From contig CM030364.1 of the NCBI GenBank assembly GCA_017893485.1, positions 251,136,731 through 251,200,730 of the forward strand: a stretch of DNA of 64,000 nt. The letters run 5' to 3'. The DNA is from Hemerocallis citrina (taxonomy: Eukaryota; Streptophyta; Magnoliopsida; Asparagales; Asphodelaceae). Position 1 is the stretch's first letter. The number at the start of each line of letters is the position of its first letter. Under the pieces are notes generated by a model. It saw only the letters and a program-made list of their open reading frames with translations. It was not told the origin of the DNA and did not search any database. Positions 1 through 64,000 of this stretch are shown here, in pieces. Position numbers and translations under genes: made by a program.

Positions 1-61
1 TGTATTTTTGTGATTTTTCATTCAGTTACATCTGTCGCCAATTAACTCAGTTTATTTGTAG

Positions 62-139
62 GTGGATAATGGATCTCTACAGAAAATCAGGCACGCCGAG
101 ACCTTTGATGATTATATGAAGTTCTTTGATGGTCTCTAA
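62..139 (+). CDS. Probable terminal exon of an unidentified gene (partial)
   Basis: A T-rich tract ending in TAG (59-61) looks like a splice acceptor. It is followed by an open frame of 25 codons ending in TAA at 137-139. The peptide starts VDNGSLQKIRHAETF and ends MKFFDGL, a hydrophilic then aromatic composition typical of a real C terminus. A T-rich stretch resembling a plant 3' UTR follows. The rest of the gene lies left of the window, so the product cannot be named. The alternative is a chance open stretch. Support is the acceptor, the frame and the flanking composition only. Confidence 0.35.
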   Translation: MDNGSLQKIRHAETFDDYMKFFDGL

Positions 140-727
140 TCTGTAATCTTTTATGTTTGTTTCTTTGCTGGCATTTTGCATCAATTTGTTGTGTATCAAC
201 TGTATACTCTTATTGCTTTTAATCCAACTCATTGAATGATATCCATTACCCGAAGATGAGTTGTATAAACCTTATTTTAGCGTAGATTAAATTTAGTGAG
301 CTCAATCTACTTTTTAATACAAAATGAAGCAGGGTACCATGGTTGATGGGCATTCCATGTTTTATGCAACAAAAAAGTACATATCTTAAATTACTGTTAT
401 TTATTAAAACATTGTTTCAGTAGCTAATAATTGGAGTGAATTGCCTTCATTTGCCAAGATATATAGAAGTGCATGCTTTTGTTGATGGATTCGAAATTCA
501 CAATGATTGGACTAACTGGCCGAAAGAATCAACCCATAATTTATTCCACTTTTTCAATTATAGTGCTTTGTTTCCTCTGAAAATGTCATCTTTTGTAAAG
601 CTTTTTAATTTTCCAATTATAGTGTTTTGTTTGTCTGTCATTATTTTGGTCTTCGTTGTCTCTCTGTTCGGTTGTCTCTCTGTTCGTCGATCGATCGTCC
701 ATGAGTGGTTTTCAAAGTCTTAACTAA
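140..727. other. Non-coding stretch
   Basis: AT-rich sequence, possibly the 3' UTR of the exon to the left followed by intergenic DNA. The open frame at 436-723 has no recognisable domain and a low-complexity aromatic-rich composition. It is taken as chance. Confidence 0.4.
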
Positions 728-1182
728 TCTATATAATAAAATACAAAGAAAGCTATCAAGTGGCTCTCCTTCAATCCACCCAAAAATCAAAGGCCCAGAT
801 CTAATCTCACAAAACATATTTTTCCTCCCAAAACTCAAATTCAAATTCCCACCCAAAACAACTCTTATATTTATTTAATTATTATTTTTTTTCTCTCTCC
901 CTCTCTCCCTCTTCTATTCAAAAAATTAAGAAAAGAAAATTTTTTAAATTTTAAAAAAATTAAAAAATTAAAAAACTAAAAAATTTAAAAACTTTAAAAA
1001 CTTTAAAAATAATTCAAAAAAAAATCATATAATATGTTTTTTGCTGGACCCCCCAAAGTTTCTCATATAATATATTTGCTACTTCAATTAATTTGCTGGA
1101 CCTCCAAAACTATTTTGTATGATCGAACAAGGTGCACCGTTCCGAAGACGTGCCGTAGGCACGTGTCAATGGGCAAACCTAG
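728..1182 (+). mobile_element. Small non-autonomous Helitron
   Basis: The left end reads TCTATATAATAAAATAC directly after an A (727), the expected Helitron 5' TC end. The right end has a perfect hairpin (ACGTGCC, loop GTA, GGCACGT at about 1148-1164) followed about 14 bases later by CTAG (1179-1182) and then a T. This is the Helitron 3' signature, inserted between A and T without target duplication. The 455-bp body has no coding capacity and contains A/T-rich low-complexity sequence. An autonomous Rep/helicase element elsewhere would have mobilised it. Confidence 0.75.
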
Positions 1183-2110
1183 TCTATACTATATATTATG
1201 TTAAATGATTTTTTGTCTAGAATTTTTGTCTTCTTTTTTTTTTTTTTGTTCTTTTTAAAATAAAAATGGAGAGCAAATATAGGAGATAACTCTCCACTCT
1301 TGCTTCATCCAAATTTTGAATTAGAATTCTATCTCTTAATCAAACTTTTAAAACTTTGCAATAATGTATAGATGATACTATACCAATTCTTCAAAAATAG
1401 TTTTATTATTTTCTCATTTTTAAAGGTATATACAATATTGTAGAGTTATATTATCTATATAATATATTTTGTTAGGACCACTTTTGATCCAAATATTTTT
1501 TTTCCTCTTTTTTTATTTTTAAAATTTAAAAAAAAACACAAATATAGGAGGTAACTAGCACTGCTGGAAAAAATCCGAAATTCGGAACTAACCATGACAT
1601 GACATTGGATCGGAATCAACATGGTCTATTGCTGGTAGGGTTTGGATCCTAAAATAGGATCCGTTCATATTTTCGGTTTAGGTATGGGTTTGCTAAAGAT
1701 GGACCCGACCAGGACTCGGGCTCGGGTTCGGTTTAGCTCAAAATGGACAAAAAACCTAAAAAAAAAAGAATAAAGAGAATAAGCAGTAGGCCCAACCTCC
1801 CTCTCCTGCCCGACATCACTCGCTCACCTTTTTTAACAGGGTCTGGACCTAGTTCTCACGCGTTGGGTTTGGATTCAATATTTGGACCGGTAGAGAAGTA
1901 GGTTCGGGTTCGGTAGTGCAAACCTGATCTGACCGACTTGATAATAGTGCTAGAGGTAAATCTCCAACTTGTTTTTTGTCCTTCCAAATTTTAAACTAAA
2001 ATCATATATGTTAATCAAACTTTAAAAAAAATGCAATATTATATACATGTTATTATATGATTAAAAAAAAAAGAAAAAAAGCTTTGTTATTTTGTAATTT
2101 TTGAAAATTC
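1183..2110. repeat. Tandem duplication of about 265 bp, second unit interrupted by a hAT MITE
   Basis: Two units can be aligned by eye. The first starts at 1183 (TCTATACTATATATTATG) and the second at about 1453 (TCTATATAATATATTTTG). Each continues through a T-rich run, then AAATATAGGAG, then CTCCA, then a segment ending in a long A/T tract. The second unit is split by the hAT element at 1556-1952. The first unit has the unfilled site GAGATAAC at about 1284-1291, which supports the insertion model. No gene is visible. Confidence 0.55.
1556..1952. mobile_element. hAT-type MITE with 8-bp target duplication
   Basis: The ends read TAGCACTG and, inverted at the right, TAGCACTA. They are flanked by GAGGTAAC (1548-1555) and GAGGTAAA (1953-1960), an 8-bp target duplication with one change. 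The 397-bp body has repeated degenerate GGGTTCGG and GGATCC words, typical of short hAT elements in plants, and no coding capacity. The related tandem unit at about 1284 lacks the insertion. Confidence 0.7.
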
Positions 2111-2682
2111 TTGCACATGGTTATACAAGTTCTTATTAGATGCGAGAAGTCTTCATATACGAAGCATATTTATCACCAAGTACATAATAAATTTTATTCA
2201 TTGTGTGAGATAAAGCAGCGCTAGTTTTTTTATTTGGAACTCTTTCGGCATAGTAAAAAAACATAAGTGGAAGCATCTCCAACAACCGAAAAATGGAAAA
2301 TCGACTTAATCTTCGGCAGTAAAAAGGGCAATATATTCCCTATTTTCTAGTTCTATGCCTCTTCAATTTTTGAGCTTTCAAGGGTGTTTAACAGTTAATT
2401 TTGAACAATTGGGCAATTGATTTTCTCTACTGATATTCTTTGAAACCCATAATAATTCAAGATCATGGAAGAACCCAAAATATTATTAGAGAGGTCTGAC
2501 ATTGGAACAGGGACTAATTAATCAATACTATTAATCTTATTAAAAAACAAAACTAAACTACTAATACATCAATTCCAACATCTTGAGTGGAACAAGTATA
2601 CAGGCTTGTGCATAAAAAGGATAAGCCAATACTATAACTGAGAAAAAACGGAAGCCACGTAAGATAACTCCATATAATTAAC
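2111..2682. other. Intergenic sequence and probable SAUR 3' region
   Basis: AT-rich with no recognisable gene. A single GCATCTCCAAC motif near 2273 resembles a MITE end, but no partner end was found. The part next to 2683 is the likely 3' UTR of the minus-strand SAUR gene. Confidence 0.4.
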
Positions 2683-3000
2683 TTAGCAAGAGTACAGGGA
2701 GAAGGAAGACTGGGGGTGGTAAGCATGACAAAACTTGGTATTCTGGTGTGACGATGAGGATTCACGTTCGATAAGCCACCGGATGTGTAGAAAGTCGTCG
2801 ACAGAACATGGAAGCTTCAGGGGACCCGAGGACTGGTAGCCATAGATCTCTCTGGAACTTTCCAGAAGGTTTTTGAAGAGAGAGTGGTGGAGGTAGCTGA
2901 TGGGGATCAGAAACTTTTTGAATGAACCTTCGTCTTCTTCAATACCAACTCTCACTGCCACCCATCCTTTCTTCACCTTGCATCTCTTCTCATCTCCCAT
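2683..3000 (-). CDS. SAUR family auxin-responsive protein
   Basis: A single-exon 105-residue protein. It has the SAUR core in order: KKGWVAVRVG (residues about 9-18), then FLIPISYLHHSLFKNLL (about 30-46), then an acidic/aromatic stretch with EIYGYQS, then LKLPCSVDDFLHIRWLI. This is the usual order in the SAUR family (V-AVYVG, then F-IPISYL-HP-F, then GY, then L-IPC). SAURs are small proteins, often induced by auxin. Many bind and inhibit PP2C.D phosphatases, activate plasma-membrane H+-ATPases and promote cell expansion. The ATG at 2998-3000 fits the usual short N terminus. A TATA box lies about 80 bp upstream and a MITE just beyond it. No disabling change is seen, and codons after the core (SSSSHQNTKF...) form the variable tail. 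Confidence 0.88.
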   Translation of the reverse strand: MGDEKRCKVKKGWVAVRVGIEEDEGSFKKFLIPISYLHHSLFKNLLESSREIYGYQSSGPLKLPCSVDDFLHIRWLIERESSSSHQNTKFCHAYHPQSSFSLYSC

Positions 3001-3080
3001 CTAGCTCTTCTCTGTTTATGTGATGGAAGTGATATATATGAGTTGCTGAAGTTGGAATTTTAGGAGGAGAGGAGAGTGCA

Positions 3081-3087
3081 ATTTATA
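3081..3087 (-). promoter_or_regulatory. TATA box of the SAUR gene
   Basis: On the minus strand the sequence reads CTATAAAT, 81-87 bases upstream of the SAUR ATG. That places transcription start near 3050 and gives a leader of about 50 bases. A MITE begins 41 bp further upstream (3128), so most of the upstream promoter is transposon DNA. Confidence 0.6.
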
Positions 3088-3127
3088 GAGGCTAGCTGCA
3101 GGGAATAAGAGAGAGAGGAGTGAGTGA

Positions 3128-3779
3128 GAGCATCCACAGTCGTTTGCTATAATTCCCATATTCTCATATTATGAGAATTTTATAAGAATTGAGCGCTGCA
3201 GTCGTTTGCTATTTTCTCAAAAAATAGCGAACGAGCTACAGTCGCTTCTCAAATATGAGAAGTGGGCTAGCGAATTTGAGAAAATAGAAGACGATACATC
3301 ATGATCGTCTCAGTTTTTTTTTTTCATTCCGATCGGACGAGACAACTTGTCTCGTCCCGTATATATAATTAACTATATATTTTTTTTTTTAAAAAGAGGG
3401 TCGGACGATACATGTTGTATCGTCCTTCCAAAAAAAAAATTTTTTTTTTAAAAACAATCAAACGAGACATGTTGTCCCGTCCGTTTTGTTTGTTGGATTT
3501 TTTTTTTTTTTTTTTCATGATCCAACGGACCAGATTGGATGAAAAAAAAAAAAATTCAAAAACAAAGCACGGACGTCCAACTTTTAGGGCTTTTAAGAAA
3601 GTAGGTTTAGTTGGTTTAATGATGCTTTAGTAGGTGTTTAGATAGGTTTAGGTTATATTATAATATTTAATATCTCGTCCTTGTCAAAATATAGCAAATG
3701 ATCACTACAGCACTTTCGATCTATTCCATTTCTATTCGTCCCATTTTGCCAAAAATAAGAATTACCATTGTGGATGCTC
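3128..3779. mobile_element. MITE A, palindrome-bearing family (PIF/Harbinger-like)
   Basis: The ends read GAGCATCCACAGTCG and, inverted, GAGCATCCACAATGG. They are flanked by TGA on both sides. Because the flank is a GAGT repeat, a 9-bp GAGTGAGTG duplication is equally possible if one more base belongs to each end. The inside has perfect palindromes: arms GGACGAGACAA at 3335-3357 and arms GGACGATACA at 3403-3425. The same arrangement with other core words occurs in the elements at 5468, 15835 and 25866. No coding capacity. Confidence 0.6.
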
Positions 3780-5029
3780 TGAGTGAGTGAATTTTTCAAA
3801 TTGTATGGACGGCACTTTTTGCATATATGCCCTTTTAACTTTTCAGGATTTATTACCCTTAACATTTTAATTGTTATTACCTTGTCATCCTAGGATTTTT
3901 GTCCAATTCATACGAGAGCTGGACTTTACCAGTACGTACTGTTTTGTAATTGCACTACCATTACGAAGCTTTGCGAAGGATCTAAATATTTGTAGGGGCC
4001 GGGGAGTAAAGCGCAAAATACACATTCCTATGTACGTTTTGTTACTACTGATCAATACGGATTCAGCCGTCCAAATATTCGTAGTGACTGTTACATCACC
4101 TTTATCTACAACCGATCGAAATCGAGAAAGAGTTTTTGGGACCAATTTGCTTGATATGTACTTTTCACTAAAGTTGTGCTGATTTTTTCAACTTCTAAAG
4201 AAGCGATCCTTATCTTTTGAGGTGTTGATGATGTTGGATTGACATTAGCAAAGTAATTGCTAAATTCTCAAACCTTAATTAGCACAACTTTGAATTTCCG
4301 GTATGCATATGGTGATCTTTAGATGGCATTAAACTGACCCAGATTTGAGTTCCACTAGATGATTTAAATTTTAAAAAAAAATTAGTTTTCCATGATGAAT
4401 GTTTATATATCAATCAGGTAAAAAAGCTATAAATGAAATTATTATGATCTTCATATATAGAGATATAATATATACATTACACTTGCTTAAAAAAAAGAGT
4501 AAGATCATACTAACTCGTACCCACAAAACCTTAACCGACCAGTTGAGAACAATTATTGACCGACTACGGCCACATATCTACCAAGTCGACCCTGCTCACG
4601 CAAAGTTTATCTGAACTACGACCATCCAAGTTGCCTTCTTAACCTCATCTTTTCTCATCTGCTCACAACATGAGGTTTGCATTTGCAAATGAAAACTTCC
4701 CGCAACTCTTTTGGTGGTCCTAAAGTCACGCAAGTTTGTTGGCATGTATTTAGTTTAGATGCATAATGCATGTCATTTGTACTGTGGACCGCGGCATGAT
4801 TGTGAAGTGTGACTTCCATTTTGTAGCTAGTTGTCGATAGAGAATCTAGCAGATTTGAGATTATCTCGGTTTTCATGGTCACTTTCTTTGGAATTAATGT
4901 ATGGAGTTACAAGGAAATAAGGAGTATTCAAACTTTGTACCCCCAAACAATAACAATCTTTGATACCCTGCATAATTTTGATTGGTCTCTGTTGTTCCTT
5001 ATAGGTTTTAGTGGATATTCTTCTATTTG

Positions 5030-5061
<32 letters not shown>

Positions 5062-5467
5062 GCGCGCGCGGGCGCAAAATGCATGCCTATATTTATAAGA
5101 AGAATACAAATTTGGGGTTTCTAAAATTGCAAAATAAATCGGGTGTCTAAGGCAGCCGCCTTACCTGCCTCAAGGTGGGGGCCGGGCGCTGATGAAAGGG
5201 ATAACTTGGGAGATATGCTCTCTGCATGCGCGCACGTAGTTTTGATCATGAATGTTATGTATTAATGTGTTGCATCAACATTGTATCTGTGTTTGAGCTT
5301 CTTAGCTTATAAATCTACTTATTCTATCTAAAAAATGTTTAAAACAATCAAAGAAAGTTAATTTAATACAGCCGTCACACGTGCATGAAATATTAAGCTT
5401 CATGCATGGTGATGCTAGCCACATTGATGTTGTTGTCCAACTCAATCACCACTTTCTCACTCTCTAT
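3780..5467. other. Intergenic sequence, no gene seen
   Basis: AT-rich DNA. Overlapping open frames on both strands at 3871-4182 lack recognisable domains. A GC-rich patch near 5146-5186 has no family assignment. Confidence 0.4.
5031..5075. repeat. Compound microsatellite
   Basis: A run of TA dinucleotides passes into CA and then CG dinucleotides. Alternating purine-pyrimidine sequence of this kind can adopt Z-DNA and often varies in length. Confidence 0.85.
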
Positions 5468-5731
5468 GAGCATCCACTATCGTTTTGTAAAAGCTCAAAA
5501 TTTAGCAATTGAGTTAGAAAAAATCTCCACTGTCGTTTGTTAAAAATCAAAATTTAGAATACGAGTAAACAGTAGTTCGCTAAATATATAAGTTGCGATA
5601 GAAGTTTTGCTAAATATAGAAGAAGGAAGAAGATGATCCGTTTGTGGAAAAAATTGGGATGGACGGAAGATGAAGCTCCGACCATCGTTTATTTAAAAAA
5701 AATGAAAAGATGAGAGACGGATGAAGATCAC

Positions 5732-5947
5732 TTGCGCAGCCAAGGAAGCTCGAGTTGCTCCGTTGATACCCAAGGTCCCTTGGGATCGGTTTGCCAGATT
5801 CATTTTGACTCATTATCGGATCCGGCTCTTCTTGACTTAGCTTCTAATTTGGGCTTTGTCATGGACCCAGCCAATCCTTCCCTTCTCAATTCTCTTCGTT
5901 CGCTCGAAACAGCAAGAGCTAGTGCGAACAATCGTTCTAATGATTAG
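5732..5947 (+). pseudogene. LINE ORF1 C-terminal remnant
   Basis: An open frame runs from the truncated 5' end of the LINE to TAG at 5945-5947 and encodes about 71 residues without a recognised domain. In L1-type plant LINEs ORF1 is the nucleic-acid-binding protein and lies directly before ORF2. The ORF2 ATG (5940-5942) overlaps the end of this frame, which supports the assignment. The N-terminal part, including any RNA-binding or zinc-knuckle region, is lost. Confidence 0.55.
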
Positions 5948-8900
5948 TATCTCTTGGAATATCCGTGGTTTAGGGTCTACCGCTAAACAAGAAGCTATTT
6001 ATAACCTTATTTCTTCTGTCCATTGTGACTTCATTTCTATTCAGGAATCTAAGATTAATTTCTTCTCTCCTGCGCTTGGTCGGGCACTTGGGGGCTCTCT
6101 CCTTTCGGATTGGATAGCCTTATATGTGATCCATTCGAGAGGCGGGATCCTCTTCGGTTATAAAACCTCTGCTTTTGACGTTATTGCTATCCAGCGCCTA
6201 TCCTTTTTCCTTGTTGTCACCCTCTATTGGATCCAATCTAACTGTACTTTGATGGTCGTTTCGGTTTATGGGTCTGCTACCCATGATCGTCGTCCCCTAT
6301 TCTGGCAAGAATTTCTTTCCTTCGTTGGTTCCATTCAAGGTATTTGGATTTTTTGTGGGGATTTCAATGTCACCCGGTTCGCTCATGAACGTTTGGGGAA
6401 TGCTTCCAATTTGGCGGACTCTTCCTAGTTTAACGATTGCATTTGGTCCCTCCAACTGGTGGACCTTCCTATCAATGGTCGCTCATTTACTTCGTCTAAT
6501 ATGAGATTGTCTCCCTCTATGGCTAAGCTCGATCGTTTTTTAGTCTCCCATCAGTGGATCTCCAAGTTCCACAACTTTTTTGCCCAAGCCCTCCCTAATC
6601 CTTGCTCAGACCATGTGCCGATCGCCCTTCATTCGGCTTTCAACTTCTCCAAACATTTTAAGTTCCACTTTGAAAAATTCTGGCTGGAAGACCAGGTCTT
6701 CGTCAACTTAGTAGGGGAGTGCCTGTCTGCTGTCACTGGTTCCTATGGTCTGGGCAGAATCCTCTTAAAACTACATGCAGTGAAATACGGCAGCAAAATT
6801 TCGCATAAACAAAAATTCGCGGATATGCGATTTATGAAAAACTACCTTCTTTGTTCTATTCAAGAGATTGATCGTGCGGAAGAGAACCATGTTCTCTCCC
6901 AGGCTGAACGATCGAAAAGAAATGAGTGTAAAAGGGATTTTGCTTCTCTTCTTCATTTGGATCATATCAAATGGGCTCAAAGAGCCAAAGTTAAGTGGCT
7001 TAAAGAGTGGGACGGGAACATGTCCTTATTTCATAAGTTTGCTTCTCACCGTCAAAGATGTAATCATATCTCCTCTATCTTGGAAGAGGATGTAGAAGTT
7101 CGTACTAACTCCGAATTTCATTCTGCCTTTCTCAAATTCTTCAAACTCCTAATGGGTACTTCGATGCCTCATTCTTGTTAGCTCAATTGGTTCAATCTTT
7201 ATGGGATGGAGCATCATGATCTTTCTAGTCTTGAATTACCTTTCTCTCTGGAAGAAATTAAAGAGGCTGTTTTCTCTATGCGGAGTGATTCAGCTCCAGG
7301 ACCGGATGGCTTCCCGACATTTTTTTTCCAGAAATTTTGGGTTTTTCTGAATGACGGTTTCTTGGCCCTGTTCTCTAATCTCTTCTCTGGTCAATTTTCT
7401 TTTGACCGTATTAATTATGCCGACAACGCGCTCATTCCAAAGATTATTGGCGTTAACCGAGTCTGTGCTTTCAGACTCATTAGCTTATTAAATTCTACCT
7501 TCAAAATCATTATGAAGGTTCTTGCTAATCGACTTAGCTCTGTCATTTCCCCCCTCATTGATCCAGCGCAATCGGGTTTTATTATAAAACAGATTTATCT
7601 TGGATAGTGTGGCTTCTGCTCAGGAAGTTATCTCCAATTGTGACCGTTCTAACTCGGAAGGGATTCTTTTGAAACTTGGCTTCAAAAAAGCATATGACAA
7701 AGTTGATTGGAATTTCCTCGTTGAGATCTTGCTTCAACGTGGCTTCGGTCTTAAATGGATTGCTTGGATTCAATCTAGCTTATTCTCGGGCATTTCTTCC
7801 ATTTTGATTAATGGTACCGAAGGACATAAGTTTAAGTGTAAACGCGCCCTCTATCAGGGTGACCCGATTTCTCCATTATTATTCACCCTCGTCGTAGATG
7901 TTTTCAGTAAACTTCTGTTGCATGCTTGGAATTCCAATCTTATCGAGGGTTTGGGTGGTTTCAACAGTTTTCGTGGTATTCTTAATCTTCAATATGCTGA
8001 TGATACGATTCTGTTCCTAAAACTGGACGGGGTAGCCTTGTGTAACTTAAAAATCCTTCTCCACCTTTTTGAGAACGCTTCTGGTTTATCTATTAATTTT
8101 AGTAAAACTTCGGTTCTTTGGCTAGGAGGATCGGAGAATCGTAATTATGAAATTGCTCAGTTTTTTAACTGTGGTATCGCATCGTTTCCTCTCCTTTACC
8201 TTGGCATTCCGTTGAGATGGGGTAAACTCCACAAATCAGACTGGACTCCGCTGATTGATAAAGTGGAGTCCAGACTCAATGTGTGGGCTGGTAAACTTCT
8301 TTCTAGGGGAGGACGTCTTATCCTTGTTAATTCGGTTCTCTCGTCCATCCCTTTATACATGATATCCTTCTTTTACATTCCTTCCTGGGTTATTGCCAAG
8401 ATCGACCGTATTAGATGGAACTTCTTTTGGTCGGGCTCTTCTGCCTTCAGATCAGCCAAACATCTCTGCAATTGGGGCTCAATTTGCAAATCGAAACGGG
8501 ATGGTGGTCTTGGAGTGATAAACCTCAGAAATTAGAATCTTGCATTATTGGGTAAATGGATTTGGAGGATCCTCCACATGGGAGACTTTTCTTGGGCTCG
8601 CCTTATTTGTCTTAAATATTTCTCTCGTCATAAAATTTGGGAACTCCACTCTTCTCTACCTTATTCGACCTCTTCATTCTGGAAAGGTGTGTGGAAATCA
8701 ATATCTCCCTTTAAATGTGGCCTTCTTAAAGTGGGCGGGCCTGGGACATGTGTTCTGTTCTGGACGCACCTGTGGTTGGGCAACCTCTGTATTGCTTCTT
8801 CGTTTCCTGAGTTATTCCAGTTGGCTGCCAACCAGGCCGCTACTGTGGCTGATTATACCAATTACCACAACGACTCCAGGTCTTGGCTCATTCCTTTCGT

Positions 8901-9599
8901 TTGCAATCTGCCTCCTCCCTTAATTCCCAGACTGACTTGTCCATTGGCGCAGCTTCAAGCTTACTCCTGGCAACCCCAGGATGCTTTCCGCTGGAGATGG
9001 AACAGTTCTGGTAATTTCATGGTTAAGTCTTTCTATAACTTTCTCAATTCGGGAGGAGTCTCCTTTCCTTTTGTGAACTCTATTTGGAAGTCTTTTGCCC
9101 CCCTCAAGATCAAAATCTTGACTTGGCTCGCTATTCAGGAAAAAATACTTACTGTTGATATCCTCATAAACAAAACATTGCGGTTGGCCAAAATTGTGTT
9201 TTATGCAACCTGACTCCGGAGAACGCTTTTCATTTATTCATTGATTGCCAATTTTCCCGGCCGTTATGGTGGATTGCTCACCGGGCTTGGGGGGTGGTTG
9301 GTTTTCCCGAATCTATGGACTCTTGGTTCACTTCTTGGCGCTCTTCTGCTGTTCCTATACGTTTGCATCCTTCCTGGGACGCCACTATGATGGCCCTCAT
9401 TTCGATTATTTGGAAAGAAAGAAATCTTCACATATTTTCCAACTCCAAGCATCCGATCTCGAGTCTTATCGACGACCTTCTCTTCTTTTCCAAGCACTGG
9501 GCCTCTTCCTTGTCTTCGCAAAGGAGAGTCTCCTTAAATCTCCTAAGAATTGACACTGCAGCTTCTTTATTCTATCAATTCAACTTCCTTCCGTCGTAG
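5940..9599 (+). pseudogene. LINE ORF2: endonuclease / reverse transcriptase, degraded
   Basis: ORF2 starts MISISWNIRGLG, a typical APE-like endonuclease start. Further endonuclease motifs are QESKI, GDFNV (about 6355-6369) and SDHVPIAL (about 6606-6629). Reverse-transcriptase motifs follow: PGPDGFP, KAYDKVDW, QGDPISPLLF and the catalytic YADD (7993-8004). The C-terminal region ends with a C-x2-C...H-x4-C knuckle (CVLC, HLFIDC; about 9200-9250), as in the zf-RVT domain. In-frame stops lie at 6426, 7179 and 8533. Frameshifts lie near 7590 and 9200. The protein would nick target DNA and copy the LINE RNA there. This copy cannot make it. Confidence 0.9.
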
Positions 9600-9975
9600 T
9601 TTATCGGTTTCGCACTGCTCTTAGCCTATACCCCCTCCCCTTTCTCTTATATATTTATTACTCTGATTGGTTTTTGTCTTATGTATTTATTACTCTGATT
9701 GGTTACTATTATTGCTCTGTTCGATTTTTTTCTTCTTCAGGTGTTTTGCCTTTCGCATATTTATGTTTTGGGTTAATGTGGTTTTCTCACTTTCCTTTTG
9801 CAGCTATAAGCTTTCAGGATGTGTCCCGCCCTTTACAGTGCTGTTCGGCTGTTCTTTTGGATGTCCGTTATGCTAGCTCCCCTTTTCTTTTGTGACGGTA
9901 CAGTTCCTTCCATGGGACTTTTTGCCTTTTCTGTTGTTATATGCCTGTATCTTCCTTTTTGCAGGGGATTATTTT

Positions 9976-10175
9976 GGGACTATATATGCGCTCCTTTACT
10001 TGTTTCTTATTGTGATGGTTCTTAATCTTAGACTTTGGGTTGGCTTAGTGCCACTGTTTGGTTCTTATTCTATTTAGGGACTATATATGCGCTCCTTTAC
10101 TTGTTTCTTATTGTGATGGTTCTTAATCTTTGACTTTGGGTTGGCTCAGTGCCACTGTTTGGTTCTTATTCTATT
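9976..10175 (+). repeat. 101-bp direct duplication in the LINE 3' UTR
   Basis: The segment starting GGGACTATATATGCGC at 9976 repeats from 10077 with two or three substitutions (period 101). It lies between the ORF2 stop and the A-tail. Confidence 0.85.
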
Positions 10176-10715
10176 TTATTTTGGGCTTTTGTTGCATTTT
10201 GATTTCTTTTCGTTGGTGTGGTTGCCCTTTTCGGCCCAGGGTGATGCTTTCACCTGGCTGCTGCTATTGCTTTCTGGGTTATTTGTTGTATGGGAGTATT
10301 GCATATTTAGCTCCAGTGCAACTTTTTTAGTGTGTTCTCTGTGCTGGGATTGGAGGTTTGGCTTTTTCAGGTCGTTGGTGTCTTGTTCTCCTGCTCCTTG
10401 CCTCGCTGTTCAGGTGGGATTCATGTTCGTTTTTGGCCTTCGCTGGCCTTTTCTTCCAGCGCTTTTCCATGCTGGTTGCGTCTCTTGCCGTGGTCGTTTG
10501 CTTTGGCCGCTGCAGATGTGTTCTTGTTTTGACGTCTGTTGTGTTTGTTCCCGGGGCTGTTGGTTTTGGCTGCGGATTGTTTTCTATTGTAAATGTCTTA
10601 TTTACTTGCCTCGCATGTCTGCAGGCCTTTCCTTTTTTTATTCCTGTACTACAGCTTGTATTACTCCTCATTGCGTTGTACTGTTTTGACTTATTATATA
10701 TACTATTGTCCGAGC

Positions 10716-10733
10716 TAGAGTCGTTCGACTCTA
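10716..10733 (+). other. Stem-loop at the LINE 3' end
   Basis: TAGAGTCG (10716-10723) and CGACTCTA (10726-10733) form a perfect inverted repeat 10 bases before the A-tail. The truncated LINE at 18246-19890 has TAGAGCC/GGCTCTA at the same place, with paired changes. It is probably the RNA element the reverse transcriptase recognises at the 3' end of its own transcript. Confidence 0.6.
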
Positions 10734-11081
10734 TCCTTTACATAAAAAAAAAGAGACGGATGAAGATCATCCGTCTTTTATCTTTTCTTATTTACAAAAA
10801 AAACCATTTTCAAAGAAAAAATTACAATATCGGACGGAAGATCTTCTTCCGTCCGAAAAGTTTCTTCCCAAATTTTTCTTTCCATATTTACAAAATTGTC
10901 ATTGACTATTTACGAAAATGTCATATTCAAAAAATAATAATAATAATAATAGTAATTTAAGAAGGAAGATCATCTTCCGTCTTTTCTAAATTTGGCTTTT
11001 AACGACTACAGTGCTCTCCTAAGTTTGCTATTTTCTAAATGCTATATATGCATATTTAGATTACAACGATAGTAGATGCTC

Positions 11082-11756
11082 TAAAGAAACTCAAAACATC
11101 TTAGCATGTACTACAAGGTAGGCTCAAATTCATGAAAACTATGTTAGAATATAAATACTAAATCCTTGATTCTAATCACAATGTCAGTGTCAATTTTAGT
11201 CTATTCAGTAGGATCTTTTACATGGCATCAACCCAATCCTCAGCCATGGCACCCCCATGTATGTAGCTAGTCTGCCATTGTTTGACTTGGTTCTTTGACT
11301 GAGTTGCAATTTAGATGGTCAACGTTGTTAATTTGAGAGAGATAAATATGTAAGTGCTCCACTATGGCACTATGTAAGGCTAAGCAGTTCTCCCATTGAA
11401 ATGAATATTATCCCAACAAAAGATTCAACCACAATAATCATTCATCTCTCATCTCTCTCGCTCAATATGCCAATAATTCTCCACTCTCGTATTCATATGT
11501 GATTCTAGAATCTATCTCACCACTGTATCGGTGCATTAGGTGTCTTATGTAATATGTATGCATCTCCTCAATCCCTTTTGTTAAAGACAAGGTGGTATCG
11601 TAGTTGAGAGTTGCTAGAAGCGTAGCCCAACTGGACATTTGGGGTAGTTGCTAGTGAAGAGAAGAATATTATTCCTGTGATATGAAAGGTACCCCAACAG
11701 GACCAGTTACTAGAAAGCAAATTTTTGAGAGTTGCTTCACCATCCAAATCAGATTC
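11082..11756. other. Intergenic DNA with a possible Copia LTR/PBS relic
   Basis: Around 11320-11590 the sequence has an LTR-like run: TATGTAAGTGCTCC, a pyrimidine-rich TCTCATCTCTCTCGCTC tract, then AGACAAGGTGGTATCG at about 11586. TGGTATC followed by AG-rich DNA resembles the primer-binding site complementary to initiator tRNA-Met used by plant Copia elements. No coding region follows, so this is at best a short relic. Nothing else is seen here. Confidence 0.25.
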
Positions 11757-12160
11757 AATTATGTATGTATGTATATAAATAAACAGAAGAGATACAGAAA
11801 TATGTACAAAAGTTTACAAGCTGTAAAACTGAAAGAGAAACACTAAAATATATACAAAATTCAAAGGAAACACAAGCAGATAAGCGATCTGCCAAACAAA
11901 TGTAGAACAACACCAAACAGGGAGTCGGAGAGATCAAGGATGGAACAACATCTAAAGGAGCAATTAAGACTGCCACACCAAAGCAGAGGGAATACGCCCA
12001 CAAAGGCGAACATCCGCAAGACAAAAGGAACTGCAGCAAGCATGAAATCAGATTCAGGAACGCACACAACTCGAAGCCGTAAGCAAATACTACAGAACTG
12101 AACCATGTGACAGGAGGCAAGACAGCCCAACACGAAGTCACAAACCTCAACCTGCACAAA
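11757..12160 (-). mobile_element. Possible 5'-truncated LINE tail, minus strand
   Basis: On the minus strand this is a T/G-rich stretch resembling the 3' UTRs of the two LINEs in this window. It ends in TATACATACATACATAAT. Both flanks contain TATGTATGTAT, which could be a target duplication or just the microsatellite. The open frame here is hydrophobic, low complexity and not coding. Confidence 0.3.
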
Positions 12161-12719
12161 TAGTATGTATGTATTTACTATCTTCACTACCAAAGTGTCC
12201 TCCAATGATACCACTCTTTGATCACTTGTAGTTCCCATTGCATTTTCCAACTAAAATGGAAAATGACTACTGAAATTGCATCGTCATTTGTTACTAAGTT
12301 TTATGTAGCCTATCTAGTATAAAGAAGAGGGTTTTAATTAGTGGTCAAAGTTTATGATGTAAAACGTAATCCTAAAGAGAAAATTTCCAAGAATCTTAAA
12401 GGATTAATTTTATCAACATGTAGTGCATATCAAAATTAGAATTTTAAACAATTAATCGGTTTGATGAATTTCCAAGAATTAAATTAAGTTTAACATGCCC
12501 AATTAATAATTTAGTTCTAACAATCAATAATTAAATTCCTAAGCGTTCTTAGTAAGTAAAAGATTCAACATTGATTCGTACACTAATTAGGCAAGTAGAA
12601 CACCCACTCTCAATATTTGTGGTCGACAGTTAAATTAAATAATATAATAGAGATGATAAAGCAGTATAACAAAAATATTTGAAAAGTGAAAATTAAAGAG
12701 TATACCGACGTTCGAGGCA
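12161..12719. other. Intergenic sequence, nothing recognised
   Basis: AT-rich, without open frames of interest or recognisable element ends. Confidence 0.4.
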
Positions 12720-13960
12720 ACTAGTGTTAGATCTCAGCTTGACAGAGGAGCAGCACAAACATCAAACAGTGATACACCACATCGAATCAACCCAAAAAAC
12801 AAACAACGAGATCTCCAAACCGCAAGAACAGCGATAGCTGGGGTTCGTGGCTGCGACTTCGACGGTGGTTCGAGAAGATTGCAGCAGTGGAGGACAGTGA
12901 CGGCCGGGGTTCGTGGCTGCGGCTTCGATGGTGGTTCAAGAAGATTGCAGCAGTGGAGGGGAGCGACGATGACAGTCGACGGTGTTGGAAGAGGGTGAGC
13001 GGCTTCGGGGATGGTTGATGGTTTCGGTGGTGCGCCGAGACTGGTGAGGGTGATCACGGTGATCGAGCGGGAGGGGGCAGTCGAGGTGGGCGTCGAAGAG
13101 GAAAGCAATGGTGGATGGGTCGATGAAGGAATGGGTTCGGGAGTTTGTCGAAGAAGGAGAACGGGTGGTTGAGTTGGCGTTGGGTTTCGGAAGGTTGCGG
13201 TCGAGGAAAAATTCGGGGGTGAGGGAAGAGATGGGTCGGTCGGGGGTTGGGGAAACCATTACTTCACAAATCTTATCAACCTTCGTTCTCACACGACGAC
13301 ATGATGTAAATTTGTAAGTAGAAACCATCTCCCTCTCGGAGCAAACTTGAGAAGAAGAAACCGAATAAAAAGAACAACCGGAATTCACATATAAGGAAAA
13401 TGAAACAAAAGCACTATTTAAGCCATCACCTGATTCAGCGATACTTGATTTGGCACCTCTCTGACTCAACCACTTGCAACAGTCTCTCATATAATGCTCA
13501 ATCTCTTTGCACTGGTGGCCATGAACCTTACACCTACATACACTTGCCCTTCCGATCAAAGTACAATCCACCTCCAATCAACTCACAGCAGTTGACGCCG
13601 ATTTCTAACTCCTTTCTAAGTGCATCCTTTTCCAACCCCTTAATCATACCTGCTACGAAAAATTTCTCCTTGGTAGGTTTCTCATCTAGCACGGTTATCA
13701 TGTTTGATTGATTTGGTGATGAATATATCGAGTTGGAAACTCTTAGATCATCTGCGTTAAACGCCCTCAGTTCAGATAACTCCATATTGAACTCCACTTC
13801 ATGATCTAGAAGAGTGGTACTTTCCTTCATTGAGAAATCAACTTTCCTTTTTAAAGTATCCGACCCTGAAATGACGATCCCGAGTAGTCAGTTCTGAATC
13901 TTGCCCAAAGACTCGTCGTGCTTCTCTTACACCTGACTTCGCTCATCGAATACATATGGA
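12720..13960 (-). pseudogene. Unrecognised coding-like remnant
   Basis: GC content rises here and minus-strand frames are open. One at 13534-13830 starts MKESTTLLDHEVEF and includes TVLDEKPTKEKFFVAGMIKGL. It breaks near 13530, where reading shifts to a frame with CKVHGHQCKEIEHYMRDC. A C/H-rich segment after a basic GKC could be a degraded zinc knuckle of a retroelement gag, but no family is recognised. Proline/serine-rich translation further left is probably meaningless. A 66-bp direct repeat lies within (12840-12971). Confidence 0.25.
12840..12971. repeat. 66-bp direct tandem duplication
   Basis: GGGGTTCGTGGCTGCG at 12840 recurs at 12906, and the following 50 bases match with few changes. 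Confidence 0.8.
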
Positions 13961-14964
13961 TTAAACCTAAGGCTTCAGAATAAATCTCCTTCCAATTCTC
14001 CTACTTTGTACTGATTGGTCTCCCTTTATATATATAAATTCGACATTGATATGTATGAATAAGACTGAACTTTGAGTTCTACTTTTGTCTAGGATTGTAG
14101 ACCAAAGTTCATTGGTTATTCCTATATATTAAGTTTAATCCTTTGGCTTTTATATATTAATTTCAATTCAGTTATGATTTTCGTTTTAAGATGGTAACAA
14201 ATGAGATGGACATACTACAATTAAAATCTAATAGTTAATGGTACGCAATATTTTTAGATTTAAGTATTTCATAATATCATCATGTCACTTCAAATTTATG
14301 GCCTACTACATTTTCATATATCTGTCTCATTCGTATTAGAATTTATCAAAGCCTTATTTATTCTTTTTTTTCATTTATGTATCAGCTTATATCAATTCAA
14401 TTGGTTAATGCCGCTATATAAGTAATTAACTTTTAATGTTATGCAATTAACTAAAATTTTGTTTCGTGTTCTCTTTTCATGTAAGCAGAGATATGGTGTT
14501 CATGTGTGAATAATTCAGTCACTCAATAATGTTGATTCCAGCATGTTGAAGTATAGAGAATGCAATCACTAAAGTTATTTTGATACCTCAATGTTGAAAT
14601 CAATACATAGTTTTCTTTGTTAGATTTATATTTACCTAGCCATAAATTATTAGTTGGTTAGAAAATTAATTTTACTTTTTAACTATTTGGATTGAAGTCT
14701 TTTATTATCAGGAACAATTAATTTAAGCTATTCATTGTATATATAATTAGGATTCAAGTATTTGAACAATTGAATAATTATTGTGATTGCGTTTGGAAGT
14801 GCCTTATCGCATCAAATGCTCGAGCTTGAAGATTTTGTTTTCCGTAAGATCTTTACTACATAATTGTTGAATGTTGATAAACTGAATTATAAGTATATAG
14901 GGAAAAAACTATATATATGGGCAGGTTCTGACGATTTTTTTATTGAATATTATTGATGTTTTAA
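13961..14964. other. Intergenic sequence, nothing recognised
   Basis: AT-rich DNA without domain-bearing frames or element ends. Confidence 0.4.
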
Positions 14965-15137
14965 GAGTAATGATTCACCCACTACCAATCTGACTATCAT
15001 TCTCTTCACTATCTTAGGTGGTACACTCCTATCAGAGAGTTCCTCTACCTACTCTCTCTTCTCCCATCTATTGCAATGTGTCACTTAAGGTGGTGAAGAA
15101 AAATGTAGTAAAATTTAGAGTGAGTGTAGCATTACTC
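14965..15137. mobile_element. Mutator-type MITE with exact 9-bp target duplication
   Basis: The ends read GAGTAATGATTCACCCACT and, inverted, GAGTAATGCTACACTCACT. They are flanked by ATGTTTTAA on both sides (14956-14964, 15138-15146), a perfect 9-bp duplication as made by Mutator-like transposases. At 173 bp it carries no gene. Relatives lie at 20163 and 44083. Confidence 0.8.
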
Positions 15138-15834
15138 ATGTTTTAATATATATGTTTTGGTAAAGTCTATCCAATTTGCACATGGGATGTACTAGTTTTT
15201 TTATAAAGCACACACATTGTGCGGGTAAATGCCACCCATACGGTCCTACCTCTCTCCCCGCTATATGTATCTTCCCTTGATTTTTTCCCAAACTGTCCCA
15301 CTTTTTGAAAGTTTTTTCCAAACTGCCCTACTTTTTTTAAAAATTCCCAAACTGCCTCACTCGCTTTTTGAATAAGCGAGTGTAGTTAAAACCTCATCGC
15401 TTTTTCAGAAAGTGAGTGTGAGGCTTTTGATTTTCAAAAGTATAGACTCGCTTTCTAAAAAAGCGATTGGGTTTTAACCAAACTCGCTTTCTCAAAAAAC
15501 AAGTTAGTCGTTTTGGTAAATACTTTCGAAAGTGGGTCAGTTTGGTAAATACTTTCAAAAAGTGGGTCATTTGGTAACAAGTTCGATTTATCACGACGGT
15601 TTGAACAAAAATCTTCAAATTAGGGTTTAAGAAAGCTCCCCCTTTCTCCAACTTAAAACCATTGAAAGACACTAATTTGATTTAAATTATTCACTATTCA
15701 AATTGCAAATTCACTCCATTCATCTGAAATAAAATAAAACAAAAAAATGAGATGATATGAATTTCTTTCCAATTCATCAACTAGCTACAAAATGGATGGA
15801 TAAAAGTATCATGCTGATTAGATCTTTTGGTTCA

Positions 15835-16350
15835 GAGCATCTGTAGTCGTCTGCTAAATATGCATAATATGCATATTTTTTCAAAAAAATTGCTACAGTC
15901 GTTTGTTAAATATGCATATTTTGCATATTTTGCTACAGTAGATTGCTATAAATGAGAGCGGATATGAAAATCATGCAAAATTTAAAGGACGCAACTTAGA
16001 GTTCCGTCGCTCGAAAAAATATTATTTTTAAATCGTCAGATGCAACTTCACATTGCGTCCGACGACTTTAAAAAAAAACATTTAATAAAAGAAATTCAAC
16101 CAGGGAGCTCTCCTTGGACGCAACTTGAAGTTGCGTCCAACGGAGGGGCCCACTTTTTTCTTTTCTTTTTTTTCTAAAACTTAAATAAAGTTTTTAATTA
16201 ATAAAAAATGCATAAAAAATCGTGCGACGCAAAGTGAAGTTCCGTCTGAATTTTTTATATATTAAATTGGTAAAAAAATACCAATCGACGACTGCAGCGA
16301 ATTGGCCAAGTGCTATATGCATTTTTTAACAATGACGACTGTGGATGCTC
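15835..16350. mobile_element. MITE C, palindrome-bearing family
   Basis: The ends read GAGCATCTGTAGTCG and, inverted, GAGCATCCACAGTCG. A subterminal CAGTCGTTTGTTAAATATGC recurs. The inside carries palindromes of the core GGACGCAACTT (perfect 11-bp arms, 16116-16138) and weaker variants near 15986, 16040 and 16230. No clean target duplication was found (TCA and TAT flank it). It is nested in the MULE. Confidence 0.55.
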
Positions 16351-16591
16351 TATGAGCATAAAAATTGATAACTCAAAGCTGAATGTGTAGCCCTAAAAAA
16401 ACTCGCAAACAACATTTTTAGCTTATCAGTCAACAAAACTACTACTACTACGACATACAGCAAACTACTTCATATAAGGGCGAAACGCGATGAGTACTAA
16501 AATTGAGCTCAACAGAACTTCATTACAGATCAATAACAAAACAAGATGGAAACTTTAGCTAAAAAAGACATGAAAGTTGAGATTTTTAGGA

Positions 16592-16708
16592 TTAGGGTTT
16601 TAAGGGGAGATGGAGATTTTTGGAAATAACAAATTCGGAGCGAATTCTCTTTGGGGGATGGGAGGATGGGTACATAGAGGGCTGATGGCAGAGGTACTCG
16701 TCCGCCAT
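16592..16708 (-). pseudogene. Possible captured 5' coding fragment inside the MULE
   Basis: From an ATG at 16706-16708 (minus strand) a 38-codon frame begins MADEYLCHQPSMYPSSHPPK and stops at 16592. It sits between the inverted arms, as in a Pack-MULE that has picked up part of a gene. The hydrophilic proline-rich start resembles the N terminus of a plant nuclear protein, but no family can be named. It could also be chance. Confidence 0.2.
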
Positions 16709-17339
16709 TGACGGAGAGATTAGAGAAATTAGGGATTGGATTGAAGATGAAGAGAAATGGGGAGCTTTCTTAAACCCTAATTTGAAGATTTTGTTCAAAC
16801 CGTCGTGATAAATCGAACTTGTTACCAAAATGACCTACTTTTTGAAAGTATTTACCAAACTGATCAACTTTTGAAAGTATTTATCAAAATGACCCACTCG
16901 TTTTTTGAGAAAGCGAGTTTGGTTAAAACCCAGCGAGCCTAGGCTTTCAAAAAATCAAAAGCCTCAAACTTGCTTACTGAAAAAGCGATGAGGTTTTAAC
17001 CACACTCACTTTTTCAGAAAGCGAGTGAGGCAGTTTGGGAATTTTAAAAAAAAGTAGGATAGTTTGGAAAAAACTTTCAAAAAATGAGACAGTTTGGGAA
17101 AAAATTTCTTCCCTCTTCCTCTGTTCCCAGACACTCCCCATTTTTCCTTTTCCCAACCCAACCCAACCCATAAAAGATGATGGGAAAGGTGAAGAAGGGT
17201 TTTATTACCACACTCGTGTGAAATGAGGTAGAAGAGGAGACAGAGGGTGGATGTTCCTATTGTTCAATGGGAAAAAAAGACAAAATTAATAAAATTAATT
17301 AGAATGCCGGTTAGCGACAAAAATGTAAATTAAAACAAT

Positions 17340-17370
<31 letters not shown>

Positions 17371-17375
17371 TAAAT
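17340..17375. repeat. AAACT pentanucleotide microsatellite
   Basis: Repeated AACTAAACTAAACTAAACT units pass into AATTAAATTAAAAT. Confidence 0.8.
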
Positions 17376-17557
17376 TAAAATAAAAGGGAAGCGGGTGTAT
17401 GTAGGTAAATAACCTCATTAGTAACCATAATACTAACAAAATACAATTATCCAAAGGCTAAATATAAAAAAAAGACACAAAGTTTTGGGCCAGTTTAAAA
17501 AAAGTACACTAAGGTTTTTTGTTTAAAAAAGGACACAACGTTTCAAAAAACTCCACT

Positions 17558-17597
17558 GGGTTAGTTAGGGTTAGGGTTGGGTTAGGGTAGGGTTTAA
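17558..17597. repeat. Short degenerate telomere-like tract
   Basis: Several GGGTTAG, TTAGGG and GGGTTTA words occur in a row, close to the plant telomere unit TTTAGGG but degenerate. An interstitial trace at most. Confidence 0.45.
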
Positions 17598-17688
17598 GAA
17601 AACCACTTTTATCTTTCATTTGTATTTAAAAAAATCACATTCATCTTTTATTTGTGTTTAAAAAAACATCACTTAACTAATTATATGT

Positions 17689-17928
17689 TTAAATCATAAA
17701 ATATTTACCATCACCTTTTCCCGCTGCATAACGAGCTAAAATTTTAAAATTCCATCGTTTTGTATCCCAATTAGTAACCTCATAAACCTTCTCAAAAAGT
17801 TCTTCCATTGTAATTGTACGAGGTGCCCAAATTATTTTGGGATCAACGACACTATAACAATAACCTATTTTTGGGTCACGAATAATTTCACCACCAAAAT
17901 AAAGCCAAATAGGAATATTGTAATCCAT
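17689..17928 (-). pseudogene. MULE transposase N-terminal fragment
   Basis: The 79-residue frame begins MDYNIPIWLYFGGEIIRD. It continues with TMEELFEKVYEVTNWDTKRWN and ends at a stop after GKGDGKYFMI. Mutator-like transposases of plants start with such a domain (short beta-rich VRVYYGGEW-like start, then a helix with T-EEL--K-YE-T--D). The zinc knuckle, DDE core and SWIM finger are absent, so only a fragment remains. Upstream on this strand (to about 18230) is non-coding sequence rich in GAGAAGAAG. Confidence 0.45.
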
Positions 17929-18245
17929 ACCTATACATATTTATAAAAAAAATAATCATTATCTACTTAACAAAATATATGCGACAAAATGATATACAAA
18001 TCATACTTTGAAATAAATGATCAGAAAAGTTGAGCAATTTCGAGCTTCGAGAAGACGACGTAGTGAATGAGTTGATAACAAATCCGCTATGTAAATCCCC
18101 AAACAAAGAAATTTTGGAAGATGGATTTAGGGTTTTCAGAGTGGGAGGAGATATGAATATGTGAGAAGAAGAATATGAATGTGAGAGAAGAAGAAAATCC
18201 TTTCAGATTTTGTTGAGTTTTTTTTGAGTAAGATCTCCAATTGGG

Positions 18246-18710
18246 ATGGTAGGGTTTTGGAGTTGGGTTAAATCTTTCTATAACTTTCTCAACTACGGAG
18301 GTGCGTCCTCCCCTGTCGCTAAACACATTTGGAGCTGTTCTGCTCCGCTTAAGGCCAAAATCCTCACTTGGCTCGCTATTAACAATAGGCTTCTTACTGT
18401 TGAAGTTCTTAATAAGAGGAATCTCGCTATAGGTCAGTTATGTTCTTTATGCTTTCATTGTCACGAAGACATTGAGCATCTTTTTTTTCACTGTAATTTT
18501 ATCAGACCTCTTTGGCAGATCTGTCTACTGGCTTGGCAGGTTCCCTCTCTTCCCCCCTCTTTCCTTGATTGCTGGACCTGTCAATTCGTGTGTAATAAGT
18601 ATCGTGTTAATTCGTGTGTAATAAGTATCGTAAGTCCTGGATTCTCTCTTCTATGGCTATTATTTGGATTATCTGGAAAGAAAGAAATAATCACATTTTT
18701 AATAACTTAG
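18246..18710 (+). pseudogene. LINE ORF2 C-terminal fragment (zf-RVT region)
   Basis: A 154-residue open frame covers the zinc-binding region downstream of the reverse transcriptase, with C-x2-C...H-x4-C spacing (CSLC, HLFFHC). Endonuclease and reverse-transcriptase domains are missing through 5' truncation, so it is not functional. A short direct repeat (TTCGTGTGTAATAAGTATCG, twice from about 18585) disturbs the frame near its end. Confidence 0.75.
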
Positions 18711-19890
18711 TTAAACCTATTGACACTATTGTTGATGATTTTATTTTTTTTCTCTAAGCTTTGGTCTTCCACTCTTCCACATCACAAAATACAGCGATTA
18801 AGCCTTGATAGGTTTGATGACGCTGCTGTGTTTTTACGTTCTGCCTCTATTACTGCTACTATTCTCAATATCGATACTTCTTAATTTCATTGACTTTTGC
18901 TCTTCTTGTAGGGATAAGTCTCTCGGCTTCTTATCGCTGTTCATTTTGTTTTTTTGGGTGGTTGAAGGGGAGCACTCAGGTGTTTTTGGTTGCTTGCCTT
19001 TAGGGGTGCCTTCCTCTGTTGGCTCTCTGATTATATTTTGCCTTATTTTGGTGGCTTGGGGCATGTCCATTTAGTGTTCTACTTCTACTCTAACGTTGTT
19101 ATGGTCTTTTGGTTGTTTTGACCTTGTATAGGTTGGGTTTGCCCCTCACTGTGATGTTTATTTTATCTTGGCTTTCGTCTAAGTGTTTTGTTATCTGTTC
19201 TTTGTGGTTGTTCTTTTTTTTCTGTTTGGGCTCGGTGTGGCTCTTGCTGTTGGCTGTTTGTCTATTGGGGTCAGAGGTGTTTTTGGCTGTTTGTTTAGCG
19301 CTCTTGCTGTTCTTTTAGATCTTGTTATGTGCTGCTGAGAGTGAGGGTGCATGTGCTCTGTTTCTCTTTGGTTGTGGCTGAGGTGCAGTGTGAAGGCTGC
19401 TTTTGTTTGCCCCTTTTCTATTGGGTAATTTTGGTTGCCTGAGTTTGGGGTTAGGCCCAGCGCTGAGTGTGTTGTTTTGTTTCTTGTTGTTTTTGTTCTT
19501 TTGTGGTTGTTGCAGTGGGAGGTGCGAGCCAGCTTCTGAATGCGCTGCCTGTGTTTTGGCTTGGTTGTTCTACCCTCCTCTGTCTCGAGTGTGTGCCGTT
19601 AGGGGTTGGTTTCGGGCCTTTCTCGGCGGCCTTTTTCTGTGTCTGCGCTGGTGTGGGAGAATAAGCTGTTGGCCGGTCTTATTCTTGCTTGGCTGGGGGC
19701 TGCCACCTTTCTGGTTCTGATCTGATGGTATTCTGGCCTTGGATTTTTTTTATTGTTTATATGTTGTTTCTGCTGTTTCCTAGTTTTACTCATTGTAAAA
19801 TGGGTCTTGTATGTTACTCTTTTTATTGCTATATATTTTTTAGGCTAGAGCCATAAGGCTCTATTCGTCGTATCAAAAAAAAAAAAAAAA
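18246..19890 (+). mobile_element. 5'-truncated LINE (C-terminal ORF2 and 3' UTR)
   Basis: The left part encodes the end of ORF2: WVKSFYNFLNYGG, LKAKILTWLAI and the knuckle CSLCFHCHEDIEHLFFHC, parallel to the same region of the LINE at 5731. A G/T-rich 3' UTR follows, then the stem-loop TAGAGCC/GGCTCTA (19846-19863) and an A-run (19875-19890). Reading frames are interrupted after 18710. No convincing target duplication was found. The right flank begins the duplicated block exactly. Confidence 0.85.
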
Positions 19891-20162
19891 GAGTCAAATA
19901 CAAGAAATGAATTACTTGAAACAAATTTGTTGCTACTATGTTTGTTCTTGATGGACAACCAAATACTACATAGAAGAAAGAAATATTGCCACGGGGGGTT
20001 GTTAGGAAATTCTGAAATTCGTGCAAACATAACGGTGAAGTTGGAAAGCTTAGAGCTAACCTTGTCAAGTTTCAATATGCAGCACTAGTAGTCAACAATT
20101 TACATTAGTAGATAATAGATTATTTGTTTCGTTGTCTTGGCCTTGAAGCAAGAATTAAATAA

Positions 20163-20345
20163 GAATAATGCTACACCCACTACTTTTTTCACTATTTTTT
20201 TCTTCGTAATCTTAGGTGGCACACCGCCACTGAAGGTTTCTACCACTTATTCTATATCTACTCTACAATAATCTTTACTAGTATTGAGTCACTTAAGATA
20301 GTAAAGAAAAAAATAGTGGAGAAGGTAGTGGGTATCGCATTACTC
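20163..20345. mobile_element. Mutator-type MITE, 9-bp target duplication
   Basis: The ends read GAATAATGCTACACCCAC and, inverted, GAGTAATGCGATACCCAC. They are flanked by ATTAAATAA on both sides (20154-20162, 20346-20354). A relative of the element at 14965. The copy-2 counterpart is the deletion derivative at 44083. Confidence 0.8.
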
Positions 20346-20364
20346 ATTAAATAAAGGGAGTTGG

Positions 20365-20372
20365 CAAGGCCG

Positions 20373-20409
<37 letters not shown>

Positions 20410-20791
20410 AGGGAGGGGAGGCGGCCTCCTCTAGCTTCTAAAATTTTGTAATTTTAGGGGTTCTCCAAAAAAAAAAATCTTCTGGTATTTATATATACAT
20501 ATTTTGCACGTAATATTTTTTAGGAGCTTCCAAATTTAATTTTTTAGGGCTTTTGTTTTTAAAATTAATACTTGGATCCGCTTATTTCAGTTTGACTTGG
20601 GTTTGTATAGATATTTTTTCCTCAAATTCCTAAATCTCCATTTATTTCTTCATATATACCGGTTTTTTAAGAATTGCAGAAAGAAATTTCAAAAAAAAAA
20701 AAATTAACAATTTTTTGAAAAAATAAATTTTGTTTGGGAACCCCATTTCGGAAGTTCACCTTGGATCCCCATAAACTCAGAGCAGGCCCTG
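20365..20791. mobile_element. hAT-like short element
   Basis: The ends read CAAGGCCGCC and, inverted, CAGGGCCTGC. GGAGTTGG and GGAGTAAG flank it (6 of 8 match), as in an old 8-bp duplication. The counterpart in copy 2 (44187-44535) keeps clearer ends. The element therefore predates the block duplication. A 32-C run has expanded near its left end. Confidence 0.55.
20373..20404. repeat. Run of 32 cytosines
   Basis: An uninterrupted C-run. The paralogous place in copy 2 (about 44195-44199) has only five Cs. It could be slippage expansion or a sequencing/assembly error. Confidence 0.8.
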
Positions 20792-21216
20792 GGAGTAAGG
20801 TAAGCAATTTATCACATTTTATAAATGCACCGAGTTTTATTTTGTGTGTCTGGAAATCAGTAAGTAGTTTATTTGTATTTGTAATAAAACATCGTAAATT
20901 TTGCAAAAACTCACTTAAATTAGTGAGGTCCACCTTTAAATTAACAAATATTAAATGAAGCAACTTTGTATGAGGGAAAAATAATTACGTCTCTCTTCTC
21001 CCGTCCACATGGACATGTGCCTGATTTCTAAAAGGGTTCTATATTTTATTTTATTTCGGCAAAAGAAAAAGATTCTGACGTTCTTTCGTCCGTCCCTTTT
21101 TTCTTCTTCTTTAGTCTTATTATTTTTGTAACTCAATTTTAGCTTCCCAAATAGCCCATAAGCATAGAATGACAAAAAATACTTTGATTTGATAGTCGAA
21201 ATGCATGTTTATAGAA

Positions 21217-21380
21217 AATGTTAACCTTTACTACAATTTTTGTACTACTTATACATTACTAAACTTTAAAAAAGAGCTCATGTAAAACATGTTTGCTTTA
21301 ATTGCTTGTGGGTATATATATCATTCTTCAGTCTAGCGGTAGTAAAGTAGTACAATAAAAGTGGTACAATTAGTATTACC
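21217..21380. mobile_element. MITE with TACAATTAG inverted ends, older copy
   Basis: Imperfect inverted ends (ATGTTAACCTTTACTACAAT at left, GTACAATTAGTATTACC at right) match the clearer family at 22033, whose ends are TGCTAATTGTACTACT inverted. Also present in copy 2 at 44974-45150, so it is older than the duplication. Confidence 0.5.
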
Positions 21381-22032
21381 CAATGTTTATCAATTACTTA
21401 AAAAGTGATTAAGTTATATTTACACTATATATGTAGTTCTTTTGGTGTTTGGATTGACAAAAGACATTTATGAATAGATATTCATGTTTTTAGTGACATA
21501 TGACATATTCTGATAGTCTAACTGACATGTAAGCAGGTGATGCATCCGCAAACGTGGAAAATGATGAATAGAATGATATGTGAATTTTAGGTAGCCAAAA
21601 AGTCAAAAATGCACAAAATCTTTAACACCGCCAAAAAGTAAAAAATGCACAAAATCTGTAACACCTCTAAGAATTGGAAAGGTACTAGAACATAATTGGG
21701 AAGCAACCATATGTAAAATTTAATATGAAAGTCAAAAGAGAGGCTTCTGTTCATCCAAATGGGTTATGAGAAGGAGAGAAAACTGACTGGTATAAGATTC
21801 TTGAGGGAATGATAAGCCATGCGATTTGGTTGATGCATAGTGATATGGGCCTGGAGGAAAGGGGTGACAGTCTGAGCTATAATGCAATATTTATAGGATT
21901 GTAAGTTGAAGGAGAAGTTTGACAGTTGTCTACAACCTCTACACAAAGCATGAATCTACTAAGAAAGGTGTTTTCACATCACATTCGAGGAGACGATGAA
22001 TGTTGGACAATAGAATCTGATGAGTTTATTCA

Positions 22033-22204
22033 AAGTGCTAATTGTACTACTATTTTGTACTATTTTTGTACTACTTATAGATTATGAAATTAAAGATGTA
22101 GCCCATGTAAAATATTTTTACTTTAATTTCTTGTGGACATCACATTTTTTAGTCTACTAGTTCCAAATGAGTAAAAAATAAAAGTAGTACAATTAGCATT
22201 ACTC
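22033..22204. mobile_element. MITE with TGCTAATTGTACTACT inverted ends
   Basis: TGCTAATTGTACTACT at the left and AGTAGTACAATTAGCATTACTC at the right are inverted copies. The terminal GAGTAATGCTA is shared with the Mutator-type MITEs at 14965 and 20163, suggesting kinship. Copy 2 has it at 45801-45954. Confidence 0.5.
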
Positions 22205-22208
22205 CATA

Positions 22209-22658
22209 CTAGTAATATACACGTGCGATGCACGTATTAATTTAAAAAAAATAAAATAAAGTAAGAACTCTGATTTACACGTGATGCATGTCTTAATAAA
22301 TATGATTATGTATTTTTAAAAGTAAATGTGAAGACTATAATGAGAGAGTTGGAGTTGCACGTCTGTTGCACGTAAGTATGTAGATTTACAACTCCAACTC
22401 TTCCATTATAATAGTTATTATATGTTATATTATAGATAGATAGATAGTTAGATAGATAGATAAATATATAGTAATTTACACGTGTGATGCACATTTAATA
22501 TATTTAAAAAAAAGTAAAGAAAAAATTTTAATGTAGTGAGGGCTCGAACCTGAGACCTCATTCATATTACTTATGCACATGCATTGCACGCGTTGGTAGA
22601 TTTACAAATTTACAAATGACACTAAGGCTTTCTCCCATTATAATATTGAGATTAGAGA
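22209..22658 (-). mobile_element. Small Helitron, minus strand, with empty site in the paralogous block
   Basis: Read on the minus strand it starts TCTCTAATCTCAATATT and ends with a hairpin (ACGTGCATCGCACGT) followed by GTATATTA and CTAG. On the plus strand the insert lies exactly between CTCCATA (ending 22208) and TTTATCAG (from 22659). Copy 2 reads CTCCATATTTATCAG without the insert (about 45951-45966). So 450 bp entered between A and T without target duplication, the Helitron rule. A second hairpin-like CACGTGTGATGCAC near 22478 is an internal repeat of the 3' end. A GATA microsatellite is included. Confidence 0.82.
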
Positions 22659-23603
22659 TTTATCAGTCAGGACATTCATAAGTTAATAACATATTTATGC
22701 TATGTAGCCGTTCTCCTGGTATTTATATTGTCAAATGGTATCTATGGATAAATATACATATGTCAAGTGACATATAACTTTTTTTTTGATAATCCACCTG
22801 ATATGTAAGCAAGCAAGTGATGCAGCAAATGACAAGAAAAATAATGAATGACATGACCTGAACTCTTATTAGTTGATTGGTGATGAGTTTAACAAGCTTA
22901 CCATAGACCAAGCATTTACAGAAGATTCTCTCAATTATTCTAATATGGCACATGATAGCAGTAGAGATAAACTCAAATATATAAAGTTTAATTGAATTTG
23001 GGTTACATAGATAGCAAATAATAAAATAGGAGATGACTAATAGAAGTCAACCCTTCACCAAGTTTCGCACTTCAACTTTCTCAAAATTTGTTCTTTTTTT
23101 AAGCTAAAAAAATGCTTTCAAATTATCTTTCATGAACATGATTCATTACTCACAACAGCTTTTGAATTCTAACACACCCAATGATAATTTTCTCCAATAA
23201 GCTTATATTAGCTTGAGTTTTGCAATGCATAGAGTACATTATAATTTGAAATATGCAGTGCATGAAATACAAATATAATCAATGGAGCTTCTATCTGCTC
23301 ACCCAAATTTCCAAACCAAGCAAAAGAAGCTGATGTCTGATATACTTAATGTTACAACAGTGCATGAAGTACAACTTTAGGGCTTGACAGACTAAAAAAT
23401 ATTATATGAAAGTAGAAAGAGAAGATGACTAGCATGGTAGTAGACTATAGTGTTTGTTTTTTTTTTAAAAAATCTTTCATCTCATATCCCAACTGCTTGC
23501 CTCTTAATCTCAGGACGAGTTGTATCTTCAGAGTTTTTGTAGAAGTTCCTTTCTGAAATGGCACCTGTTAAGTGGCATGCACCTACACAGATAAACAACA
23601 TTG

Positions 23604-23665
23604 GCGTTTGTAGTCCAACTGTTAGGTTAATTGCCTTCCAAGCAATAGACACGGGGCAAAACGCA
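23604..23665 (+). pseudogene. tRNA-Gly(UCC)-like sequence lacking the T arm
   Basis: GCGTTTGTAGTCC, a D-arm-like stretch and ATTGCCTTCCAAGCAAT (perfect anticodon stem, anticodon TCC) match the 5' two thirds of plant tRNA-Gly(UCC). After the anticodon arm a short AGACACGGGG leads straight into CAAAACGC, which pairs with the 5' GCGTTTG at six of seven positions. There is no T arm. The copy-2 counterpart (47501-47572) lacks even this closing stem, so it is most likely a pseudogene. Confidence 0.45.
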
Positions 23666-23782
23666 TGTACTTTTTTAATATATTATTTTCTAACCTTTTG
23701 TAGGTAAGTCCCCAATGAATATACAAGTTGCATAAAAAATTCTTTGAAACTAGTTATTTCTATATTAGTTTTGAACTGTAAT

Positions 23783-23950
23783 TTTATTTTTCTAGGAGGT
23801 CAGCGGGGGAGGGGAAGGGATAGGGAGAGGTTGAAATGGCAGGAAACCGGTGCTGCCTTTCAGGCCAAATAGGTGGAGGGTGGCGATGGCATAAGCACAG
23901 GCTGCGTCGGTGGCGGAGTCGAAGGTGGCGAGCCCGACAGTGACTTTTTC
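23783..23950 (-). pseudogene. AP2/ERF-domain relic
   Basis: On the minus strand a frame reads about VTVGLATFDSATDAACAYAI, then ATLHLFGLKGST and FLPF. This matches the second half of an AP2/ERF DNA-binding domain, whose pattern is V-LGTFD-A--AA-AYD-AA---RG-KA--NFP. The key W before LGTF is lost, as is the first half of the domain. The frame has no start. Tandem copies occur in the duplicated block at 47640-48390. The assignment comes from the pattern alone. Confidence 0.45.
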
Positions 23951-25101
23951 CAGGGGTCAGTGATCTATTCAAACATCGTGATCTGGCTCCAATGATTCTA
24001 ATGACAACGAACTGTATGATTCAGATATGTTGAGCTTTATAACACTCGGCCGAGTTTTCACGTTCCCAATAACCTCGTAAAGTTTTGGTCAAAGGCCCCC
24101 CCTCCTCCAGTACCTTACGGTTATTACAATTGTTGGACCCTAATCAACAACAGTTAATGAATATTGAGTTGTAATTTTTTTTTGCTGAAGCTACGGTGGG
24201 AAGTTTTGCTCTGCCATGGCCCGTTAACAAGAGCTCACTAATCGGCTTTCCATAACATACCGGAGGCCAATGTTAGAAAGGGAGAAATATGCCTTGCTAC
24301 CAATTTTATGAAGTTATATGTTTGTTTTCGTTTTTTTTTTCAATTTTTAGGTGTTATATGAAATTTCATGTTATCTTGCAAAACGGTTAATTTATCGTAT
24401 TATCTAGGAAAAATAAAATTAGAACTTCAGACATTTGTAACAAGCATGAAAAATTATCAAAACTTCCCACATAATGCCTAAAACTGAATAGACAAAAGAA
24501 AAACCTATATAAGCCGTGAGGCATCATTATGTAAAACCAAGTAAACTTCTTCCAATTCATTAGACAAAGATACCCACTTGGTCAGAATCAGAGAAAACAA
24601 AATGGAAGCAAAATTCTGCATTTAGTGATAATTAGTTCTTATACTGTTTCGTCTTGTACGATTTCTCTACAAATTTGTATACCAGAAAGACCAAGAGCAT
24701 ACCTACACAAGAATAATGTAGTGTGGATTTCAGTATCCCCAATCCCCATCCCCATCCACAAAGGTGTCTTTGTGTTCCCAGATTTGTGGACTGTCTAAAA
24801 GTGGTTTTCCTAAGCTAAGCATAATTTGATATTTGTCCCATATCGGCTGTATGGCAAGCTCCTCTGGCCGTTTTTAGTACGGAAACTACAAGCTCTTGTT
24901 GAGCAGTGAGGATATGTTCTATTGTGCAACATTGGGTTCTTGCACCATTTCAGACTATCTGTTGAATTGACTGTTCTGAGCTCATTTTTATTTTTAATAT
25001 GTGACTAGAACCTTGATTTTATTGCGAAAAAATTGGTTCTTTCAAAAACAATAAGACCCAAAATAGAGAGAATAATAAAAGGACAATTCCAAATCCTCCA
25101 T

Positions 25102-25865
25102 ATAAATTTCATTTAAAACGACTGGCTGACCTTTGAGTATTATTTCACAATCCCCTAACCTCCTCTCCGGCCACCATCGTCCACCTCCTCTCCATCTCCC
25201 TTCTCGACCTTGTCGTCGATAACAAGCTCCACCCGCCGATGCCAGCATCAACCCACCGACAACCACCACTCACCATCAGCCCAACAACCACTTGCCGATC
25301 GATGAGAGCCCAGACAAACAACCGGCAGACCACACCGGCACCACACCCTCGCTGTCGACAACACCCCGACGCTCCACATAAATCGCCAGCTCTTTCAATC
25401 CCCAAAGAAAGCAGATCCTACCAACTGCAGCTATCTGAGCCGCTTCAACGCTACCTCCACTTCCCCTGTCCAGCAACACCTACCCTCGACGCCAGCCATT
25501 TCGCATCGCAAGTTCCCGTCGCGCTGACTGCCTCTACAAAATCACAAATCGAGAAACCATCGTCGGATCTCCGACGACATCTACACCACTCTGGTAGCGG
25601 GATGGGGCTGTGGGGGAAGGAGGAGGAGGAAAAGGTGGCGAGGGAGTCCTCCCCTCTACCCGATTGCAACTCTCGGTGTTTTGTTTGTTGAGTTTTCTAG
25701 GAGAGCTTCTCTATAGAATTTTTAGAGAGAGAAACTCATTTGGGCTTAGGATGCAGCTTAAAAATTCTAATTAGGATACTAAATATACCAGTTACGAGTA
25801 GCATACAAGTAGATACATATTTGACAAAAAAAATAATTTCCTAGAATGGCTATAGGCTGGCTTAT
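25102..25865. other. GC-rich stretch, no gene recognised
   Basis: From 25145 to 25690 the sequence is C/A-rich with open frames on both strands (plus 25239-25691, proline/threonine-rich). None shows a known domain. Low-complexity composition explains the openness. It could be an exon-like relic, but nothing supports a function. Confidence 0.35.
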
Positions 25866-26338
25866 ATGGCGGCTACAGTAATAGCAAATGGAGGACGATC
25901 GTGCAGTGGTCGTTTGTTAAATTTTTCTCATATGCGTGTGTGGCAAAAATTTAAGGGAGGGACGGGGAAACATTCCCCGTCCCACAAAAAATAAAAAATA
26001 ATTAAAAAAAAAAATAGTTGAAATCGTTAGATGGGATATCATATCCCGTCCTATAAATCCGGCTACTTTAAAGTAAAGTTTCCCATTAATTTGTTGCCGT
26101 GGAGTTGTTTTGGCAAAGAAGAAATCATTTTGCTCCCTCCCTTTTGATATTAAAAGACCATATTACCCCTCCTTTATAATTTGGATGAACACTATAAAAT
26201 GGCATACCAGAAGTTGAATTGAAGACACTCTGCTCTCGACATTCTTCTGGCCAAAAAAATTTTATTTGCTCTCGGCTATTCTCTTTCCCTCTTCAAATTT
26301 CTTAACTCTTATTGTAATCAAGATACATACAATTTGGA

Positions 26339-27202
26339 ATGTCTTCTTCAATCAAGCGATTTATTGGAAATATTAAATCAAGGCGTATGTCGGAGTCCGC
26401 ATCATCACAGTCCGCACCGTCATAAAACAGAAACGAAGAAGAAACAACTGCGCCTATCAATGCCAGCGATCCATCACAGTGGGTAAAAGTTTTCGATGAT
26501 GGACGGCACATTTGCAAACAGATTACGGATGAACCTATAGGTGGATTTGTTAATTTCAGAGGAAATCGGAAGGGACCGATTAAAGCCTACAAGGTACTTT
26601 GCAATGTTCCTATAATAAAGCAGCTTATCGACAATGCGGGTTGGTCCCCTTTTTTTATTATTGATACAGAGAAGTCATCTGCGCGTCTTGTTGATGCTTT
26701 GGTTGAGAGATGGTGGGACATGACCCACACTTTTCACCTTCCTGGCGGTGAGTTGGGATTTACCCCGTTAGACTGGGCAATGCTAACAGGTTTATCTATT
26801 GGAATCGGTCCGTTGCCGCCATGTAACGACGATGCATATCCTTTTGAGGTTGTCCAGTGTAGTTTCTTTCCAGAAATTACACCGGAAGATTGGAAATCTC
26901 ACGGTATACGTATCTCTTTCCTAAAGAAGTATTTTGTGAAAGATTGGATAGATGCAGCTATAGCCGATCCTGTAGTGGCAATGAAAGTTAGCAGAGCTTT
27001 CTTCATGTATTTTGTGGATGAGTTTCTTCTACCCAATGCATCCGGTGTAGTGAGATGTGGTTTCCTTACTGCATTTGAAGATTTGAATGTTGTTGGTACG
27101 TATGATTGGGGTAGTCCATCTTTGGCATTGCTATATATGTCTTTGGATGCTTGTAGCCGACTTAAATTGAAAGCATTTAACGGCCCGTGGCAAGTACTAG
27201 AG
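26339..27202 (+). pseudogene. Plant mobile domain (PMD) gene, exon 1
   Basis: The frame starts at ATG 26339 and runs 288 codons to a GT donor at 27203, with one TAA at codon 29 (26423). The core reads GGFVNFRGNRKGPIKAYKVL, then WWDMTHTFHLPGGELGFTPLDWAMLTGLSIG, here given by its key pieces RWWDMTHTFHLP and GFTPLDWAMLTGL. These match the plant mobile domain found in MAIL1/MAIN-type nuclear proteins and in several plant transposons: a tryptophan-rich segment, T-TFHLP-GE and TL-DV-MLTGL. PMD proteins of the host act in silencing and genome stability. Transposon-borne versions have no established role. The intron after this exon was hit by the retrotransposon at 27302. Confidence 0.75.
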
Positions 27203-27301
27203 GTAATCTTAATAAATAATGTTCTTTATTTTGTTACAATATTTAAAATTGAAAATAATAATGTTCCAATTTTTAATCTGTCACATATTATTATATGTGT
27301 T

Positions 27302-27918
27302 TGATATGGCTAAAAATATGATTAAATCGGGACCGTTCACATCGGACTCGAATCTTAAAGCTCAGGGGTAAAACGGTAATTTTACCTACAAACGGGTCTG
27401 AAATGGGAACTGGGTCCTTATTCAAAGCCCAATAACCCATGAACGGATCCACCTCAACTGGGTACGGATCCCAACCCGAAACACACCCAGTCCAGAAAAG
27501 ATAGAATTAGGGTTTCTGATTAATCCTAATCAACGACCCTGATTCACATCTATCTTTTCACCGGGAATTAGGGAATACATTCCTAATCTGTTTACTAGGA
27601 GAATATTCCTTATCAGATCACGGGGATTACATTCCTAAATTGATCCCTAAGACGCCTATAAATACCCCCCATCCATCTCCATTAAGAGGTAATCAATACT
27701 TTTCCAATTTACGCTCTTTCTTAATCATTTCTGATTACTGACTTGAGCGTCAGAGGGTGCGTCGCCGGGATCAACCCCGGTGTCTCGCACTTTTTGCAGG
27801 TGTACGGCAGGAGTCAACGGTCAAACCCCGGCGGAACAGGTTAGAGGTTTGCTATTCAGGTTTTTCACGAATCCACAAATTCTATCTGTTTACCCCCACA
27901 CCAGATTTAGCGGCAACA
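27302..27918 (+). repeat. 5' LTR
   Basis: Begins TGATATGGC and ends CGGCAACA. It includes CCTATAAATAC (TATA box, 27657-27664) about 260 bases before its end, giving an expected R start near 27690. The pair at 35328 has the same length. Confidence 0.93.
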
Positions 27919-27920
27919 GA

Positions 27921-27937
27921 TTGGCACCGTCTGTGGG
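27921..27937 (+). other. Primer-binding site
   Basis: TTGGCACCGTCTGTGGG begins two bases after the LTR. Plant Tat-type elements have TTGGCGCCGTCTGTGGG-like sites here, which pair with a tRNA 3' end. The tRNA was not identified. Confidence 0.7.
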
Positions 27938-27989
27938 AAAACCAAAGGAATAGCAGCCCCTCTTCCCGTTGGTCCGATCTTCTCCAGCC

Positions 27990-29753
27990 ATGCCTCCGAG
28001 AAAAGTCAGGTCCAGAGGGTCCAACCGCGGGCCCAACCCCGCCGATCAGCAAGAGGTAGTCCCCGTCCAACCCGCTCCGCAGTAGGGACAACCCTCGCCT
28101 CAAGTGGAGGACCCTCTTCAACAAGATCAGCCTCCTCTTCAGAATCAGGAACCCCCCAAGGGTCCCACCGGTCCTCAGAATGCCGGTGCGGGGGGCTCCC
28201 GCATGAAGCAACCTCTCCATCAAGACCGCGTCTCCATACACAAAGCCTCTACGGATTCCATGGCCTCTCATAATCCTCAAAACCGGCAGAAGGTGGAGGA
28301 CTTACGCCACCGTCTGGACGAGAAGCGGGCCCGAGAGGGAGCCTCCCGCCAACAACGTCCGGGTGAGCGATCCCCTCACCGCCGAGACTACAGAAGATCC
28401 CCTGTCCGAAGGGGAAGGAGGGAGTCCCCTGAGCATTACAGAAGGAGGCACTCCCCCGCAGATCGGCAACAGCCCAGGAACAATGAGGCACCAATCACCC
28501 GAGCCGAGTTCCAGCAGTTCCAAGCAATGGTACAACAGGGACTCAACCTCCGTCAAAACCCTAATGAGCCGAAGGCCCCGTCCCCTCCTCCAGTCCGAAG
28601 CCCTCGCCGACGGTCCCCATCTCCTCGTCCCGCTCCTACCAACTCCCGGCGTACCCCAAGTCCTCGTCGCTCCCGAAGTTACCATCGCCGCAGCCCTCGC
28701 TCTCCCTCCTACGAAGACGAGTCTAGAGGCTCGGCTGATTACCGTCGGAGGGACGACGCCATGTATCGCCGTCTTCATGAGGTAGAGAGGCGCCTGGGTC
28801 AGATAGGTCGAGAAGAAGAGCTTAGGGGGAGGACCCTACGTCCTACTCGACCCCCTTTCTCCCGAACCATTGTGGATGCACCTGTGCCGTTCGGCTTCAA
28901 ACCTCCCCAATTTGAGACTTACACCGGGGAGACTGACCCCGTTGACCACATTGAGAGCTTCAAGACTCTCATGCTCATCCACCAAGCTTCCGATGCCCTG
29001 CTGTGCAAGACATTCCCTGCTACTCTCAAGGGCTCGGCTCGGGAATGGTACTCCCGCCTCGCCCCGTCTTCCATATTCTCCTTCGAGCAGTTCGAAACAC
29101 TTTTCATAACCCACTTCGTGAGTAGCAGGCACACGGAGAAGACCAGCATCTCACTCCTCCAGCTCAGGCAAGAGAAAGGTGAGAAGTTAAGAGACTATGT
29201 GAAGAGGTTCACTGCGGAGGTCAGGTCCATGGCCTCCCTCGACCAATCCGTCGCAACGGCCGCCTTCCAATCCAATGTCTTCAATTCCAGCCTTCGTTCC
29301 TCTCTTGCTAAGAAGCCTCCACAGAACTTTGCCGACCTCCTTCTCAGGTGTGAAAAGTACATTCGGGCCGAAGAGGCTCTCAACCCCCCTACTCTTGAGG
29401 AGACATCTTCTGGGAACAAACGGAAGAGCACAAGCGAAGAGGGGTCCCAAAAATCCCAGAAGGACAGTAATGGCCAGCGCCGTTCGACTCCACGTTTTGA
29501 GAAGTTCACCCCCCTCATTGCTAATATATCAGAAGTCCTTATGGAGGTGGACAAGGAAGGACTACTCCGCGCTCCCCCTAGAATGAATACCCCTGGTAAG
29601 AAGAGGGACAAAGATAAGTGGTGTCGCTTTCACAGGGACCACGACCACGACACGGATGATTGTCGGGCTCTCAAGGAGGAGATCGAAGAACTCGTACAGC
29701 GGGGACACCTGACCAAGTTCATCCAAAAAGAGGGGGCCGAGCTTCCCCTCTGA
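27990..29753 (+). pseudogene. Tat-type gag, one in-frame TAG
   Basis: From ATG 27990 the frame runs 587 codons to TGA at 29751, broken only by TAG at 28083 (codon 32, in CAG-TAG-GGA-CAA, so CAG is likely ancestral). The basic, arginine/serine/proline-rich N-terminal third is followed by the capsid-like domain: FKPPQFETYTGETDPVDHIE, SAREWYSRL, FEQFETLFITHF, LRDYVKRFTAEV, FADLLLRCEKYI. A nucleocapsid motif C-x2-H...H...C (WCRFHRDHDH, DDCRALKEEIE) closes it. Gag packages the RNA into particles. Reading from the GTG at 28104 would avoid the stop. No protease follows in frame. Confidence 0.9.
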
Positions 29754-30060
29754 GAAGCCAACAAACGAACCGAAGGGCCCGGTGAGCTTCAAGACTCAGA
29801 ACCTCCCAGCTCCTCCCAAGAGGTCTTCACCTTATCGTAGAAGTAGGATTTTGATTTTCAATAAGACCGATGCTTGTAACCCGGCCAATAGCATGTAATA
29901 ATGGCTCGCCCTATTGAAGCAGCCACTTAGTTTATTTCAATAAAACTTTACGTTTTTTCATTGGAAATTGTTGCTCTTGCGTCATCTCAATCTCTCCGAG
30001 TCACGACTCGTTAAATGGTGATTTCGGAGTCCAGCTTCTTCTACATGGCTCCTCCCGCAA
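29754..30060 (+). other. Region after gag with putative polyadenylation-like motifs
   Basis: Contains AGCCACTTAGTTTATTTC and AATAAAACTT. The other retrotransposon (57780-57900) has the matching CAGTCGCTTAGTTTAATTTT after its gag/protease. The pair suggests a conserved 3' processing or regulatory segment. No protein. Confidence 0.35.
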
Positions 30061-30072
30061 CTCACTAAACTC

Positions 30073-30880
30073 TAACGATGGTTCCGGAGTCCTACACTTG
30101 GTTCGATTCTGCTTCGAATAACTTGCTCTTAAGCAGGTTAGAAGTGGTTCGTCATTCGGAATTGCTCCCACAACCGTTGAACAACTCTACCGATGGTTCC
30201 GGAGTCCAACACTTGGTTCGATTTTGCTTCGAATAACTTGCTCTTAAGCGGGTTAGAAGTGGTTCGCCATTCGGAATTGCTCCCACAACCGTTGAACAAC
30301 TCTACCGATGGTTCCGGAGTCCAACACTTGGTTCGATTCTGCTTCGAATAACTTGCTCTTAAGTGGGTTAGAAGTGGTTCGCCATTCGGAATTGCTCCCA
30401 CAACCGTTGAACAACTCTACCGATGGTTCCGGAGTCCAACACTTGGTTCGATTCTGCTTCGGATAACTTGCTCTTAAGCGGGTTAGAAGTGGTTCGCCAT
30501 TCGGAATTGCTCCCACAACCGTTGAACAACTCTACCGATGGTTCTGGAGTCCAACACTTGGTTCGATTCTGCTTCGAATAACTTGCTCTTAAGCGGGTTA
30601 GAAGTGGTTCGCCATTCGGAATTGCTCCCACAACCGTTGAACAACTCTACCGATGGTTCCGGAGTCCAACACTTGGTTCGATTCTGCTTCGAATAACTTG
30701 CTCTTAAGCAGGTTAGAAGTGGTTCGCCATTCGGAATTGCTCCCACAGCCGTTGAACTTTTCTAACGATGGTTCCGGAGTCCAACACTTGACTCGATTCT
30801 ACTTCGCAAGTTCGCTGTTAAGCGAGCTAGAAGTGCTTCGCCATTCGGAACTGCTCCCACAACCGTTGATTCCCTCACTT
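30073..30880 (+). repeat. Array of seven 115-bp repeats
   Basis: The unit holds GGTTCCGGAGTCC, then TTCGATTCTGCTTCGAATAA, then GTTAGAAGTGGTTCG, then GAATTGCTCCCACAACCGTT. It recurs every 115 bp from about 30079 to 30769, nearly identical in the middle and more diverged at the edges. The 87-codon minus-strand frames it creates every 115 bp are by-products. Confidence 0.95.
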
Positions 30881-30899
30881 AAATAACGAGTTCGGAGCC

Positions 30900-31200
30900 C
30901 ACAACTTTCTCCTAGGGTTGCTCCTCAAACTCGTCTCACAAATGGCACTCTCCTAGAGCCAAGCTCCTCGCTCCGCTCGCCTCCAAAAGCGGACCTCTTC
31001 TCAACGAGTTCAAAGCTCACCACTCTCTCCTTGGGTCGCTCCTCAAGCTCGTCTCACAAATAGCTCTCTTCCAGATCCGAGCTCTTTGCTCCGCTCGCCT
31101 CCAAAGCGGACCTCTTCTCAACAAGATCGGAGCTCACAACTCTCTCCTAGAGTTGCTCCTCAAACTTGTCTTCCAAATGGCTCTCTCCTAAAGCCAAGCT
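30900..31200 (+). repeat. Two to three diverged repeats, period about 115 bp
   Basis: GCGGACCTCTTCTCAACGAG at about 30991 recurs at about 31106, with CTCCTTGGGTCGCTCCTCAA between. The same period as the array to the left suggests a shared origin. Confidence 0.7.
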
Positions 31201-31539
31201 CTTCGTTTTGCTCACCTCAAAGGATGGGTCTTCCCACGGCTCTTACAAGGGTCTTCCTGGCACAAGGGTTTTCCCAGCACAGCTTCTCCGCCCCTAGGAG
31301 TGGAGCTCCTCTTCCAAAATCCCCACGACCAAAACACTCCTCAACTTCATGAAGACAAGGATGTTGCGGGGCTATTTTGACCATGAAGGAGGGTGAATCC
31401 TCGTCTCACTCCTAAAGAGAAGTTGTAGATCTTCGAATTAGCTTCGAAACAAGGGGTCGCACGCCCCGAGCCGACCTCCGTAGCACCGGGAACATCAAGA
31501 AGAACTCTGCAGGAAAAAATTGGAGTTCGGCACAAGCTG

Positions 31540-32360
31540 CCGAGCATTCTCGGAACCGACCTCGTTACGGGGGAAAATTCAAGCTCGGCACAAGCTGCCG
31601 AGCGTTCTCGGAACCGACCTTGTTACGGGATAAAAATCAAGTTCGGCACTCACTGTCGAGCGTTCGTGACACCGACCTTGTTACGGGGTAAAAATCAAGT
31701 TCAACACTCACTGCCGAGCGTTCGTGACACCGACCTTGTTACGGGGTAAAAATCAAGTTCGGCACTCACTGCCGAGCGTTCGTGACACCGACCTTGTTAC
31801 GGGGTAAAAATCAAGTTCGGCACTCACTGCCGAGCGTTCGTGACACCGACCTCGTTATAGGAAAAAATTCCAGTTCGGCACCCACTACCGAGCATTCGTG
31901 GAACCGACCTTGTTATGGGGAAAAATTTCAGTTCGGCACCCACTGCCGAGCGTTCGCCAACCGACCTCGTTACGGGAAAAAAAAATCAAGTTCGGCACTC
32001 ACTGCCGAGCGTTCGTGGAACTGACCTCGTTACGGGGAAGAAATCAAGTTCGGCACCCACTGCCGAGCGTTCGTGGAACCGACCTCATTACGGGGAAAAA
32101 ATCAAGTTCGGCACCCACTGCCGAGCGTTCGTGGAACCGACCTCGTTACGGGGAAAAAATCAAGTTCGGCACCCACTGCCGAGCGTTCGTGGAACCGACC
32201 TCGTTACGGGGGGAAAATCAAGTTCGGCACCAGCTGCCGAGCGTTCTCGGAACCGACCTCGTTACGGGAGAAAAATCGAGTTCGGCACCAGCTGCCGAGC
32301 GTTCTCAGAACCGACCTCGTTACGGGGGAAAAAATCGGACCTCGGCACCCCTTCGCCGAA
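31540..32360 (+). repeat. Array of about 14 repeats of 57-62 bp
   Basis: The unit runs ACCGACCTCGTTACGGGG, an A-rich spacer, CAAGTTCGGCAC, and CTGCCGAGCGTTCGTG. The GGCAC..TGCCGAGC part can form a hairpin. The array produces long plus-strand frames (31898-32520) that repeat a serine/arginine-rich unit and are not taken as genes. Confidence 0.93.
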
Positions 32361-32455
32361 CGCTCTCATAAACAAACAACACAAAAAAGAAGATGGGGGC
32401 TATTTTGACGCCGATCTTCTCCAACAAAGTTGGCGCCGATCCCAAGCAAAAACCA

Positions 32456-33120
32456 AAACTCTCCTCAACCTCATGTGTACAAGGATATTCTCTGGCTATT
32501 TTGACCATGAAGGAGGGTGAATCTTCATCTCACTCCTGAAGAGAAGTTGTAGATCTTCGGATTAGCTTCGAAACAAGGGGTCGCACGCCCCGAGCCGACT
32601 TCCGTAACACCGGGAACCTCGAAAACTCTCCTCAACCTCATGTATATAAGGATATTCTCTGGCTATTTTGACCATGAAGGAGGGTGAATCTTCATCTCAC
32701 TCCTGAAGAGAAGTTGTAGATCTTCGGATTAGCTTCGAAACAAGGGGTCGCACGCCCCGAGCCGACTTCCGTAGCACCGGGAACATCGAAAACTCTCCTC
32801 AACCTCATGTATACAAGGATATTCTCTGGCTATTTTGACCATGAAGGAGGGTGAATCTTCATCTCACTCCTGAAGAGAAGTTTTAGATCTTCGGATTAGC
32901 TTCGAAACAAGGGGTCGCATGCCCCGAGCCGACTTCCGTAGCACCGGGAACATCGAAAACTCTCCTCAACCTCATGTATACAAGGATATTCACTGGCTGT
33001 TTTGACCAGGAAGGAGGGTGAATCTTCATCTCACTCCTAAAGAAAAGTCGTAGATCTTCGAATTAGCTTCGAAACAAGGGGTCGCACGCCCCGAGCCGAC
33101 CTCCGTAGCACCGGGAATAT
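32456..33120 (+). repeat. Array of about four 166-167-bp repeats
   Basis: AAAACTCTCCTCAACCTCATG recurs at 32456, 32622, 32789 and 32956. Each is followed by GGCTATTTTGACCATGAAGG and CGCACGCCCCGAGCCGAC. A further copy lies before the shorter array at about 31340-31510, so the arrays have a higher-order arrangement. Confidence 0.93.
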
Positions 33121-33139
33121 CAAGAAGAACTCTGCAGGG

Positions 33140-33560
33140 AAAATTGGAGTTCGGCACCCGTTGCCGAGCGTTCTTGCCACCGACCGTTTTACGGGCTTGA
33201 GTTCGGCACCAGTTGAGTTCGGCACCCCTGCCGAGCATTCTTGCCACCGACCGTTTTACGGGCTTGAGTTTGGCACCCCTGCCGAGCGTTCTTGCCACCG
33301 ACCGTTTTACGGGCTTGAGTTCGGCTCCAGTTGAGTTCGGCACCCGCTGCCAAGCGTTCTTGCCACCGACCGTTTTACGGGCTTGAGTTCGGCTCCAGTT
33401 GAGTTCGGCACCCACTGCCGAGCGTTCTTGCCACCGACCGTTTTACAGGCTTGAGTTCGGCACAGTTGAGTTCGGCACCAGCTGCCGAGCGTTCCTGACA
33501 CCGACCGTTTTACGGGCTTGTGTTCGGCACCAGTTGAGTTTGGCACCAGCCGCCGAACGC
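33140..33560 (+). repeat. Array of 50-77-bp repeats
   Basis: Units of TGCCGAGCGTTCTTGCCACC, GACCGTTTTACGGGCTTGAG and TTCGGCACC repeat six or seven times with variable spacing. Clearly related to the array at 31540. Confidence 0.88.
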
Positions 33561-33569
33561 TCTCAGCAT

Positions 33570-34735
33570 AAGACCCACGAACAACAAAAAAAAGGGGGAG
33601 AGACAAGGGGCCGGGTTCGGACCCATTAAGGGGACCCGAACCCAAACCAAAATGCCACGTCACCCTCCTTCTTTCTCCCCCTACGTTTGGCGCAAATCCC
33701 AAGCAAAAACCAAACAAAACAAACCAGGGGAACAAAAACAAAAACGCCAAACTCGTCACCTTCAAGCACCGAACCCACCTTCTCGCGAACTCAACTCCGC
33801 CGAGCTCCGCTCCGCTTCGACGAGCTCCGAAGTGCCGAGCTCCACCAGGCCTGCCTCCAAGCTCCGCCATGGCCGACCACCTCCACTTCCGACGAGCTCA
33901 CTCCGTCGTCGAGCTCCATCGTCTTCAAGCTCCGAACCCACCTTCTTCGAACAACCAAGCTCCGACTTCGCCGCCTCCACTTCCGAGCTCCCAACCTAGC
34001 CGAACCACTTCCGACGAGCCTCCTCCTTCTTCTGACTCCGTCGTCGAGCTCGCAAACACCTCCGTCAACCTCCGACCTCGTCGACACCAAACTTGACACC
34101 GAGCTCATCTCCCGAGCTCGTCTCCACTCGCCATCAGCTTCGTCATCTCTTCGAGCTCCGCCTTCGCCATCATGGCCAAGCTCGTTGCCGAACGCCATCG
34201 AAGCTTCGGTGCCGATCTCGAAGCATCGTCGAACTTCAAAACCACATCGCCGAGCTCCCTATCCCGAGCTCAAACCCCTAGCCATGGCATCGACAAGCTC
34301 CACCTCATCACAAAGCTTCGAACCCATCGCTCCGCTGTCGAGCTCCCCTCAAATCCGAGCTCCATTCCTCCAAGCTCTATTCCGACGCCCTCGCAGCTGA
34401 GCTCCGCCATACCACCTTCACCGAACTCCCCCTACGCGAGCTCCCCTCGCACTCCAAGCTCCGACCTTGCTCCCACTTGACGAGCGCCTCCGCAGTCGAG
34501 CTTCAAACCCCACTCCTCCTCCTCGAGCTCCAGCGACGCCCTCGGAGGTGGAGACAGAGTGGGAGCTGGGGGTTGGAAGTAGGGTTGAGGTCGAAGGAGA
34601 ACGAAGAAGAAGATAGACGAAGAGAACAGAACGAAGAAGAAAGAAACAGAGAAAGAAGATAGAGCAGCAGCGAAGAAGGAGAGAAGAAGAAAGAAGCAGC
34701 GGAAAAAAAAAAAAAAAGGTCAACCGTTGACTTGA
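33570..34735 (+). other. GAGCTC-rich non-coding segment of the retrotransposon
   Basis: Many CGAGCTCC words stand at irregular spacing, giving long open frames on both strands (33687-34400 plus, 33791-34198 minus) of serine/proline/arginine low complexity. No retroviral enzyme motif. The related element has a corresponding CATAGCTCGGCGAAG segment at 61980-62520. Confidence 0.6.
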
Positions 34736-34879
34736 CACGTGTCGTCCTCGTGGACTTCGGCCACCTTTTGCCGAGCATTCATGGCACCGACCCTATTACA
34801 CCAAAAAATGGCCTCTTCTTCCTCCTCCCGATGCACGCTCGCTTGATCGTGATCAACGCACACGATCGCACCACGTGTC

Positions 34880-35190
34880 CAGGTAATATTTTATTTATTT
34901 ATTTACTTATTTATTTGTTTTAATTATTTAAAAAATCTGAAAAAATATTTAAAAATCGGAAAAAATTAAATAAAAATTCTAAAAATAATTATAAATTCAG
35001 AAAAATTATTTTAAAATTCTGAAAAATATAATTATTTAATTAGAATAATTATTTAATATTTTCGATAATTAATTATTTAATTCGGAAAATGAATAAAAAA
35101 TTCAAAAAAAATGAGGAAAAATTCAGAAAAATTTGGAAAAATCACCAAAAATCCAAAAAATTCTGAGGATATTTTTGGGTATTTTACAAG
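34880..35190 (+). other. AT-rich segment before the polypurine tract
   Basis: Many AAAAATTCNGAAAAA and TTATTTAATT words. The related retrotransposon has the same kind of stretch at 62820-63040, also just before its purine tract. Confidence 0.6.
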
Positions 35191-35311
35191 CCCAGAATAA
35201 CACTGTTACACCCCCGAGCAAGATCCAAACTCCCTTAAGAACACCGATAAAATCTTGTACGCCATTAGAACAGTAAAACTACTCCTCAAAGGCTGATCAA
35301 ACTCAGTCTTC

Positions 35312-35327
35312 GGGAGTGGGGGGCTCG
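35312..35327 (+). other. Polypurine tract
   Basis: GGGAGTGGGGGGCTCG directly precedes the 3' LTR, the expected plus-strand priming site. Confidence 0.75.
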
Positions 35328-35944
35328 TGATATGGCTAAAAATAGGATTAAATCGGGACCGTTCACATCGGACTCGAATCTTAAAGCTCAGGGGTAAAAC
35401 GGTAATTTCACCTACAAACGGGTCTGAAATGGGAACTGGGTCCTTATTCAAAGCCCAATAACCCATGAACGGATCCACCTCAACTGGGTATGGGTCCCAA
35501 CCCGAAACACACCCAGTCCAGAAAAGATAGAATTAGGGTTTCTGATTAATCCTAATCAACGACCCTGATTCACATCTATCTTTTTACCGGGAATTAGGGA
35601 ATGCATTCCTAATCTGTTTACTAGGAGAATATTCCTTATCAGATCACGGGGATTACATTCCTAAATTGATCCCTAAGATGCCTATAAATACCCCCCATCC
35701 ATCTCCATTAAGAGGTAATCAATACTTTTCCAATTTACGCTCTTTCTTAATCATTTCTGATTACTGACTTGAGCGTCGGAGGGTGCGTCGCCGGGATCAA
35801 CCCCGGTGTCTCGCACTTTTTGCAGGTGTACGGCAGGAGTCAACGGTCAAACCCCGGCGGAACAGGTTAGAGGTTTGCTATTCAGGTTTTTCACGAATCC
35901 ACAAATTCTATCTGTTTACCCCCACACCAGATTTAGCGGCAACA
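35328..35944 (+). repeat. 3' LTR
   Basis: Same length as the 5' LTR, with eight substitutions seen by eye. TATA box at 35683-35690. Followed by the GTGTT target duplication. Confidence 0.93.
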
Positions 35945-35957
35945 GTGTTTGTTTCAA

Positions 35958-36263
35958 TACTGGACATATGAATACACATGCATTTGTACACCAATGTGTA
36001 AGCGAACCGTAAACTTTGCAGTCCATTTGCAAAATGCGGATATCCGACCAAAAATATCACGTTGGAATCGCAGTAATTTGGATGAAACAAGTTGTGATCT
36101 GATACGTTACAATATATCCATGGCCCGGAGTCAGCTAGAAATGAGATCATCAGCATCTATTATATGCCAACCCTATGATGGAACCAAATATGAAAACGAG
36201 TATGATGTTCAATGTGCGATGATCTTATCCCGCCACCGCTGTATCTTCCAATATGGTAGTTAG
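35958..36263 (+). pseudogene. PMD gene, exon 2
   Basis: After the retrotransposon the frame continues YWTYEYTCICTPMC. This follows exon 1 (GPWQVLE) as PMD proteins continue after L-(Q/E)-W-YE. The expected acceptor at 35956-35957 reads AA instead of AG, which would block splicing. The exon ends QYGS-TAG at 36261-36263 just before a GT donor, where CAG would keep the frame open into exon 3. Both changes indicate decay. Phases are 0 on both sides. Confidence 0.6.
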
Positions 36264-36340
36264 GTAATAATATATACAGTTATTCAATTAATACTTACTT
36301 AACTTATTTTTTGTTAGCGCTAATTATAGTTTAAATGCAG

Positions 36341-36787
36341 GGTGTCTGGTACCTCGGTGACCGATGTTACCGGCAAGTAAATGGGATTATTGCTATCCCA
36401 TCAAATCCTCCTAAGACCATGTCTAGAATGAAAGCACATGAGTTCTGTGCACCGATTGATGCTTCTAAACTGGTCTCTCTTGTTCCACAAAGGGTATATG
36501 ATCAGTATTGGGCGAAGGTTTCAATTGGTCCTATTATGCCTAATCTGTCGCATGGTGCTAACGTTGATTTCATAGGAGCAGCTGGTTGCAGCGATCCATC
36601 AACCCATTTGCCCTATCCAACACCTCCTTATTATATGCCCACACAATATATAGCACCACCGGTGCTTGAGAGACCAACCTTTTTTGGTCAGCCCTTAGTT
36701 GAAGCACCCATATTCATGGGCGGTACAATAACAAAAAATCTTAGTCAGGATACTTTTGAGTTTCAACTACGCCGCGATCAATCATAC
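36341..36787 (+). pseudogene. PMD gene, exon 3, and trace of a last exon
   Basis: An AG acceptor (36339-36340) opens GVWYLGDRCYRQVNG, then IPSNPPKTM, as in the C-terminal part of the plant mobile domain (W-LG-R-WRQ..P-PP--M). A proline/tyrosine-rich tail follows (STHLPYPTPPYYMP). The exon ends at a GT donor (36788). A further exon may begin at 36870 after TTTGTAG and run to about 37080, but its frame is broken early. No known motif lies in the tail. Confidence 0.6.
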
Positions 36788-37454
36788 GTAAGAATATGAG
36801 TCAATTTGTAAAATCTGCAGCTGGTTTATGTTGATTTTGTTTATTTATATATTTCTACTTTATTTGTAGGAGGAGCTGTACAGACAATGCTAGGAACTAT
36901 CAAGAAATAATTGTCTACCGCGAAAATTTATTATTGAAAAAATGGTGCTACGAGAATCAGTTCCGTCGATAGCAACATCAGGAAGGCGATCGATATCGAG
37001 GCATCGCCCTTCCACATCGCGGCAGACAGATGGTTCGGAGGATTCCACCCGAACCCCTTCATTTGTGCCAAATACCCAATATGATTAGGAATATTATTAG
37101 TTTGTGTTAAATTTGCCTTCAATTTTGTTGTATAGGTCTTTTGGAAACTACATGTTATCTTAAAATTAATTTGGTAATTCAAGGACTAATTAATCTTAAG
37201 AATTATAGAAAAATGGTCAATGCACGCCAACCTAGACTATAGATTCCATGCCTCTTTTTCAAATAATAACCCTTTCACGTGAAGAGTCTTCCAAACTTCA
37301 AGATATATTGGTACATTTTCACGTGAAGAGTACTTAAAATTCATGTGAAGAGTATTCCACTTTCTTCTCTATTTAACAAGCTCCAACCTCTGAACTACGG
37401 TAACCATCACTCCCTACAACTCTACTCCTTCAACATATTCTTATTATCAAAAAA

Positions 37455-40400
37455 ATGTCTCAATTCTCTTCTTCTTCAACGTCCACTGACTCCTCCGATG
37501 AATGGGATGAAGAAGACGATGTGGCAATCATGTTCAACAGGCGCATGTAGCAAAGAGCTTTGGGTAATCTCGCTTCACAACGAGATTTGCATCGCCGTTA
37601 TATTCGCCGTGAGAGAGTTGAAGGCCATAACCGGTTGGTGCGTGATTATTTTTGCAACAACTCTATTTATCCCGATTCTATTTTCCGTCGGCGATTTCGA
37701 ATGCATCGGCCTCTTTTCATGAGGATACTTGAAGCAAGCGTTGGTTATGATCAATATTTTCAACAACGAGTAGATGCTGCAAATGCGGCTGGCTTGTCAC
37801 CAGTACAGAAATTAACAGCTGCAATGCGTTATTTAGCGTATGGATCTTCTACTGATGCAGTCGACGAATATGTCATAATTTGGGAAACTACAGTACTCAA
37901 CAAGGTACGTAGATTTTGTTTAGCAATTGTTAATATTTTTGGTCCGCAATATACAAGAAAACCCAACGCAGATGATGTAAATAGACTTCTCGAAGAGAAT
38001 AAAACTCGTGGATTCCCGAGTATGTTGGGTAGTATAGATTGCATGCACTGGGTTTGGAAAAATTACCCTGCAGCTTGGCATGGTCAGTATACAGGTCATG
38101 TCCGTGAACCAACAATTATACTTGAAGCAGTTGCGTCCTATGATCTCTGGTTTTGGCATTCATTTTTTGGCATGCCGGGAAGCAATAATGATTTGAACGT
38201 ACTTAATCGATCAACATTATTAAATGATATTCTTAATGGTTGTGCACCTCCTGCTAATTATTTTATAAACAATCATCAATATTCCATGGGGCACTATTTG
38301 GCAGATGGAATCTACCCCCCATTGGCTACTATAGTCAAAACCTACACTGCACCTGAGACACAAAAAAAGAAAAAATTTGCTCAAATGCAAGAAGGTGCAC
38401 GTAAAGACGTTGAACGAGCATTCAGAGTTTTACAGGCTAGGTTTGCGATCGTAAAAGTGTAATGCCCCGAATCCCAAATACACTGAATTCGAGATGTTCT
38501 ACAGGATCTTTTCACTTTCTTTAGTACAATTTTACAGGGAAATTAAACTTTTCACTTTACATCAGAGTTACATCAAATATTACATTTACATTTGCACAGC
38601 GGAAGTAAAAATATACAATATTTGAATAAATACATAACAACATGGTAAAATCTTTATGCATCCATTCCTCTTTAACATGTCATTTATCCTGCATACAAAA
38701 CTGTGGGTACGTCAGTTTATTCAACCGACGATAATTATATATGGCCATCCTCTCTATGCCAGAAACAGTATAACAATTCTCATTTCTTAACAGATCACAA
38801 ACTTGTTCATATAACACAACAAAGTAAAAGGAAATGATGTCGTGTCATGATTGTGCACTTAATCCTTAATGCAATTATTTAATTTACATGACACTAATGC
38901 GCACTTGTTCGGATTCTATGCATCCCATACTACATAGGTCCGAGGGCAAACCTCTTAATCGTTCTTCATTTTTGTAGGGTTCAATCCCTCGCCATGATTT
39001 AATCTACTACTGTAATTACGGTGAGTATCCTAGATGATCTATGAGTACAAGCACGTGCACTGGACCCTGGAGGGGAACCCCACGCCATGTCTTGACTCAT
39101 CAAGCATGCATTCTGTGGTAATTCAGCCTCCTCCCTGAACACGATTCTCTTGCAGTCACCAAACATCCCACAAGCGTGGCTAAAGTCCGATCATTATTGA
39201 GTTGTGCCCACGCCATGTCTTGACTCATCAAGCATGCATTCTGTGGCTCACATACCCGCACCGTAAACTCTAGTTCTCATACTTATGTTTTCTCCCACTT
39301 TCATCACATCTCCACTATGTATTAATTATTAGAATCATGAATAAAATCAAAGCTCTAGAGTTAGCCTCTCCACTAAACCGGACTTATTCATTTCATTCTC
39401 ACATGACCAACCTTGGTCTTTCTTTTCAAATTCATTTCATTTCATTTCCATTGCCGGGGGAGACTTAGCTACTCTTTTGTTCAATTTCCAATTTGAGCAT
39501 TTCTAACTCATGAATTTATTTTTCATTGCCTCAGCATATAATGTTCTTAATTTTCATATTCATGTAATTCTTCATTCAAAGTATGACTCATTTCATGTAA
39601 ATTTCTCAATTCAAAATATGATTCATTTCATGTACATTCATGCAGCAGTAAATAGAGTTTAGCAACAACAATCATAAAGTTCACAACACTTAGCAGTAAG
39701 CAAAATAAAATCTCTGACATATCAAAATCTACTCTGTACAGTCGACTTGAAAAAGACCAGTCGACTTGTACAGTCAATATAAGTTCTTCATAACCACTCG
39801 GGAGAGTCGACTACTGCACATGGCCAGTCGGCTGTCCCGCAACTTCCTATGTTCAAATGTCATTCACATGATAGTCGACTGTCAACAAATCAGTCGTCTG
39901 TCCCGTTCTTAACAGTACATATCCATGTTCAGCTCAGTCGACTTGCTACTCACATTAGTCGACTGGACAGGTTCACATTTCAAATTAGGGGATCATCTTC
40001 CCAACAGTTCTTACATTCACATGCATCATGGTGTCAAATTACAATATACATATTTATATTCATGCTGCATAAACATGTAATTTCTTACTGTTCAGTAACA
40101 TCGCAATATGGAATTTCAAGTCACTAATATTTTTCAAGGAAGTGTTTAAACATGCATTTACACTTGTTCATAACTTTCTTGCAGAGATGAAATATTAATT
40201 TTATGTATTATACTAGGACAGTCACAATGGAAATATCTTATTTCATGGAAGTACAGCGACATTCATAGTTTAATCAATGCATCGGTCGACTGTTCTTATC
40301 CTCAGTCGACTGCACTAGTCATTCTCAGTCTTATTAACCATTATTAGTTCTTTTCATCCGTTCACATTTTCTCCATCATATGTAACATGGGGGAATATGA

Positions 40401-41658
40401 ATTTAGCAATCGTACTATTATTTCTGTTTCGCATACATGTACATTATCAAATCATGAAGATATTCGCCTCGTACCAGTCGACTTGTACATGCGACAGTCG
40501 ACTGTACCGACCCATTTGTTCTTATTTACAGTGTCGTTATTACACTATTAGTCTTTCACAATTATCATCATAAACATACTCAAGCAATTCTAGTACGTTT
40601 GAATTTACTTCTCATAAGCAGAGCAACAAACATCATAATCATGGCATATTTTCTACACTAGAAGTCCTGAGAAACACCCACCTTATTGACGAAATAATTG
40701 AACTCCAGAGAAATTCCTTAATGCAATGCAGCACTCCTTGCTCCTTGCTTCTTGCTCCTTGCCGAAAATCTCCAGAAGATGATGCCCGGACTCCACAAAA
40801 AGCACACACAACTCTCTCTCAATAATAGTTCTCTTACAAAATAACCTTTAGTGTAAAAGAACCAAGGAATGAGATGGGGTATTTATACACCAAATGGAGT
40901 GAGATGGAGGGCTAGGATTCAGTATATGGTTATTGGATCAAGGGCTAGGATGCACTAGGGAGTTGTGATAACCACCCACACCCTAAATAACCACCCACAA
41001 CTCACACCCACTTCTCTACCCAATCCGGCCAAACAAAAGGGTGTGTTCTACACGTGTATGCAACATGCACGTGTATGCACAAATCACCCTACAAGAACTT
41101 GTACACAATGACAAGTCTAAAAATAAAAAAAAAGCTACACACTACAAGTTGTAGAGAATAAAAGATTAGTTCCATGGGCTTAAATTAATTGGGCCAAGAT
41201 AAATATTTAAAAGAAAAATAAGTAAACTAACATTTGGGCTTTAGAAAAAAATGCTTTATAGAAAATAATATTCTTATTCATCATGTTGAAAATAATAGCC
41301 AAAATATTACACGTGCACACTACGTGCAAAAATAAATAATTTTTCATATATTTGAAAAATCAGGGTATTACAAAAAGGGCCAGCTCGAATGTGGGATACA
41401 GATAGTCTCTCCTATATAATGAAGACTTCTATTATTTTACATAATATGATTGTGGAGGATGAAAGAGACGAAGGTATACATAATTATGACTACGAACAAA
41501 ATTCATCAACTACATTCGTAACACCTAATACAACTTCTCCAACAGAACAGACAGCTCGTTTGGCACGGAGCGTTGTTTTACATGATCGACAGCGACATCA
41601 TACGCTTCGACAAGATTTGGTTGACCATATTTGGAACGAATTTGGGGAAGCCGATTGA
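37455..41658 (+). pseudogene. PIF/Harbinger transposase (DDE), split by a solo LTR
   Basis: From ATG 37455 the protein reads MSQFSSSSTSTDSSDEWDEE, then RRFRMHRPLFMRI. The catalytic core is SIDCMHW (first D), then VASYDLWFWH, PGSNNDLNVL (second D) and KDVERAFRVLQ (third acid, E). This is the plant DDE_Tnp_4 group of PIF/Harbinger. The C terminus resumes at 41378 with MWDTDSLSYI, SIILHNMIVEDE. TAG at 37548 (codon 32) and the 2.9-kb solo LTR at 38458-41372 break it. Without the LTR and one AAAAG the frame is continuous to TGA at 41656. The enzyme would cut the element out and insert it at 3-bp targets. Confidence 0.9.
38458..41372. mobile_element. Solo LTR (Ty3/Gypsy type) inserted in the transposase
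   Basis: A 2915-bp segment begins TGTAATGCCCCGAATCCC and ends GGGTATTACA, with TG..CA ends and 10-bp near-inverted termini. AAAAG flanks it on both sides (38453-38457, 41373-41377). There is no primer-binding site or coding region, so it is a solo LTR left by LTR-LTR recombination. Inside are many AGTCGACT words (39730-40510) and a direct repeat of GCCATGTCTTGACTCATCAA (39083 and 39210). The second solo LTR at 53511 belongs to the same family. The orientation cannot be fixed without an internal region. Confidence 0.9.
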
Positions 41659-42123
41659 TAAAATGTAATACTTTCTGAATTGTTTATTTAGATTTGTAAT
41701 TTTCCTTATTATGAATGGTCTCTTTTTATTTTTTCTCTAATATGGTAGTAACTTGAATGTCCATTAAAATTTATTATTTCGTACTTTGCATGATGGAAAG
41801 GTTATATTTCATACTGTTTTGAATTGCATGCTGGTAAAATTGTTATGATTGATGTGTACACATGAAACTACCTATTTAATACATTAAAATTAAAACTTAA
41901 TACGTCGATAGTAAATTATGAAGCAGGTTTTAATGTAAAATTGACGATACAATTTGTTTACTTCTTCAAACTCTTACAGAAATAAATAGCCTTACATTTT
42001 AATCCCTAATGAAACCTCTTTTTTCCATAATTTGACGTTGTCTACAAATAAAATAATAACGTTGCTCATCAGGATATTTTGTCAGATCCAACCCCATAAT
42101 TCGATCTTCCTCGGCTTGCTCTT

Positions 42124-42919
42124 TCATATCCTGGTCTTTTTTTTCAAAGCAAGTTTCAATTGCGTCGCTTCTAATCTACGTCCTTGTGTCTCAATATAGT
42201 AGGAGTTAAATCTTCTCGTCTCTTCAAGCATAGCCTCGTCAGTACCATCGGCTTTATTTTTCGCTTTCCTTTTTTCTGCTTTGCGCCCGGGTGGTTGGGA
42301 CAGTGGTGTAAAGGATTCACCTCCCGCCGCTACGTCGGAGTTGGGAGAGTCAACATTTAGAGGCGTATGTTGACTGCTACTAACATCAGGTGACTGTGTT
42401 CCAATGCCATACTCGAAGACAGTAGTCGTACGTAGAGAAAATTTGGGTAAATCTTTTAGTAATTGATAACATTCTTCAAATCGGAAAACTTTTCCAGTAG
42501 ATTGCATGTATTCCGTTCTTGCTTCCCGTATCTAGAAAAAAAAAAAAAAAAACAACACTCATTAAAAACTCTAACAATGCATTCAAAAAACAATAATTGT
42601 AAGATTCAAATAAATATACCTTGTCAGCCTCCGTAGTTCCGCTTACTGCTCTGTTTGTAACACTCGCCAATTTAGCAACAAATAGAGACACATCTTTGGA
42701 AATAATGTGAAATCTACTACTAAGCGATGCCGACGTTCGATCCGTCGGACTGCCTAAAATTGCTTTGAAGGTGTTGAATATACGATCCCAAAATTGGCTA
42801 CCCGATTGGTCCACACCAACTGTTAGATCTTGACTAGTTGCTATTCAACTCTGTGAAAGAATAACATATTCACTTGTTGTATAGGCTCTCCTTCTTGATC
42901 CCCTGGTTGGAGCTGCCAT
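42124..42919 (-). pseudogene. Harbinger Myb/SANT-like DNA-binding partner protein
   Basis: From ATG 42917-42919 the minus strand reads MAAPTRGSRRRAYTTSEYVI, then one TGA where W is expected (SQS-stop-IATSQD). After it come VGVDQSGSQFWDRIF and SLSSRFHIISKDV. An intron at 42532-42619 (GT donor after TEADK, TCTAG acceptor) leads to exon 2 with FRFEECYQLLKDLPKF and PGRKAEKRKAK, ending at TGA 42124. The order Myb/trihelix-like domain then NAM-associated C terminus is that of the second protein of plant PIF/Harbinger elements, which helps the transposase bind and enter the nucleus. It lies tail-to-tail with the transposase. A TATAAATA (43035-43042) stands about 120 bp upstream. Confidence 0.8.
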
Positions 42920-44082
42920 TGTTGCAAGAAAATTTTTCTCAGGATTAGCTCTCGGTGGAGTAGGAAGACTAGTTTGCTTGTTTATGATTTTTCCTGTGAA
43001 TTTTTTACACCCTTTTTGTATCAGGAATGTGTCTTATTTATACTGATTTTTGGATGGACGTTGTCAAATTAATAGCCATTGGGATTTGAAAAAAGAGTCG
43101 TTGAAGAGAGCGGTGGAGAAACGTTGAAGGGGAATTTAGGGGGAAAAAAAACAGAAAACAAAATTAAATCTCCATGGACGGAAAAACATATCCCGGACGG
43201 GGTATGTTTCCCCGTCTGAGGAGATATTTTAAAAAAAAAAAAAAAAATTTAAAACCGGAGAGACGGGGTATCATATCCCGGACGGGGTATGTTTCCCCGT
43301 CTGAGGATATATTAAAAAAAAAAAATTAAAAGGGGAGAGACGGGGTATCATATCCCGGACGGGGTATGTTTTCCCGGCCAACCATTTTTTTTTAAAAAAA
43401 AAAAATTATTTAGACGGTATATCTTTTTCCATCTCACTAGATTAAAAAATCATAAAATCGGAGCGACGGGATATGATATCCCGTCCTTTATAATTTGAGA
43501 ATTGGTATTTCATTTCTCATATATGAGAAACCAGAATAGAGTGTTTGTCATAAAAAGACAAAATGAAAAACCATTGCAGCGATGCGTTTCTTATAAAATA
43601 GCAATTTGCCATTTATAAAAAACCATTGTGGATGCTGGTGGCTTGTTGGTACATGTAGTTAGGGTGATTATAGATTGATATAGGATCCTGCTTAGACAAC
43701 ATTTTAACAATATGCATGATAAACAAAAGATATGTCCATCTTAAGATTTATCATATTCGGCTTATGAATGATTTTTTAAAAAACTTACACATTTGTTACC
43801 ATAAAGCAAACGTTATTTAATTACATGATGTTTATATTATCAAGTCAAATACAAGATATGAATTACTTAAAACAAATTTCTTGCTGCTATGTTTGTTCTT
43901 GATGGACAACCAAATAAAATATAGAAGAAAGTAGGAAATTCTGAAATTCGTGCAAACATAACGGTGAAGTTGGAAAGCTAACCTTGTCAAGTTTCAATAT
44001 GCAGCACTCGTCAACATTTTACATTAGAAGATAATATATTATTTGTTTCGTTGTCTTGGCCTCTAAGCAAAGAGTTAAATAA

Positions 44083-44167
44083 AACTAACGCTACACCCAC
44101 TATCTTATCCACTATTTTTTCCTCACCACCTTAGTTGGCACACTACTATAGTGGTATAGCATTACTC
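44083..44167. mobile_element. Mutator-type MITE, internally deleted
   Basis: Counterpart of 20163-20345, shortened to 85 bp. GTTAAATAA and ATTAAATAA flank it (8 of 9 match). Confidence 0.6.
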
Positions 44168-44186
44168 ATTAAATAAAGGGAGTAGA

Positions 44187-44535
44187 TGGGGCCGGTCCCC
44201 CAATGGAGGCAGGGGAGGCGGCTGCCTCCAGCCCCCAAAATTTCATAATTTTAGTGGTCCCCAAAAAAATTTTCTTGTTTCTATATATACGTATTTTGCA
44301 CGTAATGTTTTTTAGGGGGCTCCAAATTTTATTTTTTTGGACTTTTATTTTTTAAATTAGTACTTGGGCCGCTTGTTTTAATTGGGCTTGGATTTGTACA
44401 GAGATTTTTTCCTCAAATCCCTAAATCTTCATCTATTTCTTAATTTATATCCGTTTTTAAGACTTGTAGAAAAAATTTTCCAAAAAAAATTTTAACAACT
44501 TTTTTAAAAATACATTTGTATGAGGACCGGCCCTA
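44187..44535. mobile_element. hAT-like short element with GGGGCCGGTCC ends
   Basis: Ends TGGGGCCGGTCC and, inverted, TAGGGCCGGTCC. GGAGTAGA and GGAGTAAG flank it (6 of 8). Counterpart of 20365-20791. Confidence 0.6.
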
Positions 44536-44973
44536 GGAGTAAGATAAGCATTTTTTTATCACATTTTATAAATGTACCGAGTTTTATTTTGTGAGTCCTC
44601 TTTAAAATAGAGGAAATCAGTGGGTAATTTATTTGTATTTTAACATAACATCGAAAAATTGGCAAAAACTCACTTAAATTAGTGAGGTCCACCTTTAAAT
44701 AAACAAATATTAAATCAAGCAACTTTGTATGAGGGAAAAATAATTATGTCTCGTTTCTCCCGTCCACATGGACATGTGTTTGATTTCCAAAAGGTTCTGA
44801 ATTTTATTTTATTTGGGCAAAAGAAAAAGATTCTGACGTTCTTCGTCCATCTTTTTTTCTTCTTCTTTTGTCTTATTATTTTTGTAACTCAATTTTGTCT
44901 TCCCAAGTAGCCTATAAACATAGAATGACAAAAAATACTTTGATATGATAGTTGAAATGCATATTTATAGAAA

Positions 44974-45150
44974 AATGCTAACTGTACTACTATTTTTTTA
45001 CTATTTTTGTACTACTTATACATTATCAAATTTTTTTATAAAAAAGCTCATGTAAAAACGTTTGCATTAATTGCTTGTGGGTATATGTATCATTCTTTAA
45101 TCTAGTGGTACCAAACTAGTACAATAGAAGTAGTACAATTAGCATTACTC
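44974..45150. mobile_element. MITE with TGCTAACTGTACTACT inverted ends
   Basis: Left AATGCTAACTGTACTACT and right AGTAGTACAATTAGCATTAC are inverted copies. Counterpart of 21217-21380, better preserved here. Confidence 0.55.
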
Positions 45151-45800
45151 AATGTTTATCAATCACTCAAAAAGTAATAAGTTAATAGCATATTTACACA
45201 ATATATGTAGTTCTTCTATTGTTTGGATTGACAAATAACATTTATGGAAAGATATTCATGTTTTTAGTGACATATGACATATTCTGACAGTTCAACTGAC
45301 ATGTAAGCAGGTGATGCATACACTAACATGGAAAATGATGAATGAAATGACATGTGAATTTTAGTTGGGCAAAAAGTAAAAAATGCACAAAATCTGTAAC
45401 ATCTCGAAGAATTGGAAAGGTACTAGAACGTAATTGGGAAGCTACCTTATGTAAAATTTAATATGAAAGTCAAAAGAGAGGCTTCTGTTCATTCAAATGG
45501 GTTATGAAAAGGAGAGAAAACTAACTGGTATAAGATTCTTGAGGGATGATAAGCCATGCAATTTGGATGATGCATAACGATATGGGCCTGGAGTAAAGGG
45601 GTGTCAGCCTGAGCTATAACACAATATTTAGAGGATTGTAAGTTGAAGGAGAAGTTTGATAGCTATCTACAACCTCTACACAAAGCATGAATCTACTAAG
45701 CATGGGGGTTTCACATCACATTGGAGGAGACAATGAATATTGGACTATAGAATCTGATGAGTTTGTTCAGAGTGCATCATTGCTTTCTATAGTTACCTAT

Positions 45801-45954
45801 AGGTAATACTATTTTGTACTACTTATAGATTATGAAATTAAAGAAGGTGTATCCCATGTAAAATATTTTATTTTAATTGCTTGTGGACATCACCATTTAG
45901 AGTCTAGTAGTTCCAAAGGAGTAAAAAATTTAAAGTAGTACAATTAACATTACT
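45801..45954. mobile_element. MITE, counterpart of 22033-22204, left end damaged
   Basis: The right end AGTAGTACAATTAACATTACTC is clear. The left end starts within the TACTATTTTGTACTAC part. The middle matches copy 1. Confidence 0.45.
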
Positions 45955-46884
45955 CCATATTTATCAGTCACTCAAACATTCATAAGTTAATAACATATTT
46001 ATGTTGCATATGCCGTTCTCCTGGTATTTATATTGTCAAATCGTATTTATGAATAAATATTCATGTGTCAAGTGATATATGATATATTCTGACAATCCAA
46101 CTGATATGTAAGCAAGTGATGCAGCAAATGACAATAAAGTAATGAATGACATGACATGTAAACTCTTATTAGTTGGTTGGTGATGAGTTTAACAAGCTTA
46201 CCATTAGACCAAGCATTTACAGATGATTCTCTCAATTATTCTAATATTGCACATGGTTACATATGATTCTCTCAATTTTTCTAATATTGCACATGGTAGT
46301 AGTAAAGATAAACTCAAATATATAAAGTTTAATTGAATTTGGGTTACAAAGATAGCGAATAATAAAATAGTAGATGACTAATAGAAGTCAACCCTTCACC
46401 AACTTTCGCACTTCAACTTTCTCAAAATTTGTCCTTTTTTTAAGCTAAAAGAATGCTTTCTAATGACCTTTCATAAACATGATTCATTACTCACAACAGC
46501 TTTTGAATTTTAATTAACACACCCAATGATAATTTTCTCCAATAAGCTTATATTAGCTTGAGTTTTGCAATGCATAGAGTACATTTTAATTTGAAATATG
46601 CAGTGCATGAAATTCAAATATAATCAATGGAGCTTCTAGCTGCTCACCCAATTTCCAAACCAAGCAAAAGAAGCCGATGTCTGATGTTATGCTATCAAAC
46701 CTGCAATACTTAATGTTACAACAGTGCATGAAGTACAACTTTAAGGCTTGACAGACTAAAAAAGATTATATGAAAGGTAGTAGAAAGAGAAGATGACTAA
46801 CATGGCAGTAGATTACATTGTTTTTTTTTTATATTTAAATTCTTTTATCTCATCTCCCAACTGTTTGCCCCATAATCTCATGGC

Positions 46885-47406
46885 TAGAGCTCTTATCGGG
46901 TACTATCGGGTCAGGTCCTCTACTACCTGGATTCGAATTCGGTATCTCACGGTCCAAAAATTGGACCCGAACTCGGACTTGCAAGAACCGGGTCCAGATT
47001 TGGTTCTGGGTCCTATTTAAAAAAATCTACCCGTCGGATCCAGTAGTTGAGAATAAATATTTGCACTTTAGTATTTTGCACCCGATACCCTATGGTTCTA
47101 ACAATTTTTGCACTTAAGTACATGAATTAATATTATATTTACACATCCATCTTCAACAATTATTTTTATATGTATATCACTATAACTGTAGTATTCAAAT
47201 TCTATATGTTTGGGCATATTTTTTAAAGGGTCCGAGTCCGGGTCCGGGTTGGTTTTATTTTGACCTGACCCGGATCCGGACCGGAAGGTGAATCTGGTCT
47301 TATTTTAGGATCCGGACTTGGACCTGGACCCGTATAGATCGGGTCTATTCCAATCCAGTGTCGGGTCCGGGTCGGATCCGGGTATCGGGTAAATGTGACA
47401 GTGCTA
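46885..47406. mobile_element. hAT-type MITE with empty site in copy 1
   Basis: The ends read TAGAGCTC and, inverted, TAGCACTG. They are flanked by CTCATGGC (46877-46884) and CTCATGAC (47407-47414). Copy 1 at about 23510-23520 has a single CTCAGGAC at this place, so the 522 bp and one 8-bp copy were added after the duplication. The body is rich in degenerate GGGTCCGGGT words, as in the element at 1556. Confidence 0.8.
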
Positions 47407-47500
47407 CTCATGACGAGTTGTATTTTTAGAGTTTTTGTAGAAGTTCCTTTCTGAAATGGTACCTGTTAAGTAGCATGCACTTACACTGAAAACAACATTG

Positions 47501-47572
47501 GCTTTTGTACTCCAATGGTTAGGATAATTGCCTTCCAAGCAATAGACCTGGGTCCGACCATCTGCTGGTAAG
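47501..47572 (+). pseudogene. tRNA-Gly(UCC)-like pseudogene
   Basis: The D region and anticodon arm (GGTTAGGATAATTGCCTTCC, then AAGCAAT) match plant tRNA-Gly(UCC). The T arm and acceptor stem do not pair with the 5' end. Paralog of 23604-23665. Confidence 0.5.
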
Positions 47573-47639
47573 TCCTCTATGATGTACAAGTTGCATATAA
47601 AATTCTCTAAAACTAGTTATTTCTATATTCGTTTTGAAC

Positions 47640-48390
47640 TCTAAATTTTTTTTCTAAGAGGTCAGACGATGGATCGAAGGGGAGGGGGAGATGTTGAAAT
47701 GGCAGGAAACTGGTGCTGCCTTTCAGGCTACGTAGGTGGAGGGTGACGAAGGCATAAGCACATGTTGCATCGACGGCGGAGTCGTAGGTGCATAGCCTAA
47801 CACTAACAGTGACTTTTCCAGGGTCATTATTCAAACGTCGTTATCGCGCTCCATATGTTGAAATGGCGAGAAAATGGTGCTGCCTTTCAGGCCACATAGG
47901 TGGAGGGTGGTGATGGCATAAGCACATGCTGCGTCGACGGCGGAGTCGTAGGTGCATAGTCTAACAGTGACTTTTTCCAGGGTCAGTGATCTATTCAAAC
48001 ATCGTTATAGCGCTCCAGTGATTCTAATGAGAACGAACTGTATGATTCAGATATGTTGGGATTTATAACACTCGGCCGAGTTTTCATGTTCCCATTTACC
48101 TTTTTATATTATTTTCTGACCTTTTGCTAGTAAGTCCCCCATGAATATACAAATTCCACATAAAATTCTCTAAAACTAGTTATTTCTATATTAGTTTTGA
48201 ACTCCAATTTTTTTTCTAGGAGGTCAGACGATGGATCGGAGGGGAGAGGAGAGGTTGAAATGGCGGGAAACTAGTGCCGCCTTTCAGGCCACGTAGGTGG
48301 AGGGTGACGACGGCATAAGCACATGCTGCATCGACGGCGGAGTCGTAGGTGCATAGCCTAACAGTGACTTTTCCCAGGGTCGGTGATCTA
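47640..48390 (-). pseudogene. Three tandem AP2/ERF-domain relics
   Basis: Units at about 47640-47835, 47850-47985 and 48220-48390 each hold, on the minus strand, a degraded stretch such as VRLCTYDSAVDATCAYAFVT, then LHLRSLKGSTSFLPF. This is the second half of an AP2/ERF domain (LGTYDSA-DAA-AYD-A, RG-KG--NFP). Copy 1 of the block has one unit only. The units lie in longer tandem duplications that also include the flanking GATTCAGATATGTTGG segment. No start codon or first half of the domain is present, so no DNA-binding protein can be made. Confidence 0.45.
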
Positions 48391-49567
48391 TTCAAACATC
48401 GTTATCGCGCACTGTTGATTCTAATGACATCGAACTGTATGATTCAGATATGTTGGGCTTAATAACACTCGACTGAGTTTTCACGTTCCCAATAACCTCG
48501 TAAAGTTTGGGTCGAAGGCCCCCTCCTTCAGTACCGGCCTTCTGGTTATTACAATTGTTAGACATTAATCAACAAGTATTAATGAATATTGAGTTGTAAT
48601 TTTTTTTTTGTTGAAGCCACGATGGGAAGTTTTGTCCTGCCATGGCCCATTAACAAGAGCTCACTAATCAGCTTTCCATAACATAACGGAGGCCAATGTT
48701 AGAAAGGGGAATTAGTCTTTTATAGATGGCTTGCTACCAATTTTATGAAGTTATATGTTTGTTTTCGTTCTTTTTTCCATTTTTTTGGTGTGTCTGTGTG
48801 TGAAAGAGGTAGTAAAGAAGTTGGTATACTCGACCTGAAGTCATCCAAATTTCATGTTATCTTGCAAAACTCTAAAATTTATCGTATTATCTAGGAAAAA
48901 TAAAATTAGAACTTCAAACATTTGTAACAAGCATGAAAATTATCAAAAAATCCCACATAATGCCTTAAAGTGAATAGACAAAAGAAAAACCTTATAAGCC
49001 GTGAAGCATCATTCTGTAAAACCAAGAAAACTTCTTCCAATTCATTAGACAAAGATACCCACTTGGTCAGAATCAGAGAAAACAAAATGGAAGCAAAATT
49101 CTGCATTTAATGATTATTAGTTCTTATACTGTTTTGTCTTGTACGGTTTCTCTACAAATTTGTATACCAAAAAGACCAAGAGCATACCTACAAGAATAAT
49201 GTAGTGTGGATTTAAGTATCCCCAATCCCCATCCCCATCCCCATCCACAAAGGAGTCTTTGTATTCCTAGATCTGTGGACTGTCTAAAAGTGGTTTTCCT
49301 AAGGTAAGCATAATTTGATGTTAGTCCCATATCGGCTGTATAGAAACCTCCTCTGGTCGTTTTTAGTACGGAAACTACGAACCCATCTCGAGCAGTGAGG
49401 ATATGTTCTAGTGTGCAACATTGGGTTCTTGCACTATTTTAGACTTACTGTCGAAATTGACTAATCTGAGCTCTTTCATATTTTATAATAAGATCCAAAA
49501 CAGAGAAAATCATAAAAAGACAATTCCAAATCCTCCTCCATAATCTCTCCATAACCTCTAACTACTA

Positions 49568-52440
49568 TGGGGATGCTTTCGGATCGGATATGCGCTATAC
49601 CCACATTCGTCTATGCAATTCAAAGACGGATTCGAGAAAATCATAAAAAGACAATTCCAAATCCTCCATAATCTCTAACTAGTAGGGATGCTTTCGGATC
49701 AGGGCTATACCAACATCTGTATCTGCATTACAAAGACAGATTCGGATATGGATACGGATAAGACTCGGGAAAAAAGAATCATATATGTATACAGCCTACC
49801 GGATAACGGATACGAATTCGAATATCAAGCATATAGCTAACATTGTCAATTGGCATCCGTTAACATATAGTTAACATTGTCAATTCGGATACGAATTCGG
49901 CGTCCTCCTTTTTGTCAACATTGGCAATTGGCATATCAAGTATGTTACACGATTAAAGTAGCTCAAGAAAGAAAGAAAGGTACAATATATAAAAATGCCA
50001 AAGCATATGCATTACAGGGAACTTCCAAAGGCGTGAATTATAAAAGATTATATAACATTAAGAAAAAAGGAAGCTGACTGATACCTGCAATAATTTCATT
50101 ATCTCCATTCCAGACCTAGATTCTTTCTTTTTCTCCATTAACACTTGGTTTTGCCTCTCCTACAGTAAATAAGTTAATAAGACCCTCTCATGCAGGAAAT
50201 TCAATAATGTTCTCTAGAATAGTTTTCCATCTTATACTTTTTAGTAGTTCTGCAACACTTTTATATCAAGTGATATATATGAAAACTGATGCTTTTTGCT
50301 TTGCTTTCTATGAGATGTAAGCATTACCACTCGTAATGGTAAGCTTTGTCAATAAAGGTGCTATCTTTTTCAGAGTTTCTCAACTAGGAAAAAAAACCCA
50401 TATGTTCCAGAGTTCCACTCATATACAGATTACCTTGATTTTCTTCATTTTTGTCGTGCTCTGAATCTTTTGCTTTTCAGATGCCTTATTATTCAGACTA
50501 TTAACTTAGTTGCATACCAAAACATACGGGACTATAATCAGGCAATATTTGATCGCTTATCAGGTAACAGCAGTGTCAAATATGCACTAGAAGTTCTATG
50601 TATACAGATTTCCCTTATTGAAGAATAGTTAAGAGCAAATTAAGATAGATAATCTCTTTAAATTTCACACTTTTCATTATAATTCGTTGTGGATCAACTA
50701 TTTACTCAATCCTTAGACCTGCAACTAATTTTGCATTATTATGTGCAGTCTATAGGCTGGAGCGAGATTTTCCGAGTTAAGACCCGATATTCCCTTCTTC
50801 TTCTATCTAGGCATTGGGCTTCACTAAGGTAGCTGACCTTGAATCTCTTAACTAAATTCATCGAGTTGTTCCAAAGAATGAAAACGACCTTAACATAACA
50901 GTAATATTCACAAGATTACCTGCAGTTTTATGTATTCCTTCTCCTTTTTCTTCATTTCATGTATTTGTTGTGTGCACACTTGCTTGAAAATAACTAAAAT
51001 TATGAATCATTATAAGTTTTTGTTAGATACTTAAGAGAAAGAACAAAACAATTGATTAAAATGACATTATGAGAATTCTTCACCAGATTACCAATAACCA
51101 TCCATTAAAATTCATCTCGCTCTTTCTGCAATTTTTGAATTTCAGCTTTGAATGCTGCTGCTGCAGCAGCTTTAGTCTCCTGAATAGAATAAGATCTAAT
51201 GTGCAAAAAAATAAGACTGAAAAAATAAATTACACGGCACATGTGAACAGACTCATGTTTGCAGATTATGTAGGTTATGCACCACCGCTAAAATAATTGT
51301 TTTATTACTGTTCTCAGGGTTAAATTCGTATCAAGAAAAAAAGTTAATATGCAAACTATCTTGGATGTGAGGAATATAGCAGAATATGTTCACTTATTAT
51401 CTTCTTGAAATAACACCAGCACCAGCAGATCTGAACAAATGAATTCAAAGAAATGAAAAACAAGATTTGTCAGCTACATATTAAGGTGAATAAATGTGCA
51501 CATGCTTGCATACGCATAGATGAAACCTATCACGATCAGAAGAAAGAAAAGAAATGTTGATTACCTTAATTGCTTCCCCTTGGAACTAAGCTTCCCATTA
51601 CCATAAACCTTGTTTGCTCCATTTCCAACTGAATTCTATATGGATGAATGGGCACATCTAATTTCAGATGACACACCATTAACTTCCTGGGGAATTTGGA
51701 TCTAGCAGAGATGCTCATATCAGATGTCCCTTTAGCAATGTTAAATTTGACACCATTTGGTTGTTGATTCTCTGGTTTAGACATCTACAGTCGCTTGTCA
51801 GATGAATCCATAGAAGGTAGCCACAATTCGAATAATGGGGCGATAACTGAGTAAGCTTATAGCAGCGGTGGAAAATAGGGTTTCTAATTTGGGTGGCCGC
51901 AATTCGATGGGGATGGGTGGAGGAGAAGGTTAGAGAAGAGGTTGGTCAGAGATCTCGACGACGAGGAGGTTCGAGACAAAGAAGATGAGACCAGATTAGG
52001 GATTTTTTTTATTAGAAATTGGGGTTACTGTTTTGGACAGAGGAGATTGGTCAGAAGGTTGGTCGGAGTAATTGATGGTGAATGAGATCGAACGTCGACA
52101 GGAATCAGGAGAAGGGGTTGGGTTTGCTCACTTGCGGAGTTGTTTTCTGTTCACTGTTCAGGAAAAGGAGGAAAGGAGGAAATTGTATTAGAAGAAGATT
52201 AGGGTAGGGGATTATCATTTATCAGTATATAACTATATATATATTTATATATAACATATTTATTTATAAAAAGCGGATATCTGTATCTGTATCTGAATCC
52301 GCTTTCTTTAGAGATATTCGTATATGTATCTGTATCCGATTTTTTTTGAATTTGGATATCCGAATCGTATCCGTATCCGCAAATAATTCGGATTTGGATA
52401 CGGATCAAATCGAATATATCCTTATCCGAGAGCATCCCTA
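49568..52440. mobile_element. hAT-like element carrying host gene exons
   Basis: The left side has GGGGATGCTTTCGGATC at 49569 and, after a local duplication, TAGGGATGCTTTCGGATC at 49683. The right end reads, inverted, TAGGGATGCTCTCGGATA (to 52440). TAGGGATG is a typical Ac/Ds-like hAT end. Next to each end are degenerate GGATACGGAT words. Between them (50.08-51.79 kb) lie exons of a gene, not a transposase. No matching 8-bp target duplication was found. The right flank is directly the truncated retrotransposon, so the site may be rearranged. Confidence 0.5.
50085..51784 (-). pseudogene. Four-exon fragment of a coiled-coil protein gene
   Basis: On the minus strand exon 1 (51784-51565) starts MSKPENQQPNGVKFNIAKG and has TAA just before its GT donor. 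Exon 2 (51179-51092) reads ETKAAAAAAFKAEIQKLQKE and then hits a stop. Exon 3 (50982-50920) reads QVCTQQIHEMKKKEKEYIKL, ending in Q. Exon 4 (50159-50085) reads ERQNQVLMEKKKESRSGMEI, then MKLLQ. Each has AG and GT borders, and exons 3 and 4 are in phase 0. The heptad-like charged helices, and especially KEKEYIKLQ-ERQNQVLMEKKKE, recall plant proteins annotated as afadin/alpha-actinin-binding (ADIP/SSX2IP type). This is from memory. Introns are retained, so it was moved as DNA, not cDNA. Confidence 0.5.
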
Positions 52441-53510
52441 ATTGCGAGGCCCCCAGAGGTCTATAGATCTCTGCTAGATCATCTGTGCTAGGCAACAAGG
52501 AACTGATTTACGAATCCACTTGGATGAGAGGCGCACCCGAACTGAGGCCTCCCTCTTGGGACATCAAGTAAACCAGAGAACCTATTTTCCTAGATAGAGA
52601 TCAAGGCAATCCTCCTCTCACAGGGGGCGCACCACAATAAGGAGCCTGACTCATGAGAGTTGAAAGCTTCTTATGCGGAACAAAGGGGAAAATGCCCCAG
52701 TCACTAGGGTCGAATTGGATACGTTCGAGCTCGACATCCTCCAAGCTATCCAAGGAAGTCAAGATCTGGGCAAGCCCCCCAACGAAGGATCCGCTGACTC
52801 GACTGGGTACCCGAGGAAGGAACATCAAGTCCTTGGCTGTAACCAAGAAGTAGAAGACCGTCTAGAGCAGATGAAGAATGAGAGAAACTGCTCCAGTAGG
52901 GCCTACCGCCCTAGTCGACCGCCTTTCAACAAAGCTATCCTTGATGGACCCATCCCAAGGGACTTCAAGGCTTCTCAATTTGAATCCTACAATAGAGAAT
53001 CAGACCTAACCAACCATATAGAGAGCTTCAAAACACTCATGATGATCTACAATGCCACCAATGCACTCATGTGTCGAATATTCCCTGCCACACTGAAAGG
53101 ATCAGCAAGGGAATGGTATTCGCCCTTGACTCCAGAATCAATATTCTCTTTCGATCAGCTCGAGGTGCTTTCCATTGCGCACTTTGTTACTAGTCGTAAG
53201 GCTGAAAAAACAAGTGCCTCCCTGTTAGAACTGAAACAAAGAGATGAAAAACTGCTGAGAGACTTTGTCGAACGCTTTACAACTAAAGCAAGGTCGATTT
53301 TCTCCTTGAACACTTCAGTGGCGACTGCAGCTTTCCGCCACAACATCACTAACAAAGACCTGAAAGCCTCCCTCGCAAAAAAGCCACCCAAAAGTTTCAC
53401 AAAGCTCCCGGAAAGGAGTGATAAGTATATCAAGGTCGAGGAAGCTATCTATCCTCAAGTCAAGAATGATTCATCTTCTGGGAACAAACATAAGAATACA
53501 AGCGAGGAAG

Positions 53511-56337
53511 TGTAGCGCCCCGAATTTCTAATAAGATATCTTAGAAAATACGTGGCACATTCCCAGCGATCCACTTCAATACAATATTAAACATAACCAA
53601 CACCACTAAAAATTTTCAAACATTTATTACAACAAAACCTTACATTGCACAGCGGAATTTCAAAAATCTCAACCACAAATTTATCTCAAAACTGTTATTA
53701 CAATTTTACACAAACACTTAAGAATCAATTTATCTCAAATATGCCTCTAGCATCCAAATCTCCATCACTAGGCAACTACCTGCAACATGTGAGGCTAGAG
53801 ATGATCCCTAACCCCCAAAACTAATGGGGTCAGCCATAAATGGTGTGAGAGATATAAAAAGAAAAACAAACAAACAACATAAAGATCATACCTCATAAAT
53901 TTTTGAACAATAGGTACTAAATAAGAATATGGGAAATACGAAATGACAGTAACATAAAACATCAAGTGGAGATAAACTAAGTATTAGGTGTAGGAAAACA
54001 GAAAACCATATGCATAAAACCAAGCCAAGAAACAATTACTCTAGATGCAGACTCTCTAATGCGTACTTGTCGAAATCTATGCATCCCATTCTACATAGGT
54101 TCAGTGCAAGCCCTTAACGTCTTCTCTTCATAGGGTTCAATCCCCGCGTTATGAACTAATCCTAACACGATGACTACTACGAGATAAAGATAAACTATGG
54201 ATAGTATCTCATGCCCGATAATTCCGGAGATGGATCCCACACCCAAGGTATTTCACTTGAATAATTCCGGAGATCATCCCACACCGAAACATTGACACGT
54301 CACCACAATATACCACATGGGCTTCACCTCGACTCCGATAATTCCGGAGATCAATCCCACACAACAAATAGTTACCGTGATAATTCCGGAGATTGTCCCA
54401 CACCACAAAACTGTGATAATTCCGGAGACATATCCCACACCACTAATAATCTACTGTGATAATTCCGGAGATTAAATCCCACACCGAAAGCCATACTGAG
54501 GTTCTTGACTCATGTTCCCGTTCATCATATCACCACTAGTGCCTGTCCTTAATATTTTGGGTTAATTAATTACTTAACGAATCTCCTAGAGTGGTATACC
54601 CTACCGGCCTAAATTCAAATCCAAATAACTGAAATGCCTCACTGGGCCTCAACAAATAACTCAACACCAGTATACTAGGGTCACACACCACTAGAGACTA
54701 AAACTCAAAAAGTCTAAACCAAAGTTCCACTAAACAAGAGTGGCTCAACTGAATATCTTAAATCATATACTAAACTGAAGGTCAAGTGTGTACTGAATTA
54801 TCTGGGAGAAACAATCGTTCGAAATAGCACTATAGTTTACAAAGATCTTTCAGTACCAGTCGACTTATACTTTAGTAAGTCGACTGTCCAGAAGACGAAA
54901 TTCCAAAATTTTACAAAAATAAACTAAGTCATATAACAGTCGACTTAAGAAAGTGATCAGTCGACTTACCCGAAGTAAATTCCAATAATCTTCTCAAAAT
55001 ATATTCTAAGTATATGAGTCGACTTAAAGGAGTCATAGGTCGACTGTCCAGAAAGGACTAATAATTTTACAAAAGTATATTCCTCAGCGAACCAGTCGAC
55101 TGCCTACTGGCTAGGTTGACTGTCCAGAACGACTATTTCATAGATTCTAATAATACAGTATCAGGCTCGTACCAGTCGACTGCACAGTAGGCCAGTCAAC
55201 TGTCGGCCTACAGATTTCAAAGTTTAGATCTGATTACAAAGTCAAAATCTGAAGCTTTCTAATGATCAATGCTATGAAAATTGTTCGTATTCAGGAATTA
55301 ATAAAACTCAACGAATCTTCATCAGGTGTATGTATATACATATACCACTCAAAACATCAATATGTCGAAATTTAGGTTCTCATGTTCTAAATCAAAAATT
55401 TTCTCATTAGGGTTTTACAAGATCTAGATATCTTTCACAAATCTAAATAAAAATATGATTCATAAACTAATGCCCAGATGTTCATACTCAATCTCAACAT
55501 GTTTTAGCATACAATTTCGATAATAAAGACCTACTATTTCGTTCACAATTATTCACATGATTCATATCACAAAACAAGATCTATATTGTCCACAACATCA
55601 GATCAACACATCAATGATACTTGCACACATAGATCAACAACATGACGAATTATAATATTCACAAAGTCGACCAAACAAACAAGATTACTCACATGAATCA
55701 ACAACAAAACAATTTTCATATCTCTCACCTTAGATTTTGAGAAAAATCCACGAAAATCTTCCCTTTTGCTAGATCCAAAAACTCCTTTCTCCACCAAAGT
55801 AAATCTCCTCAAAAACTCTGTATTTTCTGAAATGACGGCTAGAGAAAAAATCCCTTAAATATTCCGGATTGAATATTAAGGTTTTACCCACACTTTGCAA
55901 AATAATCCTTTCCAAAATGCAATTTACATATATAGATCATTCTTTGGAAATTCCATCAAAACTCATTTAATTTGGATGTAAAAGAAAATATACATTCTAA
56001 ATCTCAATCAATACTGTTCAAAACATCCAGAAATTACATTTTGCACTTTAACCCCTAAAAATATCAGTTTTGCAAAAAGGTCCTTCTTTTCTCAAAAATT
56101 GCAAATAGTTTCAGTTAATTTCGGAAAAATCTGGAAAAATACTAATTAAATTTCAAATATTAAATAATGATTTTTCATGAAGAAAACTAAATTTTCACAC
56201 TTCTCATAAAAGGATTTGCACGTGTTTTGTACGTGTACAAAAGATACATTTTTCTGAAAATATTCATTAAATCTCCAAAATAAATTTAAATTCATTTTCA
56301 AATATAAAAATAATATTTGAAAATACGGGGTTCTACA
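53511..56337. mobile_element. Solo LTR inserted in gag
   Basis: A 2827-bp segment begins TGTAGCGCCCCGAATTTC and ends CGGGGTTCTACA. GGAAG flanks it (53506-53510, 56338-56342). There is no internal region. It shares with the solo LTR at 38458 the ends, the segment around ATCTATGCATCCCA, CTACATAGGT and AGGGTTCAATCCC, and the scattered AGTCGACT words (54856-55200). It has its own array of GATAATTCCGGAGAT..TCCCACACC units (about 54215-54485). Confidence 0.9.
54215..54485. repeat. GATAATTCCGGAGAT tandem repeats in the solo LTR
   Basis: Seven units of GATAATTCCGGAGAT plus TCCCACAC stand at 32-75-bp spacing. TCCGGA is a palindrome with two CpG-like sites. Unit spacing is irregular. Confidence 0.8.
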
Positions 56338-56642
56338 GGAAGAACCCATAAAGTTTCAAAAAAACGGCATAGGTCAACGTCGTCCACCTCCAGCACCACG
56401 CTTCGATAAGTTGACTCCTCTCAACGCAAGTGTATCAGCCATCCTCATGAAAATTGAGAAGGACAGAATAATCCGTCCTCCCTCCAAGATGTCCACGTCT
56501 AACAAGAGAAGAGACAAAAATAAGTGGTGTGCATTTCACCGAGATCATGGACACACTACCAACAACTATCGAGCTCTTAAAGAAGAACTGGAGGCCCTGA
56601 TTCGCAGGGGCTATCTCTCCAACTTCATTCGGAAAGATAACG

Positions 56643-57340
56643 ATGCCGGAAACCTCTCCCCCGGGGGCTAATAAGCGACAAGAGAGGCCATCCGAGTGGC
56701 AAGACTCTGAATACATGGTCGTCCTCCACTCCATTCACGGAGGCCCGATGGGGAGAAATTTCAACTCCTCCCGCAAAGCTTTCGTCAGGGAAGTCAACTC
56801 CATAAATAACATCACACCTACCAAGAGCACCGAGGTCCCGATATCTTTCTCCGACAAGGACCTAGAAGGTGTTCGAATACCTCATGTGACGCATTGGTCA
56901 TAAACCTTTGCATGGTGAATTATAAGGTATGCCACATCCTAGTGGACAACAGCAGCTCAGTAAACATCCTCTTTATGGCCACATTCGAGGCTCTTAAGCT
57001 CTTTTGAGACCAAATCAAGTCAGCCAGTTATACACTCCACGGATTCTCCGGTGTCCCCATTCAAGTAGAAAGAGTCGTCACACTTGATGTGACAGCAAGG
57101 AAAGCCCCTGTTATTCAAATGGAAGCACTGGACTTTATGGTAGTCGATGTCAAAGCTGCATACAACACTATATTTGGCCGTCTCGGCCTAGAGGCCTTCC
57201 ATGCAGTTGCTTCTGCCTTCCACATGAAAATAAAGTTCCCAACAACGGCTGGCATAGACCAAGTTGTAGGGAGCCAACAGGCAGCACGAGCATGCTACAC
57301 CGCTACAATAGGGGCTCAGTTCTCCCTTTCGATGCCATAG
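56643..57340 (+). pseudogene. Aspartic protease remnant
   Basis: A linker reads VVLHSIHGGP, then SRKAFVREV and ISFSDKDLEGV-IPH, as usual between gag and protease in Tat-type elements. One base is lost near 56890. In the next frame come ALVINLCMVNYKVCHILVDN and SSSVNILF, with the active site DNSSS (56945-56959) where DNGSS is normal. A stop lies at 57004. The frame then runs through FMVVDVKAAYNTIFGR to TAG at 57338. The protease would have processed the gag-pol protein. It is dead here (G to S at the active site, frameshift, stop). Confidence 0.7.
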
Positions 57341-57960
57341 AGCTACCGCCAGAAATCAGTCACAATAATTTTAAGACTGTAAACAAGCTTGAAGCCACTG
57401 CCATAAACAATTCTACTAAGAACCTCCAAACCTGCCAAATCATCTCTCACCAGCTCCAAACTGGTTCTCATCATAACACAGTAATAACCTTGAATCCCTC
57501 GCCTGAAGCAACTCCGCTCATTCAACGGAGACAAATAGCTATGCCTAAATACATTGGTGCTTCAGAAGATTTCTCTTTCTCTATACAAAGTAATAGGGGG
57601 CTTCCTCCAAAACAGGCAAATCCAGGCAAGATCTACTAAGTTGTTTGCCTAACGGCTCATCAACTTGAAGACCCGGGGGGCAAAGAGATATCAGTAGGGA
57701 CTTGGAAAATGGAACACCTTGCCAAGGTGAAAGAGGGCGTCTGAAACATCCTCTCTTAGTAGTAGTAGCAAATTTTCTCAATTTGTAATAAAGGCCGCAG
57801 TCGCTTAGTTTAACTTTCAAGTAAAGGCCGCTTTCACTACTGATCACTGCATGCAATAGTGGCCAGCCACTAGAGCAGTCGCTTAGTTTAATTTTTCAAA
57901 AAAATGTAGTATGATTTTTTGCAAAGTTATTGTACAAGACAACGGAAGCATACAAAGAGT
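57341..57960 (+). other. Post-protease segment without RT
   Basis: Frames are short and broken. No LPLNVD-, YVDD-like or integrase motif. Near 57780-57900 CAGTCGCTTAGTTTAA occurs twice, matching the post-gag segment of the element at 27302. Confidence 0.45.
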
Positions 57961-58520
57961 TGAGTTTCAAACTTATACATAAAAATGGCACCATTCAGAG
58001 TCCATACCCCTGACTCGAAGTTACACTAGCAATTTGCAATAAAGCAAGTTCTGAGTTCGCTTCTCCATTCGATCTGCTCCTACAATCCGTTAGCGCCTCC
58101 ACGACTAATTCGGGGTCCACACCCATGGCTCGGAGTTACTTTAGCAACATGCAATTAAGCACGTTTGGAGTTCAACTCACCATTCGATCTACTCCTACAA
58201 CCTGTTAATACCTAAACTAACAAGTTCGGGATCCATACTCATAGCTAGGAGTTACTTTAGCAACCTACAAACAAGCACGTTCAGAGTTCAGCTCGCTATT
58301 CGATCTGTTCCTGAAACTAGTTAAAATTCCTTGAAGACAGATTAGGATGTCCAAAATCGTGGATCGCAGTTACTCCAGTATCAATTGTAAAAACAACACT
58401 TAGAGTTCAACTTTCACTCGATGTGACTCTCGTAATTTGTCAGAGGACCCATACAGCAAGTTTGAAAAATGACTCTCTCAGAGTTGCTCCTACAACTAGC
58501 TGAGTTCAAGGCGGAGAAGT
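57960..58520 (+). repeat. Three to four repeats of about 117 bp
   Basis: Units contain CGGAGTTACTTTAGCAAC, AGCACGTTTGGAGTTCA and CCATTCGATCTGCTCCTACA. They are recognisably related to the 115-bp array at 30073 (GGAGTCC.., TTCGGAATTGCTCCCACA), at the same place behind gag. Confidence 0.8.
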
Positions 58521-59419
58521 TCTAAACTCCTTCACACACCATCGATGGTTCATTAGCTATACGCAATAGACTTGAGGCCCTGTTATTTAGCTACAAAGAA
58601 ACCAGTCGATGGCGCATCAACCTTGACAACAAAGATCAAACATATGAAGAGATTTCATCAAAAATTACAGAACTATTGCAAACCCATATGTTCAAATCTG
58701 GTACCTCTAGAAATATCTACAAATATAAAATGGCAAGTCCAGAGTCTAACTCTCCCCAAGAGCATCTCATACGACTAGCCAACCCCCAAGATGACGAATC
58801 GCAGGACAAGACACCGGCACGTAGAAAACTTATTATTCCACAAACTACAAGTCTCATTACAACAGCAGAATTACAATAAGTGTACATTTCATGTCCAAGA
58901 ATTGCTACCAAAAGTCCTGTAAACATTGTACAAAAAACTGTCAAGCAAGTTGTTCTTCCAGCTACACACTAGAGAAATACTCTACCTAAGAGAAACAAAC
59001 CTCTTCACCAGCCTCCTACCAGCTAACAGCTCCATAAGGTCGCCTCATCTCTTGATGATGAAATTCAAGACAAGTCTTCCTTAGGCAGGCAAGTTCCAGG
59101 TTTATCCGATCATCTTCACCTGAAAAAGCTCCAACTCCGTATCGCTTAAAGCACTGTGCAAATGAAAGAATCCCAACTCCGTCAAGCACCGCGTATCGCA
59201 AAGGAGAGCAAGATCAATGCCCTGAGGACCTCGTTTGATGTACACAACTATTTGTCGGCAAAGAGAAGAATGGAACCACTTTAACGCTGAAAAAACACAA
59301 GTGACTTCACTTCCATATTAAGAAGATTTTATACACCCACAACTCATTCACTCTAAAATGAGTTCGTCATTACGCACACCACTTGAGTTTCTCTAGTCGA
59401 CAACTCATCAACATCGAAG

Positions 59420-60135
59420 TTCACCACTCTGCTCTCTGCACAAGCTCCACCAAATAGCTCGTTGGCTCCAAATAACGAGTTCAATGACCCTGCTTTTCGT
59501 TCAAGCTCCACCAAACAACCCGTTGGCTCCGAACAACAAGTTCAATACTCTACTCACTGCTTGAGCTCCATCAATAACTTTTGGCACCAAACAACGAGTT
59601 CGATGCCTTGGTCTCCGCTTAAGCTCCATCAATAACTTGTTGGCTCCAAACAACGAGTTCAACACCTTGGTCTTTGCTCGAGCTCCACCAACAACTCGTT
59701 GGCTCCAAACAACGAGTTCAACACTCTACTCTCCACACTAGCTCCATCAAAAACTCGTTGACTTCAAACAACGAGTTCAACACTCTGCTCTCCACACGAG
59801 CTTCATCAACAACTCGTTGACTTCAAACAACGAGTTCAACACCTTGGTCTTCGCTCGAGCTCCATCAACCACTCATCGGCCCCGAACAATGAGTTCAATG
59901 CCTTGATCTTCACTCAAGCTCCACCAAATATCTCGTTGGCTCCAAACAACGAGTTCAACGCTTCGCTCACCGCTTGATCTCTGCCAACAACTTGTTGGCC
60001 CCAAATAATGCGTTCAAGGTCTTCCTCTTCGCTCAGGTTCATCAACAACTCGTTGGCTCCAAATAACGAGTTCATCACTTTTTGCACGAGCTCCATCAAC
60101 AACTCGTTGACTCCAAACAGTGAGTACATCGCCCC
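59420..60135 (+). repeat. About twelve repeats of about 60 bp
   Basis: Units contain CTCGTTGGCTCCAAACAACG, AGTTCAACACTCTGCTCTCC and GCTCGAGCTCCATCAA. CGTTG..CAACG can pair. Confidence 0.88.
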
Positions 60136-60169
60136 GCTCCTTGCTCGAGTCCTCCTAACAACCCCTCAT

Positions 60170-61215
60170 CTTCGTGCAATAGACTTAGCATCCAACGTCA
60201 GCTTAAAATTGTCTCTAAAAAACTTGCTTAGCACAAACAACAAGTTCAACAAATTCCAATTCCGTCTTCGAGTTTGTCTCTACAAAACTTGCTTGGTACA
60301 AATAGTAGGTTCTACATCCAACGACGGCCTAAAATTGTCTCTACAAAACCTACTTGGCGTAAACAAGTTCTAGCTCTGTCTACAAATTTGTCTCCACAAA
60401 ACTTGTTGGGCGCAAACAGTAAGTTCATCGACTAAAACGAAAAACTCTACCTCAACTTGATCAAGGAGTTACCTCTATAAACTTGCTGGGATCAAACAGC
60501 AAGTTCCAACTCAGCTCCACTACGAGTTGCCTCTCCAAACTCGTTGGGATCAAACGGCAGTTTCTAAATCAACTCGATCACGGAGTAACCTCTATAAACT
60601 TGTTGGGATCAAACAGCAAGTTCGAACTCAGCTGCACTACAGTTGTCTCTCCAAACTCGTCGGGATCAAATGGCAGTTTCTGAATCAACTCCTTTTACGA
60701 GTTGCCTCTCCAAACTCGCCGAGATCAAACGGCAGTTTCTAAATCAACTCAATTAAAAAGTTTTCAGTCCACAAACTTACTTGGCGCAAACAGCAAGTTC
60801 AACATCCAACTCCATCGCAAAGTTCTTTACAAACTTGCCGGGATCAAACGGTAAGCTCAATGTTCAACTCCGTCATAGAGTTCTCTCTAAACTTGTTGGG
60901 AACAAACAACAAGTTCAATGACCAGCTCCACTACGAGTTGTCTTTCCAAACTTGTTGGGATCAAACAGCAAGCTCTACGTACAACTCCATCACGGAGTTG
61001 CCTGTACAAAACTTGCTGGGGTCAAACAACAAGCTCTAGATTAACTCAATCAGAGAGTTGTCTCTACAAACTTGCCGAGCGCAAATGGCAAGCTCTATGC
61101 GTAACTCCATCACGGAGTTGCCTCTACAAAACTTGTTGGATGCAAACGGAAGGTCCAAACGTTCAACTTCGTCCCAGAGTCGCCTCAACAACTTGTCGGG
61201 ATCTAACAGCAAGTC
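60170..61215 (+). repeat. Repeats of about 60-63 bp, second type
   Basis: Units contain GTTGCCTCTACAAACTTGCT, GGGATCAAACAGCAAGTTC and AACTCAGCTCCACTACGA. They form an array next to the first type and are probably derived from it. Confidence 0.85.
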
Positions 61216-61979
61216 TACCACTGCTCATGTAGTTCAGCTATATATATACAAGATCCCATAATCAAAGCACTCTGCTCCTAGACTGACAGAGTGCTCGTCC
61301 AATGATGAAACGCTCGATCGACAAAACAAGCTAACAACACAACGCTTGGTCGAAAAAGAGTGGTTCACCAAAATGAGCGACGAGATGTTTGATCGACAAG
61401 TACAATAAACAAAAAACTCAAAGCTTCAAAAGGAGAGGTGAACAAATTCTTACTACTTAGCTGAAATCAAGAAGATTTATCTCCTACATCGACTACACAC
61501 GTGCTTCTTGCAACTCCAAACTTCAAATAAAAGGAGTCGAGATAGATTCCAAAAATCTCAAAAACTCCAACAAATTTTCCAAAAATCCAAAGAAGAGGAG
61601 CAAGCAGGTATTAAGAGTAAGATTCGGGTCAGGTCCCCAACCCAAACCCCCAAACAAATTTCCAATAAACATGGGTTTACATTAGAGTGGGTAAAAGGGT
61701 ACAAGATCCAAACCCTATATCCACAACCTGAAATACCTTTTCTTCACAACCTAAAAATCCAAACTACTGGGTTTTGGGACTCCATCATCGCTGATCTCCT
61801 CCCCTACTTCCCCGTCGTCGCCAAACTCACCAAATGCCTTGACCAAAATGGAGCTCCTCCGCTCCACCGTCAAGCTCCCTTAGTTGAGCTCCATCTCCAA
61901 TCTGCAGTTCACTTTGCCGAACCCACAGAGCCCAAAATAAAGATTGACCAATCTTTAAAAAACCCAAGAAAAAGATAAG
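61216..61979 (+). other. Retrotransposon internal sequence, nothing recognised
   Basis: Frames such as 61508-61978 show no retroelement domain. A GAGCTCC-rich part begins near 61850. Confidence 0.35.
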
Positions 61980-62525
61980 TCCATAGCCCGACGACCGTCG
62001 TTTATAGCTCGACGAGGGGAGTAGTCCATAGCTCGGCAAAGCACAACCTCCATAGCTCAGCCAAAGCTTCTCGTAGCTCGGCGAAGCACCGACCTCCATA
62101 GCTCGACGCGATAGCTTGACGAGGAGAGTTCTTCATAGCTCGACCGAATTTGAGAAGTGTCGTAGCTCGACGAAGTCCGAAGCTCCATAGCTCGACAGCT
62201 CCGAAGCTCGACAATGGAGTAGCTCCATAGCTCAGTGAAAACATAGCATCACAAACCTCGTATCTCGGCAAGAAGTTGTTGCCTATAGCTTGGCAATAAT
62301 TCAAAGCCCATAGCTCGCCAATTCCTCCATAGCTCTGCTGATGTGAGCTATTTCCATAGCTCGGCCAAAAACATAGCCTCTTAGCTCGGCGAGGAGAATA
62401 GGTCGACGAAAGGGATAACTCGATGAGGTTGAAAGCTCGTAGCTCTGCAAAGGCATAGGCTCCCCATAGCACGGCGAAGCCGTCGAAGTTTCAAAAAAAA
62501 ATGACCATAGCTCGGCCAAATAGTC
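61980..62525 (+). repeat. CATAGCTCGGCGAAG degenerate repeats
   Basis: CCATAGCTCGACGAAG-like words recur about twenty times at irregular spacing. They create long minus-strand frames (62002-62472) that are not genes. Corresponds in position to the GAGCTC-rich part of the element at 27302. Confidence 0.8.
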
Positions 62526-62819
62526 GACCGAGCTAGGGGGTCCCCGCTACGATTGCTGGCCCTTGGATCGCTCCAAAATTCGACCATGAGCGCGATGGAT
62601 GCGCGAGATGAAACCACGTTGCCCTTCTTCTTCCTCAGAGCTCCGCTCGCTTCTCCACCGCTTGATCTCACTCAGCGGGCGAGCCGACCACTGATGGACG
62701 CTCCAGATTGTGCCACATCACCATAGATCACAACGACTAGATCTGAGCCCCTTAATTACATCAGCGCGCGAATCCCCCGTGATCAACGCTACTGATCCTA
62801 CCAACAATCCTGCCCGGGT

Positions 62820-63050
62820 CAGATAATTCATAAAAAATCCCTTATATTCATTTTTAATCCAAAAATAATTATTTAAATTTAGAAAATTAATTTAAAATTT
62901 CCAAAAAATAATTAAAATTGGATTTATTAATTATAAAATTCGAAAAAGTGATTTTTAAATTAAGAAAAAATCCAAAAATTTCCAGGAAAATTCGGGAAAT
63001 CCGAAAAAATGGAAAATTCTATGAAAATCTAAAAAGATATTCACTGCCTT
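62820..63050 (+). other. AT-rich segment before the polypurine tract
   Basis: AAAATTCGGGAAATCCG and TAATTATTTAAATTTAG words, as in 34880-35190. The purine tract GAGAGTGGGGGCCTTC (63164-63179) follows. Confidence 0.55.
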
Positions 63051-63179
63051 CAGAAACCACTAATCAGTTCTAGGAATCTCCAAGCACCCTGACAGCTAAG
63101 ATTGCACTCCAGAGTCCAAAAGTAAGATGTACTACTCCCCAAAAGCCAAGAAAATTACCTCCCGAGAGTGGGGGCCTTC

Positions 63180-63724
63180 TGATGATGGTAAAAATCGCAG
63201 CAAATCAGATCCGTACAATTCCAGAACATATCTCGAAGCTTCTACAGGCAGATTAATCATAACGGACCTCCTTAACAGGTCCAGCCTTCTCCAGGCCCCT
63301 CTACAAGACATGGACTTCGTTCAAGCCCGTAAAAAGTGACAGACTAGGCCCAATAGGAGAGACACCAAATCCATGAAGGCTAGAAGTCAAATCTCTTATC
63401 CCCTAACAAAAGAATTTATCTCTTGAGGGGGTGAAACATAAAGGAGATAAGGAATTCATATCAATCCAATAGATCTAGATCGATCTCTTGATATGTTTCT
63501 CAGGCCTATAAATACCCTCCCCCCTCCACAGTCAGAAGGTAATGAACAAATCGTCAGTTTCTCTCTCAAACTCTCTTTCTCTTTCTGGTTCTGACTTGAG
63601 CGTCAGAGGGTTTGTTGCCGGGGCTACCCCCCGGTGTTTCAGGTTTTTTGCAAGTCCAGCGGCCGCGTCAGAAATCGTCGGATTCAGATCACGGTGGTCA
63701 GTTAATGATCCAGATTCAATCACA
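63180..63724 (+). repeat. 3' LTR of the truncated retrotransposon
   Basis: Starts TGATGATGG after a purine tract and ends AATCACA. It has GGCCTATAAATACCC (TATA at 63507-63514) and GACTTGAGCGTCAGAGGGT, both also found in the LTRs of the element at 27302. The exact right end is inferred from the CCAGATT...ACA match to that LTR. Without the left LTR it is provisional. Confidence 0.7.
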
Positions 63725-63834
63725 GAAGCTCTAACCGCATTTCATGGCAAAGATCAAGGGTCATATTTTTAGTAGTTTCCATAAAATAAGAACTCACTAT
63801 CTGTCTGCTCCCATCCCAAAATAAGCAGCAACAA
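63725..63834. other. Junction sequence
   Basis: Short stretch between the LTR and the third copy of the duplicated block, no feature seen. Confidence 0.4.
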
Positions 63835-64000
63835 TGAACATGATTCATTACTCACAACAGCTTTTGAATTCTAACACACCCAATGATAATTTTCTCCAAT
63901 AAGCTTATATTAGCTTGAGTTTTGCAATGCATAGAGTACATTTTAATTTGAAATATGCAGTGCATGAAATACAAATATAATCAATGGAGCTTCTAGCTGC
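63835..64000. repeat. Duplicated block, copy 3 (partial, continues to the right)
   Basis: ATGAACATGATTCATTACTC and what follows match 23131-23300 and about 46479-46645. The match starts inside the block, so the left part is missing or was replaced by the retrotransposon. GAATTCTAACACACCC agrees with copy 1, GAGCTTCTAGCTGC with copy 2. Confidence 0.85.

Follow-up and report, generated by a model that had tools for sequence, protein, structure and literature searches.

A plant mobile domain gene as a standing third gene of a Harbinger lineage in Hemerocallis citrina, with a possible VANC21-like role

PIF/Harbinger elements usually carry two genes, one for the transposase and one of Myb type. 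A 64,000-nucleotide window of the Hemerocallis citrina genome (contig CM030364.1) raises the question of whether such an element can hold a third gene, encoding a plant mobile domain (PMD) protein, and what that protein might do for it. The function of PMD is unknown, though the domain is present in transposons and in MAIN/MAIL1, according to PMC5418596, PMC7156037 and PMC8616336. In the initial annotation, palindromic words at 25866-43650 were said to enclose a PMD gene, a DDE transposase and a Myb/NAM-type gene; Pfam matches (PF10536, PF04827 and PF14303, respectively) agree with this gene content, and alignment to the sister copies L009, L022 and L012 places a decayed PMD-bearing Harbinger copy on the forward strand at 25862..43637, the proposed interval being correct to about 15 bases. 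Homology to the sister copies starts on the left at 25862, with the outermost ~30 bp unrecognisable, and stops on the right at 43636-43637, where the right end is present; the left TIR is lost and the target duplication is unreadable. The interval is inflated because two later elements inserted into the Harbinger, which itself accounts for ~6.2 kb of the window copy.

The PMD gene lies upstream of the transposase in the same orientation, and its four exons on the forward strand encode a protein of ~611 aa. Exon 1 (26339..27202; PF10536 match and exon model from L011) scores 61.4 bits against PF10536 (E 1.1e-16; Pfam curated cut-off 34.9) and has a premature stop at 26423-26425, being open from 26426; the PMD protein of the sister copy L015 reaches 99.7 bits. 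Exon 2 (35958..36263), modelled from tblastn to sister copies and splice sites, has a changed acceptor and a stop as its last codon, exon 3 (36341..36787) was placed by sister-copy comparison and the splice model, and exon 4, including the stop codon (36870..37088; exon model and direct reading), has a premature stop close to its beginning. By direct reading, three of the four exons thus contain in-frame stops. Intron 1 harbors a gag-only LTR element on the forward strand (27302..35944), recognised by its LTR pair (27302-27918 and 35328-35944, 98.7% identical) and a Retrotrans_gag match (E 3e-14), with GTGTT at both flanks. The DDE transposase gene (37455..41658, forward strand; segments 37455-38457 and 41378-41658), identified by Pfam matches and direct reading, is of the Plant_tran/DDE_Tnp_4 type found in PIF/Harbinger elements (PF04827, E 7.9e-78 and 4.1e-9; PF13359, E 1.9e-6). 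It has an in-frame stop at 37548-37550 and is split by the second insertion, read directly as TGTAATGCCCC...GGTATTACA at 38458..41372 and flanked by AAAAG, which from its ends is probably a solo-LTR-like element. On the reverse strand, the Myb/NAM-associated gene (41999..42919; model from L011) consists of exon 1 (42620-42919), which has an internal stop and matches no Pfam family, so that there is no Myb/SANT match proper, and exon 2 (41999-42531), which holds the PF14303 match (E 8.3e-9) in a broken frame. Four further Harbinger families have partner genes homologous to this one, as expected for the second gene of a PIF/Harbinger element. With its two insertions, the stops and altered acceptor in PMD, the early transposase stop and the stop and frameshift in the Myb-type gene, the window copy is dead.

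Of the sister copies, 20 were chosen from the upper part of a 131-row list, mostly for open transposase frames, so that rates of intact genes among them are not family rates. The three-gene Harbinger proposed by the initial annotation recurs there, with PMD between the same ends and 3-bp TWA duplications. The sister-copy TIR is GAGCATCCACARTSGT, and identical TAA or TTA target duplications occur in 13 of 18 sister copies (L018 and L027 had no end-to-end bounds in the survey of ends and palindromes), in keeping with the short TIR and 3-bp TWA duplication of PIF/Harbinger elements. PMD sequence is present in all 23 PMD-clade copies fetched (the 20 plus L029, L030 and L033); many family copies, that of the window included, are broken in PMD, parts of the gene are missing from L018 and L020, and L018 keeps only a fragment. 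Copies lacking PMD, which had been named as evidence against a three-gene element, are absent from these 23 and appear only outside the clade: L031, L032, L034 and L035, the single copies sampled from four Harbinger families at greater distance (54-58% transposase identity), show no PMD, and divergent families within the sample were likewise represented by one copy each. The gene does not sit in a separate element of its own, as the ends found between 25.9 and 37.4 kb are those of the gag LTR element inside the PMD intron. Nor was it delivered by that element, since exons 1 and 2 lie ~100 bp apart in sister Harbingers without it. Assignment to Gypsy PMD-A also fails, PMD standing beside a DDE transposase in sister copies and not within an LTR retrotransposon. 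The PMD gene is a member of the Harbinger element and is co-inherited with the transposase (codon trees and Mantel tests on 19 of 22 copies, with L018, L020 and L029 omitted). A PIF/Harbinger lineage in H. citrina gained the PMD gene, in the simplest case a single time, and has retained it since as a regular third gene. Among the 51 proteins retrieved by a joined PMD and transposase query, PF10536 and PF04827 never occur together; no fused gene model thus documents the pair in another plant, which does not imply its absence there. Of the 51, 17 entered the transposase tree, in which the long rows P0032 and P0064 are uncertain. The 26 pattern matches in viral contigs included no relatives.

What might the third gene do? 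We propose, with a probability of roughly 55%, that PMD works like VANC21, through family-specific DNA binding that lifts the silencing of the Harbinger genes. The protein would bind DNA sequence-specifically, in noncoding parts of the elements that carry it; its landing there would relieve host silencing, and the relief would allow the transposase and Myb-type genes to be expressed, such that PMD may counter host silencing. Structure models of PMD relatives give a predicted fold that matches DNA-bound VANC21, suggesting a VANC21-like (VANC) fold for PMD; a sequence search found no solved PMD structure. DUF1985 stays below its curated cut-off of 35.1 in PMD (15.3 bits for P0001, weak matches in 6 of 19 relatives, none in L015), and HHalign yielded a frame for two of the three DUF1985-like loci. 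VANC21 recognises a YAGTATTAY motif (PMC5735166). The PMD-Harbinger family has noncoding repeats, its palindromes being common to PMD-less families too, and a target motif of PMD is presumed. From the predicted fold follows a role for PMD that can be tested directly, namely sequence-specific DNA binding, and the natural Harbinger copies in which all three coding regions look open form a compact test system.

It is also conceivable, if unlikely, that PMD is a decoy of the MAIN/MAIL1-PP7L module, mimicking genic PMD, competing for PP7L or host sites and weakening host control generally, without binding element DNA. Genic PMDs operate with PP7L in silencing and gene expression (PMC7156037), and a counter-silencing role has already been suggested for TE-encoded PMDs (PMC8616336). 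However, Harbinger PMDs stand on a long stem in the PMD tree, apart from six sampled PMD-like ORFs of the same genome (L036-L041), and mimicry of those is not obvious; the tree was built without the named Arabidopsis MAIN/MAIL1. In it P0001-P0003, of which P0003 is from Papaver, and P0066-P0068 group with the Harbinger PMDs in a separate clade, whose sister is P0004/P0008 (97/95). An origin from the best-Pfam-scoring PMD-like ORFs of this genome was rejected, as the six sampled group elsewhere.

The palindromes bear on another role, that of a transposition accessory which binds the subterminal palindromes or target DNA and either assists the transposase or determines where insertion occurs. 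They lie where the initial annotation had put them (26030-26050 and 43465-43485, with GACGGGG..CCCCGTC at 25961 and 43196/43281), and the left and right words pair as inverted copies at 95%. A word search delimits the left group at 25961..26050 (25961-25981 and 26030-26050) and the right group, with half-words, at 43196..43485 (GACGGG at 43196, 43262, 43281, 43339, 43358 and 43465). In 18 sister copies GACGGG-N9-CCCGTC matches 64 times, never more than 735 bp from an element end, and 100 shuffled versions of the terminal regions gave no match, so the palindromes are not due to chance. All of 15 sister copies have GACGGG/CCCGTC words close to each end; the full pattern is present at both ends in 14, L017 having it at the right end only. 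Their two-fold symmetry, with matched changes at positions 7/15 (G/C 46, A/T 12, others 6), and their placement flanking the gene set would suit an accessory protein, but L035, with 6 sites, and L031, with 1, bear palindromes of the same kind (GACGG-N11-CCGTC) although they lack PMD and contain only the Myb-type gene and the transposase. The Myb-type protein or the transposase is therefore the likelier reader, the palindromes were rejected as marks or targets of PMD, and we regard an accessory role as improbable.

A motif search in the PMD-transposase spacer found three TTCACRTGA-type motifs (37274..37349), a candidate cis site that we treat as a lead only. TTCACRTGA is present in each of 17 copies examined, and its positions are consistent with this spacer; across 3,791 bp of spacer sequence it matches 47 times, palindromic sites being counted twice, against 0.055 in shuffles; the count covers 11 of 20 copies, those whose spacer bounds were located by a pattern. 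PMD could then be an ordinary activator acting on the element genes through these repeats before the transposase start, leaving chromatin marks untouched. We consider this quite doubtful, as the motif is missing from L029, L030 and the L033 spacer, and the host commonly uses CACGTG as a G-box as well. The DOWN motif of MAIN/MAIL1 targets (CATGCAGTTT, as given for the MORC1 promoter in PMC9899485) is missing from the 18 copies examined and was ruled out as a shared target.

The PMD gene is under purifying selection: omega, from NG86 counts, is below 1 in every pair tested, and PMD is kept across divergent families, under looser constraint than the transposase and Myb-type genes. A hitchhiking gene copy, functionless for the element, would suit that looser constraint, the many broken copies and the losses in L018 and L020, but it is largely contradicted by the retention and the omega values and is highly improbable.

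Several known systems come close to this lineage. It resembles PIF/Harbinger elements of the Pong-like, Plant_tran group in its DDE transposase, NAM-associated/Myb-type partner, short TIR and TWA duplication; what sets it apart from plain ones, such as the two-gene relatives L031, L032, L034 and L035 in the same genome, is the additional PMD gene that precedes the transposase. PMD-A has been described in Ty3/Gypsy and PMD-C in MULEs, which captured it on two occasions (Ikeda et al. 2017, PMC5418596), and anti-silencing was proposed there for the MULE PMDs; these share with our case a PMD on a mobile element, whereas here the carrier is a Harbinger and PMD a separate gene, not fused to a transposase. 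The main text of that article never uses the word "Harbinger", and neither a PMD Harbinger nor a fold link between PMD and VANC is described in what was surveyed of an open-licence literature collection that does not cover the paper behind 9lnj, which may well discuss relatives. Like HarbingerS (a SET methyltransferase, in oomycetes) and PHISTA (a TET/JBP dioxygenase, in rust fungi), described in PMC12730594, it joins a Harbinger-group element to an added gene that acts, or in the case of PMD would act, on epigenetic marks; those are enzymes of oomycetes and fungi, neither PMD nor plant. With host MAIN/MAIL1 (genic PMD-C), which act with PP7L and on which TE silencing and gene expression depend (PMC7156037, PMC9899485), it has the PMD domain in common. 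VANDAL21 likewise encodes an accessory, faster-evolving protein, but VANDAL21 is a MULE and the PMD carrier a Harbinger, of another transposon superfamily, the PMD family lacks DUF1985 above the curated cut-off, and anti-silencing, a feature of VANC21 that in VANC involves loss of DNA methylation in trans, is putative for the Harbinger PMD. If true, our reading would mean that such anti-silencing genes serve one more plant transposon superfamily. We would lay even odds that PMD and VANC (DUF1985) are branches of one DNA-binding anti-silencing superfamily exchanged among plant mobile elements, with VANC in VANDAL MULEs, PMD in Gypsy, some MULEs and this Harbinger lineage, and MAIN/MAIL1 as the domesticated host branch; a silencing factor of the host and the tool by which a parasite escapes silencing would then go back to one ancestor.

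We searched the genome of the window (3.78 Gb, 701 contigs) with the transposase, which gave at least 131 places (a lower bound; 130 of 5,458 initial candidates were scored), and fetched 20 loci chosen among the better ones. The gene families present are of plant type. All 20 copies share one gene order: plant mobile domain (PMD) sequence precedes the transposase in the same orientation, and a Myb-type, NAM-associated gene stands convergent downstream; PMD exon 1 is present in 19, while L018 retains only an exon-3 fragment. Homology between copies starts and stops sharply, with the terminal sequence GAGCATCCACARTSGT, and identical TAA or TTA stands on both sides of 13 of 18 copies, the remaining five comprising one TCA/TCA, one TAA/TTA, two off by a base or with a shifted end, and one without a left end. 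The initial annotation had proposed a three-gene Harbinger, to be sought in other copies with shared ends and 3-bp duplications, and this gene set indeed recurs in sister copies between the same ends.

A separate search with PMD exon 1 gave at least 148 places (148 scored of 14,999 candidates). For 68 of the 131 listed transposase places, a listed PMD place in the same orientation lies 0-6 kb upstream (median distance 1,668 bp), compared with 0.015 expected by chance, and among the matches listed there is one other arrangement of the two within 6 kb. Among the 63 unpaired transposase places are the window copy and ten of the fetched loci (L009, L012, L014, L016, L018, L022 and L027-L030); PMD sequence was seen on inspection in each of the ten, so that 68 is a minimum. 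The 81 of 148 listed PMD places that have no listed transposase may reflect lists holding only the best-scored places, decay or deletion.

By comparison with sister copies, the window copy has left homology from 25862 and its right end at 43636-43637, and the palindromic words reported near both ends by the initial annotation are in place. Pfam matches cover 26426-27304 for PMD (E 1.1e-16), 37551-38459 and a terminal piece at 41356-41655 for a Plant_tran/DDE_Tnp_4 transposase, and 42124-42528 on the minus strand for the NAM-associated gene. Two younger insertions interrupt the element, a gag-only LTR element inside the first PMD intron (27302-35944; LTRs 98.7% identical, GTGTT flanks) and a TGTAATGCCCC...GGTATTACA element splitting the transposase (38458-41372; AAAAG flanks); once they are subtracted, the Harbinger measures ~6.2 kb. 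This copy cannot be active: besides the two insertions, three PMD exons (1, 2 and 4) contain in-frame stops and a PMD splice acceptor is altered, the transposase frame stops early, and the Myb-type gene has one stop and one frameshift.

The LTR element, in which no polymerase was noticed, is probably a non-autonomous retroelement; it contains long tandem arrays at 30068-30869, 31512-32371, 32455-33133 and 33147-33563, with offsets of ~115, 58, 167 and 68 bp. An open frame at 52664-53515 reads as a second, related gag element, its letters being similar to those of the gag in the 28-29.7 kb element (DNA 67% alike, 28835-29125 vs 52902-53193). The Harbinger insertion is, judging by identity, surrounded by a repeated locus: segments 19892-25099 and 43843-49536 flank it, their main blocks ~74-89% identical, and a 167-bp block at 63834-64000 is 98.8% identical to 23132-23298. 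Elsewhere in the window, a frame chain at 5841-9599 looks by eye like a LINE, with an endonuclease followed by a reverse transcriptase, and 9021-9158 is 76% like 18266-18403.

Gene models were built from copy L011, itself with one stop in PMD exon 2, and comprise a PMD gene of four exons (611 aa), a single-exon transposase gene (427 aa) and a two-exon Myb-type gene on the opposite strand. When these models were lifted over, three of the 20 copies (L015, L017 and L019) had all three coding regions free of stops and frameshifts, a count that concerns coding regions and not splice sites. Between three subfamily groups, mean omega (NG86 counts) was 0.34, 0.32 and 0.49 for PMD, 0.13, 0.11 and 0.21 for the transposase, and 0.17, 0.16 and 0.22 for the Myb-type gene. 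PMD omega was 0.28-0.33 in three single pairs (bootstrap limits 0.22-0.43) and ~0.2 against the divergent copy L030, where synonymous sites are saturated (dS ~1.9). These values indicate that PMD is under selection, more loosely than the other two genes. Moreover, the PMD and transposase distance matrices correlate at r 0.989 (19 copies; 0.978 without L030), a level reached in 0 of 2,000 permutations, and the two trees, whose comparison the initial annotation had called for, have 15 of 16 splits in common, an agreement indicating that both genes travel together.

PMD is also present in three families of greater divergence, each sampled by a single copy (L029, L030 and L033; transposase 72-76% identical); it is 43-63% identical by piece and is kept over most of its length in L030 and L033 and partially in L029. 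Four other Harbinger families of the same genome (L031, L032, L034 and L035; transposase 54-58%) have the transposase and Myb-type gene; in the 7.5 kb fetched for the one copy of each, L034 and L035 gave no PMD match at E <= 0.01, and L031 and L032, which were searched to E 10, gave none better than E 0.015. The E 0.015 match, in L032, is to the protein P0007 and antisense to the Myb-type gene. Copies lacking PMD, which the initial annotation said would contradict it, were absent from the 20 fetched copies and from L029, L030 and L033, and were seen in the more distant families L031, L032, L034 and L035, one copy each. When a tree was built together with 17 proteins from other plants, all six transposases that come with PMD fell into one clade (100/100) and the four PMD-less ones lay outside; the simplest history is a single PMD gain at the base of that clade. 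In L035, six GACGG-N11-CCGTC palindromes stand to the left of the transposase (reverse strand, 1329-1739) and the Myb gene is convergent, as in families with PMD; the gene order of L035 may be similar to the one that preceded PMD gain.

In the PMD tree, Harbinger PMDs group with the metagenome-contig proteins P0001 and P0066-P0068 (52-59% identity with L015) and, at a greater distance, with P0002 and the Papaver protein P0003 (cluster of 36 members); six further PMD-like ORFs in the genome, L036-L041, lie apart from this group (100/100). Among the 51 matches to a joined query, none is a gene model that combines the PMD and transposase domains. At C7:276.7-276.9 Mb and C9:117.6-118.9 Mb of the same genome (G000) there are clusters of PMD-like genes that score highly and have long open frames (L037 and L038 sampled), distinct from multi-copy PMD ORFs of ~517-522 aa. 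Pfam DUF7745 weakly matches 3 of 19 PMD relatives in their alignment A4 (best E 0.0009), beside DUF1985, which again hints at a broader superfamily.

All 15 of the copies compared have GACGGG/CCCGTC words close to both ends, and in 14 the middle is free of them; in L015, which is longer on the right side, three words were counted as middle. Across 18 copies there are 64 occurrences of the full pattern GACGGG-N9-CCCGTC, with G/C at positions 7/15 in 46, A/T in 12 and other letters in 6, so that matched changes preserve the palindrome symmetry. The looser GACGG-N11-CCGTC occurs in the PMD-bearing L033 (7), L029 (3) and L030 (1) and in the PMD-less L035 (6) and L031 (1), and is absent from the PMD-less L032 and L034. 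Because L035 and L031 also carry them, the palindromes are probably sites of the Myb-type protein or the transposase. On the reverse strand of L033, four 21-bp palindromes GACGGCACATRATGTGCCGTC stand at 60-bp spacing in the left end (902-1102), with three more at the right end; subterminal sites there seem to have spread as tandem repeats. A different word, TTCACRTGA, is repeated in the PMD-transposase spacer of 17 of 17 copies examined (47 matches in 3,791 bp of spacer from 11 copies vs 0.055 in shuffles, palindromic sites counted twice) and was not found in L029, L030 or the spacer of L033; PMD may recognize this word as a family-specific target, or it may be a host G-box.

The available text of one account of PMD elements describes PMD-A in Gypsy elements and PMD-C fused to transposases in MULEs, with two captures, and leaves Harbinger unmentioned; there, Ikeda and colleagues speculated on anti-silencing for PMD in MULEs (PMC5418596). 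Harbinger-group elements are described with a SET methyltransferase in oomycetes or a TET/JBP dioxygenase in rusts (PMC12730594), and we found no description of a PMD Harbinger in the full-text literature searched, a body without preprints, Repbase and most subscription journals. In the host, the PMD proteins MAIN and MAIL1 contribute to silencing, in part via MORC1 expression (PMC7156037, PMC9899485); a PMD can therefore also act in general expression, which counts against an anti-silencing reading, and the Harbinger PMD may instead be a decoy or an activator. PMD is a member of the element, co-inherited and under selection, and models of its relatives predict a fold like that of VANC21, the anti-silencing protein of VANDAL21; it would bind DNA, recognize a target motif and affect methylation. 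We give slightly better than even odds (about 0.55) to a VANC-like anti-silencing role, based on this predicted fold, its faster evolution and its standing place in the element. VANC proteins likewise show lower conservation than the transposase of their element; VANC21 recognizes YAGTATTAY motifs within noncoding stretches of VANDAL21, where DNA methylation is lost (PMC5735166, PMC10398659).
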